Below are positions 1 through 64,000 of a stretch of DNA of 64,000 nucleotides, in pieces (the stretch's first letter is position 1; each line of letters starts with the position of its first letter). The notes under the pieces were generated by a model. The model was not told the origin of the DNA and made no database searches. It saw only the letters and a program-made list of their open reading frames with translations. Both the position numbers and the translations under genes were made by a program. This DNA comes from Luteolibacter sp. Y139 (lineage in GTDB: Bacteria > Verrucomicrobiota > Verrucomicrobiia > Verrucomicrobiales > Akkermansiaceae): the NCBI RefSeq assembly GCF_038066715.1, contig NZ_JBBUKT010000006.1, positions 62,001 to 126,000 on the forward strand. Direction: 5' to 3'.

Positions 1-254
1 GCATCCAAGTCTTGCTGGCTGAAAAGGGCGGCGGATTGAGGGCCCCATCCCTGGCCGGGACGGAGGGTGAGCAGGTTGCTGCCCACCTTCTCGATCTGTG
101 ACTTCACCGTTTGCGTGGCCCCGCGGCCAAGGGTGACGAGGGTAACCACAGCGGCGACTCCAATGACCACACCGATCACGGTGAGGAAGGCACGCATCAG
201 GTTGCGGCGGATCTCGCGCAACGCGATGATAAAGGCGTTCCAGAACATGCTCAT
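1..254 (-). CDS. MacB-type ABC transporter permease, N-terminal part only
   Basis: The complement of this stretch reads as the start of an ABC permease and runs off the left edge, so only about 84 residues are visible. They begin MSMFWNAFIIALREIRRNLM, followed by a hydrophobic segment (AFLTVIGVVIGVAAVVTLV) and then a soluble stretch with GSNLLTLRPGQ. This is the layout of the FtsX/MacB permease family: a cytoplasmic amphipathic start, TM1, then the periplasmic MacB_PCD domain. The start ATG shares one base with the TGA of the ATPase gene upstream (TGATG), so the two should be translationally coupled. It is the last visible gene of a tripartite efflux operon. It could instead serve lipoprotein export (LolCE-like), but the MacA and TolC-type partners favour MacB. 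Confidence 0.85.
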   Translation of the reverse strand, partial: MSMFWNAFIIALREIRRNLMRAFLTVIGVVIGVAAVVTLVTLGRGATQTVKSQIEKVGSNLLTLRPGQGWGPQSAALFSQQDLD

Positions 255-964
255 CATCGCGTTCTCGGGGTGCGGTTGGTGTTGATGTCGTCCGAGCCGA
301 TCAAGCCGTCGCGGACGTGAACGATTCGTTTTGCGTAGTGCGCCACTTCATCCTCGTGGGTGACCATGATGACGGTGATGCCCAAGTCGTCGTTGAGGCG
401 GCAAAGGAGCTCCATGACCTCGAGCGTGGTCTTCGAGTCCAGGTTGCCGGTTGGTTCGTCGGCGAAAAGCGTGCCGGGATTGGTCACGATTGCCCGGGCA
501 ATGGCGACGCGCTGCTGCTGGCCGCCGGAGAGTTCGGCGGGCGTATTGCGCTCCTTGTCCGGCAGGCCGACGCTGGCGAGGGCCTTGCGTGCCATCTCGT
601 GGCGTTGCTTGCGCGTGTAGCCGCGGTAGAGCAGGGGAAGCTCCACGTTCTCCAGCGCGGAGGTGCGGGCGAGCAGGTTGAAGCCTTGGAAGACGAAGCC
701 GAGCGCGGTGCGGCGCAGTAGCGAGCGCTGGTCCTTGTTGAGCGTCTCTACTCCCACACCTTCGAAGCGGTAGCTGCCGGTGCTCGGCGTATCGAGACAG
801 CCTAACAGATTCATCAGGGTCGATTTGCCCGAGCCGCTGGGTCCCATGACGGCCAGGAACTCGCCGCGGGCGATGTCCATGTCCACGCCGCGCAACGCCT
901 GGAACGCGGCATCGCCACGCCCGTAGGTTTTGGTCAGGCCGCGCAGTTCGATGAGGTTGCTCAT
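254..964 (-). CDS. MacB/LolD-type ABC transporter ATP-binding protein
   Basis: A 236-residue cytoplasmic ATPase that would power the adjacent permease. Walker A is GPSGSGKST at residues 41-49, the ABC signature is LSGGQQQRVA, and Walker B runs into LFADEPTGNLDS. The TGNLDS ending and the short length are typical of the MacB/LolD/FtsE group. The start overlaps the stop of the adaptor gene upstream (ATGA), and the stop overlaps the start of the permease. ATPase and permease are separate proteins here, unlike E. coli MacB, where they are fused. Identity as an MacAB-type exporter is inferred from the gene order. Confidence 0.92.
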   Translation of the reverse strand: MSNLIELRGLTKTYGRGDAAFQALRGVDMDIARGEFLAVMGPSGSGKSTLMNLLGCLDTPSTGSYRFEGVGVETLNKDQRSLLRRTALGFVFQGFNLLARTSALENVELPLLYRGYTRKQRHEMARKALASVGLPDKERNTPAELSGGQQQRVAIARAIVTNPGTLFADEPTGNLDSKTTLEVMELLCRLNDDLGITVIMVTHEDEVAHYAKRIVHVRDGLIGSDDINTNRTPRTR

Positions 965-2265
965 GACTTCATCGGAGGCTTGGCGCTGACGATGATGTCC
1001 GCGCCTTCGGAAAGTCCTTCGCCAGTGATCTCGGTGTCATTGCCATCGGTGAGCCCCGTCGTGACCTTGATCTCGAACGGCTCGCCACTCTTCAGCACCC
1101 AGACACTGGTGTCTTTCTTCTCCGGGCCGGTGGGAAGTCCGCCGTTGGCACCGCGGCCCCAGCGTCGTCCGCCCCCGGGCGAGAGCTGCTGGACGATGGT
1201 GCGGTCGCTTTCTTCCACCTTGCCGAGTTTCTTTGCCGCCACGGGATCGAAGCGGAGCGCTGAGTTTGAGACGGAGAAGATGTCCTGCTTCCGCTCGATG
1301 AAGATGTCGGCGGTCGCCGTCATGCCGGGGCGCAGGCTGAGGTCGTCATTATTCACCTCCAGCTCGGTGCTGTAGGTCACCACGTTGTTGGTGATGGTGG
1401 AGCCGTAGAAGACCTTCTTCACGGTCGCGTTGTAGACGCGTTTCGGCCATGCGGAGACTTTGAACTCAACGGCCTGGCCTTTTTCTACGCGGCCGATGTC
1501 GGACTCCGCGACTGCCACGACGAGTTCCATCTTCCGCAGGTCTTCCGCGATAGTGAAAAGCTCCGGTGCGGTGAAGGAGGCGGCGACGGTTTGGCCGACC
1601 TCCAGCTTGCGCAGCAGGATGGTGCCATTGACGGGCGAGCGGATCACGGCCTTTTCCAGGTCGCGCTCGTTCGACTTCACGTTTGCATCGGCCTCTGCCA
1701 CGGAGGCCTTCGAGCTTTCGAGATCTGCCTGGGCCCGCTCCATGGTGGCCACCGAGGTATCCATGTCTGCCTTCGATGGAGTCTGGCCGCCGCTTAGCTT
1801 GTGCAGTTCTAACAACCGGCCGTGTGATGCCTCGCTTTCGCGCAAGGTCGCCTCGGCCTGATTGACGCGGGCCTTGGCGGAAAGCAGGGCGGCGCGGGTG
1901 CGTTCGGTCTGCTGGGTCAGCTTGATGGTGTCGAGCTTCGCGAGCTGCTGGCCCTTGGTCACGGTGTCATTGGTATCGACGAAAACCTCGGCGACGGTGC
2001 CGGACAATTCGCTACCGACGATGACCTGATTGGTCGGAGCCAAGGTGCCGGTGGCGGTGATCTCGATGGAGATTTCGCCGCGCTCCAAGGGCTTGGTCAC
2101 GTATTCGGGGCCGGTCTCGGCCTTGCTGTTCTTCTTGTAGTAGTAATAGCCGCCGCCACCCAGTGCGGCAACGATCAGGGTAATGATGATCCACTTGCGG
2201 ATCGGCCGGGATTTGCCCTGCTCCAGCACGGTAGCGAGGTCTTGCGATGAATCGGATGGCTTCAT
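961..2265 (-). CDS. MacA-like periplasmic adaptor (HlyD/RND-MFP family)
   Basis: A 434-residue membrane-fusion protein. It has a short cytoplasmic start, one TM segment around residues 24-42 (IIITLIVAALGGGGYYYY), and the usual adaptor order: a biotinyl-lipoyl half (TGTLAPTNQVIVGSELSGTV), a long alpha-helical hairpin rich in Ala, Glu and Gln (about residues 115-205), the second lipoyl half (VIRSPVNGTILLRK), then beta-barrel and membrane-proximal domains. A Gly/Arg-rich insert (PGGGRRWGRGANGG) lies near residue 370. It would link the inner-membrane ABC pair to the outer-membrane channel gene 15 bp upstream. The substrate (macrolide, peptide, lipid or siderophore) cannot be read from the sequence. 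Confidence 0.92.
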   Translation of the reverse strand: MKPSDSSQDLATVLEQGKSRPIRKWIIITLIVAALGGGGYYYYKKNSKAETGPEYVTKPLERGEISIEITATGTLAPTNQVIVGSELSGTVAEVFVDTNDTVTKGQQLAKLDTIKLTQQTERTRAALLSAKARVNQAEATLRESEASHGRLLELHKLSGGQTPSKADMDTSVATMERAQADLESSKASVAEADANVKSNERDLEKAVIRSPVNGTILLRKLEVGQTVAASFTAPELFTIAEDLRKMELVVAVAESDIGRVEKGQAVEFKVSAWPKRVYNATVKKVFYGSTITNNVVTYSTELEVNNDDLSLRPGMTATADIFIERKQDIFSVSNSALRFDPVAAKKLGKVEESDRTIVQQLSPGGGRRWGRGANGGLPTGPEKKDTSVWVLKSGEPFEIKVTTGLTDGNDTEITGEGLSEGADIIVSAKPPMKS

Positions 2266-2280
2266 GAAGAAATGGGTGAT

Positions 2281-3675
2281 TCAGGAACCGGAGGACCAAC
2301 CGCCGCCGAGTGCCTTGTAGAGTTGAATATGCGCGGCGGCGCGGTCGGCTTTCACCGCAGCCACAGTTTCCTCGAGGGCGAGGTCATTGCGCTGGGTATC
2401 GAGCACGGTGGTGATGTCGATGATCCCGGAGCGATACTTCTGGCTCGCCATCGTGGAGGCTTGCTTCGCGGCGGCGGCAGCTTTCTCAAGGGTGGCGAGG
2501 CGTTCCTCCGTGCGGCGGCAGGCAATGAGAGCGTCTTCCACTTCGGAGAGCGCGGTGAGGACGGTGGATTGGTAGGAAAGGAGTGCCTGTTCCTCAACGG
2601 CGCCCTGCGCGACGATATTCGCGCGGATGCGGCCGGCGTCAAAGATGGGGCCGGAGATCCCAGCGACGATGCCGGTGGCGGTCGTGGCGGGATTGAAGAG
2701 CTTGTTGCTGGTCAGGGAGTCGATGCCGAGGGAGCCGGACAGGCGCAGGCTTGGCAGTTTCTCGGCCTCGGCCACCTTGGTGCGAGCCACGGCGGCGACC
2801 CATTGGTAGCCGGCACCGCGGACATCGGGACGTTGGCGGATGGTGTCGGCGGGAATGCCGACCGCGAGACGACGGGCAGGCGAGGGGATGCCGCCGGAGC
2901 CGGTGGAAATGCCGCCGGGGGCGCGTCCGCAGAGAAGGGCAAGGCGGTTCTTGGTTTGCGCGATGTTTTGCTCTTGGGAAGAGATCTGCGAGCGGGCGGT
3001 CTCGAGGCTCGACTCTGCCTGGCGCAATTCGAGCTGATCGATCTCGCCGGCCTGAGCACGCCATGAGGCGAGCTGGGTGGTTTCCTCGCGGGTCGTGAGG
3101 CTGCGCTTCACGATGGCGAGACGGTCTTCAGCGGAACGAAGGTCGAGGTAGGCGAGCGCTACCTCCGATGCGAGCGAGGCCTGAGCCGAATGAAGGTTCT
3201 CCTTCGCGGCTTCCACCTCAGCAGAGGAGGCGAGCACGGCCTGACGATTCTTTCCAAAGAAATCGAGTTCCCACGAGGCGCTGAGGCCCGCGGAGTAAGA
3301 TGTGCTGGAGCGGTCCTTTCCGTCATCGATCCAGGTCTTTCCAGAACTACGGGAGCCATCGTAGTCCACGGACGGAAATAGCGAGGCGCGTTGGGCGTCG
3401 CGTTGCGCCTGTGCTTGGCGGACGCGGGCGATGGCGGAGGCGAGGTCGCGGTTTCCCGCAAGTGCCTCACGGATCAGCTTGGTCATTTGTGGATCGCCGA
3501 AGGATGACCACCAGCTCGACAAATCGCGCTCGGGCGAGGCACTGGGGAAGCCGGCCGCATTCCGCCAGGAAACCGGCAGGACGACGTCCGGACCCTGGGC
3601 AGGTGTCACGCGGCATCCCGGCAGCACGACGAGCAAGGTCGCGGTGCAAACGGCGAGGCGAACGGGGAAAGTCAT
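2281..3675 (-). CDS. TolC/NodT-family outer-membrane efflux lipoprotein
   Basis: A 464-residue outer-membrane channel. The signal peptide ends in a lipobox (VVLPGC, Cys21), as in NodT/CusC-type channels, which are acylated unlike TolC itself. Two OEP repeats follow, rich in long helices with Ala, Gln, Ser and Arg (for example LASAIARVRQAQAQRDAQRA, and a C-terminal copy ALIACRRTEERLATLEKAAA). The motif GIPADTIRQRPDVRGA, typical of the NodT family, lies near the middle. It is the first gene of the four-gene efflux operon, with its start 63 bp downstream of the GH31 stop. That gap could hold a separate promoter, but none is obvious. Confidence 0.92.
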   Translation of the reverse strand: MTFPVRLAVCTATLLVVLPGCRVTPAQGPDVVLPVSWRNAAGFPSASPERDLSSWWSSFGDPQMTKLIREALAGNRDLASAIARVRQAQAQRDAQRASLFPSVDYDGSRSSGKTWIDDGKDRSSTSYSAGLSASWELDFFGKNRQAVLASSAEVEAAKENLHSAQASLASEVALAYLDLRSAEDRLAIVKRSLTTREETTQLASWRAQAGEIDQLELRQAESSLETARSQISSQEQNIAQTKNRLALLCGRAPGGISTGSGGIPSPARRLAVGIPADTIRQRPDVRGAGYQWVAAVARTKVAEAEKLPSLRLSGSLGIDSLTSNKLFNPATTATGIVAGISGPIFDAGRIRANIVAQGAVEEQALLSYQSTVLTALSEVEDALIACRRTEERLATLEKAAAAAKQASTMASQKYRSGIIDITTVLDTQRNDLALEETVAAVKADRAAAHIQLYKALGGGWSSGS

Positions 3676-3738
3676 GCGCCCACCGTGGCAGGCCGAACCT
3701 TTAGGGATCGTGAAGGCGCTCGTTTCCCGGGCGGAAAA

Positions 3739-6003
3739 TCACTTGAAATCGACCGTCATTGCTTCGCCACGGTAATCCACTGCCGTTTCTTTCACGCCGG
3801 GGATCAATAAAATGCGGAGCTTTTGCGGGTGCTTGAGGAGGTGCTGGGCGGAGACTTGAGGCTCGATGGTGAGCTTTCCCGCTTGGTCGTCCCACTTGAA
3901 GGAGGTCACCGCGGAATCGCCCTTGAGGTAACCATTGCTGGACCCATCGTCGTGGTAGATCTGCGCGGTGCCATCTGCCCCGCGGTAGATGCGAATCGTC
4001 AGCGGCTCTTTTACTTCTTCGCCGGTATATTGCCGGATGGGATCAAGCGGCAGGATGGTTCCGGCCCTGACGAAGATCGGCATGGTCGCGAGATCGACGG
4101 GGCGGCGGATGGTGCTGCCACCTTCGTGGGCGTCGCCGGACCAAAAATCATACCACTGGCCTGCCGGGAGGTAGGTTTCGCGACTGGTGGCGCCCTTCTC
4201 GAAAACCGGGGCAATGAGCAGATCGCGGCCCCATAGGTATTCATTGCCGATCCCGCGGGCCTTCGCGTCGTCGGGGTAGTGCAGCCACAAGGCACGCATG
4301 AAGGGCAAGCCGGTCTCACGGGCTTGCGATGCCAACGTGTAGTTGTAGGTGAGCAGTTGGTAACGAAGCTCGGCGTATTTCCTGGCGATCGGTTCGATGG
4401 CAGGATTGTTCAGCTCGGAAAGCGACGGAGGCTCCTTGTCCTCCACGGGCCCGAGCGAATCGAGTCCCCATCCCCACGGCAGCCGTGTCCACCAAGTCCG
4501 GCCGTGGGCGCGGAAGGATGGAGTAAAGGCGGCAAATTGAAACCAGCGTGCGTAGAGTTCGCCGGTCAACTCAGGGGTGGAAAGGAAACCGGCAATGTCC
4601 GAGCCCCAGTAGGGCGAGAGGCTGAGCGAATGATTGATGCCGACTGCGATCTGGGCTTCGAGGGTCTTCCACGTCGATTGGGTGTCGCCCGACCACACCC
4701 AGCCGCCCCAGCGCGCTATGCCGAGGTAGCCATTGCGGTGTAGGCTCCACGGACGGCGGTCGGGTTGCGTGGAGATCGGGCCATCGTAGTAGAGCTGATG
4801 GCGCTTGAGCCGTTCATTGAGGTCGAACCAATCGCCCTCGTCCGGCCACCAGCCGTCGACGCCAGCTTTCACGAGACCTTCGTGTTCCTTCCAGTAGCTG
4901 CCGAGGAGGGCATCGTCTAACAGCGGAATCTTGTCGCGATCCCACGGCACCATGTGGAGGACGACCTTTGCGTTGCGCTGGTGCACATCGGCGATGAAGG
5001 CGGCGGGGTCGCGCTTGAAGACCTCGGGGTTGAACTCGAAGGACGGTTGCTTCTTGTTCCAGCCGCGCGGGGTGAAGCCGGTGCCGAGGTAGATCACGGC
5101 ATCGAGCGGGATGTGCTTCTCGCGGAAGGTATCGACGATCTTCAGCATCTGGGCGTCGTCTTCGAGCGTGCGGTGGGATTGCATGTAACCGAGCGCCCAC
5201 TTCGGAGGCATGACCGCACGACCGGTCAGCGCGGCGAGATTGTTCATGAAGGCGGCGGGCTCGCGGGCGTCGAAGACGAAGACATCGAGCAATCCGGGAA
5301 CGAAGGTCTCCATGGGAGGGATGCCCTTGCCGAGTTGCTTGCCTTGATTGCCGAAGGTCTGGCGCATGGCCTTGGGATCCTTCGCTTCGATTGGGATGAA
5401 CTTGCCGGTGTCAGGCTTCGAGAGATCGATCTTTCCCCACGGCGTTGCGAACCAGAGTCCCCAGCCGCGCGTGCCGGCGAGCAGGGCGACGGGATTGCGC
5501 GAGCCGTAGGCATCGGATTGCCAGTGCGGCTCCATGGTATCGAGGCGTCCGCGGCGATCGAACTGCACGGGATCGGTGCGCCAGTTCTTGCCCGGCATCG
5601 GTCCGCCTTCGCCGAGGCCGAGCACCGGCTGGTCATCGAGAGGGAAGTCGATGGAGCCATCGGCTTGGAATGCCAGCTCCTGGATCAGGGTGCCGTTCGC
5701 GGAGGACACGCGGACGGTGAGGGGATCGGGCTTTACTGAAACCTTGAGGGTGCCGGCGGTGATTTCCTTTGCTTCCGTGATTTCCTGCAAGCGGAGCAGC
5801 GGGACGTCCGTGCGATCTAACAAGGCCGGATTCGGCGGCAGCTCTGCGGTGAAATCGAGTGGCTTCAGCGTGACGCGCAGTGCGCCTTCACCCACCACAC
5901 GGATGCTTAGCTCGGCGGGTTTTCCCGCGGTGACGAGAGGGGCTGCGTGAAGGGCGTTCGCGAGAGCGGCAAAGGCTGCCATCCGGCACAGGGCGGATTT
6001 CAT
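3739..6003 (-). CDS. GH31 family alpha-glucosidase/alpha-xylosidase-like enzyme, secreted
   Basis: A 754-residue glycoside hydrolase. I chose the ATG that gives a signal peptide (MKSALCRMAAFAALANALHA); an ATG 11 codons upstream is also in frame. The barrel carries the GH31 nucleophile motif DGWWPDEGDW with Asp388, and a WSGDTQS motif with Asp440 as the likely acid/base. SPYWGSDIAGF and WFQFAAFTPSFRAHG are also typical of the family. GH31 enzymes are retaining hydrolases that release alpha-linked glucose or xylose; the exact substrate is open. The C-terminal part has the usual beta domains (PIFVRAGTILPL). It faces the GH89 gene across a 218-bp divergent region and lies upstream of the efflux operon. 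Confidence 0.92.
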   Translation of the reverse strand: MKSALCRMAAFAALANALHAAPLVTAGKPAELSIRVVGEGALRVTLKPLDFTAELPPNPALLDRTDVPLLRLQEITEAKEITAGTLKVSVKPDPLTVRVSSANGTLIQELAFQADGSIDFPLDDQPVLGLGEGGPMPGKNWRTDPVQFDRRGRLDTMEPHWQSDAYGSRNPVALLAGTRGWGLWFATPWGKIDLSKPDTGKFIPIEAKDPKAMRQTFGNQGKQLGKGIPPMETFVPGLLDVFVFDAREPAAFMNNLAALTGRAVMPPKWALGYMQSHRTLEDDAQMLKIVDTFREKHIPLDAVIYLGTGFTPRGWNKKQPSFEFNPEVFKRDPAAFIADVHQRNAKVVLHMVPWDRDKIPLLDDALLGSYWKEHEGLVKAGVDGWWPDEGDWFDLNERLKRHQLYYDGPISTQPDRRPWSLHRNGYLGIARWGGWVWSGDTQSTWKTLEAQIAVGINHSLSLSPYWGSDIAGFLSTPELTGELYARWFQFAAFTPSFRAHGRTWWTRLPWGWGLDSLGPVEDKEPPSLSELNNPAIEPIARKYAELRYQLLTYNYTLASQARETGLPFMRALWLHYPDDAKARGIGNEYLWGRDLLIAPVFEKGATSRETYLPAGQWYDFWSGDAHEGGSTIRRPVDLATMPIFVRAGTILPLDPIRQYTGEEVKEPLTIRIYRGADGTAQIYHDDGSSNGYLKGDSAVTSFKWDDQAGKLTIEPQVSAQHLLKHPQKLRILLIPGVKETAVDYRGEAMTVDFK

Positions 6004-6221
6004 AGGGTGTTCCAATTCTTCATGCGACGCCTTCACCGGGAAACAAAAAGCCGACCCGGTCGGAGATGCTGACGCATTTAACCCATTGATGCGGAGACAT
6101 CCGACATTCCGGGTATCTTTTCACCGCGGAAAAATCCGAGTAAAGTTGGTCCGGTTTCGCGGTCTTCCGGAATGCAAGGGTCCGGAATCGCCTGATGGCT
6201 GCCGGGTCTTCTCGTTCCTTC
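6004..6221. promoter_or_regulatory. Divergent intergenic region between GH31 and GH89 genes
   Basis: This 218-bp gap separates two outward-facing exported glycosidase genes, so it must hold promoters for both unless they are read from a distance. No clear -35/-10 pair or palindrome was recognised. Neither start is preceded by a Shine-Dalgarno sequence. Confidence 0.4.
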
Positions 6222-8456
6222 ATGAAATCCGTTTTGAGATGTGCTGTCGCCCTTTTGGGCCTCTTGATCGCTGCGGCGGGCGCGGCGACGGTGGCTGACC
6301 CGTCTGCGGCGGCCCTTATCCAGAGGTTGATTCCCGCCAAGGCGTCCAACTTTGTCTGCGAGCTGATCCCGCCGGACGGAAGCCGCGACGTCTTCGAGAT
6401 CGAATCACGCGACGGCAAGATCGTGCTGCGCGGAAACAACGGCGTGAGCATCGGGTCCGCGTTGAATTGGTATCTGAAGTACTATTGCCACTGCGAGGTC
6501 TCCTGGTGTGGGGATCAACTTGCGCTGCCGGATCCCTTGCCGATCCTGAAGGAGAAGGTTCGCAAGGACTCGCCGCATCAGTATCGCTATGCCTTCAACT
6601 ACTGCACATATGGCTACATGATGGCGTTTTGGGATTGGGCGCGGTGGGAGCGGGAGATCGACCTGATGGCGCTGCATGGGATCAATACGCCGCTGATGGC
6701 CACGGGCGCGGAGGTGATCTACCGGAATGTCTATCGCGGCCTCGGGCTTTCCGAGAAGGACATCGAGTCGTTCATCGCCGGTCCGCCGTTCCTGCCGTGG
6801 TTCCTGATGGGAAACATCGATGGCTGGGGCGGGCCGAATCCGCGGGCTTGGTATGACCGGCAGGAAGCCCTTCAGAAACGGATCATGGCCCGCGCGATGG
6901 AGCTCGGGATGAAGCCGGTGCTGCCGGCCTTCGGCGGGCACGTGCCGGCGGCGCTGAAGCAGAAGTTTCCGGAAGCCAAGATCGCGAAGCTCAAAAATTG
7001 GGGAGGCTTTCCCGGTGTGAATGTGCTGGATCCGACGGACCCGCTGTTTCGCAAGATCGGGGCGCGCTTTGTCAGCGAGGCGGGCAAGCTATATGGCACC
7101 GCGCACTTGTACTCCGCCGATACCTTCAACGAGGTCGATCCGCCGACCGACGATCCGGCGTATCTCCGCGAAATGACCCGCCAGGTCTATCAGTCGATGG
7201 CGGATGCTGACCCACAGGCGGTGTGGTTCATGCAGGGCTGGCTGTTCGTTCACAGTAAGTTCTGGAGCCAGCCACGGGTCGAGGCATTGCTGTCCGGAGC
7301 GACGGAGCGGCAGATGGTGGTGCTGGACTTGTTCGCGGATGGCAAGCCGCAGTGGCTGCGCACCGGGGCGTATTCCGGCAAGCCGTGGCTGTGGTGCATC
7401 ATCAACAACTGGGGCGGCAAGCAGGGGATGTATGGGCGGCTGACGAAGGTGGGGGTCGAGATGCCGAAATTGCTCGGGAGCTCAGAGGCGGGGAGGCTTT
7501 CGGGCATCGGCACGCTGAACGAGGGTGGGGAAAACAATCCGATCGTTTACGAGCAGCTTTATGAGATGGCGTGGCACGACAAGCCGATGGATGTGGCGGC
7601 GTGGGTGGAGGACTTCGTGTGGGCGCGCTACGGCAGCCGGAACGAGAATGCGCTGAAGGCGTGGCAGATCCTGAGCAGCACGCTCTATGAATGCGGCGAC
7701 CTGCGTCATGGGCCGCAGGGCAATTTCCTCGCGATGCCGCCATCCTTGGGGAAGGACGGCGGTGGTTTTGCGCGGGGTGCGATCTTCTATGATTCCTCGA
7801 AGGTTCGGGAAGCGTTCCGTCTGCTGCTGGATGCTTCCGCTGAATTGGGGAGCCGCGATACCTACCGGTACGATTTGGTGGATGTGGGGCGTCAGGTCAT
7901 GTCGGACATCGCCCAGCAGAAACTACACGCTGAGTTACGGGAGGCTTTCGCCGCGAAGGATGCTGCCCGTTTCAAAGCAGGGTCGGATGCCTACTGCGAG
8001 GCGATCATGGACTGCGATCGCTTGCTGAGCTCGCACGCGATGTTCCAGTTCGGTCGTTACCTCAAATACCCACTCGCCGCGGATGCCACCGCGGAGCGGA
8101 GGGGCCAATGGGAAGGCAATGCCCGCCGGCTCATCACGCTGTGGGGAGATCGTGGCAATGGTTTGTTCGGCTATGCCCAGCGCCAATACGGCGGGCTGAT
8201 GGGCGACTACAACCTGGGCAGTTGGAAGCTCTACCTGGATGCCGCGGCTAAATCGCTGCGAGGGGGCGAGAAGTTCTCCGGGGACTCGCTGGTGCGCGAT
8301 TTCACCGAAAAGTGGATCTCCTCGCGGAAGCCGTATCCGGCCGAGGCCGAGGGTGACTCCATCGCCATCAGCCGGATGATTTGGGAGAAATATGCTGCCC
8401 ATGCGCCCAAGGTGGACCGCCCGGGGGCTCCGCTCGACATCCACGACAAGGAATGA
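6222..8456 (+). CDS. GH89 alpha-N-acetylglucosaminidase (NAGLU-like), secreted
   Basis: A 744-residue enzyme starting at the ATG of MKSVLRCAVALLGLLIAAAG, a clear signal peptide; an in-frame ATG 9 codons earlier is less likely. Domain order follows NAGLU: an N-terminal domain (NNGVSIGSALNWYLKYYCHC), a TIM barrel (RYAFNYCTYGYMMAFWDW), and an all-alpha C-terminal domain. The likely acid/base is Glu304 in DTFNEVDPP and the likely nucleophile Glu434 in LNEGGENNP. Their spacing of 130 residues equals what I recall for human NAGLU (Glu316/Glu446). The family hydrolyses terminal alpha-linked GlcNAc, found in mucin O-glycans and heparan sulfate. Two regulatory genes follow directly downstream. Confidence 0.93.
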   Translation: MKSVLRCAVALLGLLIAAAGAATVADPSAAALIQRLIPAKASNFVCELIPPDGSRDVFEIESRDGKIVLRGNNGVSIGSALNWYLKYYCHCEVSWCGDQLALPDPLPILKEKVRKDSPHQYRYAFNYCTYGYMMAFWDWARWEREIDLMALHGINTPLMATGAEVIYRNVYRGLGLSEKDIESFIAGPPFLPWFLMGNIDGWGGPNPRAWYDRQEALQKRIMARAMELGMKPVLPAFGGHVPAALKQKFPEAKIAKLKNWGGFPGVNVLDPTDPLFRKIGARFVSEAGKLYGTAHLYSADTFNEVDPPTDDPAYLREMTRQVYQSMADADPQAVWFMQGWLFVHSKFWSQPRVEALLSGATERQMVVLDLFADGKPQWLRTGAYSGKPWLWCIINNWGGKQGMYGRLTKVGVEMPKLLGSSEAGRLSGIGTLNEGGENNPIVYEQLYEMAWHDKPMDVAAWVEDFVWARYGSRNENALKAWQILSSTLYECGDLRHGPQGNFLAMPPSLGKDGGGFARGAIFYDSSKVREAFRLLLDASAELGSRDTYRYDLVDVGRQVMSDIAQQKLHAELREAFAAKDAARFKAGSDAYCEAIMDCDRLLSSHAMFQFGRYLKYPLAADATAERRGQWEGNARRLITLWGDRGNGLFGYAQRQYGGLMGDYNLGSWKLYLDAAAKSLRGGEKFSGDSLVRDFTEKWISSRKPYPAEAEGDSIAISRMIWEKYAAHAPKVDRPGAPLDIHDKE

Positions 8457-8520
8457 CCCGCAAACCTGGCTTGCGATTTTTCGTGGTCAGCTTTTCGGTG
8501 GATCGGGAATAGGAATAGCG

Positions 8521-9075
8521 ATGAGCACCCGGCCCGAGTTTGATCCCGGATTCACCGAAGAGAATGACGCCACCGTGGGCGCTCTGATCGAGGAAGTGCG
8601 GCCTGCGCTCAGGGGGTATGTGCTTTCGCTCCTGCCGGACCGGGACTCCTGCGATGACGTGGTGCAGGAGACCTGCCTTTTCCTCTGGGACCGGCGGGGT
8701 GAATTTGAGGCGGGCAGCAACTTCAAGGCCTGGGCTTTCAAGGCCGCATGGTTCAAGGTGCTCACCCACCGGCGGGAAATGCAGCGCCGGAAGCTGGTGA
8801 GCTTTTCCGAGGATGTGCTCGAGCGGATTTCCAGAGCGGCCGAGAATTTTTCCGAGGACGTGGACCACCGGCTCGCGGCCCTTCGCGAGTGCGTGGCCGA
8901 ATTGCCGGGCGAGAGCAAGCGGCTCCTGCAATTGAAGTACCTGGATCGCCTGTCCCTTACCGCTCACGCCAAGAACCTGGGTGTGAAGCCAAACCAGATT
9001 CAGAAGAACCTGTCGCGGATCCGGCTCGCGCTCCGCCACTGCATCGAAACCCGAATTTCTTTCCGTCATGAGTAG
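8521..9075 (+). CDS. ECF-type RNA polymerase sigma factor (Rhodopirellula/Verrucomicrobium type)
   Basis: A 184-residue sigma-70 family protein with only regions 2 and 4. Region 2 spans about residues 25-95 (RGYVLSLLPDRDSCDDVVQE, then FKAWAFKAAWFKV). Region 4 spans about 120-172 (LPGESKRLLQLKYLDRLS, then a helix-turn-helix ending KNLSRIRLALRHCIE). The pattern matches what I know as the gvs1 sigma subfamily (TIGR02989). Region 1.1/3 and a C-terminal extension are absent. The stop overlaps the start of the FecR gene by 8 bases, so the pair is made together. A purine stretch (aataggaatag) before the ATG can act as a ribosome site. Confidence 0.93.
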   Translation: MSTRPEFDPGFTEENDATVGALIEEVRPALRGYVLSLLPDRDSCDDVVQETCLFLWDRRGEFEAGSNFKAWAFKAAWFKVLTHRREMQRRKLVSFSEDVLERISRAAENFSEDVDHRLAALRECVAELPGESKRLLQLKYLDRLSLTAHAKNLGVKPNQIQKNLSRIRLALRHCIETRISFRHE

Positions 9076-10558
9076 CCGCCCACCGCATGCCAAGCTCCGA
9101 AGTCTGATCGACCGACTCCACGATGGGCCGCCGCTGTCCAAGCAGGAGGTGGCGCAGCTTGAGGAGTATCTTGAGGACGACGAGGCGCTGGCCTACTACG
9201 TCGCGGTCAGCCAGCAGGAGGCGCTGCTACCATCTTCGATCCCGGAGCGTGATTTGTCAGAGGTGGAGCCTGCCCGGATCGTGCGATTCCCGCGCGCGAT
9301 GCGGTTCGCCACGCCCTTGGCTGCGGCGTGTGTCGTGTTTGCCCTAGGACTGATCCTTGGGCGGCGACTGGAACGAGATCCGTCTAACAGCACGGTGGCC
9401 ATCTCCCCGGCGCATGCTGCTCCTGCCCGGATCACTGGCATGGTGGGCGTCGAGTGGGCTGATGAAAGCGCTCCTCACAAGATTGATCTGGATGCTGCGT
9501 CTGATCCTATTTCGATCAAATCCGGCTTGGTGGAGGTGACGTATGGGAATGGCGTGTGCGTTACTCTCGAGGGGCCGGCCGTCTATGAGGTCGCCGGGCA
9601 AGAGGAGGGACGTCTTGCAAAAGGGAAGCTCTACACCACGGTGCCGAAGGGTGCGGAGGGCTTCAAGATCCACTACTCGGGAGGCACGGTGGAGGATCTG
9701 GGCACCGAGTTCGCCATGGATGCGCAGGAGAATGGGAGCACGGAAGTGGGCGTGTTTTCAGGGAAGGTGAAGCTGCACTCGGAGGGGCGGGACTCGATCA
9801 TGCTGTTCGAGAACCAGTCGCTGGTGCAATCGCCAGGTGCCGAGGAGCCGTTCGAGCCGGTGCCGCTGGATCGCGAGAAGTTTGTCGACCGGTTGCCGGC
9901 CCGCGACTTCCGCTGGGAGGTGGATTCTCCGGGGACGCGGGAGTTCACCTGTGATGTGACCCATCTGGTGTGGAAGCCCGCCAAGTATCGGGCGATCTTC
10001 AAGTGGATCAGCGGTATGGACGCGGTGAATCTCCGGGATGTGCGGCTTTTCCGCGATGGTGAACTCGTGGTGGCGGATGATCACGCTGGCAGCACCGGTG
10101 TGCTGCGCTACGTCTCTAACAACATCTACGCACTCGACGTCCCGCCGGGGGACTACAGTCGCGGGCGCTGGACGATCAAGGCCCGGATCGAAACGATCAG
10201 TCGTGAGGGAGGAAATCTCGCTCATGCCGACGTGCCGATCGGGAGCCGGGGGATCCTCCAATTCGAAGAGGGGCTGGTGACCGGTGCGGGCCCGGAGCAA
10301 TTCATCGGTCGCTGGGCTTACCGCCACATGGGCACTGCCTTCGTCCGCGAATTTCATCCGGATGGCTCGGTATCCCTGGAGCAGAATGGCGTGAAGGATG
10401 AGGGCTACTGGGTGGACAGCCGCTGGGAGGTGAAGGATGGCGTCCTCAATGTCAGCATTCCGAAGCGAGGGCTGGCAGAGCGCCATGTCTTGCGTGACGC
10501 GAAGACACTCATCTTCGCGAGCAACCCGTATGAGAATGCGGTGAAGGAATCCGACTGA
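9068..10558 (+). CDS. FecR-domain anti-sigma/signal transducer with long C-terminal extension
   Basis: A 496-residue single-pass membrane protein. The cytoplasmic part (residues 1-79) would bind the sigma factor encoded just upstream. A TM helix lies at about 80-98 and the FecR domain at about 115-230 (GLVEVTYGNGVCVTLEGPAV, FKIHYSGGTVEDLGTEFAM). It continues for some 260 residues past the usual end. One beta-type domain at about 280-390 has the pattern LFRDGELVVADDHAGSTG, and a small lipocalin-like domain at about 405-485 contains GRWAYRHMGTAFVREFHPDG. The extension lies outside the cytoplasm and may sense a ligand, which is an inference. The target regulon is unknown; the LamG gene 125 bp downstream and the GH89 gene upstream are candidates. 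Confidence 0.88.
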   Translation: MSSRPPHAKLRSLIDRLHDGPPLSKQEVAQLEEYLEDDEALAYYVAVSQQEALLPSSIPERDLSEVEPARIVRFPRAMRFATPLAAACVVFALGLILGRRLERDPSNSTVAISPAHAAPARITGMVGVEWADESAPHKIDLDAASDPISIKSGLVEVTYGNGVCVTLEGPAVYEVAGQEEGRLAKGKLYTTVPKGAEGFKIHYSGGTVEDLGTEFAMDAQENGSTEVGVFSGKVKLHSEGRDSIMLFENQSLVQSPGAEEPFEPVPLDREKFVDRLPARDFRWEVDSPGTREFTCDVTHLVWKPAKYRAIFKWISGMDAVNLRDVRLFRDGELVVADDHAGSTGVLRYVSNNIYALDVPPGDYSRGRWTIKARIETISREGGNLAHADVPIGSRGILQFEEGLVTGAGPEQFIGRWAYRHMGTAFVREFHPDGSVSLEQNGVKDEGYWVDSRWEVKDGVLNVSIPKRGLAERHVLRDAKTLIFASNPYENAVKESD

Positions 10559-10683
10559 GAAATTTCTGCAGGAAATCCGGTCAGCATCCGGACGGGAGGG
10601 GAATAAGTGCGGGTCGATCTTGTCCGGTGTCAACCGGTGCACGGCGACAACATCGACGCACAAAAAATACCTGAACGATCCCG

Positions 10684-13164
10684 ATGCACACGATCAACCT
10701 CCTGGCGGTGGCGGCCGCCCTTACCCTGGGCACGGCGGAAGCCGCCCTGATATCGCACTACACCTTCGACGAGACCTCCGGGACCACGGCGGTGGACAAG
10801 GGCTCGGCCGGAGCCAATGGAACGATTGGCGCCAATGTCACGCTCGGTGCGGCGGGGAAATTCGGAACGGCTTTCACGTTTCACAATGATGCGACGCAGG
10901 CGGGCATCGTCGACATGGAGAATGCGACGACCTTCGCCGCGATCAATGCAAGCCAAGCGGTGACGATCTCGGTGTGGCTGAAGTGGGCGACCTCCACGGC
11001 GAACCGCGACACCGCCGTCTTCCTCGGCAGCAATGCGGCCAGTGACCGCTATCTGGACGTCGGCACCACCGGGGGAACGAATACCGCGAATCTCGGCGGC
11101 GTCTTCGGTCGGACTCGCGCTGCCACGACCTTTCCGGATTTGATCAGGGGTGCGGCACTGAATGACGGCCAGTGGCATCACGTCGCCTACACGGCCAATG
11201 CGACCACGGACGTGACGCAGATCTACATCGATGGTGTGCTCGCCGGCAGCACGACGACTCCCTTGTTCACGTTTCCGGCCTTCAACAACTTCGAAGTGGG
11301 ACGGCTAGGGCGCAGCGCTCCGACGGATGCCTATGATGGTTCGGTGGATGAACTGCGGATCTATGATTCCGTTCTCACCGCTGGCGAGATCGCCTCGCTG
11401 GCACAGGGAGCGGCAGGTGATCCCTCGATGCTGGTGGAGCCTTCGTTTTCCTTCACGAGCAATGGTGTAGCTGGAATCCTATCCGTTCCCTTTTCCAACA
11501 ACGGAGCCAGCCAGACGCTGACGCTCAGCTCTGTCGCTCCCGTCACGATCAGCGGCGACAACGCGGCGAACTTCAGCCTCGCCTCCTTCGATAACAACCT
11601 CGCGCCAGGTGCCACGGGTGCCATTCGCCTGAACTTCAATCCGCAAGGAGGGGGGACCTACAATGCCACCCTCACCATTGCCTCGAACGATTCGCTCAAG
11701 CCGTCGCGAGACGTGGCCGTCAGTGTCGAGGTAAGGGACCCGGTTGCCGGTATCGCGCCTGCTTTGATCGACTTCGGCAGCTTCGCGACGGCTCCTTCAC
11801 CGCAAACCCAGACCCTGACGATCTCGAATACCGGAGGTGCCACCGATCTAACGGTCTTTGATGTGGCCAGCACGGGAAGCGCGGCCTTCACCACGAATGC
11901 CGCGCCTCCCTTCGCGGTGGCGCCCGGTGGAAGCACTACGATCACGGTGACTTTCACCCCGGGAAGTTCCGACGGCAATTTCACCGGCAATCTGCAAGTC
12001 ATTACCGACGGCTTCAATCAGGGTGTCTTCGATGTCCCGCTTTCCGCCTCGGTGAAATTGAGCAGCCCGGATGCGAGCATGGTCTCCCATTTCACCTTCG
12101 ACCAACAGGCGGCCGTGGGCGATGACACCGGGACTCTCAACAATGATGGTACGCCAGTGGGTGATGCCCAATGGACGGCGTCTTCACGTATCGGTGGTGG
12201 AGCCCTGCTGTTGGACGGCACCGGTGACCTGATCGATCTCGGCGCCGATACCGGACCCGACTACACGAGCCAGCTGGTCGCCGACAGCGATGGCTTCACG
12301 GTGGCCTGCTGGGCCAATGTGCCGGTGGGAACGACGGTGGATCGCACGCGGTTCTTCTCGGCCTATGCCAATGGTGCGGCCACGCTGACGCAGGGCTGGG
12401 GAGTGGGGCAACGCAACGCCTCACGGCAGCTGATTGGCACCACCTACGGCAAGGTCGACTACCTCGCGCCGGTGAACTCGGCACCGGCCCTGGGCGCCTG
12501 GCATCACTATGCGTATGTGTTCCGCAATGTGCCGGTCAACCGGCTGGACACCTACATCGATGGTGTGCTGGTGGATAGCCGGACGACGGCGACCAACACC
12601 GGCTTCAATGATGCAACGACGGTTGGCTTTGCGATTGGTGCGCTGGGCCGCTCGACTGCCTTCGAGGGATTCGCTGGCCGTCTGGACGATCTGCGGATCT
12701 ACAACCGGGAATTGGTGGCGAGCAATATCGCGGACCTCTTCAATTCCGCGCCGCCGCAATCGGCCTACGACGTTTGGGCGTCGACCTACGGGCTGAATCC
12801 GGCCGGCAATGGAGCACCTTCGCAAGATCCCGATGGCGACGGCCTGGCGAACTCCGTCGAGTTTGTCGTGGGATCGAGCCCGGTTTCCGGGTCTTCGGCC
12901 AACCTGCCGGCTGGAAGCAAATCCGGAAACAATCTGGTGATCGTCTATCGGCGTGAAACCGCCGCCGCGGTGGCAGGGTTCGTCGATCGAGTTGAGTTCA
13001 AGGACGACATGTCCGCTACTCCGTGGACGCCTGCCGTGAATGGAAGCGGGGGAGTGACGATCAGCAGTGTGGCGATCGATGCCGACACGGAAGAGGTGAC
13101 GGTCTCCATTCCTTCTCCCGGTAGTCGGATGTTCGCGCGGCTGAGTGTGACCGCGCCGCAATAG
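10684..13164 (+). CDS. Secreted LamG / choice-of-anchor D surface protein
   Basis: An 826-residue exported protein with signal peptide MHTINLLAVAAALTLGTAEA. Domains in order: a LamG-like concanavalin fold (about 22-235, with DGQWHHVAYTANATTDVTQI and DGSVDELRIYDSVLTAGEIA); two HYDIN/choice-of-anchor-D type beta domains (about 245-455, ending VTFTPGSSDGNFTGNLQV); a second LamG domain (about 460-690, WHHYAYVFRNVPVNRLDTYI and RLDDLRIYNRELVASNIADL); and a C-terminal module with DPDGDGLANSVEFVVGSSP plus a final beta domain. LamG domains usually bind glycans or other surfaces. No enzymatic motif is seen. It is probably cell-surface or secreted and may be a target of the sigma/FecR pair upstream. Confidence 0.88.
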   Translation: MHTINLLAVAAALTLGTAEAALISHYTFDETSGTTAVDKGSAGANGTIGANVTLGAAGKFGTAFTFHNDATQAGIVDMENATTFAAINASQAVTISVWLKWATSTANRDTAVFLGSNAASDRYLDVGTTGGTNTANLGGVFGRTRAATTFPDLIRGAALNDGQWHHVAYTANATTDVTQIYIDGVLAGSTTTPLFTFPAFNNFEVGRLGRSAPTDAYDGSVDELRIYDSVLTAGEIASLAQGAAGDPSMLVEPSFSFTSNGVAGILSVPFSNNGASQTLTLSSVAPVTISGDNAANFSLASFDNNLAPGATGAIRLNFNPQGGGTYNATLTIASNDSLKPSRDVAVSVEVRDPVAGIAPALIDFGSFATAPSPQTQTLTISNTGGATDLTVFDVASTGSAAFTTNAAPPFAVAPGGSTTITVTFTPGSSDGNFTGNLQVITDGFNQGVFDVPLSASVKLSSPDASMVSHFTFDQQAAVGDDTGTLNNDGTPVGDAQWTASSRIGGGALLLDGTGDLIDLGADTGPDYTSQLVADSDGFTVACWANVPVGTTVDRTRFFSAYANGAATLTQGWGVGQRNASRQLIGTTYGKVDYLAPVNSAPALGAWHHYAYVFRNVPVNRLDTYIDGVLVDSRTTATNTGFNDATTVGFAIGALGRSTAFEGFAGRLDDLRIYNRELVASNIADLFNSAPPQSAYDVWASTYGLNPAGNGAPSQDPDGDGLANSVEFVVGSSPVSGSSANLPAGSKSGNNLVIVYRRETAAAVAGFVDRVEFKDDMSATPWTPAVNGSGGVTISSVAIDADTEEVTVSIPSPGSRMFARLSVTAPQ

Positions 13165-13257
13165 GAGCTTTGTTCGCCTTGGGATTCGAGGTCCCGCGGA
13201 TACCGTGCGTGAAGGGGTTTGGGTTTTCCTTCCGCACGGCATCCAAGGCGGGCCCAC

Positions 13258-13291
13258 AAAAAGCCCCCGCCACCGGACGATGGCGAGGGCT
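13258..13291 (-). terminator. Rho-independent terminator of the Gly/Tyr-rich lipoprotein gene
   Basis: On the minus strand an 11-bp stem (agccctcgcca/tggcgggggct, one mismatch) with an 8-nt loop is followed by a run of five T. It lies 24 bp past the stop of the minus-strand gene. For the plus-strand LamG gene a separate 7-bp stem (13203-13209 with 13233-13239) may serve. Confidence 0.8.
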
Positions 13292-13314
13292 GTGAAGGGT
13301 TCGGTCAGACGAGA

Positions 13315-14178
13315 TCATTCGCCGCGGGCGGCCTTGCGTTCCGCCTGCTTTTCTTTCCATTTCCCGCCACCACCACCGCCGCCGCCATTGCCCTCTTGCT
13401 TCTGGGCCTGGCGTTCCTGGGCTTGGGCTTGTTGCTGGGCGCGGGCTTCGGCCATGCGGGCCTGCTGCGAGGCGCGCGCTCCGCCGTTATTGCCACCGTA
13501 GTTGCCACCGCCGTAGTTCGGCTGTTGGGGTTGTTGATACCTGGCCTGCGGCGACTGGCGTTGGTCGCGGACCTTTTCGGCCCAGTTCTGCTGCTGGTCG
13601 CGGATGTTCTGCTGCTTCTGCGCCTGATTTTCACGCATCTGCTGGTTGCGCTCGGACTGATTGTCGCGGGCCTGCTGAAAATTTTGGGCGGCGCGGACGC
13701 GCTGGTTGCGCCAAGCGTCGGCGGTCGCGTCATTGCGCTCGCGGACCTTTGTCGCCCACGAGTAATTCGCGGCCTTCAGCTGATCCACGCGGTTCTGGTA
13801 GTTCGGCAGGTAGCGGTCGCGGAAGTTCACGGGTGGCGGGCAATTGCCGTGGCCATTCCATCCGCCGGGGTGATGGGCTCCGTAAATCGGGCGCGGGCAG
13901 TAGCCGACCGGGTAGTAGCCGTAGAGGTAGGGGTCGTAGTAGCAGCGGCGGTAACGGTCGTAGTAGCAATACACCGTGGGATCGTAGAACCAGCGGTCGC
14001 TGCTGGTGTAGACGAAGGTGGTATTGAGACCACCGCCGCCGCCGTAATAGCCGCCGCCTCCTCCGTATCCACCCCCGCCGTAGCCGCCTCCACCGTAGGG
14101 GTCATAATAGCACGAGGCGACGAACAGGGTGGCAGCCGCAGCAGCGGCTCCTTTCAACCAGCGGTGTGTTTGGGTCAT
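13315..14178 (-). CDS. Gly/Tyr-rich and Gln-rich lipoprotein of unknown function
   Basis: A 287-residue low-complexity lipoprotein. The signal peptide ends in a lipobox (LFVASC, Cys23). Residues 24-50 are Gly/Tyr repeats (YGGGGYGGGG), followed by an aromatic/Cys segment (DRWFYDPTVYCYYDRYRRCY). The second half (about 135-270) is rich in Gln, Arg, Asn and Ala, with short repeats such as NQQMRENQAQKQQNIRDQQQ, likely a coiled coil or flexible polymer. The end is Lys/Arg-rich. Similar low-complexity lipoproteins occur in Verrucomicrobia and Planctomycetes, but no function is known to me; a cell-envelope structural role is a guess. It diverges from galE across about 120 bp. Confidence 0.8.
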   Translation of the reverse strand: MTQTHRWLKGAAAAAATLFVASCYYDPYGGGGYGGGGYGGGGGYYGGGGGLNTTFVYTSSDRWFYDPTVYCYYDRYRRCYYDPYLYGYYPVGYCPRPIYGAHHPGGWNGHGNCPPPVNFRDRYLPNYQNRVDQLKAANYSWATKVRERNDATADAWRNQRVRAAQNFQQARDNQSERNQQMRENQAQKQQNIRDQQQNWAEKVRDQRQSPQARYQQPQQPNYGGGNYGGNNGGARASQQARMAEARAQQQAQAQERQAQKQEGNGGGGGGGGKWKEKQAERKAARGE

Positions 14179-14298
14179 GGCGGTAAAACGCTAAGAACGA
14201 CGAATTATTCAACCGATTCGTCCGAAGTCCAGCGGGCGCATTGACAGGATCGCCCGGAATCCGTTTCTTCGCCGCGTCAAGCTGCCATAATCCCCAGA

Positions 14299-15300
14299 AT
14301 GTCTGCCCCTGTTCTTGTCACCGGAGGAGCCGGATACATCGGTTCCCACACAGTCCGCCTGCTCGCATCGCAGGGTCGGAAAGTCGTCGTTCTCGACAAT
14401 CTCGTCTATGGTCACCGTGAGGCGATCGTGGATGAAGGAGTCGAGCTGGTGGTGGGGGACGTGGGTGACCGCAAGCTCATCGAGGAACTCTTTGCCAAGC
14501 ACGGCTTCGGCGCGGTGGTCCACTTTGCCGCCTACGCCTACGTCGGCGAGTCGGTGACCGACCCGCTGAAGTATTATCGCAACAACACCGCCGAGCCGCT
14601 GACCCTGCTCGAAGTGATGCAGGCGCACGGCTGCAAGGCCTTCGTGTTCTCCTCGACCTGCGCCACTTACGGCGTGCCGGAGAGCATCCCGATTTCCGAA
14701 AGCAACCCGCAGAACCCGATCAATCCCTACGGCCGCAGCAAGCTGATGCTGGAATGGGTGCTGGCCGACTGCGACCGCGCCTGGGGCCTGAAGAGCGCCT
14801 GCCTCCGCTATTTCAATGCCAGCGGCTGCGCGGAAGACGGCCTGATCGGCGAGGATCACAATCCGGAAACCCACCTGATCCCGCGCGTGCTGATGGCGGT
14901 GACCGGGGAAATCTCCCACGTGGACGTCTTCGGCACCGACTACCCGACTCCCGACGGCACCGGCGTGCGCGACTACATCCACGTGGCCGACCTCGCGTCC
15001 GCCCATGCGAAGGCGATCGACCACCTCACCGGCGGCGGCGATTCGGTCCGCTGCAACCTCGGAACCGGGGTGGGGGTGTCCGTGAATGAGATCATTTCCG
15101 CGGTCGAAGAGGTGACTGGCAAGAAGGTGCCGGTCCAGTACGGTCCGCGCCGCGCTGGGGATCCGCCGCAGCTTTTGGCCGACCCGCGCCTCGCCAAGGA
15201 AGTCCTCGGCTGGGTCGCCGAACACCGCGACGTCCGCGACATGGTCCGCTCCGCCTGGGCGTGGATGGACGGCCCGCGCAAGGGACGATTCACGTCTTGA
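14299..15300 (+). CDS. galE: UDP-glucose 4-epimerase
   Basis: A 333-residue cytoplasmic short-chain dehydrogenase that interconverts UDP-glucose and UDP-galactose, feeding sugar nucleotides into the Leloir pathway and surface-glycan synthesis. The NAD-binding motif TGGAGYIGS is at residues 8-16. The catalytic YxxxK pair is Tyr144/Lys148 (INPYGRSK), and the Ser/Thr partner is in FVFSSTCATYG. LRYFNASG and TPDGTGVRDYIHVADLA are characteristic of GalE rather than other NDP-sugar epimerases. Length matches the family (about 335). It stands alone, 92 bp before the pilin-like cassette. Confidence 0.95.
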   Translation: MSAPVLVTGGAGYIGSHTVRLLASQGRKVVVLDNLVYGHREAIVDEGVELVVGDVGDRKLIEELFAKHGFGAVVHFAAYAYVGESVTDPLKYYRNNTAEPLTLLEVMQAHGCKAFVFSSTCATYGVPESIPISESNPQNPINPYGRSKLMLEWVLADCDRAWGLKSACLRYFNASGCAEDGLIGEDHNPETHLIPRVLMAVTGEISHVDVFGTDYPTPDGTGVRDYIHVADLASAHAKAIDHLTGGGDSVRCNLGTGVGVSVNEIISAVEEVTGKKVPVQYGPRRAGDPPQLLADPRLAKEVLGWVAEHRDVRDMVRSAWAWMDGPRKGRFTS

Positions 15301-15392
15301 AACGTTCGTTTTCTGCGTAATCGCGATGTAAACACATTCCGGCTTGCAATTCGGCTCGTCCGCAGCCACAGATTCAAAAAACCAAACCCGTC

Positions 15393-16061
15393 ATGCATTT
15401 CAGACCAACCCGCTCAGCGAGGGGCTTCAGCCTCATCGAGCTGCTCGTTGTCATTCTCATCATTTCCGTCCTCCTCACCCTAGGTGCCGTCGGCCTGAAG
15501 GGCATCGGTGGCAAGGGAGTCACGAGTGGCGTTTCTACCGCCGAAGCCATCTTCGACGAAGCGCGAGCGATCGCCGTCGGCAAGGGCACCCGGTCGCGGG
15601 TGCTCATTGACGTGAACGACCCGCAGAGCACGGAAAACTACAAGCGCCGGATGGTGGTGGTTTATGAGAAGCTGAACGAACAGGGCGAGCCCCAGAAGGA
15701 CCAGTGGGAGTTGTCCAGCCGTGCGGTGACGCTGCCGGAGGGCACTTTCTTCAGCGAGACCTTCAGCAAGAAGGACCACAAGTCAGGCGGAGATGGTGTC
15801 GACAATGTCGACCTTTCCACCAACAAGCAGGCTTACGACGGCAAGTACCTCTCCTATGAGTTCAACTCCGAGGGGATCTGCTCCACTCCTGGTGCCAGCT
15901 TCATCCTTGGCTCCGGAGCCCGCGCGGCGGGTCAGGAGCCGAATGTCACGGGAGCGGGCAAGCGTGACTTCGCCGGCTTCATCGTATGGCGCAATGGCCG
16001 GACCTCGTTGTTCCGTGGTCCGGACGAAATCGGCATTCCTTCCGACGTTAAGACTTTCTGA
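15393..16061 (+). CDS. Pilin-like protein, Verru_Chthon cassette protein D type
   Basis: A 222-residue protein with a type IV pilin/pseudopilin start: a short basic leader ending in Gly, then FSLIELLVVILIISVLLTLG. Prepilin peptidase would cut between Gly and Phe; the Glu at mature position 5 is present. The rest is soluble (AEAIFDEARAIAVGKGTRSR, later FAGFIVWRNGRTSLF). Length and order recall the Verru_Chthon cassette D family (TIGR02596), recognised from memory. It heads a tight three-gene set (10- and 16-bp gaps). These cassettes are thought to form pilus- or type II secretion-like structures, but their function is not established. Confidence 0.8.
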   Translation: MHFRPTRSARGFSLIELLVVILIISVLLTLGAVGLKGIGGKGVTSGVSTAEAIFDEARAIAVGKGTRSRVLIDVNDPQSTENYKRRMVVVYEKLNEQGEPQKDQWELSSRAVTLPEGTFFSETFSKKDHKSGGDGVDNVDLSTNKQAYDGKYLSYEFNSEGICSTPGASFILGSGARAAGQEPNVTGAGKRDFAGFIVWRNGRTSLFRGPDEIGIPSDVKTF

Positions 16062-16070
16062 TAACCGCTC

Positions 16071-16796
16071 ATGAAATTTCAAAATCCCCGGACTGGTCGC
16101 GGCTTCACCTTGATGGAGACCGTGATCGCCATCGGCGTCCTGGCGCTGTTGCTCACGGCCTTCCTTGCGGTCTTCGGTCCCGCGACCACCGGCCTGCGCC
16201 GCGCCATCAGCGTCCAAGAGGCTGACCGCTTGGCTGCGGCCTTGGAGCGCGAGTTGGTGACCGTTCGTCCCAATGCGAGCGGAGCCAGCTACACCACTGG
16301 CTTCGACAAGGCCTACGAGTGGATCAAGTCGTCCCCGGACAAGGGAGATGAGATCCTCCTTTACCAATATCGCGGTGATCCGAGCCAGTTGCGCGCGGAT
16401 GGCACCATGGAGCCCTACACGCAGAACGGCGGAGTGGCTGGCAAGGACTTCATCGTGCAGCCGGCGGTGCGCCAGCGCAGTGATGACCAGCTGCTCGAAG
16501 ACCTGAAGGCGATCGACGGTCGTATCTTCGCCGTGAAGCTGACGCAGCTCGTCTTCAGCAGCGGCCAGCTGACTCGCGGTACGGCGGGCGAGATCACCGA
16601 TCCGACTCCCGATGACGGCGATGCGGCCGGCACCGGCTCGGGCTCGGATGCCTATCCAGAGGCGGTGATCGCCTTCGCTGCCGAGTTCTTCATTGTCCCC
16701 AACAGCTCCGCCGACTATGTGAAGCCTGATGGGAAGTTCAATCTCGCCAACATGACCAAGCCGGTCTTCACCCGCAATCTCGCCGTCCGCCGCTGA
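16071..16796 (+). CDS. Pilin-like protein, Verru_Chthon cassette protein B type
   Basis: A 241-residue protein with a prepilin leader ending in Gly, followed by FTLMETVIAIGVLALLLTAF; Glu5 of the mature form is present. The segment GLRRAISVQEADRLAAALER directly after the helix is what I associate with cassette protein B (TIGR02598). The C-terminal half looks like a globular pilin head ending in FTRNLAVRR. It sits between the D-type and C-type genes with short gaps and no promoter seen, so the three are probably one transcript. No major-pilin features (disulphide loop, high copy signals) are visible. Confidence 0.8.
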   Translation: MKFQNPRTGRGFTLMETVIAIGVLALLLTAFLAVFGPATTGLRRAISVQEADRLAAALERELVTVRPNASGASYTTGFDKAYEWIKSSPDKGDEILLYQYRGDPSQLRADGTMEPYTQNGGVAGKDFIVQPAVRQRSDDQLLEDLKAIDGRIFAVKLTQLVFSSGQLTRGTAGEITDPTPDDGDAAGTGSGSDAYPEAVIAFAAEFFIVPNSSADYVKPDGKFNLANMTKPVFTRNLAVRR

Positions 16797-16811
16797 GCGG
16801 ACCACCGAATC

Positions 16812-17756
16812 ATGAAAAACCCGTTTTCATCTCCGCTCCGGCGCGGCTTCACCCTGATCGAGTTGCTGGTGGCGATGGCCATCACGACGGTCATCGTCGC
16901 CGTGCTGGTTTCCATCACCGGTGTGGCGCTCGACACGTGGCAACGCGGTCGCGCCGAAATCCGTGCCTCGCGTCAGGCCAAGTCGATGCTCGACACGATG
17001 GCGAAGGACTTCGAGTCGCTGGTTTCCCGCCGCGGCAACAATTTCGAATGGCTCTACTCCAAGGTGGAGTCCCAGCTGCCTGGCCCGACCGCCAACGTGA
17101 GCAGCAATTCGGCCGACCTGATCTTCTTCACCGCGGCGACGGATCGCTACGAGGGGAACATCGGCGGAACCAAGGATCTCGGCGGCGATGTTTCCTGCGT
17201 GAGCTACCAGCTCAAGTGGCAGGATCCGGTCGAGGGTGACGATGACGACAAGTCCGCCACCTTCGTGCTTTATCGCAAGCTGGTGAATCCGGACGAAACC
17301 TTCAAGGATCTGCTCGGCAAGGACGACCTTCAGGCTGCCTTCCAAAGCAAGTCGGACAAGGTCAAGGACGTGGAAAACTTCGTCTGCGAAAACGTCTATC
17401 AGTTCACCCTGACCTACCAGATCGAGGTGACCCAGGCTGCAAGCGGCAACGGCGGCACCACGAAGACCTTCCCGGTCCGCGTGACCCTCGGTGACTCCGG
17501 TGCCGGCAAGGAGCTGCGTCTGCGCGGCAATGGCATTGAAACACCGAGTCTTTCCACCGGTAGCCTCTCGCCGCAAGTAAGCGCCGACGAACTCAAGGCT
17601 GGCCGCCTGATCGGCGTCGAGATCGGCGTCACGGTGCTCTCCGACTCTGCGGTCATCCGCCTCAACAACTCGAATCTGGATCAGAAGGTCCGCGAGAAGA
17701 TCCTCGCCCAAGAGTCCTTCCAATACTCCCGTGCGGTGGAACTGCCTGGGATGTAA
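16812..17756 (+). CDS. Pilin-like protein, Verru_Chthon cassette protein C type
   Basis: A 314-residue protein with a prepilin leader (MKNPFSSPLRRG) followed by FTLIELLVAMAITTVIVAVL. The mature Glu5 is present. RQAKSMLDTMAKDFESLVSR and RRGNNFEWLYSK after the helix, and the C-terminal LAQESFQYSRAVELPGM, fit cassette protein C (TIGR02599) as I recall it. It is the longest of the three and resembles a PulJ-like minor pseudopilin in layout. A strong terminator follows 35 bp after the stop, so the cassette ends here. The very large cassette protein A normally associated with these genes is not present in this window. Confidence 0.8.
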   Translation: MKNPFSSPLRRGFTLIELLVAMAITTVIVAVLVSITGVALDTWQRGRAEIRASRQAKSMLDTMAKDFESLVSRRGNNFEWLYSKVESQLPGPTANVSSNSADLIFFTAATDRYEGNIGGTKDLGGDVSCVSYQLKWQDPVEGDDDDKSATFVLYRKLVNPDETFKDLLGKDDLQAAFQSKSDKVKDVENFVCENVYQFTLTYQIEVTQAASGNGGTTKTFPVRVTLGDSGAGKELRLRGNGIETPSLSTGSLSPQVSADELKAGRLIGVEIGVTVLSDSAVIRLNNSNLDQKVREKILAQESFQYSRAVELPGM

Positions 17757-17790
17757 GACAGGGGCTCGAGTTTCCGAACAAAGCTTTCAG

Positions 17791-17819
17791 AAAGGGAGTC
17801 CGGAAGGGCTCCCTTTTTG
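17791..17819 (+). terminator. Rho-independent terminator after the pilin-like cassette
   Basis: Stem aaagggagtcc/gggctcccttt (11 pairs including one T-G) closed by a ggaa tetraloop, followed by a run of T. It lies 34 bp past the cassette C stop and separates it from the convergent membrane-protein gene. Confidence 0.88.
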
Positions 17820-17931
17820 TTTGGTTCAACCGGGGGCGGTGGGCTGCCTCTGACTGGGATGAGCAGGGTGATCGTGGTGCAGGCCGCGGCACTTCCTTTA
17901 GTGAAGGCCGCCTGGCTCTGGTTGGCTCGTG

Positions 17932-18390
17932 TTACGACTCCGCCAACGAGCGGCGGAAGAAGGGCCACGAATCGCGAAGGTAGAGCGCGAAGGGGATCCA
18001 CCAAATGAAGTCGTTGGTGAGGCAGAGGACGATGGTCGCGGGCGGCCAAGTGCCCTGCCAGAGCAGGACGAACAAACCGATGGGCCCGAGGATCTTTCCT
18101 GCCAAGCCCACCGCTGCGAGCAACCAGCCTCGTTCGGGAACGCGGGCGACCTCGAAATAGAGGATGCCGTAGAGCCCCACGACCATGCCGAGACTGGCGA
18201 AGATCGGGGGATGATTCGCGAGCGGCATTCCCGCGAAGCGGAACAACCACTGTGGGTCGAATGCGGCGTAGAGGCCCCAGGCGATATTGTAGATCCCCGC
18301 CACGACGAAGATCGCGCGGTGAATCCGGCGACGAGGGATCCGGCCCGGACGGCCGGGTGATGGGGAGGGCGGGGATGAGTCGGGGTTCAT
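17932..18390 (-). CDS. Small integral membrane protein, unknown function
   Basis: A 152-residue protein with a Pro/Arg-rich cytoplasmic start (about residues 1-24) and four predicted TM helices: AIFVVAGIYNIAWGLYAAF, PIFASLGMVVGLYGILYFEV, WLLAAVGLAGKILGPIGLFV and TIVLCLTNDFIWWIPFALYL. This compact four-helix layout with FDPQWLFRFAGM between helices 1 and 2 is common in bacterial hypothetical membrane proteins; I cannot assign a function. It is the last gene of a minus-strand run behind the metallo-beta-lactamase-fold gene (42-bp gap). Confidence 0.78.
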   Translation of the reverse strand: MNPDSSPPSPSPGRPGRIPRRRIHRAIFVVAGIYNIAWGLYAAFDPQWLFRFAGMPLANHPPIFASLGMVVGLYGILYFEVARVPERGWLLAAVGLAGKILGPIGLFVLLWQGTWPPATIVLCLTNDFIWWIPFALYLRDSWPFFRRSLAES

Positions 18391-18432
18391 CGGAGGATCC
18401 GAAGAGACAGGGGACTGCAGCCGATGGGCTCT

Positions 18433-19215
18433 CTACCGCCCGGTGGCCAGGAAGGCGTTCCCGAGCTTTTCGCTGCCGACGGACGTCTCAGGGCCGTGGC
18501 CGGGGAGAAGGGTGGTTTCGTCCGGCAAGGTCAGCACGTTCGCCCTGAGCGCCTCCAAGGCCTCCTGATAGGGGCCGTCCGGGGCGCAGCCGCCCATGGA
18601 GCCGGCGAAGAGAGCATCGCCGGTCACGCAGACCGGCCGGGCTAGGCCCTCGATGCGGTAGCCAACTGCCCCGGGACAGTGGCCAGGCAGATCGATCACT
18701 TCCACCGTGAGCGTGCCGAATTTCAGGCGGTCGCCCGGCTTCACGTCCTCCTGAGGCATTGCCACCGACCGCGTGCGGCCCTTCAGGCTCGCCAGACCGT
18801 CCAAATGGTCGCCGTGCAGGTGGGTGATGAGGACGTGGACATCCTCGATGCCGCGGTCGTCCAGTGCGTCCCGGATGGCTGTCGTATGAGGGCCGGCGTC
18901 GAAGAGCAGGAAGTCCTCCGGTCCCGCTTGGACCAGCCACGCATTCACCGTTTCATCATCAAACGGAAGTTCCAAACGGATGATCTCCGGCAATCCGGAG
19001 GCTGGAGGCGTGTAGCTGGGCAGGCCAGCCAGCGCGTGAGCGTTCAGCCCGAGTGCAGGCGCGAGCAGCAGCAGGGTCTCGCGGAATGCCGGTCCCCGGC
19101 TCGCGGAGATGACCTCCCGTTCGGCCAAGCCGCAGCGGGCGGCCGCTTCGGAAGGGGCGAGACCTAAGCCCCGGAGGGCCTTGCGGATCACGTCGGCGGT
19201 GGTGTCGTAAAGCAT
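18433..19215 (-). CDS. Metallo-beta-lactamase-fold hydrolase with N-terminal helix-turn-helix-like domain
   Basis: A 260-residue protein. Residues about 75-255 form an MBL hydrolase of glyoxalase-II type: metal motif THLHGDHLDG (His132, His134, Asp136, His137), a further His in DLPGHCPGAVGY, Asp in VCVTGDALFAGS, and the late His in LLPGHGPET. GDALFAGSMGG and the length suggest a thioester or lactone hydrolase. Residues 1-65 are not part of the fold and read like a small XRE-type helix-turn-helix (ADVIRKALRGLGLAPSEAAA, then ALGLNAHALAGL). It starts 3 bp after the pdxA stop, so it is in the same operon. Substrate unknown. Confidence 0.85.
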   Translation of the reverse strand: MLYDTTADVIRKALRGLGLAPSEAAARCGLAEREVISASRGPAFRETLLLLAPALGLNAHALAGLPSYTPPASGLPEIIRLELPFDDETVNAWLVQAGPEDFLLFDAGPHTTAIRDALDDRGIEDVHVLITHLHGDHLDGLASLKGRTRSVAMPQEDVKPGDRLKFGTLTVEVIDLPGHCPGAVGYRIEGLARPVCVTGDALFAGSMGGCAPDGPYQEALEALRANVLTLPDETTLLPGHGPETSVGSEKLGNAFLATGR

Positions 19216-19218
19216 GTT

Positions 19219-20076
19219 TCAAGCGAGCTCGCAGGCCAGTTTGATGGCGTGGATCATCGAGTCGGGACGGGCGATGCCTTGGCCGGCGATCCCGAAGGCT
19301 GTTCCGTGGTCGGGGCTGGTCCGGGGCTTCGGCAGGCCCAAAGTGACATTCACCCCGGTGTCGAAATCGAGCAACTTCAGCGGAATGAGCCCTTGGTCGT
19401 GGTACATCGCCAGGACGGCATCAAACTCCCCATCGGCCGCTTGGCGGAACACGGCGTCTGGTACGTGGGGGCCGGAAAAGACGCCTGGGAAAGTTTGATT
19501 CAAGCGATCGATGGCAGGCGTGATGATGCGCTGCTCCTCGTCTCCGAAACGTCCGTTTTCCCCGGCGTGAGGGTTCAGGCCTACCACTGCGATGCGTGGG
19601 GTCCGGCGGGTCTTGCGACGAGCGAAGTTCTCAAGAAGGCGGCCTGTTGAAACGATTGCTTCAGGCGTGAGGCTGCTTGAAACGGATGCCAGCGGAATGT
19701 GGATGGTCGCCAGTCCCACACTCAAGGTCTGTCCGCTCAGGCACATTGCATAATCCTTAACACCAAATCGTTCCGCGAAAAATTCCGTCTGGCCCGGAAA
19801 TGGAAATCCGCCAGCCTGCAGCGTCGCTTTCGAGACGGGCGCGGTCACCACCGCCTTTGCATCCGGATCGGACCTGAGGATCCGAACGGATGCTTCAAGC
19901 GCATCCAGTGCCCGAAGGGCGGAGGTTGCGTCCGGCTGGCCCGGGATGCAGCCGGTGGCGTCGCCGAGCACTTCGAAATCGAAGCCAGCAGGCAACTGGC
20001 CGGACGCGAGCGCCTTCGCGACCACCTCCGGCCCGATGCCGGCAGGGTCGCCCAGAGTGATAAGGATGCGGGGCAT
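19219..20076 (-). CDS. pdxA: 4-hydroxythreonine-4-phosphate dehydrogenase
   Basis: A 285-residue cytoplasmic enzyme of pyridoxal phosphate synthesis (DXP-dependent route), oxidising 4-phosphohydroxy-L-threonine. Signature segments are ITLGDPAGIGPEVVAKAL at the start, AVVTAPVSKATLQAGG, GLNPHAGENGRFGDEE, DAVLAMYHDQGLIPLKLL and TSPDHGTAFGIAGQG. They include the three metal-binding His of the family (in ATIHIP, NPHAGE and SPDHGTA). Slightly shorter than the E. coli enzyme (329), by loss of loop segments. It lies 24 bp after the SurA-like isomerase and 3 bp before the MBL gene. Confidence 0.96.
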   Translation of the reverse strand: MPRILITLGDPAGIGPEVVAKALASGQLPAGFDFEVLGDATGCIPGQPDATSALRALDALEASVRILRSDPDAKAVVTAPVSKATLQAGGFPFPGQTEFFAERFGVKDYAMCLSGQTLSVGLATIHIPLASVSSSLTPEAIVSTGRLLENFARRKTRRTPRIAVVGLNPHAGENGRFGDEEQRIITPAIDRLNQTFPGVFSGPHVPDAVFRQAADGEFDAVLAMYHDQGLIPLKLLDFDTGVNVTLGLPKPRTSPDHGTAFGIAGQGIARPDSMIHAIKLACELA

Positions 20077-20100
20077 CGTACACGGGCTGGCTCGCCCGGC

Positions 20101-21123
20101 TCAGATCTTCTTCTCGATCATCGCGGACTTCCGCTTGCCGGAGATCCACTTCTCGTAGGTCTTGGCGTTCTTCTTCGTTTTGACGCGCTCCTCGATCATG
20201 TCCCGGACCTCGCTGAGCGGTGGGTAGGGGCCCTGATTGATCTTGGTGATCTTCACGATGGTGAAACCGACCGGATCCTCGAGCGGGCCGACCACGTCAC
20301 CATCCTTGGCGGCGAAGATGATCGAGGCGAATTCCGGCTGGAGGTCGGTGCGAGGCACGTCTTTCTGGAAGCCGCCCTCCGAGGCAAAGGCGTCGCGCGA
20401 GTGCTTCTTGGCGAGCTCGGCGACATCGGCCCCGCCCTTGGCCTCGGCTGCCACCTTTTCGGCCAGGGCGAGCTGGGTCTCCGGAGTGGCCAGAGGATTG
20501 TCGGCATCGAGGCGGGGAAGGAAGATCTTGTTGAAGGTGATCACGTCCTTCGAGGTGTCGCGGAGCTTGTCCTTCACCTCGTTGTATTCCCTTTCGATCT
20601 CGCCCGGCAGCGGCGGCGGGGCGTCGGAGAAGTGCTCGGCGCGCATGGCCTGCACGATGAGCTGCTCGCGGGTCATTTTCCGATAGCCGTCGCGGGTCAT
20701 CCGGGCGCGCTTGAGTTCCTCGTCGAATTTCGCCTCGCTGCCGTTGAAATTGGATTGGATCTGCCGCTTCACTTCCTTGTCCACGACGTGTTCGGGCAGG
20801 TTGGCACCCTTCCCTTCGAGGACCTTGAACTCGGAAAGGATGATTTCGCGGTCGATCATCTCCTGGAGGAGCTTCTCGCGGGCGTCCAGCACCTGGCGCT
20901 CGAATTCTGCCCCGCGGCGGGGGAACTGGGCGGCGAGCTGGGCGTAGATCGGGGCGAGGCGGAAATTCAGCTCGCTCTTGGTGATCGCCTGGCCGTTGAC
21001 CTTGGCGGCGATGCCGTTGACCTCGAAGACGCCGCTCGGAGCCGGGCGGGGAGCGACAGGCTGCTGTGCCGGGCAGAGGCCAGCGGTGGAAAACAGGGCA
21101 AGCCAAGCGATGCGGGAATTCAT
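20101..21123 (-). CDS. SurA/PpiC-type periplasmic peptidyl-prolyl isomerase
   Basis: A 340-residue exported chaperone/isomerase. I start at MNSRIAWLALFSTAGLCPAQ, a signal peptide. Residues about 35-170 form the SurA-type N-terminal chaperone domain (NGIAAKVNGQAITKSELNFR and LQEMIDREIILSEFKVLEGK). One parvulin domain follows at about 190-300 (AELAKKHSRDAFASEGGFQK, then IIFAAKDGDVVGPLEDPVGF and IVKITKI). E. coli SurA has two parvulin domains; only one is present here. It would help fold outer-membrane proteins, consistent with the many exported proteins nearby. Gene order isomerase-pdxA is the same as the E. coli surA-pdxA pair. Confidence 0.9.
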   Translation of the reverse strand: MNSRIAWLALFSTAGLCPAQQPVAPRPAPSGVFEVNGIAAKVNGQAITKSELNFRLAPIYAQLAAQFPRRGAEFERQVLDAREKLLQEMIDREIILSEFKVLEGKGANLPEHVVDKEVKRQIQSNFNGSEAKFDEELKRARMTRDGYRKMTREQLIVQAMRAEHFSDAPPPLPGEIEREYNEVKDKLRDTSKDVITFNKIFLPRLDADNPLATPETQLALAEKVAAEAKGGADVAELAKKHSRDAFASEGGFQKDVPRTDLQPEFASIIFAAKDGDVVGPLEDPVGFTIVKITKINQGPYPPLSEVRDMIEERVKTKKNAKTYEKWISGKRKSAMIEKKI

Positions 21124-21262
21124 GAGCGGTCTCGGTGGACGCCGTGACTGTTCCGCGTGCCGGGGGCCTTGGCAAGGCGCGAAACCGCCTTCACCGTCCC
21201 CGCGGACGGTGCAGAAATCCCCGGGGGAGCTCCTTGCGCACCCGGGGAAACCGAGGGGGCAA

Positions 21263-21586
21263 TTACTTTTCCTGGAGCTTGTCGGCTGCGTCCTTCGCCG
21301 CATCCGAGGTTTTCTGGGCGGCATCGGCTGCGGCGGCCTTCATCTTGGCAGCGGCGTCGTCGGCGGCCTTCTTGGTCTTGTCGGCGGCATCCTTGGCGCT
21401 TTCCTTGACCTTGGCGGCGGCGTCTTCCGTGGCCTTCTTGGCGTCTTCCGCGGCGGCCTTCATCTTGGTTTCGGCGTCGGCGGCGGTGGTTTTCACGTCC
21501 GCTTTCGCCTTCTCGACATCGGAGTCCTTGCAGGCGACGAAGGCGATTGGCAGGGCGGCGGCAATCACGAGGTGATGGATTTTCAT
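21263..21586 (-). CDS. Ala/Lys-rich helical lipoprotein (LEA-like repeats)
   Basis: A 107-residue putative lipoprotein with lipobox-like FVAC (Cys19). From residue 22 to the end it consists of heptad/undecad-like repeats rich in Ala, Lys, Asp and Glu (for example AAEDAKKATEDAAAKVKESA), which would form a long amphipathic helix. Such repeats recall late-embryogenesis-abundant type proteins and small envelope lipoproteins (Lpp-like spacers). No catalytic motif. It precedes the isomerase gene by about 140 bp on the same strand and has its own leader without a Shine-Dalgarno sequence. Stress-protective or envelope-spacer role is a guess. Confidence 0.75.
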   Translation of the reverse strand: MKIHHLVIAAALPIAFVACKDSDVEKAKADVKTTAADAETKMKAAAEDAKKATEDAAAKVKESAKDAADKTKKAADDAAAKMKAAAADAAQKTSDAAKDAADKLQEK

Positions 21587-21706
21587 GGTGGTTTGGATTC
21601 GGGTTGAGCTGCGGCTTGAAAAAGAGACACCGCAACCGGTCACCTCTAACATCGATTGCCGAGCGGTCAAACTGGTGCTTTTCCCATCGGGTCGTATGAT
21701 CCCGGC

Positions 21707-21877
21707 ATGGAGACCGCGCTCGTCCAGTGCCCGACCTGCTTCGAGACCTTTGAAGTCGTGATGCCGCCGCCCGAGGAATTGCCGGCGGAAATGGACTATG
21801 ATTGCGAGATCTGCTGTCGGCCGCTGATCCTGATCTTTGATGAATCAGGGGCTTACGCCCGCGGTCTCGGCGAGTGA
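21707..21877 (+). CDS. CPXCG motif cysteine-rich small protein
   Basis: A 56-residue protein with CPTCFETFEV near the start and DYDCEICCRPL in the middle, the two Cys pairs of the CPXCG small-protein family (PF14255 as I recall), probably a zinc ribbon. ETFEVVMPPPEEL and the short length fit. Function is not known for the family. Its stop overlaps the start of the glycosyltransferase gene (TGATG), so the two are translationally coupled. Confidence 0.85.
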   Translation: METALVQCPTCFETFEVVMPPPEELPAEMDYDCEICCRPLILIFDESGAYARGLGE

Positions 21878-22875
21878 TGGGTCCGGCGATTTCCATCCTG
21901 CTGCCTTTCCACAATGCGGCCGCCACCCTGGCGGAGGCGCTGGAAAGTGTGCTCGCGCAGAGCTTCGGAGATTGGGAATTGCTGGCGGTGGATGACCGCT
22001 CGGACGATGGATCTGCCGAAATTGTCACCGCCATTGCCCAGCGGGATTCCCGGGTGCGATTGTTCGCGAATGCGGGACCGCCGGGCATCGTCGGCGCACT
22101 ACAGACCGCTGCGGCTGCCTCGGCTGCAGGCTGGGTGGCGCGCATGGATGCGGATGATATCTGCCATCCGGAGCGTCTGGCCCGGCAATGGGAACGGGCG
22201 GGAGCGGCGGATGTGATTACGACCGGGGTGGATCTCCTCGATCCGCTCGGGGAGGGGATGGTTCGCTACGTGGCCTGGGTCAATTCGCTGGCGACGCACG
22301 AGGTGATCGCCAGCTCCCGCTTTATTGAGAATCCGGTGATTCATCCGACGGTGCTGATGCGCCGCAGCATTCTCGATGCGGTGGGTGGCTACCGCGATGT
22401 CCCGTGGGCGGAGGATCACGATCTCTGGCTGCGGATGCTCCAGCATGGGGCACGCTTCGTGAAAGTCCGGGAGCGCCTGCTGGCGTGGCGGGATTCACCG
22501 GGCCGGCTTACCCGCAGCGATGCGCGATATGAGGAAAAGGCGCGCCAACGGATGCGGGCTCACTATCTGGCGGCGATGTCTTCGGTAACGGAGCGGGGTG
22601 TGGTGATTGCAGGAGCGGGGCCGATCGGGAAGTCGCTGGCCCGGGAGTTGATGGCGCTCGGCGTGGCGGTGTGCGGGTTCTTTGATGTCCATCCGCGGCG
22701 CCTCGGCGAAGTGATTCATGGAGCGGAGGTCGCCGGGCTGGAGGATTTCGGGCGACGTTGGCGGGGTGCGGTGATGTTGTCCGCGGTGGGGATCGCAGGG
22801 GTGAGGGAGGAGATCCGGGAACTCGCTGCTGCGGCGGGATATGAAGAGGGGCAGGATTTGTGGTGCGTCTGTTAG
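21877..22875 (+). CDS. Family 2 glycosyltransferase fused to a C-terminal Rossmann-type domain
   Basis: A 332-residue protein. Residues 1-210 are a GT-A glycosyltransferase: ISILLPFHNAAATLAEALES, DDRSDDGS near 39-46, the metal-binding DxD region MDADD at 90-94, then HPTVLMRRS and the WAEDHDLWLRM motif typical of GT2 enzymes. After a linker, residues 240-330 start with VVIAGAGPIGKSLARELMA (glycine motif 246-251) and FFDVHPRRLGEVIHGAEVAG, which looks like a nucleotide-binding Rossmann domain as seen in PglD-like sugar acyltransferases. ATG at 21877 is preferred over the GTG one codon earlier. The acceptor is unknown; surface-polysaccharide synthesis is likely. Confidence 0.86.
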   Translation: MGPAISILLPFHNAAATLAEALESVLAQSFGDWELLAVDDRSDDGSAEIVTAIAQRDSRVRLFANAGPPGIVGALQTAAAASAAGWVARMDADDICHPERLARQWERAGAADVITTGVDLLDPLGEGMVRYVAWVNSLATHEVIASSRFIENPVIHPTVLMRRSILDAVGGYRDVPWAEDHDLWLRMLQHGARFVKVRERLLAWRDSPGRLTRSDARYEEKARQRMRAHYLAAMSSVTERGVVIAGAGPIGKSLARELMALGVAVCGFFDVHPRRLGEVIHGAEVAGLEDFGRRWRGAVMLSAVGIAGVREEIRELAAAAGYEEGQDLWCVC

Positions 22876-22933
22876 GTCGGCAAGGCGTCGATCCCCACTG
22901 GCAACGCCTCGCCTGTCTCGCTAGGTTTGCCCC

Positions 22934-23521
22934 ATGCCTACCGAGAAAGAGAAGATGATCGCCGGCGAACTCTATCAGGCATTCGGCGAAGAGCTTTTCG
23001 GCGAACGCCAGCATGCCAAGCGCTTGTGCCGCCGCTTCAATGCGACGACCGAGGAACAGATGCCCGAGAGGGAGGCGATCCTTCGTGAGTTGCTTGGCTC
23101 ATGTGGGGAGAATGCCTTCATTGAACCGTCTTTCCGCTGTGACTATGGTTACAATTTCCATGTCGGCCGGAACTTCTACGCGAACTACGATTTGATCGTG
23201 CTGGATTGCTGCGAGGTCCGCATCGGTGACAACTGCATGATCGCGCCGCGGGTGTCGATTTTCACCGCGACTCATCCGCTGGATGCCGCCACGAGGACGA
23301 GCGGCTTCGAGTATGCCAAGCCGATCACCATCGGCGACAACGTGTGGATCGGTGGTCATGCGGTCATCAATCCGGGCGTCACGATCGGGGACAATGTGGT
23401 GGTCGCGGCCGGGGCGGTGGTGACGAAGGATGTGCCGTCGAATGTGGTCGTGGCCGGGGTGCCTGCGCGGATCCTCAGGCATCTGGATGGGAACCAGTTG
23501 AATATCGACAAAGCCGAATGA
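22934..23521 (+). CDS. maa: Maltose O-acetyltransferase-like sugar acetyltransferase
   Basis: A 195-residue left-handed beta-helix acetyltransferase of the Maa/NodL/LacA group. The N-terminal Mac domain reads [16 protein letters not shown]; hexapeptide repeats follow ([60 protein letters not shown]), ending [10 protein letters not shown]. The catalytic His is in TATHPLD. The reaction is acetyl transfer from acetyl-CoA to a sugar hydroxyl. Length fits (183-203). The gene symbol is by family resemblance; the true sugar may differ. Confidence 0.9.
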
Positions 23522-23543
23522 CTTGTGTTGTCTCCGTGCCCGC

Positions 23544-23738
23544 ATGAAACAGTACATTGTCCGTCCCGTCACCACCGGCTTCTTCTCCGGCACGCTCAAT
23601 GAGATCAAGCTGGAGGCCTTTCTCAACGAGCATGCGGCCCAAGGCTGGAAGTTCGTCAAATCGATCCACGAGACCAAGAAGATCCTCGGCATTTTCGCCC
23701 GTGAGGCGCACTTCGTAATCTTCGAGCGCGACGTGTGA
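23544..23738 (+). CDS. DUF4177-type small protein
   Basis: A 64-residue protein, MKQYIVRPVTTGFFSGTLNE, with the pattern LEAFLNEHAAQGWKFVKSIH typical of DUF4177 proteins (a short beta-alpha-beta fold; function unknown). It lies 22 bp after the acetyltransferase stop and may share its transcript. No signal peptide or membrane segment. Confidence 0.82.
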   Translation: MKQYIVRPVTTGFFSGTLNEIKLEAFLNEHAAQGWKFVKSIHETKKILGIFAREAHFVIFERDV

Positions 23739-23824
23739 TTGGCGGGTGCCGGATGCGCGGTCGCTTCCTGTTCTTGGAAGCAGCGTGGGGAATTGGAATG
23801 GCCGCCTTGCCGGATCGGTGAGAT

Positions 23825-24457
23825 ATGCTGCCTCTCATGGCGGAAAACAAATCCTCGGGGTGCGTGGTGGCGGCGATTGTCGGCGTCGTCGCAGTGGTGG
23901 TCGGCGCGGTCTTGGTGTCGACTTTCCTGTATCGGGGAGCCGTCGCGGGGAAGCGCATGGTCTCCGCGCAGATTGAAAAGGCCCGCTCCGAGGCGGATCG
24001 GGCCCGTGCCGACGCGACGGCGGCGCAAATGATCGAACTCAAGGAGGGCGAGCTTCCCGACTACGCCACCTATCAATCCGGCCAGCCTCTCAGCCGAGAG
24101 ATGTTCCTCGCCTGGCGATCCGATACCAACGCCACCACGCTGGTGCGGGAAACCTTTCGCGAGAAAGTGGAGGGAGCCGATGTGACTTGGACGCTTCGCG
24201 CCGGCGATCTCCGGCAGGAGGGCGACTACATCACCGGCAGCTTCTTCTTGCCCTACGGACTGCGGACCACGACCGGCTACCTCACCTCGCCGGGCGTCGA
24301 GTCGGTGCGCTGCGAATTTCCCGTGCGCGAGCGCGAGTCGCTGCTGAATATCCGCCGCGACCAGACGGCGACGATCCGCGGCAAGCTTTCCCTCAAGAGT
24401 GGCGAAACCGTGTTGCGCGAGGCCCGTCAGGCTGGCACCGGGGTGGAGAAGGAATGA
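23825..24457 (+). CDS. Single-pass membrane protein of unknown function
   Basis: A 210-residue protein with one TM helix near the N-terminus (VVAAIVGVVAVVVGAVLVST) followed by a charged helix (IEKARSEADRARADATAAQM) and a soluble domain rich in beta-type segments (ADVTWTLRAGDLRQEGDYIT, FLPYGLRTTTGYLTSPGVES). Two starts are possible: MLPL... at 23825 or MAENKS... at 23837. I do not recognise a family. It stands between the DUF4177 gene and a 44-residue peptide gene. Confidence 0.72.
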   Translation: MLPLMAENKSSGCVVAAIVGVVAVVVGAVLVSTFLYRGAVAGKRMVSAQIEKARSEADRARADATAAQMIELKEGELPDYATYQSGQPLSREMFLAWRSDTNATTLVRETFREKVEGADVTWTLRAGDLRQEGDYITGSFFLPYGLRTTTGYLTSPGVESVRCEFPVRERESLLNIRRDQTATIRGKLSLKSGETVLREARQAGTGVEKE

Positions 24458-24552
24458 GGTGGAGCGTTTTTTCTGCAAGGCAGGAGCGGCGGCGCGTCTT
24501 GGAGATGCCGGTGGTGACCAATGGGCCGGCCAACTCCTAAAAATTGCCCGCC

Positions 24553-24687
24553 ATGAAAACCGCCCTTCTCATCTTGCTGCCTATCGCTTGGATCGCCTCG
24601 TGGACGGGCATCATGCTCAGCCTCGCCAGTGGCCAGGCTCCGGTAAAAGCCGTGCCGCCGGAGCTGGTGGCGGCCGTGGAGCGCTGA
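24553..24687 (+). CDS. Small membrane peptide (44 residues), unknown function
   Basis: A short frame starting MKTALLILLPIAWIASWTGI and ending PELVAAVER. One hydrophobic segment (about residues 4-26) could be a TM helix or signal. Codon use fits the neighbouring genes, with C or G mostly in third position. It lies 95 bp after the preceding gene and 80 bp before tRNA-Val. Whether it is translated cannot be decided from sequence alone. Confidence 0.5.
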   Translation: MKTALLILLPIAWIASWTGIMLSLASGQAPVKAVPPELVAAVER

Positions 24688-24767
24688 GCTTTCCAAACTC
24701 TTCGGAAATGCTTGCCAAGCCCGAAGGATTTCCCCAAAACCTCGGCCCCGCCGCACGGCAAAGCAAA

Positions 24768-24842
24768 GCGCGCTTAGCTCAGTGGTAGAGCACATCCTTC
24801 ACACGGATGGGGTCGCAGGTTCGAACCCTGCAGCGCGCACCA
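24768..24842 (+). tRNA. tRNA-Val (anticodon CAC)
   Basis: A 75-nt cloverleaf. Acceptor stem gcgcgct pairs with agcgcgc, followed by a genomically encoded acca end. The D arm is agctcagtggtagagc. The anticodon stem catcc/ggatg encloses ttcacac, giving CAC for valine GUG codons. The T arm is gcaggttcgaaccctgc. A Rho-independent terminator follows directly. Confidence 0.95.
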
Positions 24843-24847
24843 TTTAC

Positions 24848-24873
24848 AACCGGAGAGAGATCTCCGGTTTTTT
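24848..24873 (+). terminator. Rho-independent terminator of tRNA-Val
   Basis: A perfect 9-bp stem (aaccggaga/tctccggtt) with a gaga tetraloop and a run of six T, starting 6 nt after the CCA end of the tRNA. Confidence 0.93.
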
Positions 24874-25049
24874 GTTGTACTTCAGGCGATTGTGTTCGAG
24901 GCGCTGAATGAGCTTTTCGGCAGGGAGCAGTAGGCTGCCGATGGTGGAGGTGCTTCTGAAGCAATTCGGCGTGTGGAAGAGACCTTCGCTGAGGTTGGAA
25001 TTTGGGGCTGCCCGGTGGTTGTGAGTCCGACGTTGCGAACTGCCCAGGC

Positions 25050-25107
25050 GGCCTTTTGCAACACATGGAGACCGGAGAATTTGTTAGACAAGAAGGCCTT
25101 TTGCAAC
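25050..25107. repeat. 13-bp direct repeat pair
   Basis: The sequence ggccttttgcaac occurs at 25050-25062 and again at 25095-25107, start points 45 bp apart. Origin unknown; it may be the trace of a small duplication. Confidence 0.6.
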
Positions 25108-25142
25108 TTCGTGAATCAACTGAATCGTGTGATTTGCATACA

Positions 25143-25187
25143 TTGAAGAAATGGGCATTCTTAAGGTATCAAAACGTTGACGTTTTG
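25143..25187 (+). promoter_or_regulatory. Candidate promoter with overlapping inverted repeat, upstream of the giant gene
   Basis: A sigma-70-like pair, ttgaag (25143-25148) and tatcaa (25167-25172), is spaced by 18 bp. A perfect 7-bp inverted repeat with 4-nt spacer, caaaacg-ttga-cgttttg (25170-25187), overlaps the -10 box and the expected start site, a classic position for a repressor. The ATG of the giant gene is 190 bp further on. This is a prediction by eye. Confidence 0.35.
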
Positions 25188-25377
25188 CGTGAGTTAGGTA
25201 ATTGGACGAGCGTTACTTTTGCTCTCTCCCCGAGGCCACATCAACTGCTGATTCACCCAGAAAGCACGCTTTCGGGAGGTTCGACCGGTGCCGCAGGCCC
25301 TCGGATGAGGGAGAGCTGTGTCCACGGGGAAGGGGATCTTTCGGGTGCGTGCCTCCCTCTAGATTCCCATCCCGCCC

Positions 25378-28300
25378 ATGAGATCCCGGACTGCTTTCGC
25401 AGGAGCCCGCGCTTTGATTTATCCCGTTCTGGCTTTGCTGGGACTGGGTAGCGCTTTCTCCCAATCGATTGTTCAGGAGTACTACGTGCCGATGCCCGAG
25501 GCGCAGATTCGCCAGACGTTCCTGGCGCTGGCGAGCAACACGGGCACCACGATGGACACGACCATCTCGCTGGTGGCGGCCGTCAGTGGCACGAAGATCG
25601 TGTATGACCACTGGGAGGATGGCTATGAAGTCAATCTCGATAGCCCGACCCAGTCGACGACGCAGGTCTGGGGTGATGGCAATGATGCAAACGGCAAGCC
25701 ACCGGGATTTGCGAGCGATCCGAACGGGCTTCCTGCGGGCGCGGTGATGGCGCTGCGGAACCTGATCACGCTACCGCGGAATCCCACGTCCTTTCTCTAC
25801 GATGGCCGCGACCGCGTGGGCGCGACGCGTGGGATCGTGATGACCCGCTCGAGTTGGGCAACTACTCCAGGTGCCGTACTTGCGGATGCGACGGAGGTGA
25901 ATGCGACGGTCGACTGGGGGACGAGCTTCATCATTCCGGTGGGTGAGAATGAGATTTTCCCGACGCCTGCGACGGCGTCGATGTTCGAGCTGTGCTCGCT
26001 CTTCGTGCAGGCTTCGCAAGCAGGCACGACGGTGCAGATCGACAAGGATGCGAACGGCGTGGTGGATACGACGGTGACGCTGGGGCAGGGTGAGACCTAC
26101 TACCTCGAGCGTGGACTTCTAAGAGGCGCAACGGTGGTGGCCTCGAAGCCGGTGCAGACGCAGATCATCACCGGTGACATCGGTGGCAACTACGAGACGC
26201 GCTGGTACACGGTGGCGCCGACGGCCTTGTGGGGCACCCGCTACTGGAGCCCGGTGGGCACGGCCTCCAACGGCGATGACACCTACGTCTTCCTCTACAA
26301 TCCGGACAGCGCGGCGATCTCGGTGAACGTGACCACCCGCGTGGGAGCCAGCACGATCAGCATCCCGGCGAAGAGCAACTACATCTACCTGATGCCGCAG
26401 GAGTCCGGGGCGAGCTTCATCAATACGGCGAGCAAGCCCTTCTATGCGATTGCGACGGTGGGTGCGGAACCCACGGCGAATAACGTGCATGACTGGGGCT
26501 TCAGCCTGGTACAGGAGTCCGACCTCACCACGACGCTGTCGCTGGGTTGGGGTCCGGGCAGTTCGGAAACGGGCACGATCACGGTGAACGGTAACCCGGT
26601 GTGGGTGACTGCCACGAAGAACACGACCATCTACGTGGACTACAACGGCGATCGTGTGGGCTCGGTGACTGATCCGCTCGGTGGCAAGTGCGATGCTTCC
26701 TATCAGGTCGCTGCGCTGGAGGTGATGCGCCTCTTCGATCCGGACAAAGACCAGACCGGCATGCGCGTCTACACCGTCGATGGCACGCTGATCGCGGGCG
26801 CGTGGGGGCAGGATCCCGCCACCGCAGGTCCCGGCAACCCGTACCTCGATGCGGGCACCACGATCCCGTCGTTCCCCGTGCCGATCATTCGAAAGAGCTC
26901 GACCATCGCGGTGGATAACAGCCCCACCGGGCTGAGCAATGGCGACGTGCTCGAATACACCATCACCATGGACAATGCGGGCCTCGTCGCGCTCGGCAAT
27001 ACCGCGGTGATCGATACCTTCTCTACGAAGCTCGTCTATGTGGCGGGCAGTTCCTCGCGCGATGGCGTGGCCGTGGCCGACAATACCGGTTCGGGAGTCA
27101 CGGCCTTCCCATTCGATTCCAGCGGCACCACTTACAACATTCCGATCCTGGCCCGCGGCCAGCTCACGACGCTCAAGTATCGTGCGACCGTCAATGGGAC
27201 AGGAACGCTCGTGAACACGGTGAACACGTCCTATGCGGGCGTCACTTCCTCGAACAGCATCATCATTCCGAGTGGCGGCGTTCAGGCGCAGATCATCTTC
27301 AGCCTTTCGGGCGGCACTGCCACCACGGCGTATGCCGCGGGCGATGGCATCTACGTTCAGATGACGGATGCGGATGCGAACACCAGCAGCACCACGGTTC
27401 AGACCGTCACGGTGACGGTGCGAAACCCGACCACGGGTGACTATGAAACGATCACGCTCACCGAGACCGGCGTGAATACTGGTGTCTTCCGCAATACAAC
27501 GGCGCTCCCTTCGTCGTCCGCCTCGGGCACCAATCCGAATGACGGGACGCTGAATGTCTTCGCGGGTAATGGTCTCACGGTCACTTACAATGATCCGGTG
27601 TTCGGCGACACGGCGACGGCGAATGCCACGATCAGCACGCCTTCCGCGACGAAGTACCTTTACCTTAGCACGGATGGCGTGGGTTCGCCGGACCAGGATC
27701 TGGACCGCATCAGCCCGGCGATCTCCGGCGACACCACACCGGCCTTTACTTCGGACATCCAGGCCCCGGTGTCAGTGGCCGCGGGCACGCCGACGCTGGG
27801 AGCTTATGATGGTCCGTTGGTTGGCAGCACCGCGAGCGTGAGCATGAGCCATACGGTCAGCGGCACCAATCGCCTACTGCTGGTGGCTGTGAACTACGAG
27901 GACGACAGCACCGCCGGCATGACCATCAACACGGTCACCTTCAATGGCGTCGCGCTGACCCGGGTCTCGCGTGTACCTTCCTCGCAGGAAGCGGTCGCCG
28001 AGCTTTGGAGTCTGGTGAACCCACCGGCCGTCACCGCCAACGTGGTGGTGAACATGACTGCCTTCTCTTCGGCCGATGCCCTTCATCTGGCGGCGACTAC
28101 TTTCACGGGGGTGAACCAGACCACGCCGCTTGGCACGGTGGTGACCGCTGCCGCGGCGACGACTCCCATGACCATCACGGCCGGTGGCGCGACGGGTGAC
28201 CTCGTGTTCGTGACAGGTGCGGTCGATGATTCCCGCACTGCCACGCCGACGGGCACGGCGGCGACGGCGATCTGGAATGCCAATGCGGGCGGCACCGGTG

Positions 28301-31300
28301 ACGGTGTCCGCAGCGTGGGCAGCAGCCGCGCCGGGGATGGTAACAGCGCTGCCTTTGCCTGGACGCTGAGTGCGGCCGACGGTTGGGGTGCGATCGCGGT
28401 TCCGATCAAGCCCGCGGTCGCAAGTGGCACGCCGACCACGCTGAGCTTCACGCAGACGCCGACTCTTGCGGAGAGTCTTACGATTCCCTCCGGCTCGGTA
28501 ATGACCGGGACGGTGTATTACACGGCTTCCGCTGGCAGCTTGAGTGGCACGGTCCCGGTATCGGCAACGCTGCGCTACGGCTCCACTACCGTGGCTACGG
28601 TCAGCTCGGCCACAGCCAGCTCCCCGACGCTTTCTTTCACCTTCCCGGCACTTGCGAGTGCGGTGACGATTCCCGCGGGGCAGGCGTTGACGCTGGACAT
28701 CACGACGGCAGTGCCAGGTGTCGCCTTCCGCGTCGACTATGATCTCAATACCAAGAACTCGCTGATTTCGATCCCGACCAACACGGTGATCCACACGGAT
28801 TCGATCGGAGTTTACGATGCTCCCTATCCAGGTGGCACGCTGGTTACCAGCCCGGCGAATGGCCAGACCGTGTATGTTCGCGCGACCGCGGGTGACCCCT
28901 TCGGTGCCTATGACGTTACCAGTATGGATCTGGTGATCGATGCCAAGGACAGCAACACCGATGACATCACCACCACACTCAATGCGTCGAACGTGGTGGC
29001 GACCACGGGTGCCACGAAGACCTTCGAGTATGTCTGGCGCACGGGTGTGAGCACCGGTCTCTACACGATCGCCGGAACCGCCAAGGAAGGCTTGGAAACC
29101 TCGCCGGTCATTTCCTCGACGCGCTCGACCACGGTGACCTTGAGCTTCCTCGACCTCGGCACGCCTTCGACGACCGAGTTCCTGAATGCCGGTGGCACGC
29201 GCACGACGACCTATGCGGCGAATGAGTCGATCCGCATCCGCGTGACCGACCTCGACAAGAACAAGAACACGCTGCTGGCAGAGACGATCACCGTCACGCT
29301 GACCAATAGCAGCGGTGATTCTGAGACGGTCACGCTGACGGAGACCGGGCCGAATACAGGCGTCTTCACTGCCGTGGTGCCTGCTACATCGACCGGATCG
29401 CCGACGCAGAACAACGGCTCGCTTTACGCGCCGACGGGCAGCGTCATCAACGTGGTCTACACCGACGCGACGGATAGTAACGACAGCACGAGCGCCACGG
29501 CGACGGTGCCTGCTCCGACTGCAGTCGATGGGGTCTCGATCAGCAAGACGCTGATTTCGCCGCCCAACGGTCAGGCAAACGTGGGCGACGCGTTGCAGTA
29601 TCGCCTGCGGATCGTGAATACCGGTGGCACCGCGCTGAGCACGGTGGCCGTCACGGATACCTTCCCGGTGGCGAACCTGACCTACGTGTCCGCGACCACC
29701 ACACCGACCAGCGTTTCCGGCGGCACCATCTCCTGGTCGAATGTCGGCCCGCTGGCCATCGGCAGCTCCACCGAGATTTACCTGAACTTCACCGCGAATG
29801 CCGCCGGCACGACGGTCACGAACTCCGCTTCTGTCACGGCCGGCACCGCCAGCTCCAACAGCTCCGCGAACGTCACCATCTACCGCCCGCGCCTGCAGGT
29901 CACCAAGACAGTGACCAGCCCGACTTCCGGCACGGCAGGGAAGGGGGACAACGTGGTCTTCAGTATCGCGATCCAGAACAACGGCACCACGGCGATCCCG
30001 AACCTGCCGCTGGAAGATCTCTTCAGCAACGACACCTTCGAATACGTCACCGCCTCGCTCGCACCGAATGCCGTCGGCTCCGGCAGCCTGCTGTGGAATG
30101 ACATCACCGGCAGCGGCAGCCTCGCGGTGAATGCCACGCAGACCATCTCCGTGACGCTGAAGGTGAAGGGTGAAGCAAACCCGGCGACGAACGTTGCGGC
30201 GGTGAACTATGCGACCGACTCGAATGGCAGTGCCGTTCCCGCCTCCAGCAGCACCGCGACGATCGTGACCGCGGCGGCCTCGATCAAGGGCCTGGTGCTC
30301 GAGGACAAGGGCACCGCTGGATTCGGCGGTGGCGATACCGCGCTGTCGAACGTGCGCGTCACGCTTTACTCGGATCCGAACAACGACGGCGATCCTTCCG
30401 ATGGCACGGTGCTGGCGATCACGAACACGCTGGCGGATGGTAGCTATGAATTCCTGAACCTTGCGCTTGGCAACTACGTCGTCGTCGAGACCGACCCGAC
30501 CGGTTACAATAGCGTGACCGACATCGATGGCGTGAACGACAACCGCATCAAGGTTTCGCTCACGACGCTGACGGCGACCACCGGCCGCAACTTCCTCGAC
30601 AAATACATCGATCCCGCGCTCTACGCGAACATCACCGGCCAGGTCCGCAACGATACGAATGCCAACGGTCTCCTGACGGATCCAGACGCTGGTATCAGCG
30701 GTGTGACGATCGACCTCTACACCGATCCGAATGGCGACGGTGATCCGGTCGATGGCACACTCTACCTGACGGCGACGACGAGCGCGGTCAGTGGCTCGAT
30801 CGGCAATTACGCCTTCAACCTGATCCCGCCGGGCAGCTATGTGGTGGTCGAGACTGATCCTTCCGGCTTCTTCAGCACGGCGGACAAGACCTTGCCGAAC
30901 GACAACCGGATCGCAGTGACGGTGGTGGCTTCGCAGACTTCGACGGCCAACGACTTCCTCGACTCGAACGCGACGACGCTGGCTGGCACGATCGGGGACT
31001 CGGTGTGGGCCGACACGAACAACAATGGCATCTTCGACTCCGGTGAGTCGGGCATCGCGAACGTGACGATCCAGCTCTATCGCTCGACTGACACTCCGGG
31101 CGTCAGCACGCCGTATCGCACGACGTTCACGAACATCAGCGGTGTCTATTCCTTCGCGAATGTGCCGACGGGTCAGTATCTGATCTACATCCCGGCCGCG
31201 AACTTCGCGGGCAATGGGACGCTCGTCACCTCGCCGCTGTCCTCGACCCTGACGGTCACCACGGACAATCAGGTGAACAACGACGACAACGGCATCCAGA

Positions 31301-34300
31301 CCGCCTCCGGTGCCGCGGTGGTCAGCCCGACGATCACGATTTCCGCGAACGAGACCGAGAACACGATCGACTTCGGCTTCGTGCCGAATGCGAGCCTCGG
31401 CAGCATCACGGGCACGGTCCTGGCCGATAACAACAACGACAACGTCGGCGATACCGGCATCGCCGGCGTGGTGCTGCGGCTTTTCACCGATCCGAATGGC
31501 GACGGCAATCCAATCGATGGCGTCCAGGTGGGGAGCACGACGACTGCCGCGAATGGCAGCTACTCCTTCACCGGTCTGCCGCCGCGCGCCTATGTGGTGG
31601 TGCAGACGCAGCCCGCCGGGTACCTCGACGTTTCCGACAGCGATGGCGGAACGGTCAATCAAGTGGCCCTGGTGCTCACCGCGGGTGGCAGTGGCTTGGC
31701 GAACTTCGTGGAAGAACTGCCAGCCACCGTGACCGGTCACATCTACCGCGATGTGAATGGCAACGGCTCGCAGCAGACCGCCAGCGAGGCGAACTTCAAC
31801 AACATCCGCGTGGTCGTCACCGACGGCAACAACGCGACCCAGAACGTCTTCACCAATGCGAACGGCGATTGGACCGCCAGCGTGGCACCGGGCCTGATCA
31901 GCGCGAATGTGGATGAGACTGGGCTGCCAGTTGGTTGGACCCAGACCGAAGGCGATGACCCGACACAAGTGGCGGTCGCTGCCGGCGGCACTGTCAGTGC
32001 GGGCAATGACGGCTACTTCTATCCGGCGATCGTGACCGGCAAGGTCTATCGCGACGTGATGGGCGACAATACCGAGAACGGCACCGATACCGGCCTCGCA
32101 GGTGTGATCGTCCGCATCACCGACAGCCTCGGCGTGGTGCGGAATGTGACCACGAATGCGAGCGGCATCTGGACCGTGAGCGTGCCGCCCGGCGCAACGA
32201 TCATCGATGTGCTGGAGCTTGATGCGACCTTCCCGACCGGCGGGATCCACATGGAAGGCACCGATCCGAATACGGTGACCGCCGTGGCGAGTGCCACGAC
32301 CGATGGCGGCAAGGACGGCTATTATTTCCCGGCGACCGTGACCGGTCACCTCTACCTGGATGTGAATGGAAACTCGGTGCAGGACTCGGGCGAGCCTAAC
32401 CTGCAGAACATCGACATCCTCGTCACTGGCAGCAATGGCGTGGCGCAGACGGTGGTGACTAACAGTGGCGGCAACTGGACCGCCACGGTGACGCCGGGCG
32501 GTGGCACCGCGAAGGTTGTGACGACCGATCCGGATTTCCCGGCGGGTAGCGTGCAGCGTCAGGGCGATGACCCGACCAGCTTCGTCGCGGTGGCCGCTCA
32601 GGTGGTCTCCGGTGGCATCGACGGCTACTTCGTTCCGGCAACGATCATTGGCCACATCTATCGCGATGTGAATGGCAATGGCGTGCAGGACTCGGGCGAA
32701 CTGGGACTTGCCGGAGTGCCGGTGAAGATCACGAACAGCCTGGGTGCGATCCAGACCGTGACCACGGATAGCGCGGGCAACTGGACCGCGAGCGTGCCGC
32801 CCGGCACGACCATCGCCGACATCGATGATGCGAGCACAGCGATCCCGGCGGGATCGGTCCGCACACAGGGCACGGATCCGACGACCGTGACCGCGCTTGC
32901 GGGTGCCACCACGGATGCGGGCAAGGATGGCTACTATCAGGCAGGCACCGTCACCGGCCACGTCTACCGCGATGCGAACGGCAACGGTGTGGAAGACGCG
33001 GGTGATTCCGGCTTGGCCAACCTGAACGTTACCACGACCGATAGCCTCGGCGTGGTGCGCGTGGTGGTCACGGATGCGAGCGGCAACTGGACCGTGAGCG
33101 TGCCACCGGGCACTTTGAACTTCAGCGTGGATCGTTCCGATCCTGACTTCCCGGCGGGCGGCACCTTGAGCCAGGGCAGCGATCCGGGCAGCGCGATCGC
33201 CGCGGCAGGCCAGACGGTTGCCTCCAACAAGGTCGGCTTCCGCATCCTCGGCATCGTTACGGGTCACCTCTACATCGATGTGAACAACAACGGCGCGCAG
33301 GGTGCCGGCGAGCCGGACTTGGGAAGCGTGACCGTTACCCTCAGCGGCGGTCCTTCCGGCACTGTCACCACGGAGACCGATGCGAGCGGCAATTGGTCCG
33401 TGAGCGTGGCTCCCGGCACCTATTCGGTGAAGGTGGATACGCTGGATCCGCAATTCCCCGCCGGCTCCACGCAGAGCCAAGGCGCCGATCCGAACAACGT
33501 CACCGCGATCGCGGGACAGACGGTGAACGGCGGCATCGACGGCTACTACATCGCGACCTCCGTCACCGGCACGATCTATCGCGACCTGAATAACAACCAC
33601 GTCCGCGACTCGGGCGAACCGGGCATCGCCGATGTGAGCGTACAGGTCACCGATGTGAATGACACCACGCGCACGGTGGTGACCAACTCGAATGGGGTGT
33701 GGGTGGTCAGCGTGCCACCCGGCACGACGACCTCGGTGGTGCTGGAGAGCGGCCCGGTCTTCACCTCCGGCTACGTTCGCTCGCAAGGCACCGGCACTTC
33801 CACCGTGACCGCGGTGACGAGTTCGCCGACGTCCGTGGCGATCACCGGCTACTACTTCCCGGGCATCGTGAGCGGCCACCTCTTCAATGATCTCAATGGC
33901 AATGGTATCGAGGACTCCGGCGAGCCGGGTCTCGGCTTTGTGACCGTGAAGGTCACCGACAGCCTCGGCGCCATCCAATTCGTCGAGACCAATGCGAGCG
34001 GCAATTGGTCCGCGAGCGTGCCACCGGGCACAGTGATCGTGGACGTGGATGACACCGACGCGCAGATCCCGAGCGGTGCCACCCGCACCACGGGCACGGA
34101 TCCGATTTCCATCACCGCAGTGGCGGGCACGAATACTCCGGCCGGCTCCGCCATCGGCTTCTATCAGGCGGCCAGCGTGACCGGGCACCTGTATCGCGAT
34201 GTGAATGGCAACGGCCAGCAGGACTCGGGCGAACCGAACCTGCCGGGTGTGAATGTCTTCGTCGCCGATTCGAACCAAGTGACCCAGACCGTGGTCACGG

Positions 34301-37300
34301 ACTCGAACGGCAACTGGAGCGCCAGCGTGCCGCCGGGTCAGACGCTCATCGATATCGATGAAGCCGATCCGCAGTTCCCAACCGGTTCGATCCAGACGGA
34401 GGGTGTCGCGCTGACCACCGTGACCGCTTCGACCGTGACCGGTCCAGCGAGTGCGGGCAATTTCGGCTTCTATGTGCCGGCCGTGATCACCGGTCACCTC
34501 TACCTCGACCTGAATGGCAACGGGAACCAGGACTTCGTGGTCCACGACTTGGCGAACGTGAACATCCTCGTGACCGACTCGCGCGGACAAACGCAGACCG
34601 TGGTGACGAATTCGCACGGCGACTGGAGTGCGACGGTGCCTCCGGGACTGGCGACGGCGACGGTGGACAACACGGATCCCGAGTATCCCACGGGCTATGT
34701 GGTCACGCAGGGTGCTGTCACGACGAACTTCACCGCCGTGGCAGGTGCCACGACGGGCAGCACGCCGGTCGGCTTCTTCCTGCCGGCGCAGGTGAACGGC
34801 CACCTTTACATCGATACCAATGGCAACGGCCAGCAGGATAGCGGAGAACCGAACCTGGCGGGTGTGGATGTGTTCGTGACCAGCGCGATCAACAACGTGC
34901 AGACGGTCACGACCAATGCGACTGGCGACTGGATCGCCACCGTGCCTCCGGGCAATACCAAGATCGATATCAACGAGAATGATGCGCAGTATCCGGCTGG
35001 CTACGCGCAGACCGATGGCACTGATCCGAGCTTCGTGACCGCAGTGGGCGGGCTCAATACCTTTGCGGGCAATGATGGATTCTATCGCTCCGGCACCATC
35101 AGCGGCCACATCTTCAATGATCTCAATGGCAACGGCATCGAGGATTCCGGCGAGCCGGGCCTGGCAGGCGTAGACGTGCTGGTCACCGACGTGAATGGCA
35201 ACTCGCAGACCGTCACCACGGACGCGAGCGGCAATTGGGTGGCGACCGTGCCTCCGGGCCGCGCCGATGTGGACATCGTGAACACCAGCCCGGCGATCCC
35301 GGCGGGTGCGACGAAGTCCGCCGGTGACGATCCTTCCTTCGTGATCGCAGCGCCGGGTGTGAATGTGCCTTCCACCACGACGGTGGGCTTCTTCCAGGCC
35401 GCGACCGTCACGGGCCTGCTCTATGCAGACACGAATGGCAATGGCGTGCGCGATGCGGGTGAGCAGGGGATTGCTGACATCACCATTCTCATCACTGACA
35501 GTCTAAACAACCCGCGCACTGCGGTGACGGGTCCGGATGGGGTGTGGACCATCGCGGTGCCACCGGGCACGACCGTTGCGAAGGTCGATACACTCGATCC
35601 GCAATTCCCGGCAGGTGTCACTCAGATCGAAGGCTCGGATCCATCCACGGTGAATGCGGTGGCAGGCACCACGGTCAGCGCTGGCAATGACGGCTACTTC
35701 CTGCCTGCCCAACTGACCGGAACGATCTATCGCGACGTGAATGGCAATGGATCGCAAGGCAGCGGCGAGCCCGGCCTCAGCGGCGTGACCGTTCGCATTA
35801 CCGACAGCCTCGGGGTGGTGCGCGATGTCATCACGAACGCATCCGGCGTGTGGACGGTGAGCGTTCCTCCGGGTGACACCATCGTGGATGTGATCAATCA
35901 GGATGGCACCTTCCCGAGTGGTGGTGTGCTGCGAGAGGGGATCGATCCACAGACGCTGACTGCCATCGCAGGTGAGACCGTGATTGCGGGCAAGGCAGGC
36001 TACTACTTCCCCGCCACCGTGACTGGTCGTGTCTTCTTCGACGTGAATGGCAATGGCACGCTGGATAACGGCGAGACCGGCCTGGCGAATCTCGATGTGG
36101 TGGTCACCGACAGCAACAATGTCAGCCAGACGGTGACCACGGATGGCAATGGCTTCTGGTCCGCCAGCGTGCCGCCGGGATCGACCCAAGCGAAGTTGCT
36201 CGAAAGCGATCCTCAGTATCCGACCGGAGCGCAGCGCACCTCGGGTGCCGATCCGACTTCCGCGAATCCGACGGCGACGCAGGTCGTGGTGACGGCTCCG
36301 GTTGGCTTCTTCTTCCCGGCCACTATCACCGGCATCGTGTATGCCGACACGAATGGCAATGGTTCGCAGCAAGGGGGCGAGAGCGGCTACGTGAACGTGA
36401 CCGTCCGCATCACCGATAGTCAGGGGGCGATCCAGGATGTGGTGACCACCACCGGCGGCGTGTGGACGGCCAGCGTGCCGCCCGGCATCGCGACCGTGCT
36501 GGTCACCGACGCGAATGGCGTGATTCCCGCCAACTCGATCCTGCGCGAGGGCACGAATCCGAGCACGGTGGCTGCCGTGGCGGGCGTGACTTCGAATGCG
36601 GGCAAGGATGGTTATTTCCTGCCCGCGACCGTGAGCGGCCATCTCTTCGTCGACAACGATGGCAATGGTGTGGAAGGCCCCGGCGATGCGCCGATGGTGG
36701 GCGTCGATATCATTGTGACCGATTCCAATGGCACCGTGACCACGGTGACCACCGATGCGAACGGCAACTGGGCGATCCAGGTGCCACCGGGCACCACGCT
36801 CGTGGCGGTGGATAAGAACGATCCGGACTTCCCGCTGGGTGGCACGCTGGTCACCGGCACCGATCCGAAGACGGTTAACGCGGTGGCGGATGTGAACACT
36901 CCCGCGGGCACGCTGGCTTACCGCGTCCTCGGAATCGTTCGTGGCCACCTCTACTACGACGTGAACAACAACGGCATGCAGGATCCGACGGAGCCTGCGA
37001 TGTCCGGCATCCCGGTGCAGGTCACGGATTCGCTCAATGCGGTCCAAGTGGTCTTGACCGATACCGATGGCAACTGGAACGCGACCGTTCCACCGGGCAC
37101 GACCTCGGCGCTGGTGCTGACGGGTGATGCACGATTCCCAAGCAGTGCGGTGCAGACGGAAGGCACGAATCCTTCGAGCGTTTCCGCACTGGCAGGCCAA
37201 ACCCTCAGCGCGGGAACCGATGGCTACTACATCGCCACCTCGGTGACCGGCACCATCTACGTGGATCTCAACAACAACAACGTCCGCGATGCGGGTGAGC

Positions 37301-40300
37301 CCGGCTTGGCTGGAGTGACGGTCCGTGTGACCGACGTGAACAGCGCGCAGCGCAATGTGGTGACGGACAGCGAAGGTGTCTGGGTGGCAAGCGTTCCTGC
37401 GGGCAGCACGACCTCGCTAGTGCTGGAGACCGATCCGGTCTTCACCGCCGGCTACGTCCGCACGCAGGGCAGTGGGACCTCCACCGTGACCGCGGTGACG
37501 AGTTCGCCGACATCCGTGGCGATCACCGGCTACTACTTCCCTGGAACGCTGACGGGCACGCTCTTCGACGACAAGAATGGCAACGGCGTACAGGACAGCG
37601 GCGAGCTGGGCCTGTCCGGCGTGGACGTGACCATCACTGCCTCGAATGGCGTGGTGACCGTGGTGACGACGAATGGCACCGGGCAGTGGACCGCGCCAGG
37701 CATCGCCCCCGGCAATGCCGTGGTGACCGTGGATCGCGGCGACCTGCCACCCGGGGTGGTGGTGACTGCCGGCTCGGATCCGACGGGAGTGACCGTGGTT
37801 TCCGGCGTAACCACCACGGTGCCCGGCACGGCCTTCTTCCTTCCGGCGACCGTGAGCGGCCATCTCTTCAAGGATGTGAATGGCAACGGCCTGCAGGATG
37901 AGGGCGAGCCGAACCTGCCGAACGTGAATGTCTTCGTGGCCACCTCGACCGGCACGGTGATCACCGTGGTCACGGATGAGAACGGCGATTGGACGGCTAC
38001 CGTGCCGCCGGGCACCACGCTCATCGACATTGATGAAAATGATCCGGACTTCCCGGTGGGCGGTGCGCTCACCACGGGGCAGCCGGTGACGACGGTCACC
38101 GCAGTCGCTGGCTCGAATACGAGCGCAGGCACTCTGGCCTATTTCGTGCCGGCCTTCATCAGCGGTCACCTCTACCTCGATACGAACGGCAATGGTTCAC
38201 AGCAAGGAGGAGAGAGCAACTTGGCGAACCTCGACCTGGTCATCGTGATCGTGGATTCGAATGGCAATACCACGCGCGTCACGACGGACAGCGCGGGTAA
38301 CTGGAAGGCAACGGTGCCTCCGGGTCCGGCGACCGCCACGGTGGACTCGACCGATCCGGAGTATCCGGCGGGGGCGCTCCTGACCCAGGGGGCGATCACG
38401 ACCAGCTTCGATGCGGAGCCGAACGTCACGAAGGTGGGAACGCCTGTGGGCTTCTTCTTCCCGGCGACCCTGACCGGTCACCTCTACATTGATGCCAATG
38501 GCAACGGCTCCCAAGACGAGGGCGAGCCGAACCTGCCGGATATCAGCGTGTCGGTGCTCAATTCGAACGGGGTGACCGTCATCGTGCAAAGCGATGAGCA
38601 CGGCAACTGGACGGCCAGTGTGCCGCCGGGTGAGACCACGGTGGTGGTGGACCGGAATGATCCGGACTTCCCGACCGGTGCCTATGTGCTGACCGATGGC
38701 ACCGAGCCGACCATTCTTCCGGCCGAGAACGTGGTGGCCAATACCTCGAACTTCGGAGGCAATGATGGCTACTATCTCGCGGGCAGCGTGAGCGGTCGGG
38801 TGTATGCCGATACGAATGGCGATGGCGATCTGGATGCGGGTGAGCCCGGCATCGGTGGGGTGGAAGTGCGCATCACGACTTCCACCGGCCAGATCCTCAC
38901 GGTCTTCACGCTGGCCAATGGCAACTGGAGTGCCCCAGTGCCTCCGGGCCAGACGATCGTGGATGTGATCGACAGCAGCACGGCGATCCCGGCTGGCTCG
39001 ATTCGCAAGGAAGGATCCGACACGGTGAGCGTCACTGCGGCTGCCGGAGTGGATGTCACCGCTGGCAATACCGGCTACTTCCTGCCGGGCAGCATCAGCG
39101 GCTTCGTCCAGGCTGATACGAATGGTGATGGTGCCCCTGATCTCGGCATTGCGGGTGTGTCCGTGGGACTGTTCGACACGAACAATGCGGTGATTGCTTC
39201 CACGACCACGGGGGCGAATGGAGCCTATACCTTTGGCAACCTGCCACCGGGCAACTACGTGATCGTCCAACTGCAGCCGGCAGGCTATATCAGTGTGTCC
39301 GACGTGGATGGCGGTGATCCCGACACGATCGGTGATGTGACGCCGGTGGTGCTCACGGCTGGTGGAACGGTGACGGGCCGGAACTTCCTGGAGCGCTCGC
39401 TCAAGACGCCAAACACCTTCACGGAATGGCAGGCCGGCAATCCGCTGGGTGGCCAGAATAGCCCCACGCAGAACCCGGATGGCGACATTTCGAACAACCT
39501 GATCGAATACGCCTTCGCGCTCGATCCGGCCAGCGGTGCGGGCAATCCGTTCTGCCTGGTGCCCTCGCTCGCCAATAATGGCACGATCGATGCGGTCTAC
39601 ACCCGCACCGCAGGCGGAGCGACCGATGTGACCTATCAGTTGCAGACGATCTCCAGTCTCACGCTCTCGCCGGGTGGATGGACGACGGTGAGTCTGGCTC
39701 CCGCGAACTTCACCGTGACCGACAATGGTGATGGCTCGGAGACGGTGCGCATTCTCGACCTGCAATCGCTGACGGGCTTCATCAATTCCGGCTTCGTCCG
39801 GATGCGCGTGAGCCTGGATGCGGATCACAATGGCACGCCCGAGGCGGTGGCCGTGACGGAAGTCGGCGGCTGGACCGCCACGAGCCTGGGCAGTGGCTGC
39901 CGCACCTATGGCAATCCGTTCGTGTCCTGCCCGCCATTCTCCGGGGTCATCGATGCGGTGAATGGCCAGCAGATCACGCTGGGCACTTCCGCGGCTGGTG
40001 TGAATCTCGCGACGGTCTTGCCTTCCGGCTCGTCGTATTACCTCGAAGTCACCGCTGGCGATTGGGCTGGCCACCGCTTAGATGTGACGACCCCGGGTGT
40101 GGGCACGCTTGCGCTGGCGAATGATTCGGATCTCTTCTCGGAGACCGGGCCGTTCAACACGCTGACGGGGGCATTGCCCGCGAGCTTGGCTGGCGACAGC
40201 TTCGTGATCCGCAAACAGTGGTCGCTCGGCGAGATGTTCCCGGTCGCTGCCTTCACGGCGACTGGCAGCCAAGACACGGCCGATCAGGTGCAGACCTTTG

Positions 40301-40836
40301 CGAATGGCGTCTACACGGCCTACTGGCTCTATGACGATGCCGGCACGAAGCGCTGGCTGCGCGTGGGTGACAGCAGCATGTCCGACCACACGGCGACGAT
40401 CGTGCCGCCGGGCGCGGGCACCTTTGTCACCTGCCTGAATACGCCAGGCTCGCTGCTGGCCTATGGCAAGGTCCGCTCGAATGACTTCGTGATGCCACTG
40501 CAAGCTGGCAACAACCTGGTGCGGGGCGGTTATCCGCTGGATGAGTCACCGTTCTCGCGCGGCATGACGATCGGGAATGGCTTCTATGGTGACCGCGACT
40601 TCAAGAAGGCGGACGAGATCTTCCTGTGGCGCGGCGATGCGACGCCGGATGCCTCGGGCTATGACACCTACTGGCTGGTCAATGCGTCGACGACGCTGAG
40701 ACGCTGGGCGAAGGTGGGCGACTCGACGCTCCAGGTGCAGGACAACGCCCTTCTCTTCAAACGCGACACGAGCGCATTCCTCAAACTGAGCAACCCGCTG
40801 CCATCCCACAAGGTGACCCGTCCTTGGCAGCCCTGA
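25378..40836 (+). CDS. Giant secreted SdrD-B/DUF11 repeat protein (5152 residues)
   Basis: A surface protein of about half a megadalton. Order: signal peptide (1-29, LALLGLGSAFSQS); IgGFc-binding-like N-terminal domain (about 32-505, IVYDHWEDGYEVNL and STTQVWGDG); a DUF11 domain (about 507-635); several beta-sandwich domains (about 637-1380) including a repeated pair ending TLTETGxNTGVF; two more DUF11 domains (about 1382-1632); four SdrD-B-like domains (starting near 1634, 1751, 1869 and 2008); 24 repeats of about 102 residues (2116-4570); another SdrD-B-like domain (4571-4675); a NPDGDISNNLIEYAF module (about 4681-4835); and a C-terminal region (about 4838-5152) that resembles TIGR02597 proteins. 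No LPXTG or PEP-CTERM tail. The start has no Shine-Dalgarno. A 25-bp gap to the next gene suggests an operon. An adhesin or matrix role is inferred. Confidence 0.9.
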   Translation: MRSRTAFAGARALIYPVLALLGLGSAFSQSIVQEYYVPMPEAQIRQTFLALASNTGTTMDTTISLVAAVSGTKIVYDHWEDGYEVNLDSPTQSTTQVWGDGNDANGKPPGFASDPNGLPAGAVMALRNLITLPRNPTSFLYDGRDRVGATRGIVMTRSSWATTPGAVLADATEVNATVDWGTSFIIPVGENEIFPTPATASMFELCSLFVQASQAGTTVQIDKDANGVVDTTVTLGQGETYYLERGLLRGATVVASKPVQTQIITGDIGGNYETRWYTVAPTALWGTRYWSPVGTASNGDDTYVFLYNPDSAAISVNVTTRVGASTISIPAKSNYIYLMPQESGASFINTASKPFYAIATVGAEPTANNVHDWGFSLVQESDLTTTLSLGWGPGSSETGTITVNGNPVWVTATKNTTIYVDYNGDRVGSVTDPLGGKCDASYQVAALEVMRLFDPDKDQTGMRVYTVDGTLIAGAWGQDPATAGPGNPYLDAGTTIPSFPVPIIRKSSTIAVDNSPTGLSNGDVLEYTITMDNAGLVALGNTAVIDTFSTKLVYVAGSSSRDGVAVADNTGSGVTAFPFDSSGTTYNIPILARGQLTTLKYRATVNGTGTLVNTVNTSYAGVTSSNSIIIPSGGVQAQIIFSLSGGTATTAYAAGDGIYVQMTDADANTSSTTVQTVTVTVRNPTTGDYETITLTETGVNTGVFRNTTALPSSSASGTNPNDGTLNVFAGNGLTVTYNDPVFGDTATANATISTPSATKYLYLSTDGVGSPDQDLDRISPAISGDTTPAFTSDIQAPVSVAAGTPTLGAYDGPLVGSTASVSMSHTVSGTNRLLLVAVNYEDDSTAGMTINTVTFNGVALTRVSRVPSSQEAVAELWSLVNPPAVTANVVVNMTAFSSADALHLAATTFTGVNQTTPLGTVVTAAAATTPMTITAGGATGDLVFVTGAVDDSRTATPTGTAATAIWNANAGGTGDGVRSVGSSRAGDGNSAAFAWTLSAADGWGAIAVPIKPAVASGTPTTLSFTQTPTLAESLTIPSGSVMTGTVYYTASAGSLSGTVPVSATLRYGSTTVATVSSATASSPTLSFTFPALASAVTIPAGQALTLDITTAVPGVAFRVDYDLNTKNSLISIPTNTVIHTDSIGVYDAPYPGGTLVTSPANGQTVYVRATAGDPFGAYDVTSMDLVIDAKDSNTDDITTTLNASNVVATTGATKTFEYVWRTGVSTGLYTIAGTAKEGLETSPVISSTRSTTVTLSFLDLGTPSTTEFLNAGGTRTTTYAANESIRIRVTDLDKNKNTLLAETITVTLTNSSGDSETVTLTETGPNTGVFTAVVPATSTGSPTQNNGSLYAPTGSVINVVYTDATDSNDSTSATATVPAPTAVDGVSISKTLISPPNGQANVGDALQYRLRIVNTGGTALSTVAVTDTFPVANLTYVSATTTPTSVSGGTISWSNVGPLAIGSSTEIYLNFTANAAGTTVTNSASVTAGTASSNSSANVTIYRPRLQVTKTVTSPTSGTAGKGDNVVFSIAIQNNGTTAIPNLPLEDLFSNDTFEYVTASLAPNAVGSGSLLWNDITGSGSLAVNATQTISVTLKVKGEANPATNVAAVNYATDSNGSAVPASSSTATIVTAAASIKGLVLEDKGTAGFGGGDTALSNVRVTLYSDPNNDGDPSDGTVLAITNTLADGSYEFLNLALGNYVVVETDPTGYNSVTDIDGVNDNRIKVSLTTLTATTGRNFLDKYIDPALYANITGQVRNDTNANGLLTDPDAGISGVTIDLYTDPNGDGDPVDGTLYLTATTSAVSGSIGNYAFNLIPPGSYVVVETDPSGFFSTADKTLPNDNRIAVTVVASQTSTANDFLDSNATTLAGTIGDSVWADTNNNGIFDSGESGIANVTIQLYRSTDTPGVSTPYRTTFTNISGVYSFANVPTGQYLIYIPAANFAGNGTLVTSPLSSTLTVTTDNQVNNDDNGIQTASGAAVVSPTITISANETENTIDFGFVPNASLGSITGTVLADNNNDNVGDTGIAGVVLRLFTDPNGDGNPIDGVQVGSTTTAANGSYSFTGLPPRAYVVVQTQPAGYLDVSDSDGGTVNQVALVLTAGGSGLANFVEELPATVTGHIYRDVNGNGSQQTASEANFNNIRVVVTDGNNATQNVFTNANGDWTASVAPGLISANVDETGLPVGWTQTEGDDPTQVAVAAGGTVSAGNDGYFYPAIVTGKVYRDVMGDNTENGTDTGLAGVIVRITDSLGVVRNVTTNASGIWTVSVPPGATIIDVLELDATFPTGGIHMEGTDPNTVTAVASATTDGGKDGYYFPATVTGHLYLDVNGNSVQDSGEPNLQNIDILVTGSNGVAQTVVTNSGGNWTATVTPGGGTAKVVTTDPDFPAGSVQRQGDDPTSFVAVAAQVVSGGIDGYFVPATIIGHIYRDVNGNGVQDSGELGLAGVPVKITNSLGAIQTVTTDSAGNWTASVPPGTTIADIDDASTAIPAGSVRTQGTDPTTVTALAGATTDAGKDGYYQAGTVTGHVYRDANGNGVEDAGDSGLANLNVTTTDSLGVVRVVVTDASGNWTVSVPPGTLNFSVDRSDPDFPAGGTLSQGSDPGSAIAAAGQTVASNKVGFRILGIVTGHLYIDVNNNGAQGAGEPDLGSVTVTLSGGPSGTVTTETDASGNWSVSVAPGTYSVKVDTLDPQFPAGSTQSQGADPNNVTAIAGQTVNGGIDGYYIATSVTGTIYRDLNNNHVRDSGEPGIADVSVQVTDVNDTTRTVVTNSNGVWVVSVPPGTTTSVVLESGPVFTSGYVRSQGTGTSTVTAVTSSPTSVAITGYYFPGIVSGHLFNDLNGNGIEDSGEPGLGFVTVKVTDSLGAIQFVETNASGNWSASVPPGTVIVDVDDTDAQIPSGATRTTGTDPISITAVAGTNTPAGSAIGFYQAASVTGHLYRDVNGNGQQDSGEPNLPGVNVFVADSNQVTQTVVTDSNGNWSASVPPGQTLIDIDEADPQFPTGSIQTEGVALTTVTASTVTGPASAGNFGFYVPAVITGHLYLDLNGNGNQDFVVHDLANVNILVTDSRGQTQTVVTNSHGDWSATVPPGLATATVDNTDPEYPTGYVVTQGAVTTNFTAVAGATTGSTPVGFFLPAQVNGHLYIDTNGNGQQDSGEPNLAGVDVFVTSAINNVQTVTTNATGDWIATVPPGNTKIDINENDAQYPAGYAQTDGTDPSFVTAVGGLNTFAGNDGFYRSGTISGHIFNDLNGNGIEDSGEPGLAGVDVLVTDVNGNSQTVTTDASGNWVATVPPGRADVDIVNTSPAIPAGATKSAGDDPSFVIAAPGVNVPSTTTVGFFQAATVTGLLYADTNGNGVRDAGEQGIADITILITDSLNNPRTAVTGPDGVWTIAVPPGTTVAKVDTLDPQFPAGVTQIEGSDPSTVNAVAGTTVSAGNDGYFLPAQLTGTIYRDVNGNGSQGSGEPGLSGVTVRITDSLGVVRDVITNASGVWTVSVPPGDTIVDVINQDGTFPSGGVLREGIDPQTLTAIAGETVIAGKAGYYFPATVTGRVFFDVNGNGTLDNGETGLANLDVVVTDSNNVSQTVTTDGNGFWSASVPPGSTQAKLLESDPQYPTGAQRTSGADPTSANPTATQVVVTAPVGFFFPATITGIVYADTNGNGSQQGGESGYVNVTVRITDSQGAIQDVVTTTGGVWTASVPPGIATVLVTDANGVIPANSILREGTNPSTVAAVAGVTSNAGKDGYFLPATVSGHLFVDNDGNGVEGPGDAPMVGVDIIVTDSNGTVTTVTTDANGNWAIQVPPGTTLVAVDKNDPDFPLGGTLVTGTDPKTVNAVADVNTPAGTLAYRVLGIVRGHLYYDVNNNGMQDPTEPAMSGIPVQVTDSLNAVQVVLTDTDGNWNATVPPGTTSALVLTGDARFPSSAVQTEGTNPSSVSALAGQTLSAGTDGYYIATSVTGTIYVDLNNNNVRDAGEPGLAGVTVRVTDVNSAQRNVVTDSEGVWVASVPAGSTTSLVLETDPVFTAGYVRTQGSGTSTVTAVTSSPTSVAITGYYFPGTLTGTLFDDKNGNGVQDSGELGLSGVDVTITASNGVVTVVTTNGTGQWTAPGIAPGNAVVTVDRGDLPPGVVVTAGSDPTGVTVVSGVTTTVPGTAFFLPATVSGHLFKDVNGNGLQDEGEPNLPNVNVFVATSTGTVITVVTDENGDWTATVPPGTTLIDIDENDPDFPVGGALTTGQPVTTVTAVAGSNTSAGTLAYFVPAFISGHLYLDTNGNGSQQGGESNLANLDLVIVIVDSNGNTTRVTTDSAGNWKATVPPGPATATVDSTDPEYPAGALLTQGAITTSFDAEPNVTKVGTPVGFFFPATLTGHLYIDANGNGSQDEGEPNLPDISVSVLNSNGVTVIVQSDEHGNWTASVPPGETTVVVDRNDPDFPTGAYVLTDGTEPTILPAENVVANTSNFGGNDGYYLAGSVSGRVYADTNGDGDLDAGEPGIGGVEVRITTSTGQILTVFTLANGNWSAPVPPGQTIVDVIDSSTAIPAGSIRKEGSDTVSVTAAAGVDVTAGNTGYFLPGSISGFVQADTNGDGAPDLGIAGVSVGLFDTNNAVIASTTTGANGAYTFGNLPPGNYVIVQLQPAGYISVSDVDGGDPDTIGDVTPVVLTAGGTVTGRNFLERSLKTPNTFTEWQAGNPLGGQNSPTQNPDGDISNNLIEYAFALDPASGAGNPFCLVPSLANNGTIDAVYTRTAGGATDVTYQLQTISSLTLSPGGWTTVSLAPANFTVTDNGDGSETVRILDLQSLTGFINSGFVRMRVSLDADHNGTPEAVAVTEVGGWTATSLGSGCRTYGNPFVSCPPFSGVIDAVNGQQITLGTSAAGVNLATVLPSGSSYYLEVTAGDWAGHRLDVTTPGVGTLALANDSDLFSETGPFNTLTGALPASLAGDSFVIRKQWSLGEMFPVAAFTATGSQDTADQVQTFANGVYTAYWLYDDAGTKRWLRVGDSSMSDHTATIVPPGAGTFVTCLNTPGSLLAYGKVRSNDFVMPLQAGNNLVRGGYPLDESPFSRGMTIGNGFYGDRDFKKADEIFLWRGDATPDASGYDTYWLVNASTTLRRWAKVGDSTLQVQDNALLFKRDTSAFLKLSNPLPSHKVTRPWQP
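31723..39087 (+). repeat. 24 tandem SdrD-B-like coding repeats, about 306 bp each, arranged as 2 x 12
   Basis: Each unit follows one pattern: VTGHLYxDxNGNGxQDSGEP (a calcium-loop type motif), then xxVxVTDSxGxxxTVxTxxxG, NWTASVPPGTT, an acidic stretch with DPxFPAG, and GTDPxTVTAVAG ending DGYYxP. Units 1-12 occupy 31723-35400 (3678 bp) and units 13-24 occupy 35401-39087 (3687 bp). Matching units twelve apart share private features: 2 and 14 share VRITDSLGVVR, 7 and 19 share VTAVTSSPTSVAITGYYFPG, 10 and 22 share PATATVDxTDPEYP. This indicates a block duplication. Confidence 0.88.
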
Positions 40837-40861
40837 GAACCATCCCTCACTCCTTACTCCG

Positions 40862-41530
40862 ATGAGACTTCATCCAGCAGTGCAAGCGGCGGCAGCGTTC
40901 CTGCTTTTCGCCGTCGCGCAGGCCACGGCCGTGACCATCAATTGGGGAAGCCCGGTGCTTTCCTCGACGGTCAATAGCCAAGGCCAGGAAATCGACTCCA
41001 GCTATCATGTGGAACTCGGTGCCTTCGCCAATGGCTTCGTCCCCACCGAGCAAAACATGAGCGAGTGGGCCTCGAACTGGCGTACCTTCAGCGTGGCCAC
41101 CTATGTCGCCGAGTTCGGCAGCTTCACCGGCACGGCGGACTTGGTGGCGGGCGGTGCCAGCAGCGATCCGATGGCGAGCCTGGGGATGAATTTCTCCGAC
41201 GTGGAGGCCTACGTGTGGATCTTCAATTCAGCGACGATGTCGGCGAACACGGAGTGGTTCCTGGGCCGCAGCGATAGCTGGGTGATGCCGACCGCTCCTC
41301 TCGAGACCGATTGCTGCGACGACCGGCTGCCGACGCAGTGGTCGATCTCAGACCTGAGGCCGGGGGATACTCCTGTCTATGGAGGCCAGGGCCAGGTCGC
41401 CGGCGCAGGCTCCGCGTCAAATCCGGGGAACTACGACATCCAGACCTACACGGTGCCGGAGACTTCCTCCTTGCTACTTGCGTCGGTGGGTCTGCTCTTC
41501 ACTTTCTGGCGCCGCCGCCCGGTCTCCTGA
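40862..41530 (+). CDS. Secreted protein with PEP-CTERM-like sorting tail
   Basis: A 222-residue protein with signal peptide (MRLHPAVQAAAAFLLFAVAQ) and a C-terminal sorting signal of PEP-CTERM type: VPETSS, a hydrophobic helix LLLASVGLLFTFW and RRRPVS. In such proteins an exosortase is thought to cut near the motif and hand the protein to the outer surface. The body has FANGFVPTEQNMSEWASNW and a possible disulphide CC pair (LETDCCDDR). It begins 25 bp after the giant gene and is probably cotranscribed. The body is related to that of the next gene. No exosortase gene is in the window. Confidence 0.83.
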   Translation: MRLHPAVQAAAAFLLFAVAQATAVTINWGSPVLSSTVNSQGQEIDSSYHVELGAFANGFVPTEQNMSEWASNWRTFSVATYVAEFGSFTGTADLVAGGASSDPMASLGMNFSDVEAYVWIFNSATMSANTEWFLGRSDSWVMPTAPLETDCCDDRLPTQWSISDLRPGDTPVYGGQGQVAGAGSASNPGNYDIQTYTVPETSSLLLASVGLLFTFWRRRPVS

Positions 41531-41546
41531 ACGACTCCACTGCCTG

Positions 41547-42458
41547 ATGTTTTCCCTGCGTGCCCTCGTTGTTCGCCTGATCCTCGTGATGGTTCTCACG
41601 AAGGCGATGGAAGCGAGGACGCTGCGGTGGTTCTGCGACGCGCAGACGGTGAATCTCGGCAGTGATGGCACGCCGATGGATGGCGGGTTCCGTTTCGAGG
41701 TGGGGGTGTTTGCCTCCGGCTTCACGCCGACTACGGCGAATACGTCGCAGTGGGCCGCGAATTGGAGTGCGGCCCAGCGGACGGTTTACAACGCGACAAC
41801 GAAGGTCTTCACGAGCCAATACACGGTGACCTCGAATGCCGCGCCTTTCACGGTCGGCGCCGTTGCTTATGTGTGGGGCTTCGGCGGCAGGGCGGGGAAT
41901 GAGTGGACGCTCTTCCGCGCGACGTCATGGACGTGGCCGCTGTCCGATACGCTGAATCCCACCGCGATCAGCTGGAACGCGAAGGACGCGACACAGGTGG
42001 TGGTGGGTTCGATCCATTCGACGGGGACTCCGTTCCTCATGCAATCGTCCGCCGTGACCCATAGCGTGCCGCCTACCTCGACCTATGCGCAGTGGCAGAA
42101 TGAGGAATTGTCCGGTGTCGCACTGAATGGCCCCGAGGAGGATGCCGATGGTGACGGGATCAAAAACGTTCAGGAATTCGTCTTCGGTACTCGTCCGAAG
42201 GTCGCCGACTTGTTGCCGCCGGTAGCGTCCGGGATGGTGGGAAGCGGAGCGGACCGCGCGATTCAGCTCAGCATTCCTCGCCGGCTTGACCGGAGCGCGA
42301 GCCTGTCGGTCGAGAGTTCACCAGAGCTTGTCACATGGGGCTCTGCCATGGCGGGTGCAACGGTGGTGAGTAATGGTGCGGAGGCGTGGGTGCTGCGCTT
42401 TCCGGTCGGAAGTTCGGACAGGCGGTTCTTCCGGATTGTCTCTGCGCCGGTTCCGTAG
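41547..42458 (+). CDS. Secreted paralogue of the upstream PEP-CTERM protein, with DxDGDG C-terminal module
   Basis: A 303-residue protein starting MFSLRALVVRLILVMVLTKA, 16 bp after the previous stop. Residues about 25-175 match the body of its neighbour: GFRFEVGVFASGFTPT then SQWAANW and VAYVWGFGG parallel the neighbour's VELGAFANGFVPT, SEWASNW and EAYVWIFNS. Instead of a PEP-CTERM tail it ends with EEDADGDGIKNVQEFVFGTR and a beta domain with a VESSPELVTW motif. An in-frame start further upstream, inside the neighbour, is rejected for lack of a signal peptide. Function unknown; likely a surface partner of the giant protein. Confidence 0.82.
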   Translation: MFSLRALVVRLILVMVLTKAMEARTLRWFCDAQTVNLGSDGTPMDGGFRFEVGVFASGFTPTTANTSQWAANWSAAQRTVYNATTKVFTSQYTVTSNAAPFTVGAVAYVWGFGGRAGNEWTLFRATSWTWPLSDTLNPTAISWNAKDATQVVVGSIHSTGTPFLMQSSAVTHSVPPTSTYAQWQNEELSGVALNGPEEDADGDGIKNVQEFVFGTRPKVADLLPPVASGMVGSGADRAIQLSIPRRLDRSASLSVESSPELVTWGSAMAGATVVSNGAEAWVLRFPVGSSDRRFFRIVSAPVP

Positions 42459-43298
42459 TCAGCGGAGACTGCCGGGTTGGGAAAGTTCATTTTCCGCTCT
42501 TTCTTTCAAAGGACCGGCGGGGAAGAGGGCGACCCAAGTGGAGGCGCTTTCCCGATCGCGGGACGCCCACTGATTGACCACCGAGATCAAGGCTTCCGTC
42601 TGGTTCGATCCTTCGGGAATCTGCTCCAGCACGAGGCGCGCTGCGTTCTCAGGGTCGGTGGCCGACTGGACGATGGCCAGCCGCGTGCACAGCTGCTCGC
42701 GTTGCTGACCCGCGGACCGTGCAAGGGTCCAGGCTGCGGCAGCGGAGAAATCCTGTCCGGCCCATTGTTGGACGAGAGTATCGAGTTGCAGGCTCGAGGT
42801 TCCGTCGAGGTGGTGGTGCTCATACTTGCGCACCGCTTCGCCCGGATCCGTCTGGGAAATCTGGAAGCAAACGTCTCCGAGTGCGGACGAGCGCTCGGTC
42901 ATATCGGATAGGCTTGAGGCCCATTGTTCGGCCCGCTCGGGATCGCGGGCAGCAAGTCCCCGGGCAAGCCGCCGGAGGGCTTCGTCGCGAGCCTGTCCGG
43001 CGGGAAGCGACTCCGCGAAACGTGCGGCCGCATTCGCGTCGAGCTGCAGCAATTTGGCCATCAACGTGGCAAACGTTTCCCTGTCGAACGATTCGTTGTT
43101 TTCAGCATACGTCGCGAGCCGTTCTAACAAGTTCTCGGTGGAGACTGTGCTGGTGGTTCGCTTGTTTACGGATTTCGAAGAGGAAGACGAGCCGTCATGA
43201 ACCATTCCTGCCGGTGTTGGTTTCTGCCAACAAAGTAGGGTAACACCGAGGAGCAGGCCGATGCCTCCTGCCAATGGGATGATCGGTTTCTTCGTCAT
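42459..43298 (-). CDS. Membrane-anchored repeat protein with W-A-xx-D-A repeats
   Basis: A 279-residue protein starting MTKKPIIPLAGGIGLLLGVT, an N-terminal membrane anchor or signal. The rest is built of about 30-35-residue helical repeats with the pattern WAxxDxxxAxxWxxxxPxG (for example VNQWASRDRESASTWVALFP and LARGLAARDPERAEQWASSL), similar to TPR/Sel1-like solenoids. Such proteins are common in Verrucomicrobia; no function is known to me. Its stop lies directly against the stop of the convergent gene, leaving no space for a terminator between them. Confidence 0.78.
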   Translation of the reverse strand: MTKKPIIPLAGGIGLLLGVTLLCWQKPTPAGMVHDGSSSSSKSVNKRTTSTVSTENLLERLATYAENNESFDRETFATLMAKLLQLDANAAARFAESLPAGQARDEALRRLARGLAARDPERAEQWASSLSDMTERSSALGDVCFQISQTDPGEAVRKYEHHHLDGTSSLQLDTLVQQWAGQDFSAAAAWTLARSAGQQREQLCTRLAIVQSATDPENAARLVLEQIPEGSNQTEALISVVNQWASRDRESASTWVALFPAGPLKERAENELSQPGSLR

Positions 43299-43374
43299 GT
43301 TTCGTGAATGGCTCGCGTGCGAGTGAGGAGACACCGCCCGGGAAGGCAGGCGGTGTCTCGCATTCGATCTTCGC

Positions 43375-44961
43375 TTACTGGAGTTTCCAGCGCTGCTGGG
43401 GACCACCGCTCCAGCCCCACTGGATCAGTGAGGTGCCATTGGTGGTGGTGCTGGAGCTATCCAGCGATGCGCCGGTTTGCTGGTTCCAGATCTTGTAGGT
43501 GCCATCCGATTGGAGGTCCACCCACCAGCGCTGGTTGCCGCCGCGGTTCGGGGTCCACTGGATGATGTTCGTGCCGTTGGCGGTCGATCCACCGGGGACG
43601 TCCATGGATTTCCAACTGGCCTGGCTGACGATGTTCCAGGAGTTGTCCGCGTTCTGGCTGAAGTTCCAGATTTGGTTCTGGCTGGGGCCGAGTCCCCAGA
43701 GTTTGACGACGCTGTTGTTGGCGGTCAGGCCGGTGGTATCGATGGCCATGTTGTTCATGCCCACGATGGTGTGACGGCCCCAGATGTTGCTGGGAATGCT
43801 GACGGGTGTGAATTGCAGCCACGCCGCGGCATCGCAGAAGCGGTTCGTGATGATGTTGTTGTCGTTCGGCGTCTGCTGGGTGAAGTCGCTCCAGGTGATG
43901 TTGTAGTCGGTGCGGCGTTTGCTCCAGGCAGCGTTGGCATTGGCGAGGGCCCAGCTGTGATAGGTGCCCCACTGGCGGTTATCCCGGCAGAAGTGTCCGA
44001 GGGCACGCGCATACTCGTCCGACCAGGTATTGGTGCCTCCACCGGTCATGATGCCGTTGTTGTACCACGAGGCTCCCTTGACGTAGTCGAGCGCCCTTTT
44101 GGCGTCGTCGTAGTACATCACGTTGCCAGTGATCTGGTAGAGGTAGTTCGCGTAGTCGGCGAAGGTGCCCTGGTTGTAGACGTTCCGGCTGGTGTTGACG
44201 TTGCCATTGCGGTCGACACCGTTGTAAACCTGACCGTTCGAGGTGTTATAGAGGTGGGAACGAACCCAAGCATAGATCTGGGTTGCCCGGTCGAGGTACC
44301 ACTGGTCGTGATTGCCCATGTAGATCAGGCAGGCCGCCTTGCCCATGGTGTTGTTAGAGAGCGCCTGCTTGTCGATGGTCTGGCCTGACGGCGTCATGTT
44401 CGGCTGCTGCTCCCAGATGCCGCCGCCATTGTACTGGGTATCCCAGCCGCGGGCCCAGGCCATGTCGAAGCAGGGGACGCGGGCATTGTAGAGCAGGTCG
44501 GCATTGCCAGTGATGAGATAGCCGCGGGCCAGCATGATGGAAATCCATCCGATGTCGTCGTTCCAGCCGTCCCACTCGTAGCCTGGCGGGAACTTCTGCA
44601 GGAAGGTGGTGCAGAGGGCGTTGACGAGGTTCTTGTGAGTGATGCTGCCGGTGCGCTCAAAGGCGTCCTGCGCGATCATGATGTCGATGGCTCCGGTCCA
44701 GCCTTCGTCGAAGGTGCTGCCGTTGATCTTGGTCTTGTAGTAGTTGCCGTTCACGAGGAAGGCACTGTTAAAGCCATTGAACATGGTGTCGGCATCACCG
44801 GCTCCGATGGCGGAAGCCGGGCTGACAAGGCTGCCGCAGGCGCCGATGGCGAGGGCGGTCAGAAAGGCTCGCGCGGTTCCGCTTTTCCGGGAGCGTGGCA
44901 TGAGTTCGTTCGCAGGACCGGCCATGGCTCCGCCATGCGCTTCTTTGAATGCGTGTTTCAT
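43375..44961 (-). CDS. GH76 alpha-1,6-mannanase-like enzyme with ricin-B lectin domain
   Basis: A 528-residue secreted enzyme. Residues about 55-390 form an (alpha/alpha)6 barrel of family GH76: FDEGWTGAIDIMIAQDAFER, the catalytic Asp-Asp pair in GWNDDIGWISIMLARGY, and ARGWDTQYNGGGIWEQQPN. GH76 enzymes cut alpha-1,6-mannan backbones, as in yeast mannan. Residues about 395-528 are a ricin-B-type lectin (CBM13) with QxW repeats (NQIWNFSQ, GNQRWWVDL, PQQRWKLQ). The ATG at 44961 gives a long leader; the ATG at 44901 (MPRSRKSGTARAFLTALAIG) gives a normal signal peptide and is a good alternative. Confidence 0.88.
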   Translation of the reverse strand: MKHAFKEAHGGAMAGPANELMPRSRKSGTARAFLTALAIGACGSLVSPASAIGAGDADTMFNGFNSAFLVNGNYYKTKINGSTFDEGWTGAIDIMIAQDAFERTGSITHKNLVNALCTTFLQKFPPGYEWDGWNDDIGWISIMLARGYLITGNADLLYNARVPCFDMAWARGWDTQYNGGGIWEQQPNMTPSGQTIDKQALSNNTMGKAACLIYMGNHDQWYLDRATQIYAWVRSHLYNTSNGQVYNGVDRNGNVNTSRNVYNQGTFADYANYLYQITGNVMYYDDAKRALDYVKGASWYNNGIMTGGGTNTWSDEYARALGHFCRDNRQWGTYHSWALANANAAWSKRRTDYNITWSDFTQQTPNDNNIITNRFCDAAAWLQFTPVSIPSNIWGRHTIVGMNNMAIDTTGLTANNSVVKLWGLGPSQNQIWNFSQNADNSWNIVSQASWKSMDVPGGSTANGTNIIQWTPNRGGNQRWWVDLQSDGTYKIWNQQTGASLDSSSTTTNGTSLIQWGWSGGPQQRWKLQ

Positions 44962-45276
44962 TACTTGGGTTGTTAGGTGGGTTGGCAATTTCGCGACGAT
45001 ATTGGGTTTGTCGCGAGAGCCATCAGATGCCGACAAGGCAAGATGCCTTGGATGCATCGTGGCTCATCATCAGGCTATGTAATGAATGCCGTGATTGCCT
45101 ACCTCCCCATGTCGGGAGTTTTACCTGGTACCATCATCGATCACGACGATCGTTGAAACTTGAATTCACCGTGGATGGTGGATCCAAGTTTCAAGGACTC
45201 CAAGTAGTGAGAGCTTTGGTAGTCTGAAAGCCTCTGCTTGTCTCCGGCCCCTGTGGGCGCATAGTAGCCGCAAGCT
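44962..45276. other. Divergent gene-free region with stem-loops
   Basis: About 315 bp between the GH76 gene and the next plus-strand gene, lower in GC than the genes. It holds a 7-bp hairpin caaggca-aga-tgccttg (45034-45050) and the long stem-loop at 45153-45194. Promoters for both flanking genes should be here but none is clear. No supported gene. Confidence 0.55.
45153..45194. other. Long stem-loop, 17 of 18 pairs
   Basis: The arms at 45153-45170 (ttgaaacttgaattcacc) and 45177-45194 (ggtggatccaagtttcaa) pair with one mismatch and one T-G pair around a 6-nt loop (gtggat). No T-run follows on either strand, so it is not a standard terminator. It lies 82 bp upstream of the plus-strand start and 192 bp upstream of the GH76 start. 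Confidence 0.7.
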
Positions 45277-45756
45277 ATGAATCCTTCCCCTCGCTTGGTC
45301 AGCTATATCGCCATCGGCCTGTCGGTTCTCTCCATCGCGCTCCATTTTACCCCGACATTTGCCGGAGTAAGAATTTCCCTCAATACGCCGGAAAACGCGC
45401 TAATTACCTTCGCCAAAGCGGATCGAGGTGGAAGCTTTCGCGACTTGCGGGAACTGGCCAAGGCTTCCCGGACGGAAGAAAAATGGCCCATGGTGGATCC
45501 GAAGTCATTGACCGTTTCGAAGGTGGTTCCCATTGAGGATTCGGGCCGCGCCGAAAACAACGGGCAGGTGATGTGCTTCATCAGCTACAAGGGGACGGAC
45601 GGCGTGCCGAAGTATGAGGTGGTGACGCTGCGCAAGAATTTCCAAGGCAATTTCGGAGTTGGTTATTTCAGAGAATATATCGACAAGCAAACCGAAGGAG
45701 ACAAGTGGCGCATCGAAGCCAAAGAGGCGTGGGAGTCCCGGGGGGAATTCAATTGA
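45277..45756 (+). CDS. Exported or membrane-anchored hypothetical protein
   Basis: A 159-residue protein with one N-terminal hydrophobic segment (YIAIGLSVLSIALHFTPTFA) and a soluble domain beginning at about residue 35 (SLNTPENALITFAKADRGGS), with SYKGTDGVPKYEVVTLRKNF and GYFREYIDKQTEGDKWRIEA in its second half. I do not recognise a family. Strong, divergent neighbours give no functional hint. Confidence 0.72.
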   Translation: MNPSPRLVSYIAIGLSVLSIALHFTPTFAGVRISLNTPENALITFAKADRGGSFRDLRELAKASRTEEKWPMVDPKSLTVSKVVPIEDSGRAENNGQVMCFISYKGTDGVPKYEVVTLRKNFQGNFGVGYFREYIDKQTEGDKWRIEAKEAWESRGEFN

Positions 45757-46138
45757 GCGCACCGGAAGGATCGCCATGAGTCGCATCTGCGTCGCTACAG
45801 GGGGAGCCTACCGCCGGTAGAGTCCGGTCGCTGTCATCCCTCAAGCACGATGTAGGCGAGGAGCAGTTTGCTTCCAGGTCTATCCGGCGGCGGGGTGGAA
45901 GCTTGGATTCCGAGTGTCGGTTTTCCCTCTGCCTCATGGCCGGTCTGGAGACCGGCGCTTCCGGTGGAAACACGCTTCCGCTAAAAAATTAGCAGGGGCA
46001 TCCCGCTTCAGTCCCTGAGCGAGATGCCCCTGTAACGAACCGGGACAGGAGTGTCCCGGCCACTGTTTACACGGACGAGGTCCCTTTCACGGCAGGCAAA
46101 TCACCCGAGCTTGCCGTGAGAGGGGAAGATGAACGGGG
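45757..46138. other. Convergent gene-free region
   Basis: About 380 bp between two genes that end toward each other. Its second half is packed with palindromes (listed separately). The first half (45757-45938) shows nothing recognisable. Confidence 0.6.
45939..46119. repeat. Cluster of four palindromic hairpin elements
   Basis: Four inverted repeats in 180 bp: gccggtct-gg-agaccggc (45939-45955, exact 8-bp arms); caggggcatcccgct paired with agcgagatgcccctg (45993-46032, 14 of 15 pairs); ccgggaca-ggag-tgtcccgg (46040-46059, exact 8-bp arms); and tcacggca with tgccgtga (46087-46119). Their density is REP-like. One or more may terminate both convergent transcripts. Confidence 0.75.
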
Positions 46139-47203
46139 TCAGTCAACAGTAGTGACCGATCCGTTCATCTGAATCGTCCTATCCAGCATGAAAGTAACAT
46201 AAGCGAGGCGCTCCAGTCCGAAGGGCGAGTCGCTGAGCAACTCGATCGTCCACTGGCCATCGGAATCGAACACGTTCTTGAACGTGGACACGGAATAGAG
46301 ATGGTTCACGGGGACCGTCTCGGAAGGATAGTTCTTACCTCCGCCGGGAATCGTGATGCCGGTGGTATTGAGAACCGCCGGGCCCTTGTAGGCTTGGGCG
46401 ATGATGTTGGAGCCGGGATAGACGTCCGTGACACTGAAGGTCAGGGTCGGCATCTGGAAGCGGACCATCTGGCCGCTCGTGACACCGGTGATGGAGCCAT
46501 TCGGCACAGGCCAGATCTGGACAAACTGGGATGCCAGTTGCGACGCGGGTGCTTGATAGTCCGCCACCGAGAAGACCGAGTAGCGCTGCTCACCGCGGAC
46601 CTTCGAGCGATCCGCTCCGGGGATCGAATTGGTGGTGAAGGTGTAGGTGTAGGGAGTGGTCGTGGCATTCTGGGTCAAGGACTGGGTCCCCAGCAGTGTT
46701 GCCTGAGTGCGGTCGATGCCCACGCCGGTTCCAGCGGTGCCGTAGGACTGCATGTGCTGGAGAAGGGTTACGCTCTTGGCGCCATCCGGAGCTCCCGCGT
46801 CGGCGATCAGGCCCTGGACCGTCACCTTCACGGTGAAGGGCTTGTCAGCCCGTGTCCGTGGAATGGTGGCGTAGGGGTCTTGCGAGGTGATCGTCACCCC
46901 GGCGATCGGCGTGTACGTGCTGACGTAGCGAGTATCGAGCAGGTAGCTGACGGGCGGGGTGGTGCCTTTCACGGTCCACAGCTCGAAGCGTGCGCCGCCC
47001 GGATTGATGACCAGCGGGGAAAGACTTTCGCCGGAGGCAGCAATGTTTTGCATGTCCCACTGGACCCACTGGCTCTGAGGCTTGCTGGGCTCGATCTGGA
47101 CCTGGCGGATGTAGTTCGTGAAGGTGGAGCCGGTGGTGGCTGCCATCAGTGGGGATGACAGCAGTCCCATGGCAGCGGAGATGATGAATGGGAGCTTTTT
47201 CAT
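46139..47203 (-). CDS. Secreted hypothetical protein (third gene of a three-gene operon)
   Basis: A 354-residue protein with signal peptide MKKLPFIISAAMGLLSSPLM. The mature part is beta-rich: GGARFELWTVKGTTPPVSYL, VKVTVQGLIADAGAPDGAKS, then SVFSVADYQAPASQLASQFV and SDGQWTIELLSDSPFGLERL. It is repeatedly interrupted by Gly/Thr/Ser-rich linkers. No enzymatic or anchoring motif is seen. The start ATG overlaps the TGA of the gene upstream (ATGA), showing coupling. I do not recognise a family; the operon context (two other small secreted proteins) suggests an envelope or secretion-related complex. Confidence 0.8.
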   Translation of the reverse strand: MKKLPFIISAAMGLLSSPLMAATTGSTFTNYIRQVQIEPSKPQSQWVQWDMQNIAASGESLSPLVINPGGARFELWTVKGTTPPVSYLLDTRYVSTYTPIAGVTITSQDPYATIPRTRADKPFTVKVTVQGLIADAGAPDGAKSVTLLQHMQSYGTAGTGVGIDRTQATLLGTQSLTQNATTTPYTYTFTTNSIPGADRSKVRGEQRYSVFSVADYQAPASQLASQFVQIWPVPNGSITGVTSGQMVRFQMPTLTFSVTDVYPGSNIIAQAYKGPAVLNTTGITIPGGGKNYPSETVPVNHLYSVSTFKNVFDSDGQWTIELLSDSPFGLERLAYVTFMLDRTIQMNGSVTTVD

Positions 47204-47793
47204 GGCTTGGCAGCAGTGGAGGTTGCGAGAGCCGGTGCCTTGCCGGGCACCGCAGCGGTCTTGGGGGCGGGAGGTTCGTAGCGATTCACCGAGATGGGAC
47301 CTTCCTGATAGGTAGCCACCACAAGGCGTTTCTCCTTGGCAAAGGACTTCACGACTTCCTCGTCCAGCGGTTCTTGGCCCATGGCCTGCGCACGAGAGAC
47401 GGTGACAGTGCGGATCCAGCCCCGGTTCGCCGCATAGAAATCGATCCATGGGACGAACTTCGATTGTTCCGCGAAGCCGCCCCGGCTCTCAAGCTCCTTG
47501 GGGAAGTGCAGCACCGCATTCTTCGGAACGAGCGTGGCGAGGCCGAGGTAGCTGAAGAGATCCGAGCGGGAGAGCAGATCCTGAGGCCGGTTGACGACCG
47601 AGGGATCCTCGCCTTCGGGCGGATTGAAGACCGGTGCCGGGGTCTTCTCCCTGGCGATGCGGTTTGCAGCCACGATGTCATCGTGGGTGGGCACATCGGT
47701 CATTGGCTGGCGTGCAGGCGCTGGTGTCTGTGCAGAAGCGAGCGGAATCAGAATCCCGGCAACCGCACCCAGAACGATCATTGGCGATCTCAT
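47200..47793 (-). CDS. Secreted hypothetical protein (second gene of the operon)
   Basis: A 197-residue protein with signal peptide MRSPMIVLGAVAGILIPLAS ending at SAQ. A Pro-rich linker follows, then a compact domain (SRSDLFSYLGLATLVPKNAV, WIDFYAANRGWIRTVTVSRA, LDEEVVKSFAKEKRLVVATY) and an Ala/Pro-rich tail. VPKNAVLHFPKELESR and YQEGPISVNRY recall outer periplasmic proteins, but I have no family for it. Coupled by ATGA overlap to the next gene; 27 bp after the first gene of the operon. The leader is C/A-rich without a Shine-Dalgarno sequence. Confidence 0.78.
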   Translation of the reverse strand: MRSPMIVLGAVAGILIPLASAQTPAPARQPMTDVPTHDDIVAANRIAREKTPAPVFNPPEGEDPSVVNRPQDLLSRSDLFSYLGLATLVPKNAVLHFPKELESRGGFAEQSKFVPWIDFYAANRGWIRTVTVSRAQAMGQEPLDEEVVKSFAKEKRLVVATYQEGPISVNRYEPPAPKTAAVPGKAPALATSTAAKP

Positions 47794-47820
47794 GGTGTTC
47801 GTGGAGTTGGGGTTGGCGGA

Positions 47821-48543
47821 TTACTTGGTGCGGAAGGTGCAAAGGATCACCATGTCCTGAAGGTCGTAGCCCGGGTCACTCATCTGGTTGTCGTAGTGAG
47901 TGAGCTCCATGAACACGATCACGTCCATCGGTCCGATCTTCACGCGGCCGTTGCTATCGAGGTAAGGCTTGAGGAAGCTTTCCAGCGACGGGGCATTGTA
48001 CTGCGGGACGTTCGAGGGAGGGACGTCGCCATTGACCAGCGTGCGGACGTTCTGGGTGCCGCTCTGGGAGTTGAAGTAGGGGCCCCAAGCATTGTTATAC
48101 TTGTACTTGCCGCCGAAGCGGAGGCGCTTGTTCTTCTGCACCAGCTGGGTTTTGACGATCTTGCTCGGCTGCACGTTGGTGTTCGTGCCGTAGAAGATTT
48201 CGTTGTAGGTGCCGCCATCGTAGCTGAATTCCGCGCGGGTCGGCACGAAGGTGTAGCTATTACCAGAAGCGACGGTAACGCCGGCACCGAGGATGCGGAT
48301 GTCGACGTAGAGGTCCTCGGTGGGATTGACCGTGTTTCCTCCCTCAATGTCCGTGTAATCCTGGACGATCGAAGGGTAGGTGATGGCCCACTTCAAGTTG
48401 GGCTTGGTTCCCGGTTGGACGATCACCGGGGTGGCGGTCAGCGTGCCCGTCGGGATCGAGGGCTCGGTGGATTGCGCGTGCGCAACAGGTGCGCAGCAAG
48501 CGAGGGCGGCTACCGCAAGGGCAGCGCATCGGCTGGTTTTCAT
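47821..48543 (-). CDS. Secreted hypothetical protein (first gene of the operon)
   Basis: A 240-residue protein with signal peptide MKTSRCAALAVAALACCAPV ending at AHAQ. The mature part starts with an Ig-like segment (TATPVIVQPGTKPNLKWAIT) and continues with DIRILGAGVTVASGNSYTFV, LVQKNKRLRFGGKYKYNNAW and VKIGPMDVIVFMELTHYDNQ, ending LQDMVILCTFRTK. No known motif. It opens the minus-strand three-gene operon and is preceded by a C-rich leader (ccctaacacacccagcc) instead of a Shine-Dalgarno sequence. Function unknown. Confidence 0.8.
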   Translation of the reverse strand: MKTSRCAALAVAALACCAPVAHAQSTEPSIPTGTLTATPVIVQPGTKPNLKWAITYPSIVQDYTDIEGGNTVNPTEDLYVDIRILGAGVTVASGNSYTFVPTRAEFSYDGGTYNEIFYGTNTNVQPSKIVKTQLVQKNKRLRFGGKYKYNNAWGPYFNSQSGTQNVRTLVNGDVPPSNVPQYNAPSLESFLKPYLDSNGRVKIGPMDVIVFMELTHYDNQMSDPGYDLQDMVILCTFRTK

Positions 48544-48691
48544 GGCTGGGTGTGTTAGGGTGACAGGTGCAGGTGACCTCTAGGGCTCTTCCGGTTCCAT
48601 GGGCGTGGGACAGACCATGGGGAAGTGAAGGCTCGGCGAGAGATCCGGGCACGGGTATGCCTTGTGTGGGACGGCACGCCCGTATCCGCTC

Positions 48692-48788
48692 GGGACAGAG
48701 AGTCCCTCGCCTTGTCTTCTCCGTAGGCTGGGGCGAACCCCGGCTTTCCGGACCGTATCAGTCGATGTAAGGTGGCGACGGGGTCGCC
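48692..48788. repeat. Three hairpin elements
   Basis: gggac-agaga-gtccc (48692-48706); gctgggg-cgaa-ccccggc (48727-48744, one T-G pair); ggcgac-ggg-gtcgcc (48774-48788), the last followed by tgttttct. The first resembles the gggacaggagtgtccc hairpin at 46041-46057, suggesting one family of elements. Confidence 0.6.
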
Positions 48789-49053
48789 CGTGTTTTCTAA
48801 CCAGGGAACCGGCGGTGCCTTGCGGCAGAGAACCGGATCCCGCATTCGTTTACCCGACCCAGCCGTTCCGCCCATCCGCGAGCGGACGGCTTGAGCAAAC
48901 CATGGGAAGGGAAATGAGATGCTTCATGTGCTGTTTTCTTTTTTGAAAAAGCGCTGTGTGACTGGGGAGTCGCGAAGGAGAATGTACAATTAAGTAATCC
49001 AAACAAGGCGGCAGTTCTTGAATTTTTAGCGGTTCTTAGCACCTTTCGTCAAT

Positions 49054-49071
49054 TTAGCGCTAAGGCGCTAA
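49054..49071. promoter_or_regulatory. Inverted repeat upstream of the TIM-barrel/GH99-like gene
   Basis: Exact 7-bp arms ttagcgc-taag-gcgctaa, 119 bp before the ATG in AT-rich sequence. Could be an operator; it is not followed by a T-run. Confidence 0.35.
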
Positions 49072-49189
49072 TCCCTGATTTCCACGCTTCCGTTGCTTTC
49101 GGCGCTCCCTTTGCATGACGGGCTCGGCAAAGGAATCTTGCCGAGCCGGTGCGTAGTGGCGCGTAGTTCATTCATCGTCTAATCCCGTC

Positions 49190-51145
49190 ATGCTGCTTGC
49201 CCGATTGATCGCGTTCACGTTCTTGCTTTGCTGCTTCCCCGTCTTGGGGGCGAATCCGTTTTTCGCGATGGACACCGGAATCACCGGCGAACCGGTGAAG
49301 GTGGCAGAGACGCTGGATGCGTTGGGATACGATGGCCTGGGGGGAAGCGGCTATCAGGTGACGCCGGTGAAGGACGAACTCGCGAAACGCGCGATGCGCT
49401 TGTGGAACGTTTACCTCACGCTCGACTTCGCCCCGGGAAAGTCAGCGCTGACGCCGGAGCTGAAGAAATTGATCGAGGACCTGCGTGGTCACGATACCGC
49501 GCTGTGGATCGGCATTCACAAGGTGACGGGTGGCGAGGCCGCTGCGATCGCGGGCTTGCGCGAGATCGCGGACCAGGCGGCGCCCGCGGGGGTGAAGGTC
49601 TCGCTCTATCCCCACACGGGCCAATGGCTGGAGCGGTTTCCTGAGGCCGCCCGCCTGGCTGGAACGGTGGATCGGAAGAATGTGGGAGCCACCTTCAATC
49701 TCTGCCACTGGCTGAAGGTGGAGGGCGATGTCGATCCGATTCCGGTGATCAAGCGCGAGGTCGCACGACTTCAATTCGTGACCATTAATGGTGCCGATGG
49801 CGGGGATACGAAGGCAATGGGTTGGGATCGCTTGATCCAGCCGCTGGGGCAGGGGACTTACGACACCGCGGGCTTCGTGCGCCGATTGCAGGAGGACGCG
49901 AAATGGAACGGGCCGGTCGGCTTGCAGGCTTACGGCGTGAAAGGCGACCGGCAGGAAAACCTGAGCCGCTCGATGGCCGCGTGGCGTGAAATGAATGATC
50001 TGTTAGATGGCAAGATCCTGTGCGGCTATCAGGGCTGGTTTCGCTGCGGTGAGGATGGATCCAACAACGGCTGGCACCATTACGCGGTGAATGGGAAGTT
50101 CGAGCCGGGCTCTTCCGCGATCGAGATGTGGCCGGACATGAGCGAGCTCGGACCGGGCGAACGCCACGCCACAGCATTCCGCCATGCCGATGGTTCGGTG
50201 GCGGAGGTTTTCAGTTCGGTGCATCCGGATACGACGCGCCGGCACTTCAGCTGGATGCGCGAGTACGGGATCGATGGTGTCTTCCTGCAGCGCTTCGCGA
50301 CGAGCACGCGCGATCCGCGGTCCCGCGGTGCGATGGATCAGGTGCTGGCCCACGTCCGCGATTCCGCAAAGGCCGAGGGGCGTGAGTGGGCGCTGATGTA
50401 TGATCTCACCGGCCTGAAGACCGAGGACTTTCCGCGGGTGATGGAGGATTGGCAGCAGCTGAAGGTGGGAAGCGATCCCGCGTATCTCCATCATCGCCGC
50501 AAGCCGCTGGTGTCGCTGTGGGGACTGGGCTTCAATGATCGTCCGCCTTCGTTGCCCGAGTGGGAGAAGCTGATCCGCTTTTTCAAGTCGGAGGGCTTTT
50601 CGGTGATGCTCGGGGTGCCATGTTATTGGCGCACGCTGGAACGCGATTCGATCCATGATGCGAAGCTGCACGAACTGATCGCGATGGCGGACATCGTGAG
50701 CCCGTGGGCGGTGGGCCGCTTCGGCACGCCGCAGGATGCGGCGGCGAGGAAGAAGGATCTGTTAGAGCCGGATCTCGCGTGGTGCCGCGAGCGCGGGGTG
50801 GATTACTTTCCGGTGATCTTTCCTGGCTTCAGCTGGCAGAACCTGGAGAAGAGCCGGGGCCGTGAGGCGAAGTTCGAGGCGATCCCGCGGCTCGGCGGGA
50901 AATTTCTCTGGAGCCAGGCCATCGCCGCCCGGCAGGCGGGAGCCCGGTCGCTATACGTGGCGATGTTCGACGAGATGGACGAGGGCACGGCGATCTTCAA
51001 GACGTCCACCAATCCGCCGGTGGGAGACAGCCGGTTCATCGCCGAGCCGGGCTTGAAGTCGGATCACTACCTCTGGCTGACCGGTGAAATCGGGAAGATG
51101 CTGCGCGGGAAGATCCCGGTGACGGAGGGATTGCCGGCACGCTGA
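49190..51145 (+). CDS. Two-domain secreted protein: sugar-isomerase-like TIM barrel plus GH71/GH99-like domain
   Basis: A 651-residue protein with signal peptide (LIAFTFLLCCFPVLG). Residues about 20-265 look like the xylose isomerase/AP-endonuclease-2 TIM barrel (VAETLDALGYDGLGGSGYQV, VKVSLYPHTGQWLERF, NVGATFNLCHWLKVEGD, VTINGADGG). Residues about 270-650 look like a GH71/GH99-related barrel (ILCGYQGWFRCGEDGSNNGW, YGIDGVFLQRFATSTRD, ALMYDLTGLKTEDF, VDYFPVIFPGFSWQNLE, SLYVAMFDEMDEGTA). GH99 enzymes are endo-alpha-mannosidases; the acidic residues in FDEMDEG are candidates for catalysis. Substrate unproven. The GH76 gene 4.2 kb away supports alpha-mannan use. Confidence 0.85.
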   Translation: MLLARLIAFTFLLCCFPVLGANPFFAMDTGITGEPVKVAETLDALGYDGLGGSGYQVTPVKDELAKRAMRLWNVYLTLDFAPGKSALTPELKKLIEDLRGHDTALWIGIHKVTGGEAAAIAGLREIADQAAPAGVKVSLYPHTGQWLERFPEAARLAGTVDRKNVGATFNLCHWLKVEGDVDPIPVIKREVARLQFVTINGADGGDTKAMGWDRLIQPLGQGTYDTAGFVRRLQEDAKWNGPVGLQAYGVKGDRQENLSRSMAAWREMNDLLDGKILCGYQGWFRCGEDGSNNGWHHYAVNGKFEPGSSAIEMWPDMSELGPGERHATAFRHADGSVAEVFSSVHPDTTRRHFSWMREYGIDGVFLQRFATSTRDPRSRGAMDQVLAHVRDSAKAEGREWALMYDLTGLKTEDFPRVMEDWQQLKVGSDPAYLHHRRKPLVSLWGLGFNDRPPSLPEWEKLIRFFKSEGFSVMLGVPCYWRTLERDSIHDAKLHELIAMADIVSPWAVGRFGTPQDAAARKKDLLEPDLAWCRERGVDYFPVIFPGFSWQNLEKSRGREAKFEAIPRLGGKFLWSQAIAARQAGARSLYVAMFDEMDEGTAIFKTSTNPPVGDSRFIAEPGLKSDHYLWLTGEIGKMLRGKIPVTEGLPAR

Positions 51146-51165
51146 GATCATACCTATCTTTGAGG

Positions 51166-51513
51166 ATGACGTGGCTGGGCGAACTCATCGTGGACATCCT
51201 CGTTCGTCCAATCCTTGAAACCGTCATCGGCGGTCTCTTCTACCTCACGGGAATGGTATTCCTGAAGATAGTGACGGTGGGACAGGTCGATCTCGCCCCG
51301 CTGGATACACTGCATGCAACAAACCGGACGCCGAAAGGAGAGCGGGACTGGAGCATCTGGCTCTGCCGGCCGGGCAAGCGCAGCGCTCTCAAGGCGGAAT
51401 GGGTGATTGTCGCCGGCGTTGTCGTTTGGGGCGTGACCGGACTGTGTATCTATCAGGCAACGAAGGACCGCGATCCGCGGGAGAAATTAGTTGTGCCATC
51501 CGTTGCGGAGTAG
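51166..51513 (+). CDS. Small membrane protein, unknown function
   Basis: A 115-residue protein with two hydrophobic segments, LETVIGGLFYLTGMVFLKIV near the start and VIVAGVVVWGVTGLCIYQAT near the end, separated by a basic loop (WSIWLCRPGKRSALKAEW). A TTG two codons upstream (51160) could also be the start. No family recognised. It lies between the TIM/GH99-like gene and a sirtuin gene on the same strand. Confidence 0.72.
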   Translation: MTWLGELIVDILVRPILETVIGGLFYLTGMVFLKIVTVGQVDLAPLDTLHATNRTPKGERDWSIWLCRPGKRSALKAEWVIVAGVVVWGVTGLCIYQATKDRDPREKLVVPSVAE

Positions 51514-51565
51514 AACGACGCTTGGCCGCTTGCTTGAGCCCACTCCGCCCGCTTTCCTCCCGCCG

Positions 51566-52273
51566 ATGAAAATCGTGGTGCTGACGGGAGCCGGGATCTC
51601 CGCGGAATCGGGCGTGCCGACGTTCCGTGGCAGCGATGGCTTGTGGGAGGGGCACCGGGTGGAGGATGTTGCTTCGCCAGAAGGTTTCGCCCGCGATCCA
51701 CAGCTGGTGCACACGTTCTACAATGGCCGGCGCCGGAAGTTGCTGGAAGTGGAGCCGAATCCTGCACACCGCGCGCTCGCGAAGCTTGCCCGGGTTCGCG
51801 GCGTGGATCTGACCCTAGTCACGCAGAACATCGATGACCTGCACGAGCGCGCCGGCTCGGAGGAGGTGCTGCACATGCACGGCGAGCTGCTGAAGGCACG
51901 CTGCAACGAATGTGGTGTGGTCATTCCCTGCCGCGAGGATCTCAGCCGTGCTTCGATCTGTCCGGCGTGCAAGGGGATCGACTGCATGCGGCCGCACGTG
52001 GTGTGGTTCGGTGAGGTTCCTTTCGGGCTGGATGAAATTGCGGCGGCGATTTCGTCGTCGGACCGGTTCGTGGCGATCGGTACATCCGGCCGGGTGTATC
52101 CGGCGGCATCGTTCGTCTCGTGGGCGCGGCAGGCGGGGGTGTCGACGCTGGAGCTGAACCTGGAGGAGAGCGCCGCGAGCGGGGTATTTCACGAGAGCCG
52201 CCGCGGTCGGGCGGGGGAAATCGTGCCGCTGTGGGTGGAAGAAGTGATTTCCTCCGTGAACCAGCGCAGCTAA
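51566..52273 (+). CDS. NAD-dependent protein deacylase (sirtuin, class III)
   Basis: A 235-residue sirtuin. It has GAGISAESGVPTFR (residues 8-21), TQNIDDLHERAG, catalytic His105 in HMHGE, and a zinc ribbon with Cys113, Cys116, Cys132 and Cys135. PHVVWFGEVPFGLDE and the nucleotide-binding AIGTSGRVYPAASF follow. Tyr52 and Arg55 (TFYNGRRRK) form the YxxR pair that in class III sirtuins (CobB, SIRT5) selects acidic acyl groups such as succinyl. The ATG at 51566 is chosen because family similarity begins there; the frame is open further upstream. No partner acyltransferase is next to it. Confidence 0.94.
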   Translation: MKIVVLTGAGISAESGVPTFRGSDGLWEGHRVEDVASPEGFARDPQLVHTFYNGRRRKLLEVEPNPAHRALAKLARVRGVDLTLVTQNIDDLHERAGSEEVLHMHGELLKARCNECGVVIPCREDLSRASICPACKGIDCMRPHVVWFGEVPFGLDEIAAAISSSDRFVAIGTSGRVYPAASFVSWARQAGVSTLELNLEESAASGVFHESRRGRAGEIVPLWVEEVISSVNQRS

Positions 52274-52276
52274 TGG

Positions 52277-52723
52277 TCAAGCGGGCGTCACGTCGTGCTT
52301 CTGCTGGCCAGCGAGGCCTTGTCGCCATTGATCCAACTCGCGCCGCACATTCGCGAAATTCTCCTCGCTCACGGTGAAGACGCTGCCGCCTTCCTGGCGG
52401 TCGTCCGCCAGCACGAGGAACTTCGATCTACCCCGCCGATCCTGACCTTGGAAGAAGCGGATCAAGTGCCCGTTTGCCATCGTGCTCCGCAGGGTGAAGA
52501 CCGGGGCGAGCGATCTCCATTTCAATCCGAAGAGAAGGCCATACAGCCAGCAGGTCGGCCCGCTGAGCGGCTCGCATGGTTCATCTTCCCACGATTCGCC
52601 CGCCGGCTTAACGATCGTGGCCAGTTCCATGGGGAGACGCCCCGGATGGCGGAAGATCGCCCGCACCAGCCCATTGGCGGTGCTTCCGATCTGGAATTCC
52701 AGCTTGCTCTCGAGCCACGACAT
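52277..52723 (-). CDS. Conserved-looking hypothetical protein
   Basis: A 148-residue soluble protein, MSWLESKLEFQIGSTANGLV, with the middle CWLYGLLFGLKWRSLAPVFT and the C-terminal FLVLADDRQEGGSVFTVSEE. No signal peptide, TM helix or known motif. Its stop lies 4 bp beyond the convergent sirtuin stop. The opposite strand is also open here, but that reading lacks natural composition. Family not recognised. Confidence 0.65.
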   Translation of the reverse strand: MSWLESKLEFQIGSTANGLVRAIFRHPGRLPMELATIVKPAGESWEDEPCEPLSGPTCWLYGLLFGLKWRSLAPVFTLRSTMANGHLIRFFQGQDRRGRSKFLVLADDRQEGGSVFTVSEENFANVRRELDQWRQGLAGQQKHDVTPA

Positions 52724-52881
52724 CTCCGGTAAAGTCCTTATCGTGCCCCGCAGCGGCTGCCCATCTCAATCCCGGGTCCGGCCCCAATCGCCTTCTTCCC
52801 GCATTTTGGCCCGGGTTTCTTGGTTCTAACGCTAAGGATCAGGGTTGATTTCCCGTTCAAAGAACGGACGCTGTGATCTCA

Positions 52882-55542
52882 ATGAACCTGAAAAAGGCGA
52901 GCACCCACTGGAGCATCGCGCTGGCCACCGCCTCACTGGCCGTGGGCGCTCCGGTGACCCCGAAGGAACCGCTGGCAATGCCGGATGCGGTGGTGGCGCT
53001 TTCCGACGAATCCTATGCCGTGCGCGAGAAGGCTTCCCACGACCTGTGGGCCCAAGGGGACAAGGCGCTGCCTGAGCTGCGCAAGGTGGTGGAGGGAAAA
53101 GACCCGGAAGCGGCGGTGCGCGCGCGCGAGCTCATCCGCAAGATCGAGCTCGGCATCCTGCCCGACAGTTCTCCGAAGATCGTGGCACTGGTCATGCGCT
53201 ACGACCGTGGCGGCGTGGAGGAGAAGCGGGGGGTGATCAATGAACTGAAACGCGAGCGCGCCTTCCGGCAGATCCTGAAGCTGTATGCCCTCGAAAAGAA
53301 CGAGGAGACGCTGGGGATGCTGGAGGAGTCCGTCCGCGGGGTGGCCGTGGATGCCGCCCGCGATTGTCTCGCCAGCGAGCCGCCAGACATGGCCGGGGCC
53401 TTCGCTTTCCTCGACATGGCCCGCCCGGAAGCCTCCGAGCTGATGGCAAAGGCCGCGCTGCACCGGGCCAATGGAAGCTTGGATGAGGAATTGAAAAAGG
53501 CGGAGCATCTCGAGGGCGAGCCCGGGCACCTCTGGCGCTACGCCTTGCTGACCTGCGCGGGTCGTTTTCCTGAAGCCGCCGCCGAAGCGGACAAGGCGGG
53601 ACAGGACCAGGCCTCCGCCCGTCTCCTGCTCCTGTCGGGCGATCCCTTGCCATGGCTGAACGTCGCCGGGCCCTCGCCGCAGGTAGTCCCAGCGGCTGGC
53701 TTGCAGGCCTACCGCGAGTTCGCGATCAACACCTGGGAGGGCAAGCCGATCCCGGCCGAGCTAACCCGCACGCTGCGCCGCCAGACCCGCGGGGGCGATG
53801 AAGAGGATCAGGCAAAGGAGCTGCGCCTGCTGTTTTTGACCGGCGATCTGGGCGAGGCAGAGAAGCGCCTGACCGAGCTGGATCATTGCGCCGCGTTTTA
53901 TTACTTCGAGGCCACGGAGCGTGTGGAAGACGCGCTGAAGGCGCTGGGGCTCGATCCTGCGAAGCCGGACTACAAGGCACTCGCGGCGAAGCGTTTCCGG
54001 ACCATCCCCGATGACGATAGCGAGGGCACGGAAGTCGGCGAGTTGGCCGCCCTCGGCTACTTTCTGGAGCATCGCGGACTGTTGAAGGAGCTGGATGACG
54101 CCTTTTTGGGACCCTTGGTCGAGCTGAGCCGGGCGGATCAGGAAAGCTATCTCAGCACGATCAACCGGCTGTTCCACGGCCCTTTCACACGGGTCGGTCT
54201 CGCCACCATCCAGCCGGTCCTGAAGTCGATCGCCCAATTCGCCGGCGACGATGAGGTGCGCTGGGGCATGGCGGTGGCCAATCTCTTCGACTTCGAAGAT
54301 CCCGACCGGCTGTGGAACTGGACGGCCACGCTCGATCCCAAGCTCGACCGGTCGGAGCGTCTGGAGTGGCTGTGCCGGATCTTTGGATTCCTGCCGGATG
54401 TCGATGGTTCCCGTGACCGCTTCCTCGATCTGGCTTGGAAGGCGATCGACAAGGAAGAGGCCGGCGCCCGCCGGCCAATGATCGAGATCATGGCTGCCCT
54501 GGACGACCTGCTGCAGGACCGGGGGAATACCTTGCGATGGATCGAAGCCCTGGAGCAATCCGACAAGGGCGATAACATTTTCATCCTCCGTCAGAAGGGA
54601 AGGGCGCTGGCGTCACTGGAACGATGGAAGGACGGCGCGGCGGTCTGGCTCAGGGTGATCGAGATGTCTCCCGGCGAGGCCCTAGACCGGATGATGGCGG
54701 CGATTTGCCTGCGCAACGCGGGGGAGGTGGAAGCGGCGGATCGCCAGGAGAAGCGGGCTGAGATGCTGTCGATGGGAGAAGTGCAGATGCAATTCGCGTG
54801 TGCCGAGGAGGTGGCGGTGGCGGGAGACTTCGAACGGGCCGGACGCTGGTGGATGCGCGCCGCGGCCGAGTGCACTCGGGGCACGGCATTCTTCCAGGAT
54901 TTGCTCACCCGCTTGATCGATCAGGCCCAGGCGACCGGTGATTGGCGCCGCATGGCGGCCTTCTCCGAAGCGCAGGCCTTCTATCAGGCAGCGGCGGGCA
55001 ATGGCAGCTATCGCATCCAGCCGACCTTCGCGATGTCGACCGCGCTGCAATCGCGGATCGATGCCGGAATGGCGCTGGCGCTCTCGAGACTGGGTCAGAA
55101 CCGGGACGCCTCGCTGAAGGAAATCGCGCGCTGGTCGGCGATGCCCTATGCGGAGAATGCGATGGCGGATCACTTCTTCGCGCCGATGCGGGCGGCAGGA
55201 CTGACGAAGCAGCACGATGAGATCTTCGAGCGGATGTGGACCAATGTGACCAACCGCATCAAGCAATTCCCCGAGTGCGAGAATAGCCGCAACTCCGGCG
55301 CCTGGCTGGCGTCCCGTGCCAACCGCCGTCTCGACGAAGCCGAAGGCCTCCTGAAGAAAGCGCTGGAAACCAGCCCGCGCCAAGCTGCCTACCTCGACAC
55401 CATGGCGGAACTCCAATTCGCCCGCGGCGACCGCAAGAAGGCGGTGGAATATTCCACCCGCTCGATTGAAGGCGGCGCGCTGGACCTCCAGCTGATCCGG
55501 CAGCATAAGCGGTTCACTGACGGGCCATTCCCGCCGAAGTGA
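52882..55542 (+). CDS. Large secreted TPR/HEAT-type repeat protein
   Basis: An 886-residue protein. ATG 52882 gives a signal-like start (STHWSIALATASLAVGAPV); a GTG three codons earlier is possible. Residues about 35-100 form a HEAT/ARM-like start (VREKASHDLWAQGDKALPEL, AAVRARELIRKIELGI) of a kind common at the N-terminus of planctomycete and verrucomicrobial proteins. The rest is helical, with TPR-like hairpins (RAGRWWMRAAAECTRGTAFF, and a C-terminal TPR pair with LLKKALETSPRQAAYLDTMA and ELQFARGDRKKAVEYSTRSI). No enzymatic motif. Likely a periplasmic scaffold; partners unknown. Confidence 0.82.
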   Translation: MNLKKASTHWSIALATASLAVGAPVTPKEPLAMPDAVVALSDESYAVREKASHDLWAQGDKALPELRKVVEGKDPEAAVRARELIRKIELGILPDSSPKIVALVMRYDRGGVEEKRGVINELKRERAFRQILKLYALEKNEETLGMLEESVRGVAVDAARDCLASEPPDMAGAFAFLDMARPEASELMAKAALHRANGSLDEELKKAEHLEGEPGHLWRYALLTCAGRFPEAAAEADKAGQDQASARLLLLSGDPLPWLNVAGPSPQVVPAAGLQAYREFAINTWEGKPIPAELTRTLRRQTRGGDEEDQAKELRLLFLTGDLGEAEKRLTELDHCAAFYYFEATERVEDALKALGLDPAKPDYKALAAKRFRTIPDDDSEGTEVGELAALGYFLEHRGLLKELDDAFLGPLVELSRADQESYLSTINRLFHGPFTRVGLATIQPVLKSIAQFAGDDEVRWGMAVANLFDFEDPDRLWNWTATLDPKLDRSERLEWLCRIFGFLPDVDGSRDRFLDLAWKAIDKEEAGARRPMIEIMAALDDLLQDRGNTLRWIEALEQSDKGDNIFILRQKGRALASLERWKDGAAVWLRVIEMSPGEALDRMMAAICLRNAGEVEAADRQEKRAEMLSMGEVQMQFACAEEVAVAGDFERAGRWWMRAAAECTRGTAFFQDLLTRLIDQAQATGDWRRMAAFSEAQAFYQAAAGNGSYRIQPTFAMSTALQSRIDAGMALALSRLGQNRDASLKEIARWSAMPYAENAMADHFFAPMRAAGLTKQHDEIFERMWTNVTNRIKQFPECENSRNSGAWLASRANRRLDEAEGLLKKALETSPRQAAYLDTMAELQFARGDRKKAVEYSTRSIEGGALDLQLIRQHKRFTDGPFPPK

Positions 55543-55587
55543 CGTAAAACGGGGCTCCTGCGAGGGGACCCCGGAAGCCGACGTCAC
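55539..55587. terminator. Shared bidirectional terminator-like inverted repeat
   Basis: gtgacgt (55539-55545) pairs with acgtcac (55581-55587), enclosing a smaller cgggg/ccccg pairing. It spans the gap between two convergent genes; its arms include part of both stop codons. No long T-run, so strength is uncertain. Confidence 0.5.
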
Positions 55588-56390
55588 TATTCCGCCTCTT
55601 GCGCGATATTGTCAGACTTCGGGCTGAACCCGTTCCTCTTGTAGAAGGCGGCGGCTTCCTTCTCCGATGCTGTATAGTAGGGCTTCGTCACCTCAATTCC
55701 TTGCGCGTTGGCATATTGGATCAACCCGATTCTCCACGCTTTCCCTTCCCAGGAGATGGTCATCTTTTCGGTGGCAGGAAGGCCATAAGGCACGCCGCTT
55801 TCGTCTCTCTCGATCCCTACCTTGGCTCCCGTCGTCGCAGCAATGACGCCTCCTTTCGCGGCCGTCTTGTAGACCCAGGCGGGCTTTTCTCCAACGGTGC
55901 TTCCCAAGCTGCTTTTCACGGGCGTCGTGGTCAGCGTCCCTTCCTTAATACCTCCGACCAGGCCAAGCCTTGAGTTCTGAATCGCTTCCACGCGGACCAT
56001 TTTCGCGGCCTTCTGAACCCGCCCTGCAAATTCCTTGTCCGCATCCGTTGCAACCTGGGCTTCCGCCGCTTGCTTCCGTTTTGCAATCGCATCCCGTTCC
56101 GCGGCATCCTGCTGGCGTTGGGCTTTCGCCTCCTGCTTGCGATACTCGGCCGCTGCGGCCTTATCGTAGCAGTACTTCGCCTGAAGATCGGCGGGCAATT
56201 TCTCGAATGGAATCTTGGTCGCGCCTGTCTCGTGGAGAATGGAAATGCCATCAGGTGCCACTTCCCGTATGGTCACCGTCGTGTAGGTCGTGCCGTCCAA
56301 GGTGACGAGTTGATCGAGCTTTTCCCGTTCAGCTGCAAGGAGCACGGGAAACAGAAGAGGGAGGACGAGGAGGGGGAGGATTCTTTTCAT
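55587..56390 (-). CDS. Exported protein with N-terminal beta domain common in Verrucomicrobia
   Basis: A 267-residue protein with signal peptide (ILPLLVLPLLFPVLLAAERE). Residues about 25-72 contain a short domain (VTLDGTTYTTVTIREVAPDG, then KIPFEKLPADLQAKY) that I have often seen at the start of verrucomicrobial exported proteins, usually reading as a small SH3-like fold. A charged helical segment (about 75-115, KQEAKAQRQQDAAERDAIAK) and a beta-rich C-terminal domain (TISWEGKAWRIGLIQYANAQ) follow. No enzyme motif. Function unknown. Confidence 0.78.
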   Translation of the reverse strand: MKRILPLLVLPLLFPVLLAAEREKLDQLVTLDGTTYTTVTIREVAPDGISILHETGATKIPFEKLPADLQAKYCYDKAAAAEYRKQEAKAQRQQDAAERDAIAKRKQAAEAQVATDADKEFAGRVQKAAKMVRVEAIQNSRLGLVGGIKEGTLTTTPVKSSLGSTVGEKPAWVYKTAAKGGVIAATTGAKVGIERDESGVPYGLPATEKMTISWEGKAWRIGLIQYANAQGIEVTKPYYTASEKEAAAFYKRNGFSPKSDNIAQEAE

Positions 56391-56525
56391 ATCGCGGTCA
56401 GACTACATCTCCGTGGAAAGTATTCAATTGAACACTCCATTATTTTCCGAAGCTGGAAAAACAGAACCCGCGGGAACGAGAAACCGGGGACGGGCTCGGC
56501 CGGAAAAATGGCCTGAGCGAAGAAG

Positions 56526-56616
56526 TGGCGGACCGGGAGGGATTCGAACCCTCGGTACCCTTGTGAGGTACGCACCTTTAGCAAAGGTGTGCTTTCGACC
56601 ACTCAGCCACCGATCC
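56526..56616 (-). tRNA. tRNA-Ser (anticodon GCT)
   Basis: A 91-nt minus-strand tRNA with the long variable arm of serine tRNAs. Acceptor stem ggatcgg pairs with ccggtcc (one G-T pair), then discriminator G and encoded CCA. The anticodon stem cacct/aggtg encloses ttgctaa, giving GCT for AGC/AGU codons. The T arm is gagggttcgaatccctc. Confidence 0.95.
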
Positions 56617-56737
56617 AAACTTGCGTCGCGCGGACCTTGCACACAGCCGCCGGAGGTCGTCAACCATCCCGAAGTAGAAATCTTCGACATCGGCGCGAAG
56701 CTTGATTGGGCAGGGGACTCGTGGCGCTATTCTCTCC

Positions 56738-57190
56738 ATGAGATTGAGACTGCTTCCGCTGCTTGCCTTGCCCATGGCCCTTGCATTCGCCGGGCTTTCA
56801 TCGTGCTCGCTCTTCAAGGATGAGGAGAAAAAGCCGGAGGAGTCCGCGACCAAGCCGGCTCTGGTTGGCCGGGTCGCCTCGGTGCAGGAGAGGAGCGGCT
56901 TCGTCCTCATTGAGTCCTACGGGCCGTGGAAGGTGCCGGATGGGGGGATGCTCTCGGGCATTGGTAGTGAAGGCCGGACGGCCAACTTGGTATCGACCGG
57001 GGAGAAGCTCGGGCAATTTTCTGCGGCAGATATTCGTTCAGGGGTGGCGAAAGTTGGGGATTCGGTATATTATCGCCCCGTTAAGGAAGAGAAAGCGACT
57101 CCGGGCTCCGTAGAAACCCCCAGTCCCAGCCAACCTGCGGCAGAGCTTAAAACAAAAACGAACGCCGGTGAATCCTCGCCAAAGCCATGA
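56738..57190 (+). CDS. Small lipoprotein of unknown function
   Basis: A 150-residue lipoprotein: signal MRLRLLPLLALPMALAFAGL with lipobox ending at Cys23 (LSSC). A Lys/Glu/Pro linker is followed by a small beta domain (about 40-115: GRVASVQERSGFVLIESYGP, then FSAADIRSGVAKVGDSVYYR) and a Ser/Pro/Lys tail. The domain looks like an OB/SH3-type barrel. No known family. Confidence 0.78.
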   Translation: MRLRLLPLLALPMALAFAGLSSCSLFKDEEKKPEESATKPALVGRVASVQERSGFVLIESYGPWKVPDGGMLSGIGSEGRTANLVSTGEKLGQFSAADIRSGVAKVGDSVYYRPVKEEKATPGSVETPSPSQPAAELKTKTNAGESSPKP

Positions 57191-57242
57191 ATTTCAAAAT
57201 GATCAGCCCAAAACAGAGGTGTTAGGTGATTAATTTGAAATT
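57190..57242. promoter_or_regulatory. 9-bp inverted repeat upstream of the MarR operon
   Basis: aatttcaaa (57190-57198) and tttgaaatt (57234-57242) are exact inverse copies 35 bp apart, about 95 bp before the MarR start. Palindromes of this AT-rich kind are typical MarR-family targets, so autoregulation is possible; alternatively it acts as a weak hairpin after the lipoprotein gene. Confidence 0.35.
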
Positions 57243-57336
57243 TGGTCTTGCTTACAGTCCGGCAAGCTTGCTAGGTTCGTCCCCGCAAAGGCTGTGCTCC
57301 CTTACATGTCCCGAAAGATGAATACTACAACCAGCC

Positions 57337-57798
57337 ATGAAACTGAGCACCTCAGGCGCCCCCGGCGCCTCCCTGCATGCCGATGCCGATCGCCTCGCTG
57401 ACTTCGTCCTGTTCACGCAGCGCTCCTGCATCCTGAACCTGTCCAACGAACTCAATAAAGGCAACGTGTCGTTCCCCCAGTTCTTCCTTCTGACCTACCT
57501 TTCCAGCGAAGAATATCTGACGATGTCGGATATCGCGAAGAAGATGGGTCACTCGACCGCCGCGGCCACTGGCCTCGTCGATCGTTTGGAAAAGCTCGGA
57601 TATGTCGAGCGAGTCCACGCCGCGGAAGACCGCCGCAAGATCATGGTCCGCATCACTACCAAGGGTGTGGATCTGGTCGGAAAAATGCGGAAGGAAATTG
57701 CCGCGGACCTCGCAAACATCCTCTCTGAAATGGACGAGGATCAGGCAGAGGCCGTCGAGCACACGAAGCGTGCCATTCGGGCGCGCGCTATCGCGTGA
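57337..57798 (+). CDS. MarR-family transcriptional regulator
   Basis: A 153-residue winged-helix regulator. Helix-turn-helix: SSEEYLTMSDIAKKMGHSTA and ATGLVDRLEKLGYVERV, followed by the wing AAEDRRKIMVRITTKGVDLV. An N-terminal dimerisation helix (RLADFVLFTQRSCILNLSNE) and a C-terminal helix (DEDQAEAVEHTKRAIRARAI) complete the MarR pattern. The stop overlaps the GTG start of pgeF (GTGA), so it heads the operon MarR-pgeF-ispE. The ligand is unknown. Confidence 0.92.
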   Translation: MKLSTSGAPGASLHADADRLADFVLFTQRSCILNLSNELNKGNVSFPQFFLLTYLSSEEYLTMSDIAKKMGHSTAAATGLVDRLEKLGYVERVHAAEDRRKIMVRITTKGVDLVGKMRKEIAADLANILSEMDEDQAEAVEHTKRAIRARAIA

Positions 57799-58556
57799 GC
57801 GACGAGGCCGCCGACATCCCCCTTGGCGGATCGATCGCGCCTCCGTTACGATTTGTGCCCGTGACGGAGGCGCTCTCTTTCCCCAATTCATTCCTGAAAC
57901 CCCTCAATGCCTTGCCCGGAGTCCGGGCAGGGTGGGTCGGTCGTTTGGACAGCATCGAGGTGACGACCGATCGAGATGAAACCCTCGCTAACTTGCGCCC
58001 GCTCCATGAGGAGATCGTCCGGCGCGAGTTCGGTCGTGCCCGGTGGTGGCGTGCCGAGCAGGTCCACGGTAATGGCGTGGCCTTGGTTCCCGGGGCTGAG
58101 ACCAAATTGGCTGGCGATGGCCTGCCCGTGGTTCCGGCCGTGGATGGTCTGATCACCGCGGCTCCCGGCGAGATGCTGGGCATTTACGTGGCCGATTGCG
58201 GAGCGATCTGGATGGCTGACCGCCGCACGGGAGCCGTGGGGCTGCTGCACTCCGGTAAGAAGGGCACCGAGCTGAATATCCTGGGTCGGGCGATTGCGCT
58301 GATGGGCGAGAAATTCGGCACCCAGCCGGCTGATCTGGTGGTGGTGCTGGGGCCGTGCATCCGGCCGCCGCACTATGAGATCGATTTCGCCGCCGAGATC
58401 GCCCGCCAGGCGGAGGCCGCCGGCGTGGGCGAGTTTCACGACGAAGGCGACGACACGGCCTGCGACCTGACGCGGCACTACAGCTACCGCGTGGAAAAAG
58501 GCTGCACGGGCCGGATGCTTGCGCTCATCGTCCGCGAGGAAATCGCCACCGCATGA
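57795..58556 (+). CDS. pgeF: Peptidoglycan editing factor PgeF (YfiH, laccase-domain family)
   Basis: A 253-residue protein of the multicopper-polyphenol-oxidase-like YfiH family. In E. coli PgeF removes misincorporated Ser from peptidoglycan precursors. Signature parts: WWRAEQVHGNGVALVPG with the metal His; DGLITAAPGEMLGIYVADCG; GAVGLLHSGKKGTELNILGR; VVVLGPCIRPPHYEIDFAAE; and the closing LTRHYSYRVEKG. The HSGKKGT segment replaces the common HAGWRG. It starts with GTG at the overlap with MarR, and its stop overlaps the ATG of ispE. Confidence 0.87.
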   Translation: MSDEAADIPLGGSIAPPLRFVPVTEALSFPNSFLKPLNALPGVRAGWVGRLDSIEVTTDRDETLANLRPLHEEIVRREFGRARWWRAEQVHGNGVALVPGAETKLAGDGLPVVPAVDGLITAAPGEMLGIYVADCGAIWMADRRTGAVGLLHSGKKGTELNILGRAIALMGEKFGTQPADLVVVLGPCIRPPHYEIDFAAEIARQAEAAGVGEFHDEGDDTACDLTRHYSYRVEKGCTGRMLALIVREEIATA

Positions 58557-59392
58557 GCGCCCTGACCATCGAAGCCCCCGCCAAGCTGAACCTGACCCTC
58601 CGCGTGCTGCGGAAGCGCGAGGACGGCTTTCACGAGATCGACTCGTGGATGGTGCGGTTGCCGGGGCTGCACGATACGCTGAATTTCACGGCGGCTGAGG
58701 CGGATGCCTTCACTTGCAACGATCCGAGTGTGCCGTCGGATGAGTCGAATCTGGTGCTGAAGGCGCTCGCGGCCTACCGTGCTGCGACCGGTTTTTCACA
58801 GCCGCTGGCGATTCACCTGGAGAAGCGAATTCCGCACGGGGCCGGGCTCGGTGGAGGGAGCAGCGATGCAGCGGCGACTCTTGCGGCGCTCGACCGGCTT
58901 CATGACCAGCCTCTGGGCACGGAGCGCCTGATGGAAATCGCGGCGACGTTTGGGTCGGACATTCCGTTTTTCCTCGGGCCGCCGTCAGCGCGGTCGACCG
59001 GACGAGGCGAAGTCATTGTCGCGGCGGATGCGCCGCCGCCACTGCCGGTGCTGCTGCTGAAGCCTTCGTTTGGCGTCGCGACTCCGGATGCCTACCGCAA
59101 CTGCATGGGGGCGAAAGGGCTGGAAGGCGTGCGCTACGATGCGCAGGTGTTTCCGTGGGGGGAATTGGTCAACGATCTCGAGCGGCCTGTTTTCTGGAAG
59201 CACCTATTTCTTGCGGAAGTGAAGTCCTGGCTGCTGGCGCGTGAGGAAGTGGCCGGTGCCTTGATGAGCGGATCGGGATCTACGATGTTCGCCGTACTTC
59301 ACGATTTGGCTTCGGCCGATGCCGTGATTACCGCGGCTCGTGCGGAGCTGGATTCCACGCTTTGGGCGTGGAGCGGCTTGATCGGAGCGTGA
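58553..59392 (+). CDS. ispE: 4-diphosphocytidyl-2-C-methyl-D-erythritol kinase
   Basis: A 279-residue GHMP kinase of the MEP isoprenoid pathway, phosphorylating CDP-ME at the 2-OH. APAKLNLTLRVLRKREDGFH (Lys11 region) starts the protein, the ATP motif PHGAGLGGGSSDAA is at about 94-107, GSDIPFFLG has the catalytic Asp136, and the third GHMP motif is GALMSGSGSTMFAV. Length matches the family (about 283). It overlaps pgeF by 4 bases (ATGA). With pdxA in the window, both DXP-consuming pathways are represented. Confidence 0.95.
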   Translation: MSALTIEAPAKLNLTLRVLRKREDGFHEIDSWMVRLPGLHDTLNFTAAEADAFTCNDPSVPSDESNLVLKALAAYRAATGFSQPLAIHLEKRIPHGAGLGGGSSDAAATLAALDRLHDQPLGTERLMEIAATFGSDIPFFLGPPSARSTGRGEVIVAADAPPPLPVLLLKPSFGVATPDAYRNCMGAKGLEGVRYDAQVFPWGELVNDLERPVFWKHLFLAEVKSWLLAREEVAGALMSGSGSTMFAVLHDLASADAVITAARAELDSTLWAWSGLIGA

Positions 59393-59409
59393 TTCCTGGA
59401 AGCAAGCTG

Positions 59410-59919
59410 CTAACCGGCAATGTCAATTTCGGTGAGCTTGATGCTTCCATCGGGTTGTCGGGAAAAGACATACCACCGGGTCCATTCGAATTCCGAGGCA
59501 ACCGGATTCTCGTAAGTGTAGGACACACGCCAACATTCACCTGCCACGCCCGCTTCGTGGAAACGTTCTGACTCCAAGTTTGATGCACTTGTGCCGAGCA
59601 GGGCTGTCGCCGCCTCTTCAGGGAAGAGGCCATCGAAATGGCGGATGAAGCTCTCCCGCTGGTTGATGCCTCCGAAGCCATCGAGCATTCCGATCATGGG
59701 GAAGCGGGTCATCCCGGCGATTTTCTCCGCGTTGCGCGCTCGCAACGCGGATTGGAACTCGTTCCAGAATGCGGCCGGCATTTTCCCGGGCTTTCCCAGT
59801 TCTGTTAGGCTGTGTCCGGACGGGGGAGCGATGGCTGATGAGGTCACGGACTTCTTGCCATCATGGCAGCTGACCAACGCAGTCGCCAGAGTGACCTGCC
59901 ACACGATTCGGTATCGCAT
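59410..59919 (-). CDS. Lipoprotein of unknown function
   Basis: A 169-residue lipoprotein with lipobox ALVSC (Cys18). The mature part reads WNEFQSALRARNAEKIAGMT, RESFIRHFDGLFPEEAATAL and CWRVSYTYENPVASEFEWTR, an alpha-then-beta pattern seen in NTF2-like/SnoaL-type domains; this is a weak resemblance. It lies 8 bp after the pyruvate kinase stop on the same strand, so the two are probably cotranscribed. Confidence 0.75.
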   Translation of the reverse strand: MRYRIVWQVTLATALVSCHDGKKSVTSSAIAPPSGHSLTELGKPGKMPAAFWNEFQSALRARNAEKIAGMTRFPMIGMLDGFGGINQRESFIRHFDGLFPEEAATALLGTSASNLESERFHEAGVAGECWRVSYTYENPVASEFEWTRWYVFSRQPDGSIKLTEIDIAG

Positions 59920-59927
59920 GAGCCTGC

Positions 59928-61331
59928 TTACGCGTGGTGCAGCAGGATTGAATTCGCAGCGAAGTGATCGGAGAGGATGTCCGAGACGATCACCAGTGGC
60001 GTGCCCGGGCGCACCAGGCCGGCGGAGCGGAGCGTTTCCACGGCACGCTGGATGGTTTCGTCGATCGTGGCGGCGAAGGGTAGCTTGAAGGCTTCCACAT
60101 TTCGGGTGAGGGCGAGTTGGCGGCAGACGCGATCCTTCGGGGTGAAGGCGTAGAAGCCATTCGTGCGGGGGCGCAGCATGGCGGTGTGGTTCGCCATCAC
60201 ACCGCGTCGGGTGAGCACGATCAGGCGGGCGTCGGGAAGGGAATCCACGAGGGTGACCGCGGCACGCGCGGCTTTCTGGCGTTCATCGCGCAAGAGCACG
60301 CATTGGCCGAAGCCAAGGCCGCCGGTGCGCTCGATGCGCATGCTGATCTTCACCAGTGCATCGACGCAGCGCAGCGGGTGCAGGCCGACGCTGGTTTCGC
60401 CTGAAAGCATGAGGCAGTCAGCCTCTTCGTACGCGGCATTCGCCACGTCGGTGACCTCGGCGCGGGTGGGCGTCGGGTTCTGGATCATCGACTCCAGGAG
60501 CTGCGTCGCGACGATGACGCGCTTGCCGAGTTCGTGGCAGCGCTTCACGAGGCGGCGCTGGAGGATGGGCAACTCCTCGAACTCGACTTCCACGCCGAGA
60601 TCGCCGCGCGCGACCATGATGACGTCGGTGGCCTGGATGATGGCGTCGATGTTGCGGATGGCTTCCTGGTCCTCGATTTTGGAAACGATCTGGGCTCCGC
60701 CTTCCAGTGCTTCCACGGCCTCGCGAAGTTCGCGGACGTGGGCGGCATCGCGGACGAAGGATCCGGCGATGTAGTCGGCATCGCACTCGACGGCAAGGGC
60801 CAGGTCGTTGCGGTCCTTGTCGGTCAGTGCGGGAAGATTGAGACGGGTGCCGGGGAGATTGATATGGCGGCGCGAGCCGAGTTTGCCGGCGGTCTTGCAC
60901 TCGCAGATGATGCGGTCGTCCTTCTTGGTCTTGATCTCCATCAGCATGGTGCCGTTGTCGACGACCAGCGTGCGGCCTTCGGCGACATCATCCATGAGGC
61001 CGCCGTAGTTGACCGTGGTGGAGAGCTCGATCGAGGGGGCGGCATCGCTTTTCCGGAATTCGACGAGGTCGCCGATCTTCAGCTCGTAGGGCTTCTCCAG
61101 ATCACCGGTGCGAATCGAGGGGCCGGTGAGGTCGAAGAGGACGGCGATGTGGGCGGAGCGTTCGGCAGCGGCCTTGCGCACCCGGCGGGCCATCTCGCGG
61201 GCCCACTCGTGCTTGGCGTGGCTCATGTTGAGCCGGAACACGTTGGTGCCGAGGTCGATCAGTTGGCCGATGGTTTCCTCCGACTCCGTGGCGGGGCCGA
61301 GAGTGATGATGATCTTGGTTCTGCGAGACAT
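59928..61331 (-). CDS. pyk: Pyruvate kinase
   Basis: A 467-residue glycolytic enzyme making pyruvate and ATP from phosphoenolpyruvate and ADP. TKIIITLGPATESEETIGQL and FRLNMSHAKHEW open the barrel; DLTGPSIRTGDLE, the metal/K site segment SKIEDQEAIRNI, the signature MVARGDLGVEVEFEELP, ATQLLESMIQNPTPTRAEVT and MLSGETSVGLHPLRC follow. The C-terminal domain (RLIVLTRRGVMANHTAMLRP) would hold an allosteric site. The usual TKGPEIRT reads TGPSIRT here. Length matches E. coli PykF (470). Confidence 0.96.
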   Translation of the reverse strand: MSRRTKIIITLGPATESEETIGQLIDLGTNVFRLNMSHAKHEWAREMARRVRKAAAERSAHIAVLFDLTGPSIRTGDLEKPYELKIGDLVEFRKSDAAPSIELSTTVNYGGLMDDVAEGRTLVVDNGTMLMEIKTKKDDRIICECKTAGKLGSRRHINLPGTRLNLPALTDKDRNDLALAVECDADYIAGSFVRDAAHVRELREAVEALEGGAQIVSKIEDQEAIRNIDAIIQATDVIMVARGDLGVEVEFEELPILQRRLVKRCHELGKRVIVATQLLESMIQNPTPTRAEVTDVANAAYEEADCLMLSGETSVGLHPLRCVDALVKISMRIERTGGLGFGQCVLLRDERQKAARAAVTLVDSLPDARLIVLTRRGVMANHTAMLRPRTNGFYAFTPKDRVCRQLALTRNVEAFKLPFAATIDETIQRAVETLRSAGLVRPGTPLVIVSDILSDHFAANSILLHHA

Positions 61332-61449
61332 GGTCCGGGGCGAGCTTGGAAGGAGGGCGGGGGAGAGTCCAGCAGGGAGGCGTGCATCTTCCGTGCCGGT
61401 TTTGTGGCAGGAGATGAGGGGGATTCATTCCCCCGGTGGATTCGCTTTC

Positions 61450-64000
61450 CTACTTTTCCGCCAGCCCGCGCAGCCAATCCGTGGTGGCGGGATAGTGCCG
61501 GAGACCGGGGGATGCGGCGATCATCCCGCCGATGACCTGACTCCGGGTTTCTCGTGGGAGCTGACAGATGGTTTCTGCCGCCCGCTCGCCCAGGCGTTTG
61601 GCCCATTCAGCTCCTCCGGTGGATTCGTAGGGATAGGGACGGTTCACGATCGAGGCGATCCAGAGCCGAGCGCGCGTGGCCGGATCCGTCTCGCTCCATA
61701 GTGCCGTGACTTCCCGGGCCGCATGATAGCGCTGGAAGGCAGGCCCATTGAAACGGCCGCCTCCATAGTCGGCGCCATCGCCGTCTGCGACCGCCGGGCC
61801 TTCGGTGGCCATTTCGGCGATCCTCGGTGCCAAGCCGCGAAGATCCAGCGCGAGGGCGGCGAGAAACACGCCGTTCATCATGCCGTCATGTTGATGCAGG
61901 CAGGGAGTGACGAAGGCCTCCAGTCGAGACAGCCGGTCCGGCGATCCTTCAGTCAGGCGCAATAGGACATCGATACCGGAATCGAATCCGCTGAAGCCTC
62001 CTTCGCTTGCGCGGGTGATCTCGTCGAGATGAGCTGCCGCTCCAGGCAATCGGGACAGTGCTTCGATCGCCTCTGAATACGTATTTGCACCGGCGAAATC
62101 GCCCGTCTGCGGATCCTTCAGCTCGGCCAAGAGCAGGGGCATCAATTCCCTGGTGTCTGAAGGGGAGAGCTTAGTCCGGCCTAACAGAGTCATCGCTTCG
62201 CCGCGGCGAACGTAGTCCTCGGTGCGGTGACGGACGATTTCCATGAGCACCGGCACGCGGGCTGGAGCGGCATCGGGATCGTGCTCGATTTGAAATTCGG
62301 CGACCTCCATTACCAAATCGTTGAGGTCCTTGGGTGAGATCAATGCCAGAAGGTCCTTGGCGGCCCGGGGAGAGGCGGCGGCGAGGGTATTGAAGATGAG
62401 CTTTCGCTCATCCAGATTGGCCTGCTGGAACTCGCCGATCAGATGGTCTTTCCAGAGTTCGGGGAAGTTCCGGCGCAGGCGATCGAGCGCCCATTGTCCG
62501 TTGCCGCCCGCGGCCCGGACTTCCTTCAGAAGCAGCTTCGAGCTGACTGCAAGGCGGAGCTTTTCCAAGGCCCGGTCGACCGGTTCGCGAAGCACCGGGC
62601 CGGCAGCGAGTTCACGCTTTTCCTGGAGCTCCTGGTAGCGGTCATGGACCTTGCGATGATCCGATGCTTCATCGGTCCCGTTGAGGCCAAAGCGTTTATC
62701 GAGGGCTTCGAATTCCTTGTCTTCGGCTCCTGGCACGGGAAGTGAAGCCTTCAAGCGTTCCAGTGCCGGCTGAAGTTCGAGAAAAGCCTCTTGTCCGATG
62801 CAATCGACGAGATCCGCCAGCGCGGGGGCCGGGATCGGGTCCTTGAAATGACGATCGAGGCAACGACCGATGACGTCCGTGAGCTGATCCAGCGCCGGGG
62901 TATCGTGACGCGGTGTGAGGCGTTGATCGAGGGGTGTCATCAACGAACGCCGGTCGATCTCGGGGGCTACCTTCCATCGTTCGCTGAGATGCGCTGGCAA
63001 CGCAGTATCGAGGAAATACTCCACCAGATTCAGGCATATTTGCGGCGTGTAGTCTTGATCCCATTGAGAACTGATGGAGATCCCCGCCCACACGGTGTCC
63101 CAAGTAATTTTCCGCGGAGTCGCTCCATCCTTCATGAAATAGAGCGAGCCGAAGCCGTCCGCGGTGGATCCACGGATTCCGTTCATGCGGTGGGAGTTTC
63201 TTTCGTCCGTGTTTGACCGGATCCGATCCAGCCAGAACAGCGTGTCGGCCAAGAAGCTCGCTTCTTTTTCCGAAAGAGGGATCAGACGAGCAGTGGAGCC
63301 GGGTTGATCGGCCAGGGGATTGCGGCCGACTGCCCCTTGCGAATTGTAGTCGGTGGCGATCAGCACCGGTGAGTCCACTCCGAAGCGTAGGGCAAAGATG
63401 TGTTTGCTGAAGCTATAGCATCCCGAGGAACTCCAATCATGCAGCCACCATCCGGACTTGGGTGGAGCGACGTGGTCCCGGTCATCAATCGCAAGTTTCC
63501 AAGTCCGGCGGTGGGTAGAGGTTCGATTGGCTTCCGCGAAGGCGAGTGCGGCATCCTTGGGTGACATTTCCCAGAAGCCGGGAGGCAGGGCGGTTTCCAT
63601 CGCATCCTCCGGTCCATCGAAGGAATCGCGGTGCTTTTTACCCCGGCAGAATGCGAGCAACTCCGCGTCGCTCGCACCGTTCAGCGATTTGAAGTTGTAG
63701 GGCTTCCGTGTCGCCGGCGGAGGAGCGACCGGTTTGCCATCCCATGCTTCGCCTTCGAGAGGATAGTTCAGGCCGCCCGCTTTCGCGATCTGCTCCATCG
63801 TTTCGCCCGGCTGCATCACGCGGATGTGCGAGTGCTCCGGGATCTCGCCGGCGGAGTAGCGCTTCGCCGCGGGGTCCCAACGGAAGACGAATTGCCGCAG
63901 CGCGGCATCCGTGGCAGCAGTCTTCGGGCCGAAGGCGATCTCGACCCGCCCATCGCCTTCCTCATCGTAGCAGGTGTAGCCCCACTCGTTGATCTCGTCG
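61450..64000 (-). CDS. Large protein with helical repeats, N-terminus beyond the window
   Basis: About 849 residues are visible. The frame is open through to the right edge, so it is 5'-truncated there; the earliest visible residues read DEINEWGYTCYDEEGDGRVE. An internal GTG at 63819 is not the true start, since the upstream part (RQFVFRWDPAAKRYSAGEIP) is clearly coding. HIRVMQPGETMEQIAKAGGL near the edge resembles the start of a LysM-type motif. A middle segment has WWLHDWSSSGCYSFSKHIFA; the second half is alpha-helical, HEAT-like (LRRNFPELWKDHLIGEFQQA). Function unknown. It is upstream of pyk, 118 bp away. Confidence 0.8.
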   Translation of the reverse strand, partial: DEINEWGYTCYDEEGDGRVEIAFGPKTAATDAALRQFVFRWDPAAKRYSAGEIPEHSHIRVMQPGETMEQIAKAGGLNYPLEGEAWDGKPVAPPPATRKPYNFKSLNGASDAELLAFCRGKKHRDSFDGPEDAMETALPPGFWEMSPKDAALAFAEANRTSTHRRTWKLAIDDRDHVAPPKSGWWLHDWSSSGCYSFSKHIFALRFGVDSPVLIATDYNSQGAVGRNPLADQPGSTARLIPLSEKEASFLADTLFWLDRIRSNTDERNSHRMNGIRGSTADGFGSLYFMKDGATPRKITWDTVWAGISISSQWDQDYTPQICLNLVEYFLDTALPAHLSERWKVAPEIDRRSLMTPLDQRLTPRHDTPALDQLTDVIGRCLDRHFKDPIPAPALADLVDCIGQEAFLELQPALERLKASLPVPGAEDKEFEALDKRFGLNGTDEASDHRKVHDRYQELQEKRELAAGPVLREPVDRALEKLRLAVSSKLLLKEVRAAGGNGQWALDRLRRNFPELWKDHLIGEFQQANLDERKLIFNTLAAASPRAAKDLLALISPKDLNDLVMEVAEFQIEHDPDAAPARVPVLMEIVRHRTEDYVRRGEAMTLLGRTKLSPSDTRELMPLLLAELKDPQTGDFAGANTYSEAIEALSRLPGAAAHLDEITRASEGGFSGFDSGIDVLLRLTEGSPDRLSRLEAFVTPCLHQHDGMMNGVFLAALALDLRGLAPRIAEMATEGPAVADGDGADYGGGRFNGPAFQRYHAAREVTALWSETDPATRARLWIASIVNRPYPYESTGGAEWAKRLGERAAETICQLPRETRSQVIGGMIAASPGLRHYPATTDWLRGLAEK

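Follow-up and report, generated by a model that had tools for sequence, protein, structure and literature searches.

A 12-domain block multiplied in register within the gene of a giant, probable stalk protein of Luteolibacter and related bacteria

The repeat-of-repeats layout is known best from titin, a protein of muscle. In the titin A-band, as far as the accessible text of the cited study describes it, domains repeat in blocks, and domains from the same place in different blocks are the most alike, an effect that shows only weakly in the blocks at either end (PMC10665226). Seven-domain blocks have been reported for nebulin, where multi-domain duplication is seen as an autocorrelation peak, in a survey whose available sections state that domain repeats are far commoner in eukaryotes (PMC1553488). 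The idea that like domains are kept apart has also been published (PMC1553488, PMC8201768, from the accessible portions of both). Among bacterial domains, the B domains of SdrG and SdrD are described, in the accessible part of the source, as binding three calcium ions and withstanding about 2 nN (PMC6232131).

A related layout is present in the window (the whole stretch of 64,000 nucleotides of Luteolibacter sp. Y139 DNA that was analyzed), within a single reading frame with no internal stops (Table 1). It is very likely that this gene encodes a stalk protein, probably surface-located, with a stalk built as a higher-order repeat of a multiplied 12-domain, 3.7-kb block; the protein likely has a mechanical job. 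As in titin, domains that occupy the same place in their blocks resemble each other more than they do other domains, but not at every place (3, 8 and 12 are unsupported); unlike the titin described in the available text, where Ig and FnIII domains are mixed along a muscle filament, the bacterial array contains one domain family, with 12 domains per block and two or three blocks (PMC10665226). With titin and nebulin it shares the presence of at least two blocks in register, two in four species and three in genome G264, while genome G009 has 36 units with two jumps. The process, in which several domains are copied at once, is the one described for nebulin; unlike nebulin and the other cases in the accessible sections of the survey, the present one involves 12 domains, a bacterial gene and block counts compared across species (PMC1553488).

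The staphylococcal SdrD and SdrG B domains are similar in domain family, fold and calcium-type loop, but those proteins, according to the available part of the description, are sortase-anchored, whereas here there are 24–36 units, and the last 200 residues contain no LPXTG-type motif (PF17210; PMC6232131). Periscope Proteins, as presented in the accessible text, likewise have stalk domains in tandem, a functional domain at the distal end and a variable repeat number; their repeats, highly identical to one another, vary among closely related strains, whereas here neighbours are 42% identical and the number varies between species, by 12, in a comparison of one genome per species (PMC8201768). 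The extracellular Giant1-5 proteins of Apilactobacillus kunkeei are also very large, contain long repeats internally and are conserved in their C-terminal part, but their domains are different and repeat blocks are not described in the available portion of that report (PMC12863079). No bacterial super-repeat was found among the matches listed in the literature searched, a coverage outside which most subscription journals lie. Block duplication of domains is a known process, and the bacterial 12-domain case is taken as a new form of it. It places the repeat-of-repeats layout of titin and nebulin in a probable bacterial stalk, with six species that can be compared and block counts of two and three, and it opens two questions to testing: what makes large proteins of tandem domains expand block by block instead of one domain at a time, and whether stalk length can be measured out in blocks.

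Table 1. Coordinates of the gene, its repeat array and the adjacent genes (positions in the window).
Feature	Position	Strand	Remarks
Giant gene (probable stalk protein), entire	25378..40836	+	5152 aa frame
N-terminal head, residues 21-541, conserved order-wide	25438..27000	+	alignment of 22 sequences
Divergent SdrD_B-type domains preceding the array	30625..31689	+	
Block 1 (units 1-12), 3678 bp	31723..35400	+	
Block 2 (units 13-24), 3687 bp	35401..39087	+	
Best DNA self-match, arm 1 (65.2% over 3423 columns)	31981..35306	+	
Best DNA self-match, arm 2	35662..38996	+	
Unit 7, best-kept phase, 0.78 identity to unit 19	33556..33861	+	
Unit 19, partner of unit 7	37237..37542	+	
Divergent SdrD_B-type domain following the array	39088..39363	+	
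C-terminal region, 463 aa, conserved among related giant proteins	39445..40833	+	
Downstream small gene, 222 aa, PEP-CTERM-like end below threshold	40862..41530	+	in place in 5/5 array-bearing relatives
Second downstream gene, start at a chosen internal ATG	41547..42458	+	in place in 5/5 array-bearing relatives

The initial annotation had described an array of 24 units at 31723..39087, cut into two nearly equal halves. The array was borne out, with units of 101–106 aa, and the lengths given for the halves are exact (Table 1). All-against-all comparison of the units revealed a clear excess of identity at offset 12 alone (53% versus 39–45% at the protein level). The mean identity between unit n and unit n+12 is 0.534 for protein and 0.619 for DNA, compared to 0.388–0.452 and 0.529–0.577, respectively, for the other 22 offsets, and the observed mean was not reached, with either type of sequence, in any of 100,000 trials that paired the units of one half at random with those of the other. 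The predicted DNA diagonal at about 3680 bp was also found: the best self-match of the gene (CDS 6604–9929 versus 10285–13619) is one 3.4-kb diagonal, with an offset of 12.03 units.

The signal is unevenly distributed along the block. In the window alone, four of the 12 pairs are reciprocal best matches (2/14, 7/19, 9/21 and 10/22), and pooling of four species raised this number to seven by adding 5/17, 6/18 and 11/23. When the units were compared by thirds, 14 of 36 thirds, from nine of the 12 pairs, exceeded the 99% point of 396 non-partner thirds; pairs 3/15, 8/20 and 12/24 had no offset-12 support in this comparison. The earlier claim of private matches for nearly every pair holds for pieces of units only, and 3/15 is the only one of the ten pairs then listed that lacks support. 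The two pairs left unlisted, 8/20 and 12/24, gave no signal.

The pooled residual at offset 12 was 3.84 SD, followed by 1.16 at offset 23, which comprises one pair only. Growth by single units was rejected as the source of the pattern, since excess identity is absent from every other offset represented by more than two pairs, and so was a sub-period of 3, 4 or 6 inside the block, as these offsets do not rise above background in the four species with 24 units. The resemblance between units 8 and 12 exceeds expectation (4.4 SD); a small number of exchanges over other distances therefore took place. In the window, neighbouring units have a mean identity of 0.42 (none of 23 pairs at 0.6 or above) and in-phase pairs 0.53 (3/12 at 0.6 or above). 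There is no sign of selection for unlike neighbours, adjacent units (0.42) being about as alike as other out-of-phase units (0.43). Four-fold sites differ by 0.29–0.57 in the n/n+12 pairs of the window, by a mean of 0.47 in non-phase pairs and by 0.44 between orthologous units of G000 and G003; the lowest values (0.29–0.36), based on few sites, were those of 5/17, 7/19, 9/21 and 11/23. Dating by synonymous sites was dropped, as the four-fold sites were taken to be near saturation.

The array was found in five relatives, one of which is Haloferula sp. BvORR071 (Verrucomicrobiales). It comprises 24 units in three of them, with the same set and order as in the window, and 36 units in two (G264 and G009). 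A comparison of relatives for alleles of 12 or 24 units had been proposed; the latter are present in three species, but no 12-unit allele was detected. An artefact of assembly is extremely improbable as the source of the repeated block: the window genome is a draft of 31 contigs, but four separate assemblies agree on 24 units in the same order, both 36-unit arrays lie in single-contig genomes, and the copies differ by about 35% in DNA along the diagonal.

In G264 the 36 units form three in-register blocks, with identities of 0.695 at offset 12 and 0.702 at offset 24, and of approximately 0.50 elsewhere. None of 20,000 shuffles of unit order reached the offset-12 excess of G000, G003, G011, G015 or G264. 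In G009, whose array contains two register jumps of six units, 223 of 20,000 shuffles reached the signal at offset 6 and 131 of 20,000 that at offset 12; the offset-6 signal fits these jumps, which indicate that changes of the array did not always involve whole blocks. On a tree of 132 units from five species, the 12 phase labels require 15 changes (minimum 11; shuffled mean 101.1; none of 200 shuffles as low), and seven of the 12 phases each form one group. The super-repeat predates these species, and the number and order of blocks changed afterwards. The blocks of G264 are a mosaic of two block types, homogenised later.

Exact DNA matches of at least 25 bp, in and out of phase, respectively, numbered 0 and 2 in G003, 1 and 6 in G011, 0 and 2 in G015, 20 and 24 in G264, 2 and 9 in G009, and 2 and 0 in the window. 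A bias toward whole-block recombination is not supported, since out-of-phase matches of this length equal or exceed those in phase in five of the six arrays. Matches of at least 20 bp, counted per unit pair, are commoner in phase in all six arrays.

It is very unlikely that no block was ever duplicated and that units 12 apart were instead made alike by repeated gene conversion or site-limited selection. The patchy likeness would agree with this, as would pair 7/19, whose members are closer within than between species in five of six species pairs. However, the signal extends over nine of 12 pairs, the DNA diagonal runs without a break, the phase labels form clusters in the unit tree of five species, and the continuous in-register third block of G264 would be unexpected under conversion or selection only; conversion at a fixed distance of 12 units itself presupposes a block.

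The proposal of one tandem duplication of a 3.7-kb block stands in part: the evidence that a 12-unit block was duplicated is strong, but a single 12-unit ancestor does not follow from the data, in which 36-unit relatives exist and no 12-unit allele was found, so that block loss from 36 units is also possible. A common ancestor with three blocks, from which the line of the window lost one, would give the same period with loss as the last event; we regard this history as rather unlikely. It is favoured by the occurrence of 36 units in two genomes that fall apart in the head tree, G264 and G009, and by the last units of both arrays, which resemble unit 12 rather than unit 24 of the 24-unit species. 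On the other hand, the head tree gives no settled branching order for G015, G264, G009 and the remaining species, and the G264 units from phase 5 on, with the exception of the phase-8 unit of block 2, are closer to each other than to the mean of the 24-unit species; at least part of the third block therefore looks later. Likewise, the statement that the duplication is old enough to be stable holds for its age, as three other species share the 24 units in order and two more have 36, but not for stability, in view of the homogenised mosaic of G264, the jumps of G009 and the within-species likeness of 7/19.

A 13-unit array in G054 was rejected as a 12-unit precursor, every phase score being negative. 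Few such units occur in other genes (one in each of G050, G029, G233, G066 and G077, two in each of G241, G252 and G134, and five in G136), and none above 60 bits was detected in G150, G129, G113, G143, G359, G169, G008, G013, G014, G017 or the window genome's own paralogue.

The SdrD_B profile (PF17210) matched two segments of the array with 310 and 219.8 bits (cut-off 29.7); most single units pass this cut-off, and a few do so only together with neighbours, or not at all. The units also gave a profile match to PDB entry 10ps (SdrD; E 1e-15), and 10ps (SdrD A2-A3-B1-B2) was the top Foldseek match of a three-unit predicted model (E 2.3e-15; TM 0.45 of the three-unit query). The AlphaFold2 model of units 6–8 had a pLDDT of 95.8 and a pTM of 0.75. 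Staphylococcal SdrD and SdrG carry only a few B domains.

Loop residues are conserved in the 132 units (D10 100%, N12 94%, N14 92%, G15 90%, D18 77% and E21 86%), the first four aligning with the DxNxNG loops of 10ps. The units thus belong to the SdrD-B type, share a calcium-type loop that is conserved, and presumably bind calcium. Because of this domain type and loop, the array is read as a long stalk, putatively rod-shaped; at a pTM of 0.75, the three-unit model does not establish a straight rod. Isopeptide-bonded CnaB/SpaA pilin domains have a conserved lysine for the bond; such a lysine is not conserved in the units (mean 0.52 Lys per unit; richest column 20 Lys in 132). Sortase-anchored MSCRAMM proteins carry a C-terminal LPXTG-type signal, and LPxT[GAN] had no match in the last 200 residues of the protein. 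Export and a surface location are probable.

The multiplied-block reading may be formulated as follows. Twelve SdrD-B-type domains in a row, by then distinct from one another, would have been multiplied as one 3.7-kb intragenic block, probably by unequal recombination; the copies would then have diverged, with patchy exchange between in-phase units, and related species now have 24 or 36 units, in two or three blocks. The tandem B-type domains with calcium loops may form an extended stalk that keeps the conserved N-terminal head off the cell, and an extra block of 12 would lengthen this stalk without placing near-identical domains side by side.

Selection might in addition keep the total a multiple of 12, if the block had a function of its own in setting length or in binding, like the ruler proposed for titin. 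All six arrays have 24 or 36 units, even that of G009, whose two six-unit jumps cancel, and the phases with the most private columns are 2, 7 and 10 (8, 9 and 9 columns). This seems improbable, given that shared descent accounts for most of the counts and leaves few independent events, that no partner is known for the array, and that little of phases 3, 8 and 12 is retained from block to block. We are equally doubtful about a full bacterial counterpart of the titin super-repeats, with the 12-domain block as unit of stalk length, species with two or three blocks, and totals selected as multiples of 12. If it were true, the same head family would have made a second super-repeat independently, of seven He_PIG Ig domains, which would suggest that these bacteria tend to build stalks by copying blocks whose domains differ from one another.

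This second array is that of the distant relative G136, which has a homologous head (54% identity) and a super-repeat of seven He_PIG Ig domains (units of 87–90 residues, 31 complete), which are another domain family. A separate super-repeat under a homologous head suggests that the pattern is not a single accident. The IgGFc_binding profile (PF17517) matched three of 22 head sequences (best 5.9e-10), the head of the window giving no match. Neither the head nor the C-terminal region had a PDB relative by sequence, and the head gave no confident fold match that would point to a ligand.

The product of the first downstream gene scored 17.9 bits with PF07589 (cut-off 20.7), and that of the second is 32% identical to it over 121 columns. 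When eight upstream and eight downstream frames of the window, some of which may not be genes, were compared with the flanks (approximately 9–10 kb) of the five relatives, just two, those immediately following the giant gene, were in place. Upstream of the array gene in G011, a 78-residue match (40%) to the GH76 frame of the window was observed.

A signal-like stretch appears, on reading of the sequence, to mark the start of the giant protein, whose conserved N-terminal part (the head, ~520 residues) is present in relatives across the order. Behind it lie DUF11 domains, then a small number of divergent domains of SdrD_B type, and then an array of SdrD_B-type units. The halves of this array measure 3678 and 3687 bp, in agreement with the initial annotation, which had interpreted it as a duplicated block of 12 units. 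An antisense open frame of 2411 codons (window 27874-35109, minus strand), which crosses the gene and one half of its array, may be a side effect of codon use (GC3 0.80).

Positions of the features of the giant gene, its neighbours and a second super-repeat (window coordinates unless indicated)
Feature	Position	Strand	Remarks
Giant gene, open frame	25378..40836	+	5152 codons
Array	31723..39087 (exact)	+	24 units, each 101-106 residues
Divergent SdrD_B-type domain			one, directly after the array
C-terminal region			conserved, 463 residues
Arms of top DNA self-match	31981..35306 with 35662..38996		
First small gene	40862..41530		directly downstream of giant gene; PEP-CTERM-like end, Pfam 17.9 bits, below cut-off of 20.7
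Second small gene	about 41547..42458		downstream, after the first
Super-repeat of genome G136	L039/L040, about residues 2570-5340 of joined frame		7 units, 613 residues per repeat

Comparison of each unit (n) with the unit 12 places further on (n+12) revealed a mean protein identity of 0.534, compared to 0.388-0.452 for the other 22 offsets, and a mean DNA identity of 0.619 (other offsets 0.529-0.577). When the two halves were matched at random 100,000 times, the observed mean was never reached, for protein and DNA alike. The predicted DNA diagonal was also present: the top self-match of the gene, which requires no cutting into units, is a single diagonal that spans 3423 columns with an offset of 12.03 units (65.2% identical). 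This match agrees with the unit identities, and the excess at offset 12 proposed in the initial annotation is real.

The likeness is uneven among the 12 pairs, only four of which are reciprocal best matches in the window alone. When four species were pooled with unit effects removed, this number rose to seven (2/14, 5/17, 6/18, 7/19, 9/21, 10/22 and 11/23), and offset 12 stood out at 3.84 SD, no other offset exceeding 1.16 (offset 23, represented by a single pair). When each unit was scored against profiles built without its own species, from the three others, its partner at a distance of 12 ranked first among the remaining 23 positions for 14, 14, 15 and 15 of the 24 units (the window's own genome, G003, G011 and G015, respectively). 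When units were divided into thirds, 14 of 36 exceeded the 99% point of 396 non-partner thirds, and these fell in nine of the 12 pairs; for 1/13 and 4/16 only the last third did so. Pairs 3/15, 8/20 and 12/24 gained no support. Units 8 and 12 are alike beyond expectation (4.4 SD, four species pooled).

The head was used to search 57 relatives together with genomes of the genus (18), the order (386) and the family (260); these sets overlap, and the window's own genome is among them. This analysis revealed five more genes with heads at least 81% identical, all carrying the array. Among genes with less similar heads, 13 such units occur in G054 and 0-5 in all others examined. Arrays of 24 units were found in G003, G011 and G015 (Haloferula sp. 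BvORR071, Verrucomicrobiales, whose named record matches G015 without a difference over 12,672 overlapping bases), where the same-position unit is the best window match for 23, 24 and 16 of 24 units, respectively; the other two genes, in the single-contig genomes G264 and G009, have 36 each.

The strongest support comes from G264, in which phases 1-12 (the places of units within a block) run three times in register over the 36 units. Offsets 12 and 24 give identities of 0.695 and 0.702, respectively, compared to ~0.50 at other offsets, a level reached in 0 of 20,000 order shuffles. For a few single units (e.g. 1, 6, 28 and 30) the best-scoring phase is a different one, and the register is therefore a property of the whole run. 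The blocks are mosaic: units 1, 3 and 4 of block 2 lie closer to block 2 of the 24-unit species, and in block 3 this is clearly so only for unit 1. From phase 5 on, with the exception of the phase-8 unit of block 2, the G264 copies are closer to each other than to the mean of the 24-unit species, indicating that much of G264 was copied or homogenised after this line split off. In a tree of concatenated blocks, the three G264 blocks group together (100/99), and so do all four first blocks from the 24-unit species (99/99). Their second blocks do not form one clade in the best tree, where that of G015 joins a G009 block, but constraining them into one clade is not rejected (p-AU 0.273).

The G009 array (L025) keeps the 12 phases with two six-unit register jumps, its best phase path being 1-4, 11-12, 1-10, 5-12, 1-12 at all three jump penalties used; several single units score poorly on it. 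The strongest offset is 18 (0 of 20,000 shuffles), followed by offsets 12 (131) and 6 (223), and DNA self-matches at offsets 18, 6 and 12 are consistent with the path. The jumps are equivalent to one block losing six units while the following block gained those six phases, or to one out-of-register exchange; they cancel in length, leaving the total at 36.

The clearest single picture of the 12 phases is the tree of 132 units from the window, G003, G011, G015 and G264. The phase labels require 15 changes (minimum 11; shuffled labels average 101.1), in a tree based on 102 columns for 132 rows, with many weak inner forks, and with shuffles that ignore near-copies. Phases 2, 5, 6, 7, 9, 10 and 11 form one group each; phases 1, 3 and 12 need two changes and phases 4 and 8 three.

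The copying of several domains together is an established process (PMC1553488), and titin (PMC10665226) and nebulin (PMC1553488) serve as the model super-repeat proteins. No bacterial super-repeat was among the matches listed in literature searches. A gene of G136, from another family of the order, has a 54%-identical head and 31 complete He_PIG Ig units (Pfam call on one 300-residue piece), with identities of 0.80-0.82 when units 7, 14 or 21 places apart are compared, and of 0.56-0.63 for the remaining offsets up to 23. Since its domain family differs from SdrD_B, this block copying is taken as independent of that in the window. Two further giant genes were observed: L028 (contig C5 of the window's own genome; 3585 aa, head 40% identical), with another array of ~121-residue SdrD_B units, and L041 (G066; 6412 aa, same head family), with a dense array of ~107-residue units that are highly alike at every multiple listed, unlike those of the window.

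The units are assigned by Pfam to SdrD_B, and their profile finds SdrD in PDB 10ps. This structure is also the top Foldseek match (TM 0.45 of query) of an AlphaFold2 model of units 6-8 (pLDDT 95.8, pTM 0.75). Most units contain the loop D-x-N-x-N-G-x-x-D-x-G-E (D10 100%, D18 77%), which aligns with a like loop of SdrD. The SdrG and SdrD B domains, which bind three calcium ions, are mechanically very strong (PMC6232131). The units contain few lysines (0.52 on average, and 20/132 in the column richest in them) and therefore do not match isopeptide-bonded pilin domains. Phases 2, 7 and 10 have the most phase-private columns (8, 9 and 9, respectively).

The array most likely forms a long extracellular stalk that carries the head. 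If each unit adds ~4 nm, the array in the window would reach a length of ~0.1 micrometre. Growth by blocks of 12 separates like domains: identity of at least 0.6 occurs in 0/23 adjacent and 3/12 in-phase pairs in the window, and in 4/35 and 27/36, respectively, in G264. Adjacent domains of large proteins are usually <50% identical, and selection against aggregation may favour the copying of several domains together (PMC8201768, PMC1553488). In each of the six arrays, however, neighbouring units resemble each other about as much as other units that are out of phase do, and phase does not account for most of the long exact DNA matches; these comparisons therefore give no indication of selection for unlike neighbours or of recombination favouring whole blocks.

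None of eight upstream window frames was found in the relatives' flanks. Near the giant gene lies a frame of glycosyl hydrolase family 76 that also has ricin-type lectin domains (43375-45057, minus strand); it was not found downstream in the relatives' flanks, with one partial match upstream in G011. Three consecutive genes at 15393-17753 carry N-methylation motifs (pseudopilin-like; the middle one below the Pfam cut-off). The two small genes downstream of the giant gene are related (32% identical over 121 columns), and both occupy this position in all five array-bearing relatives.
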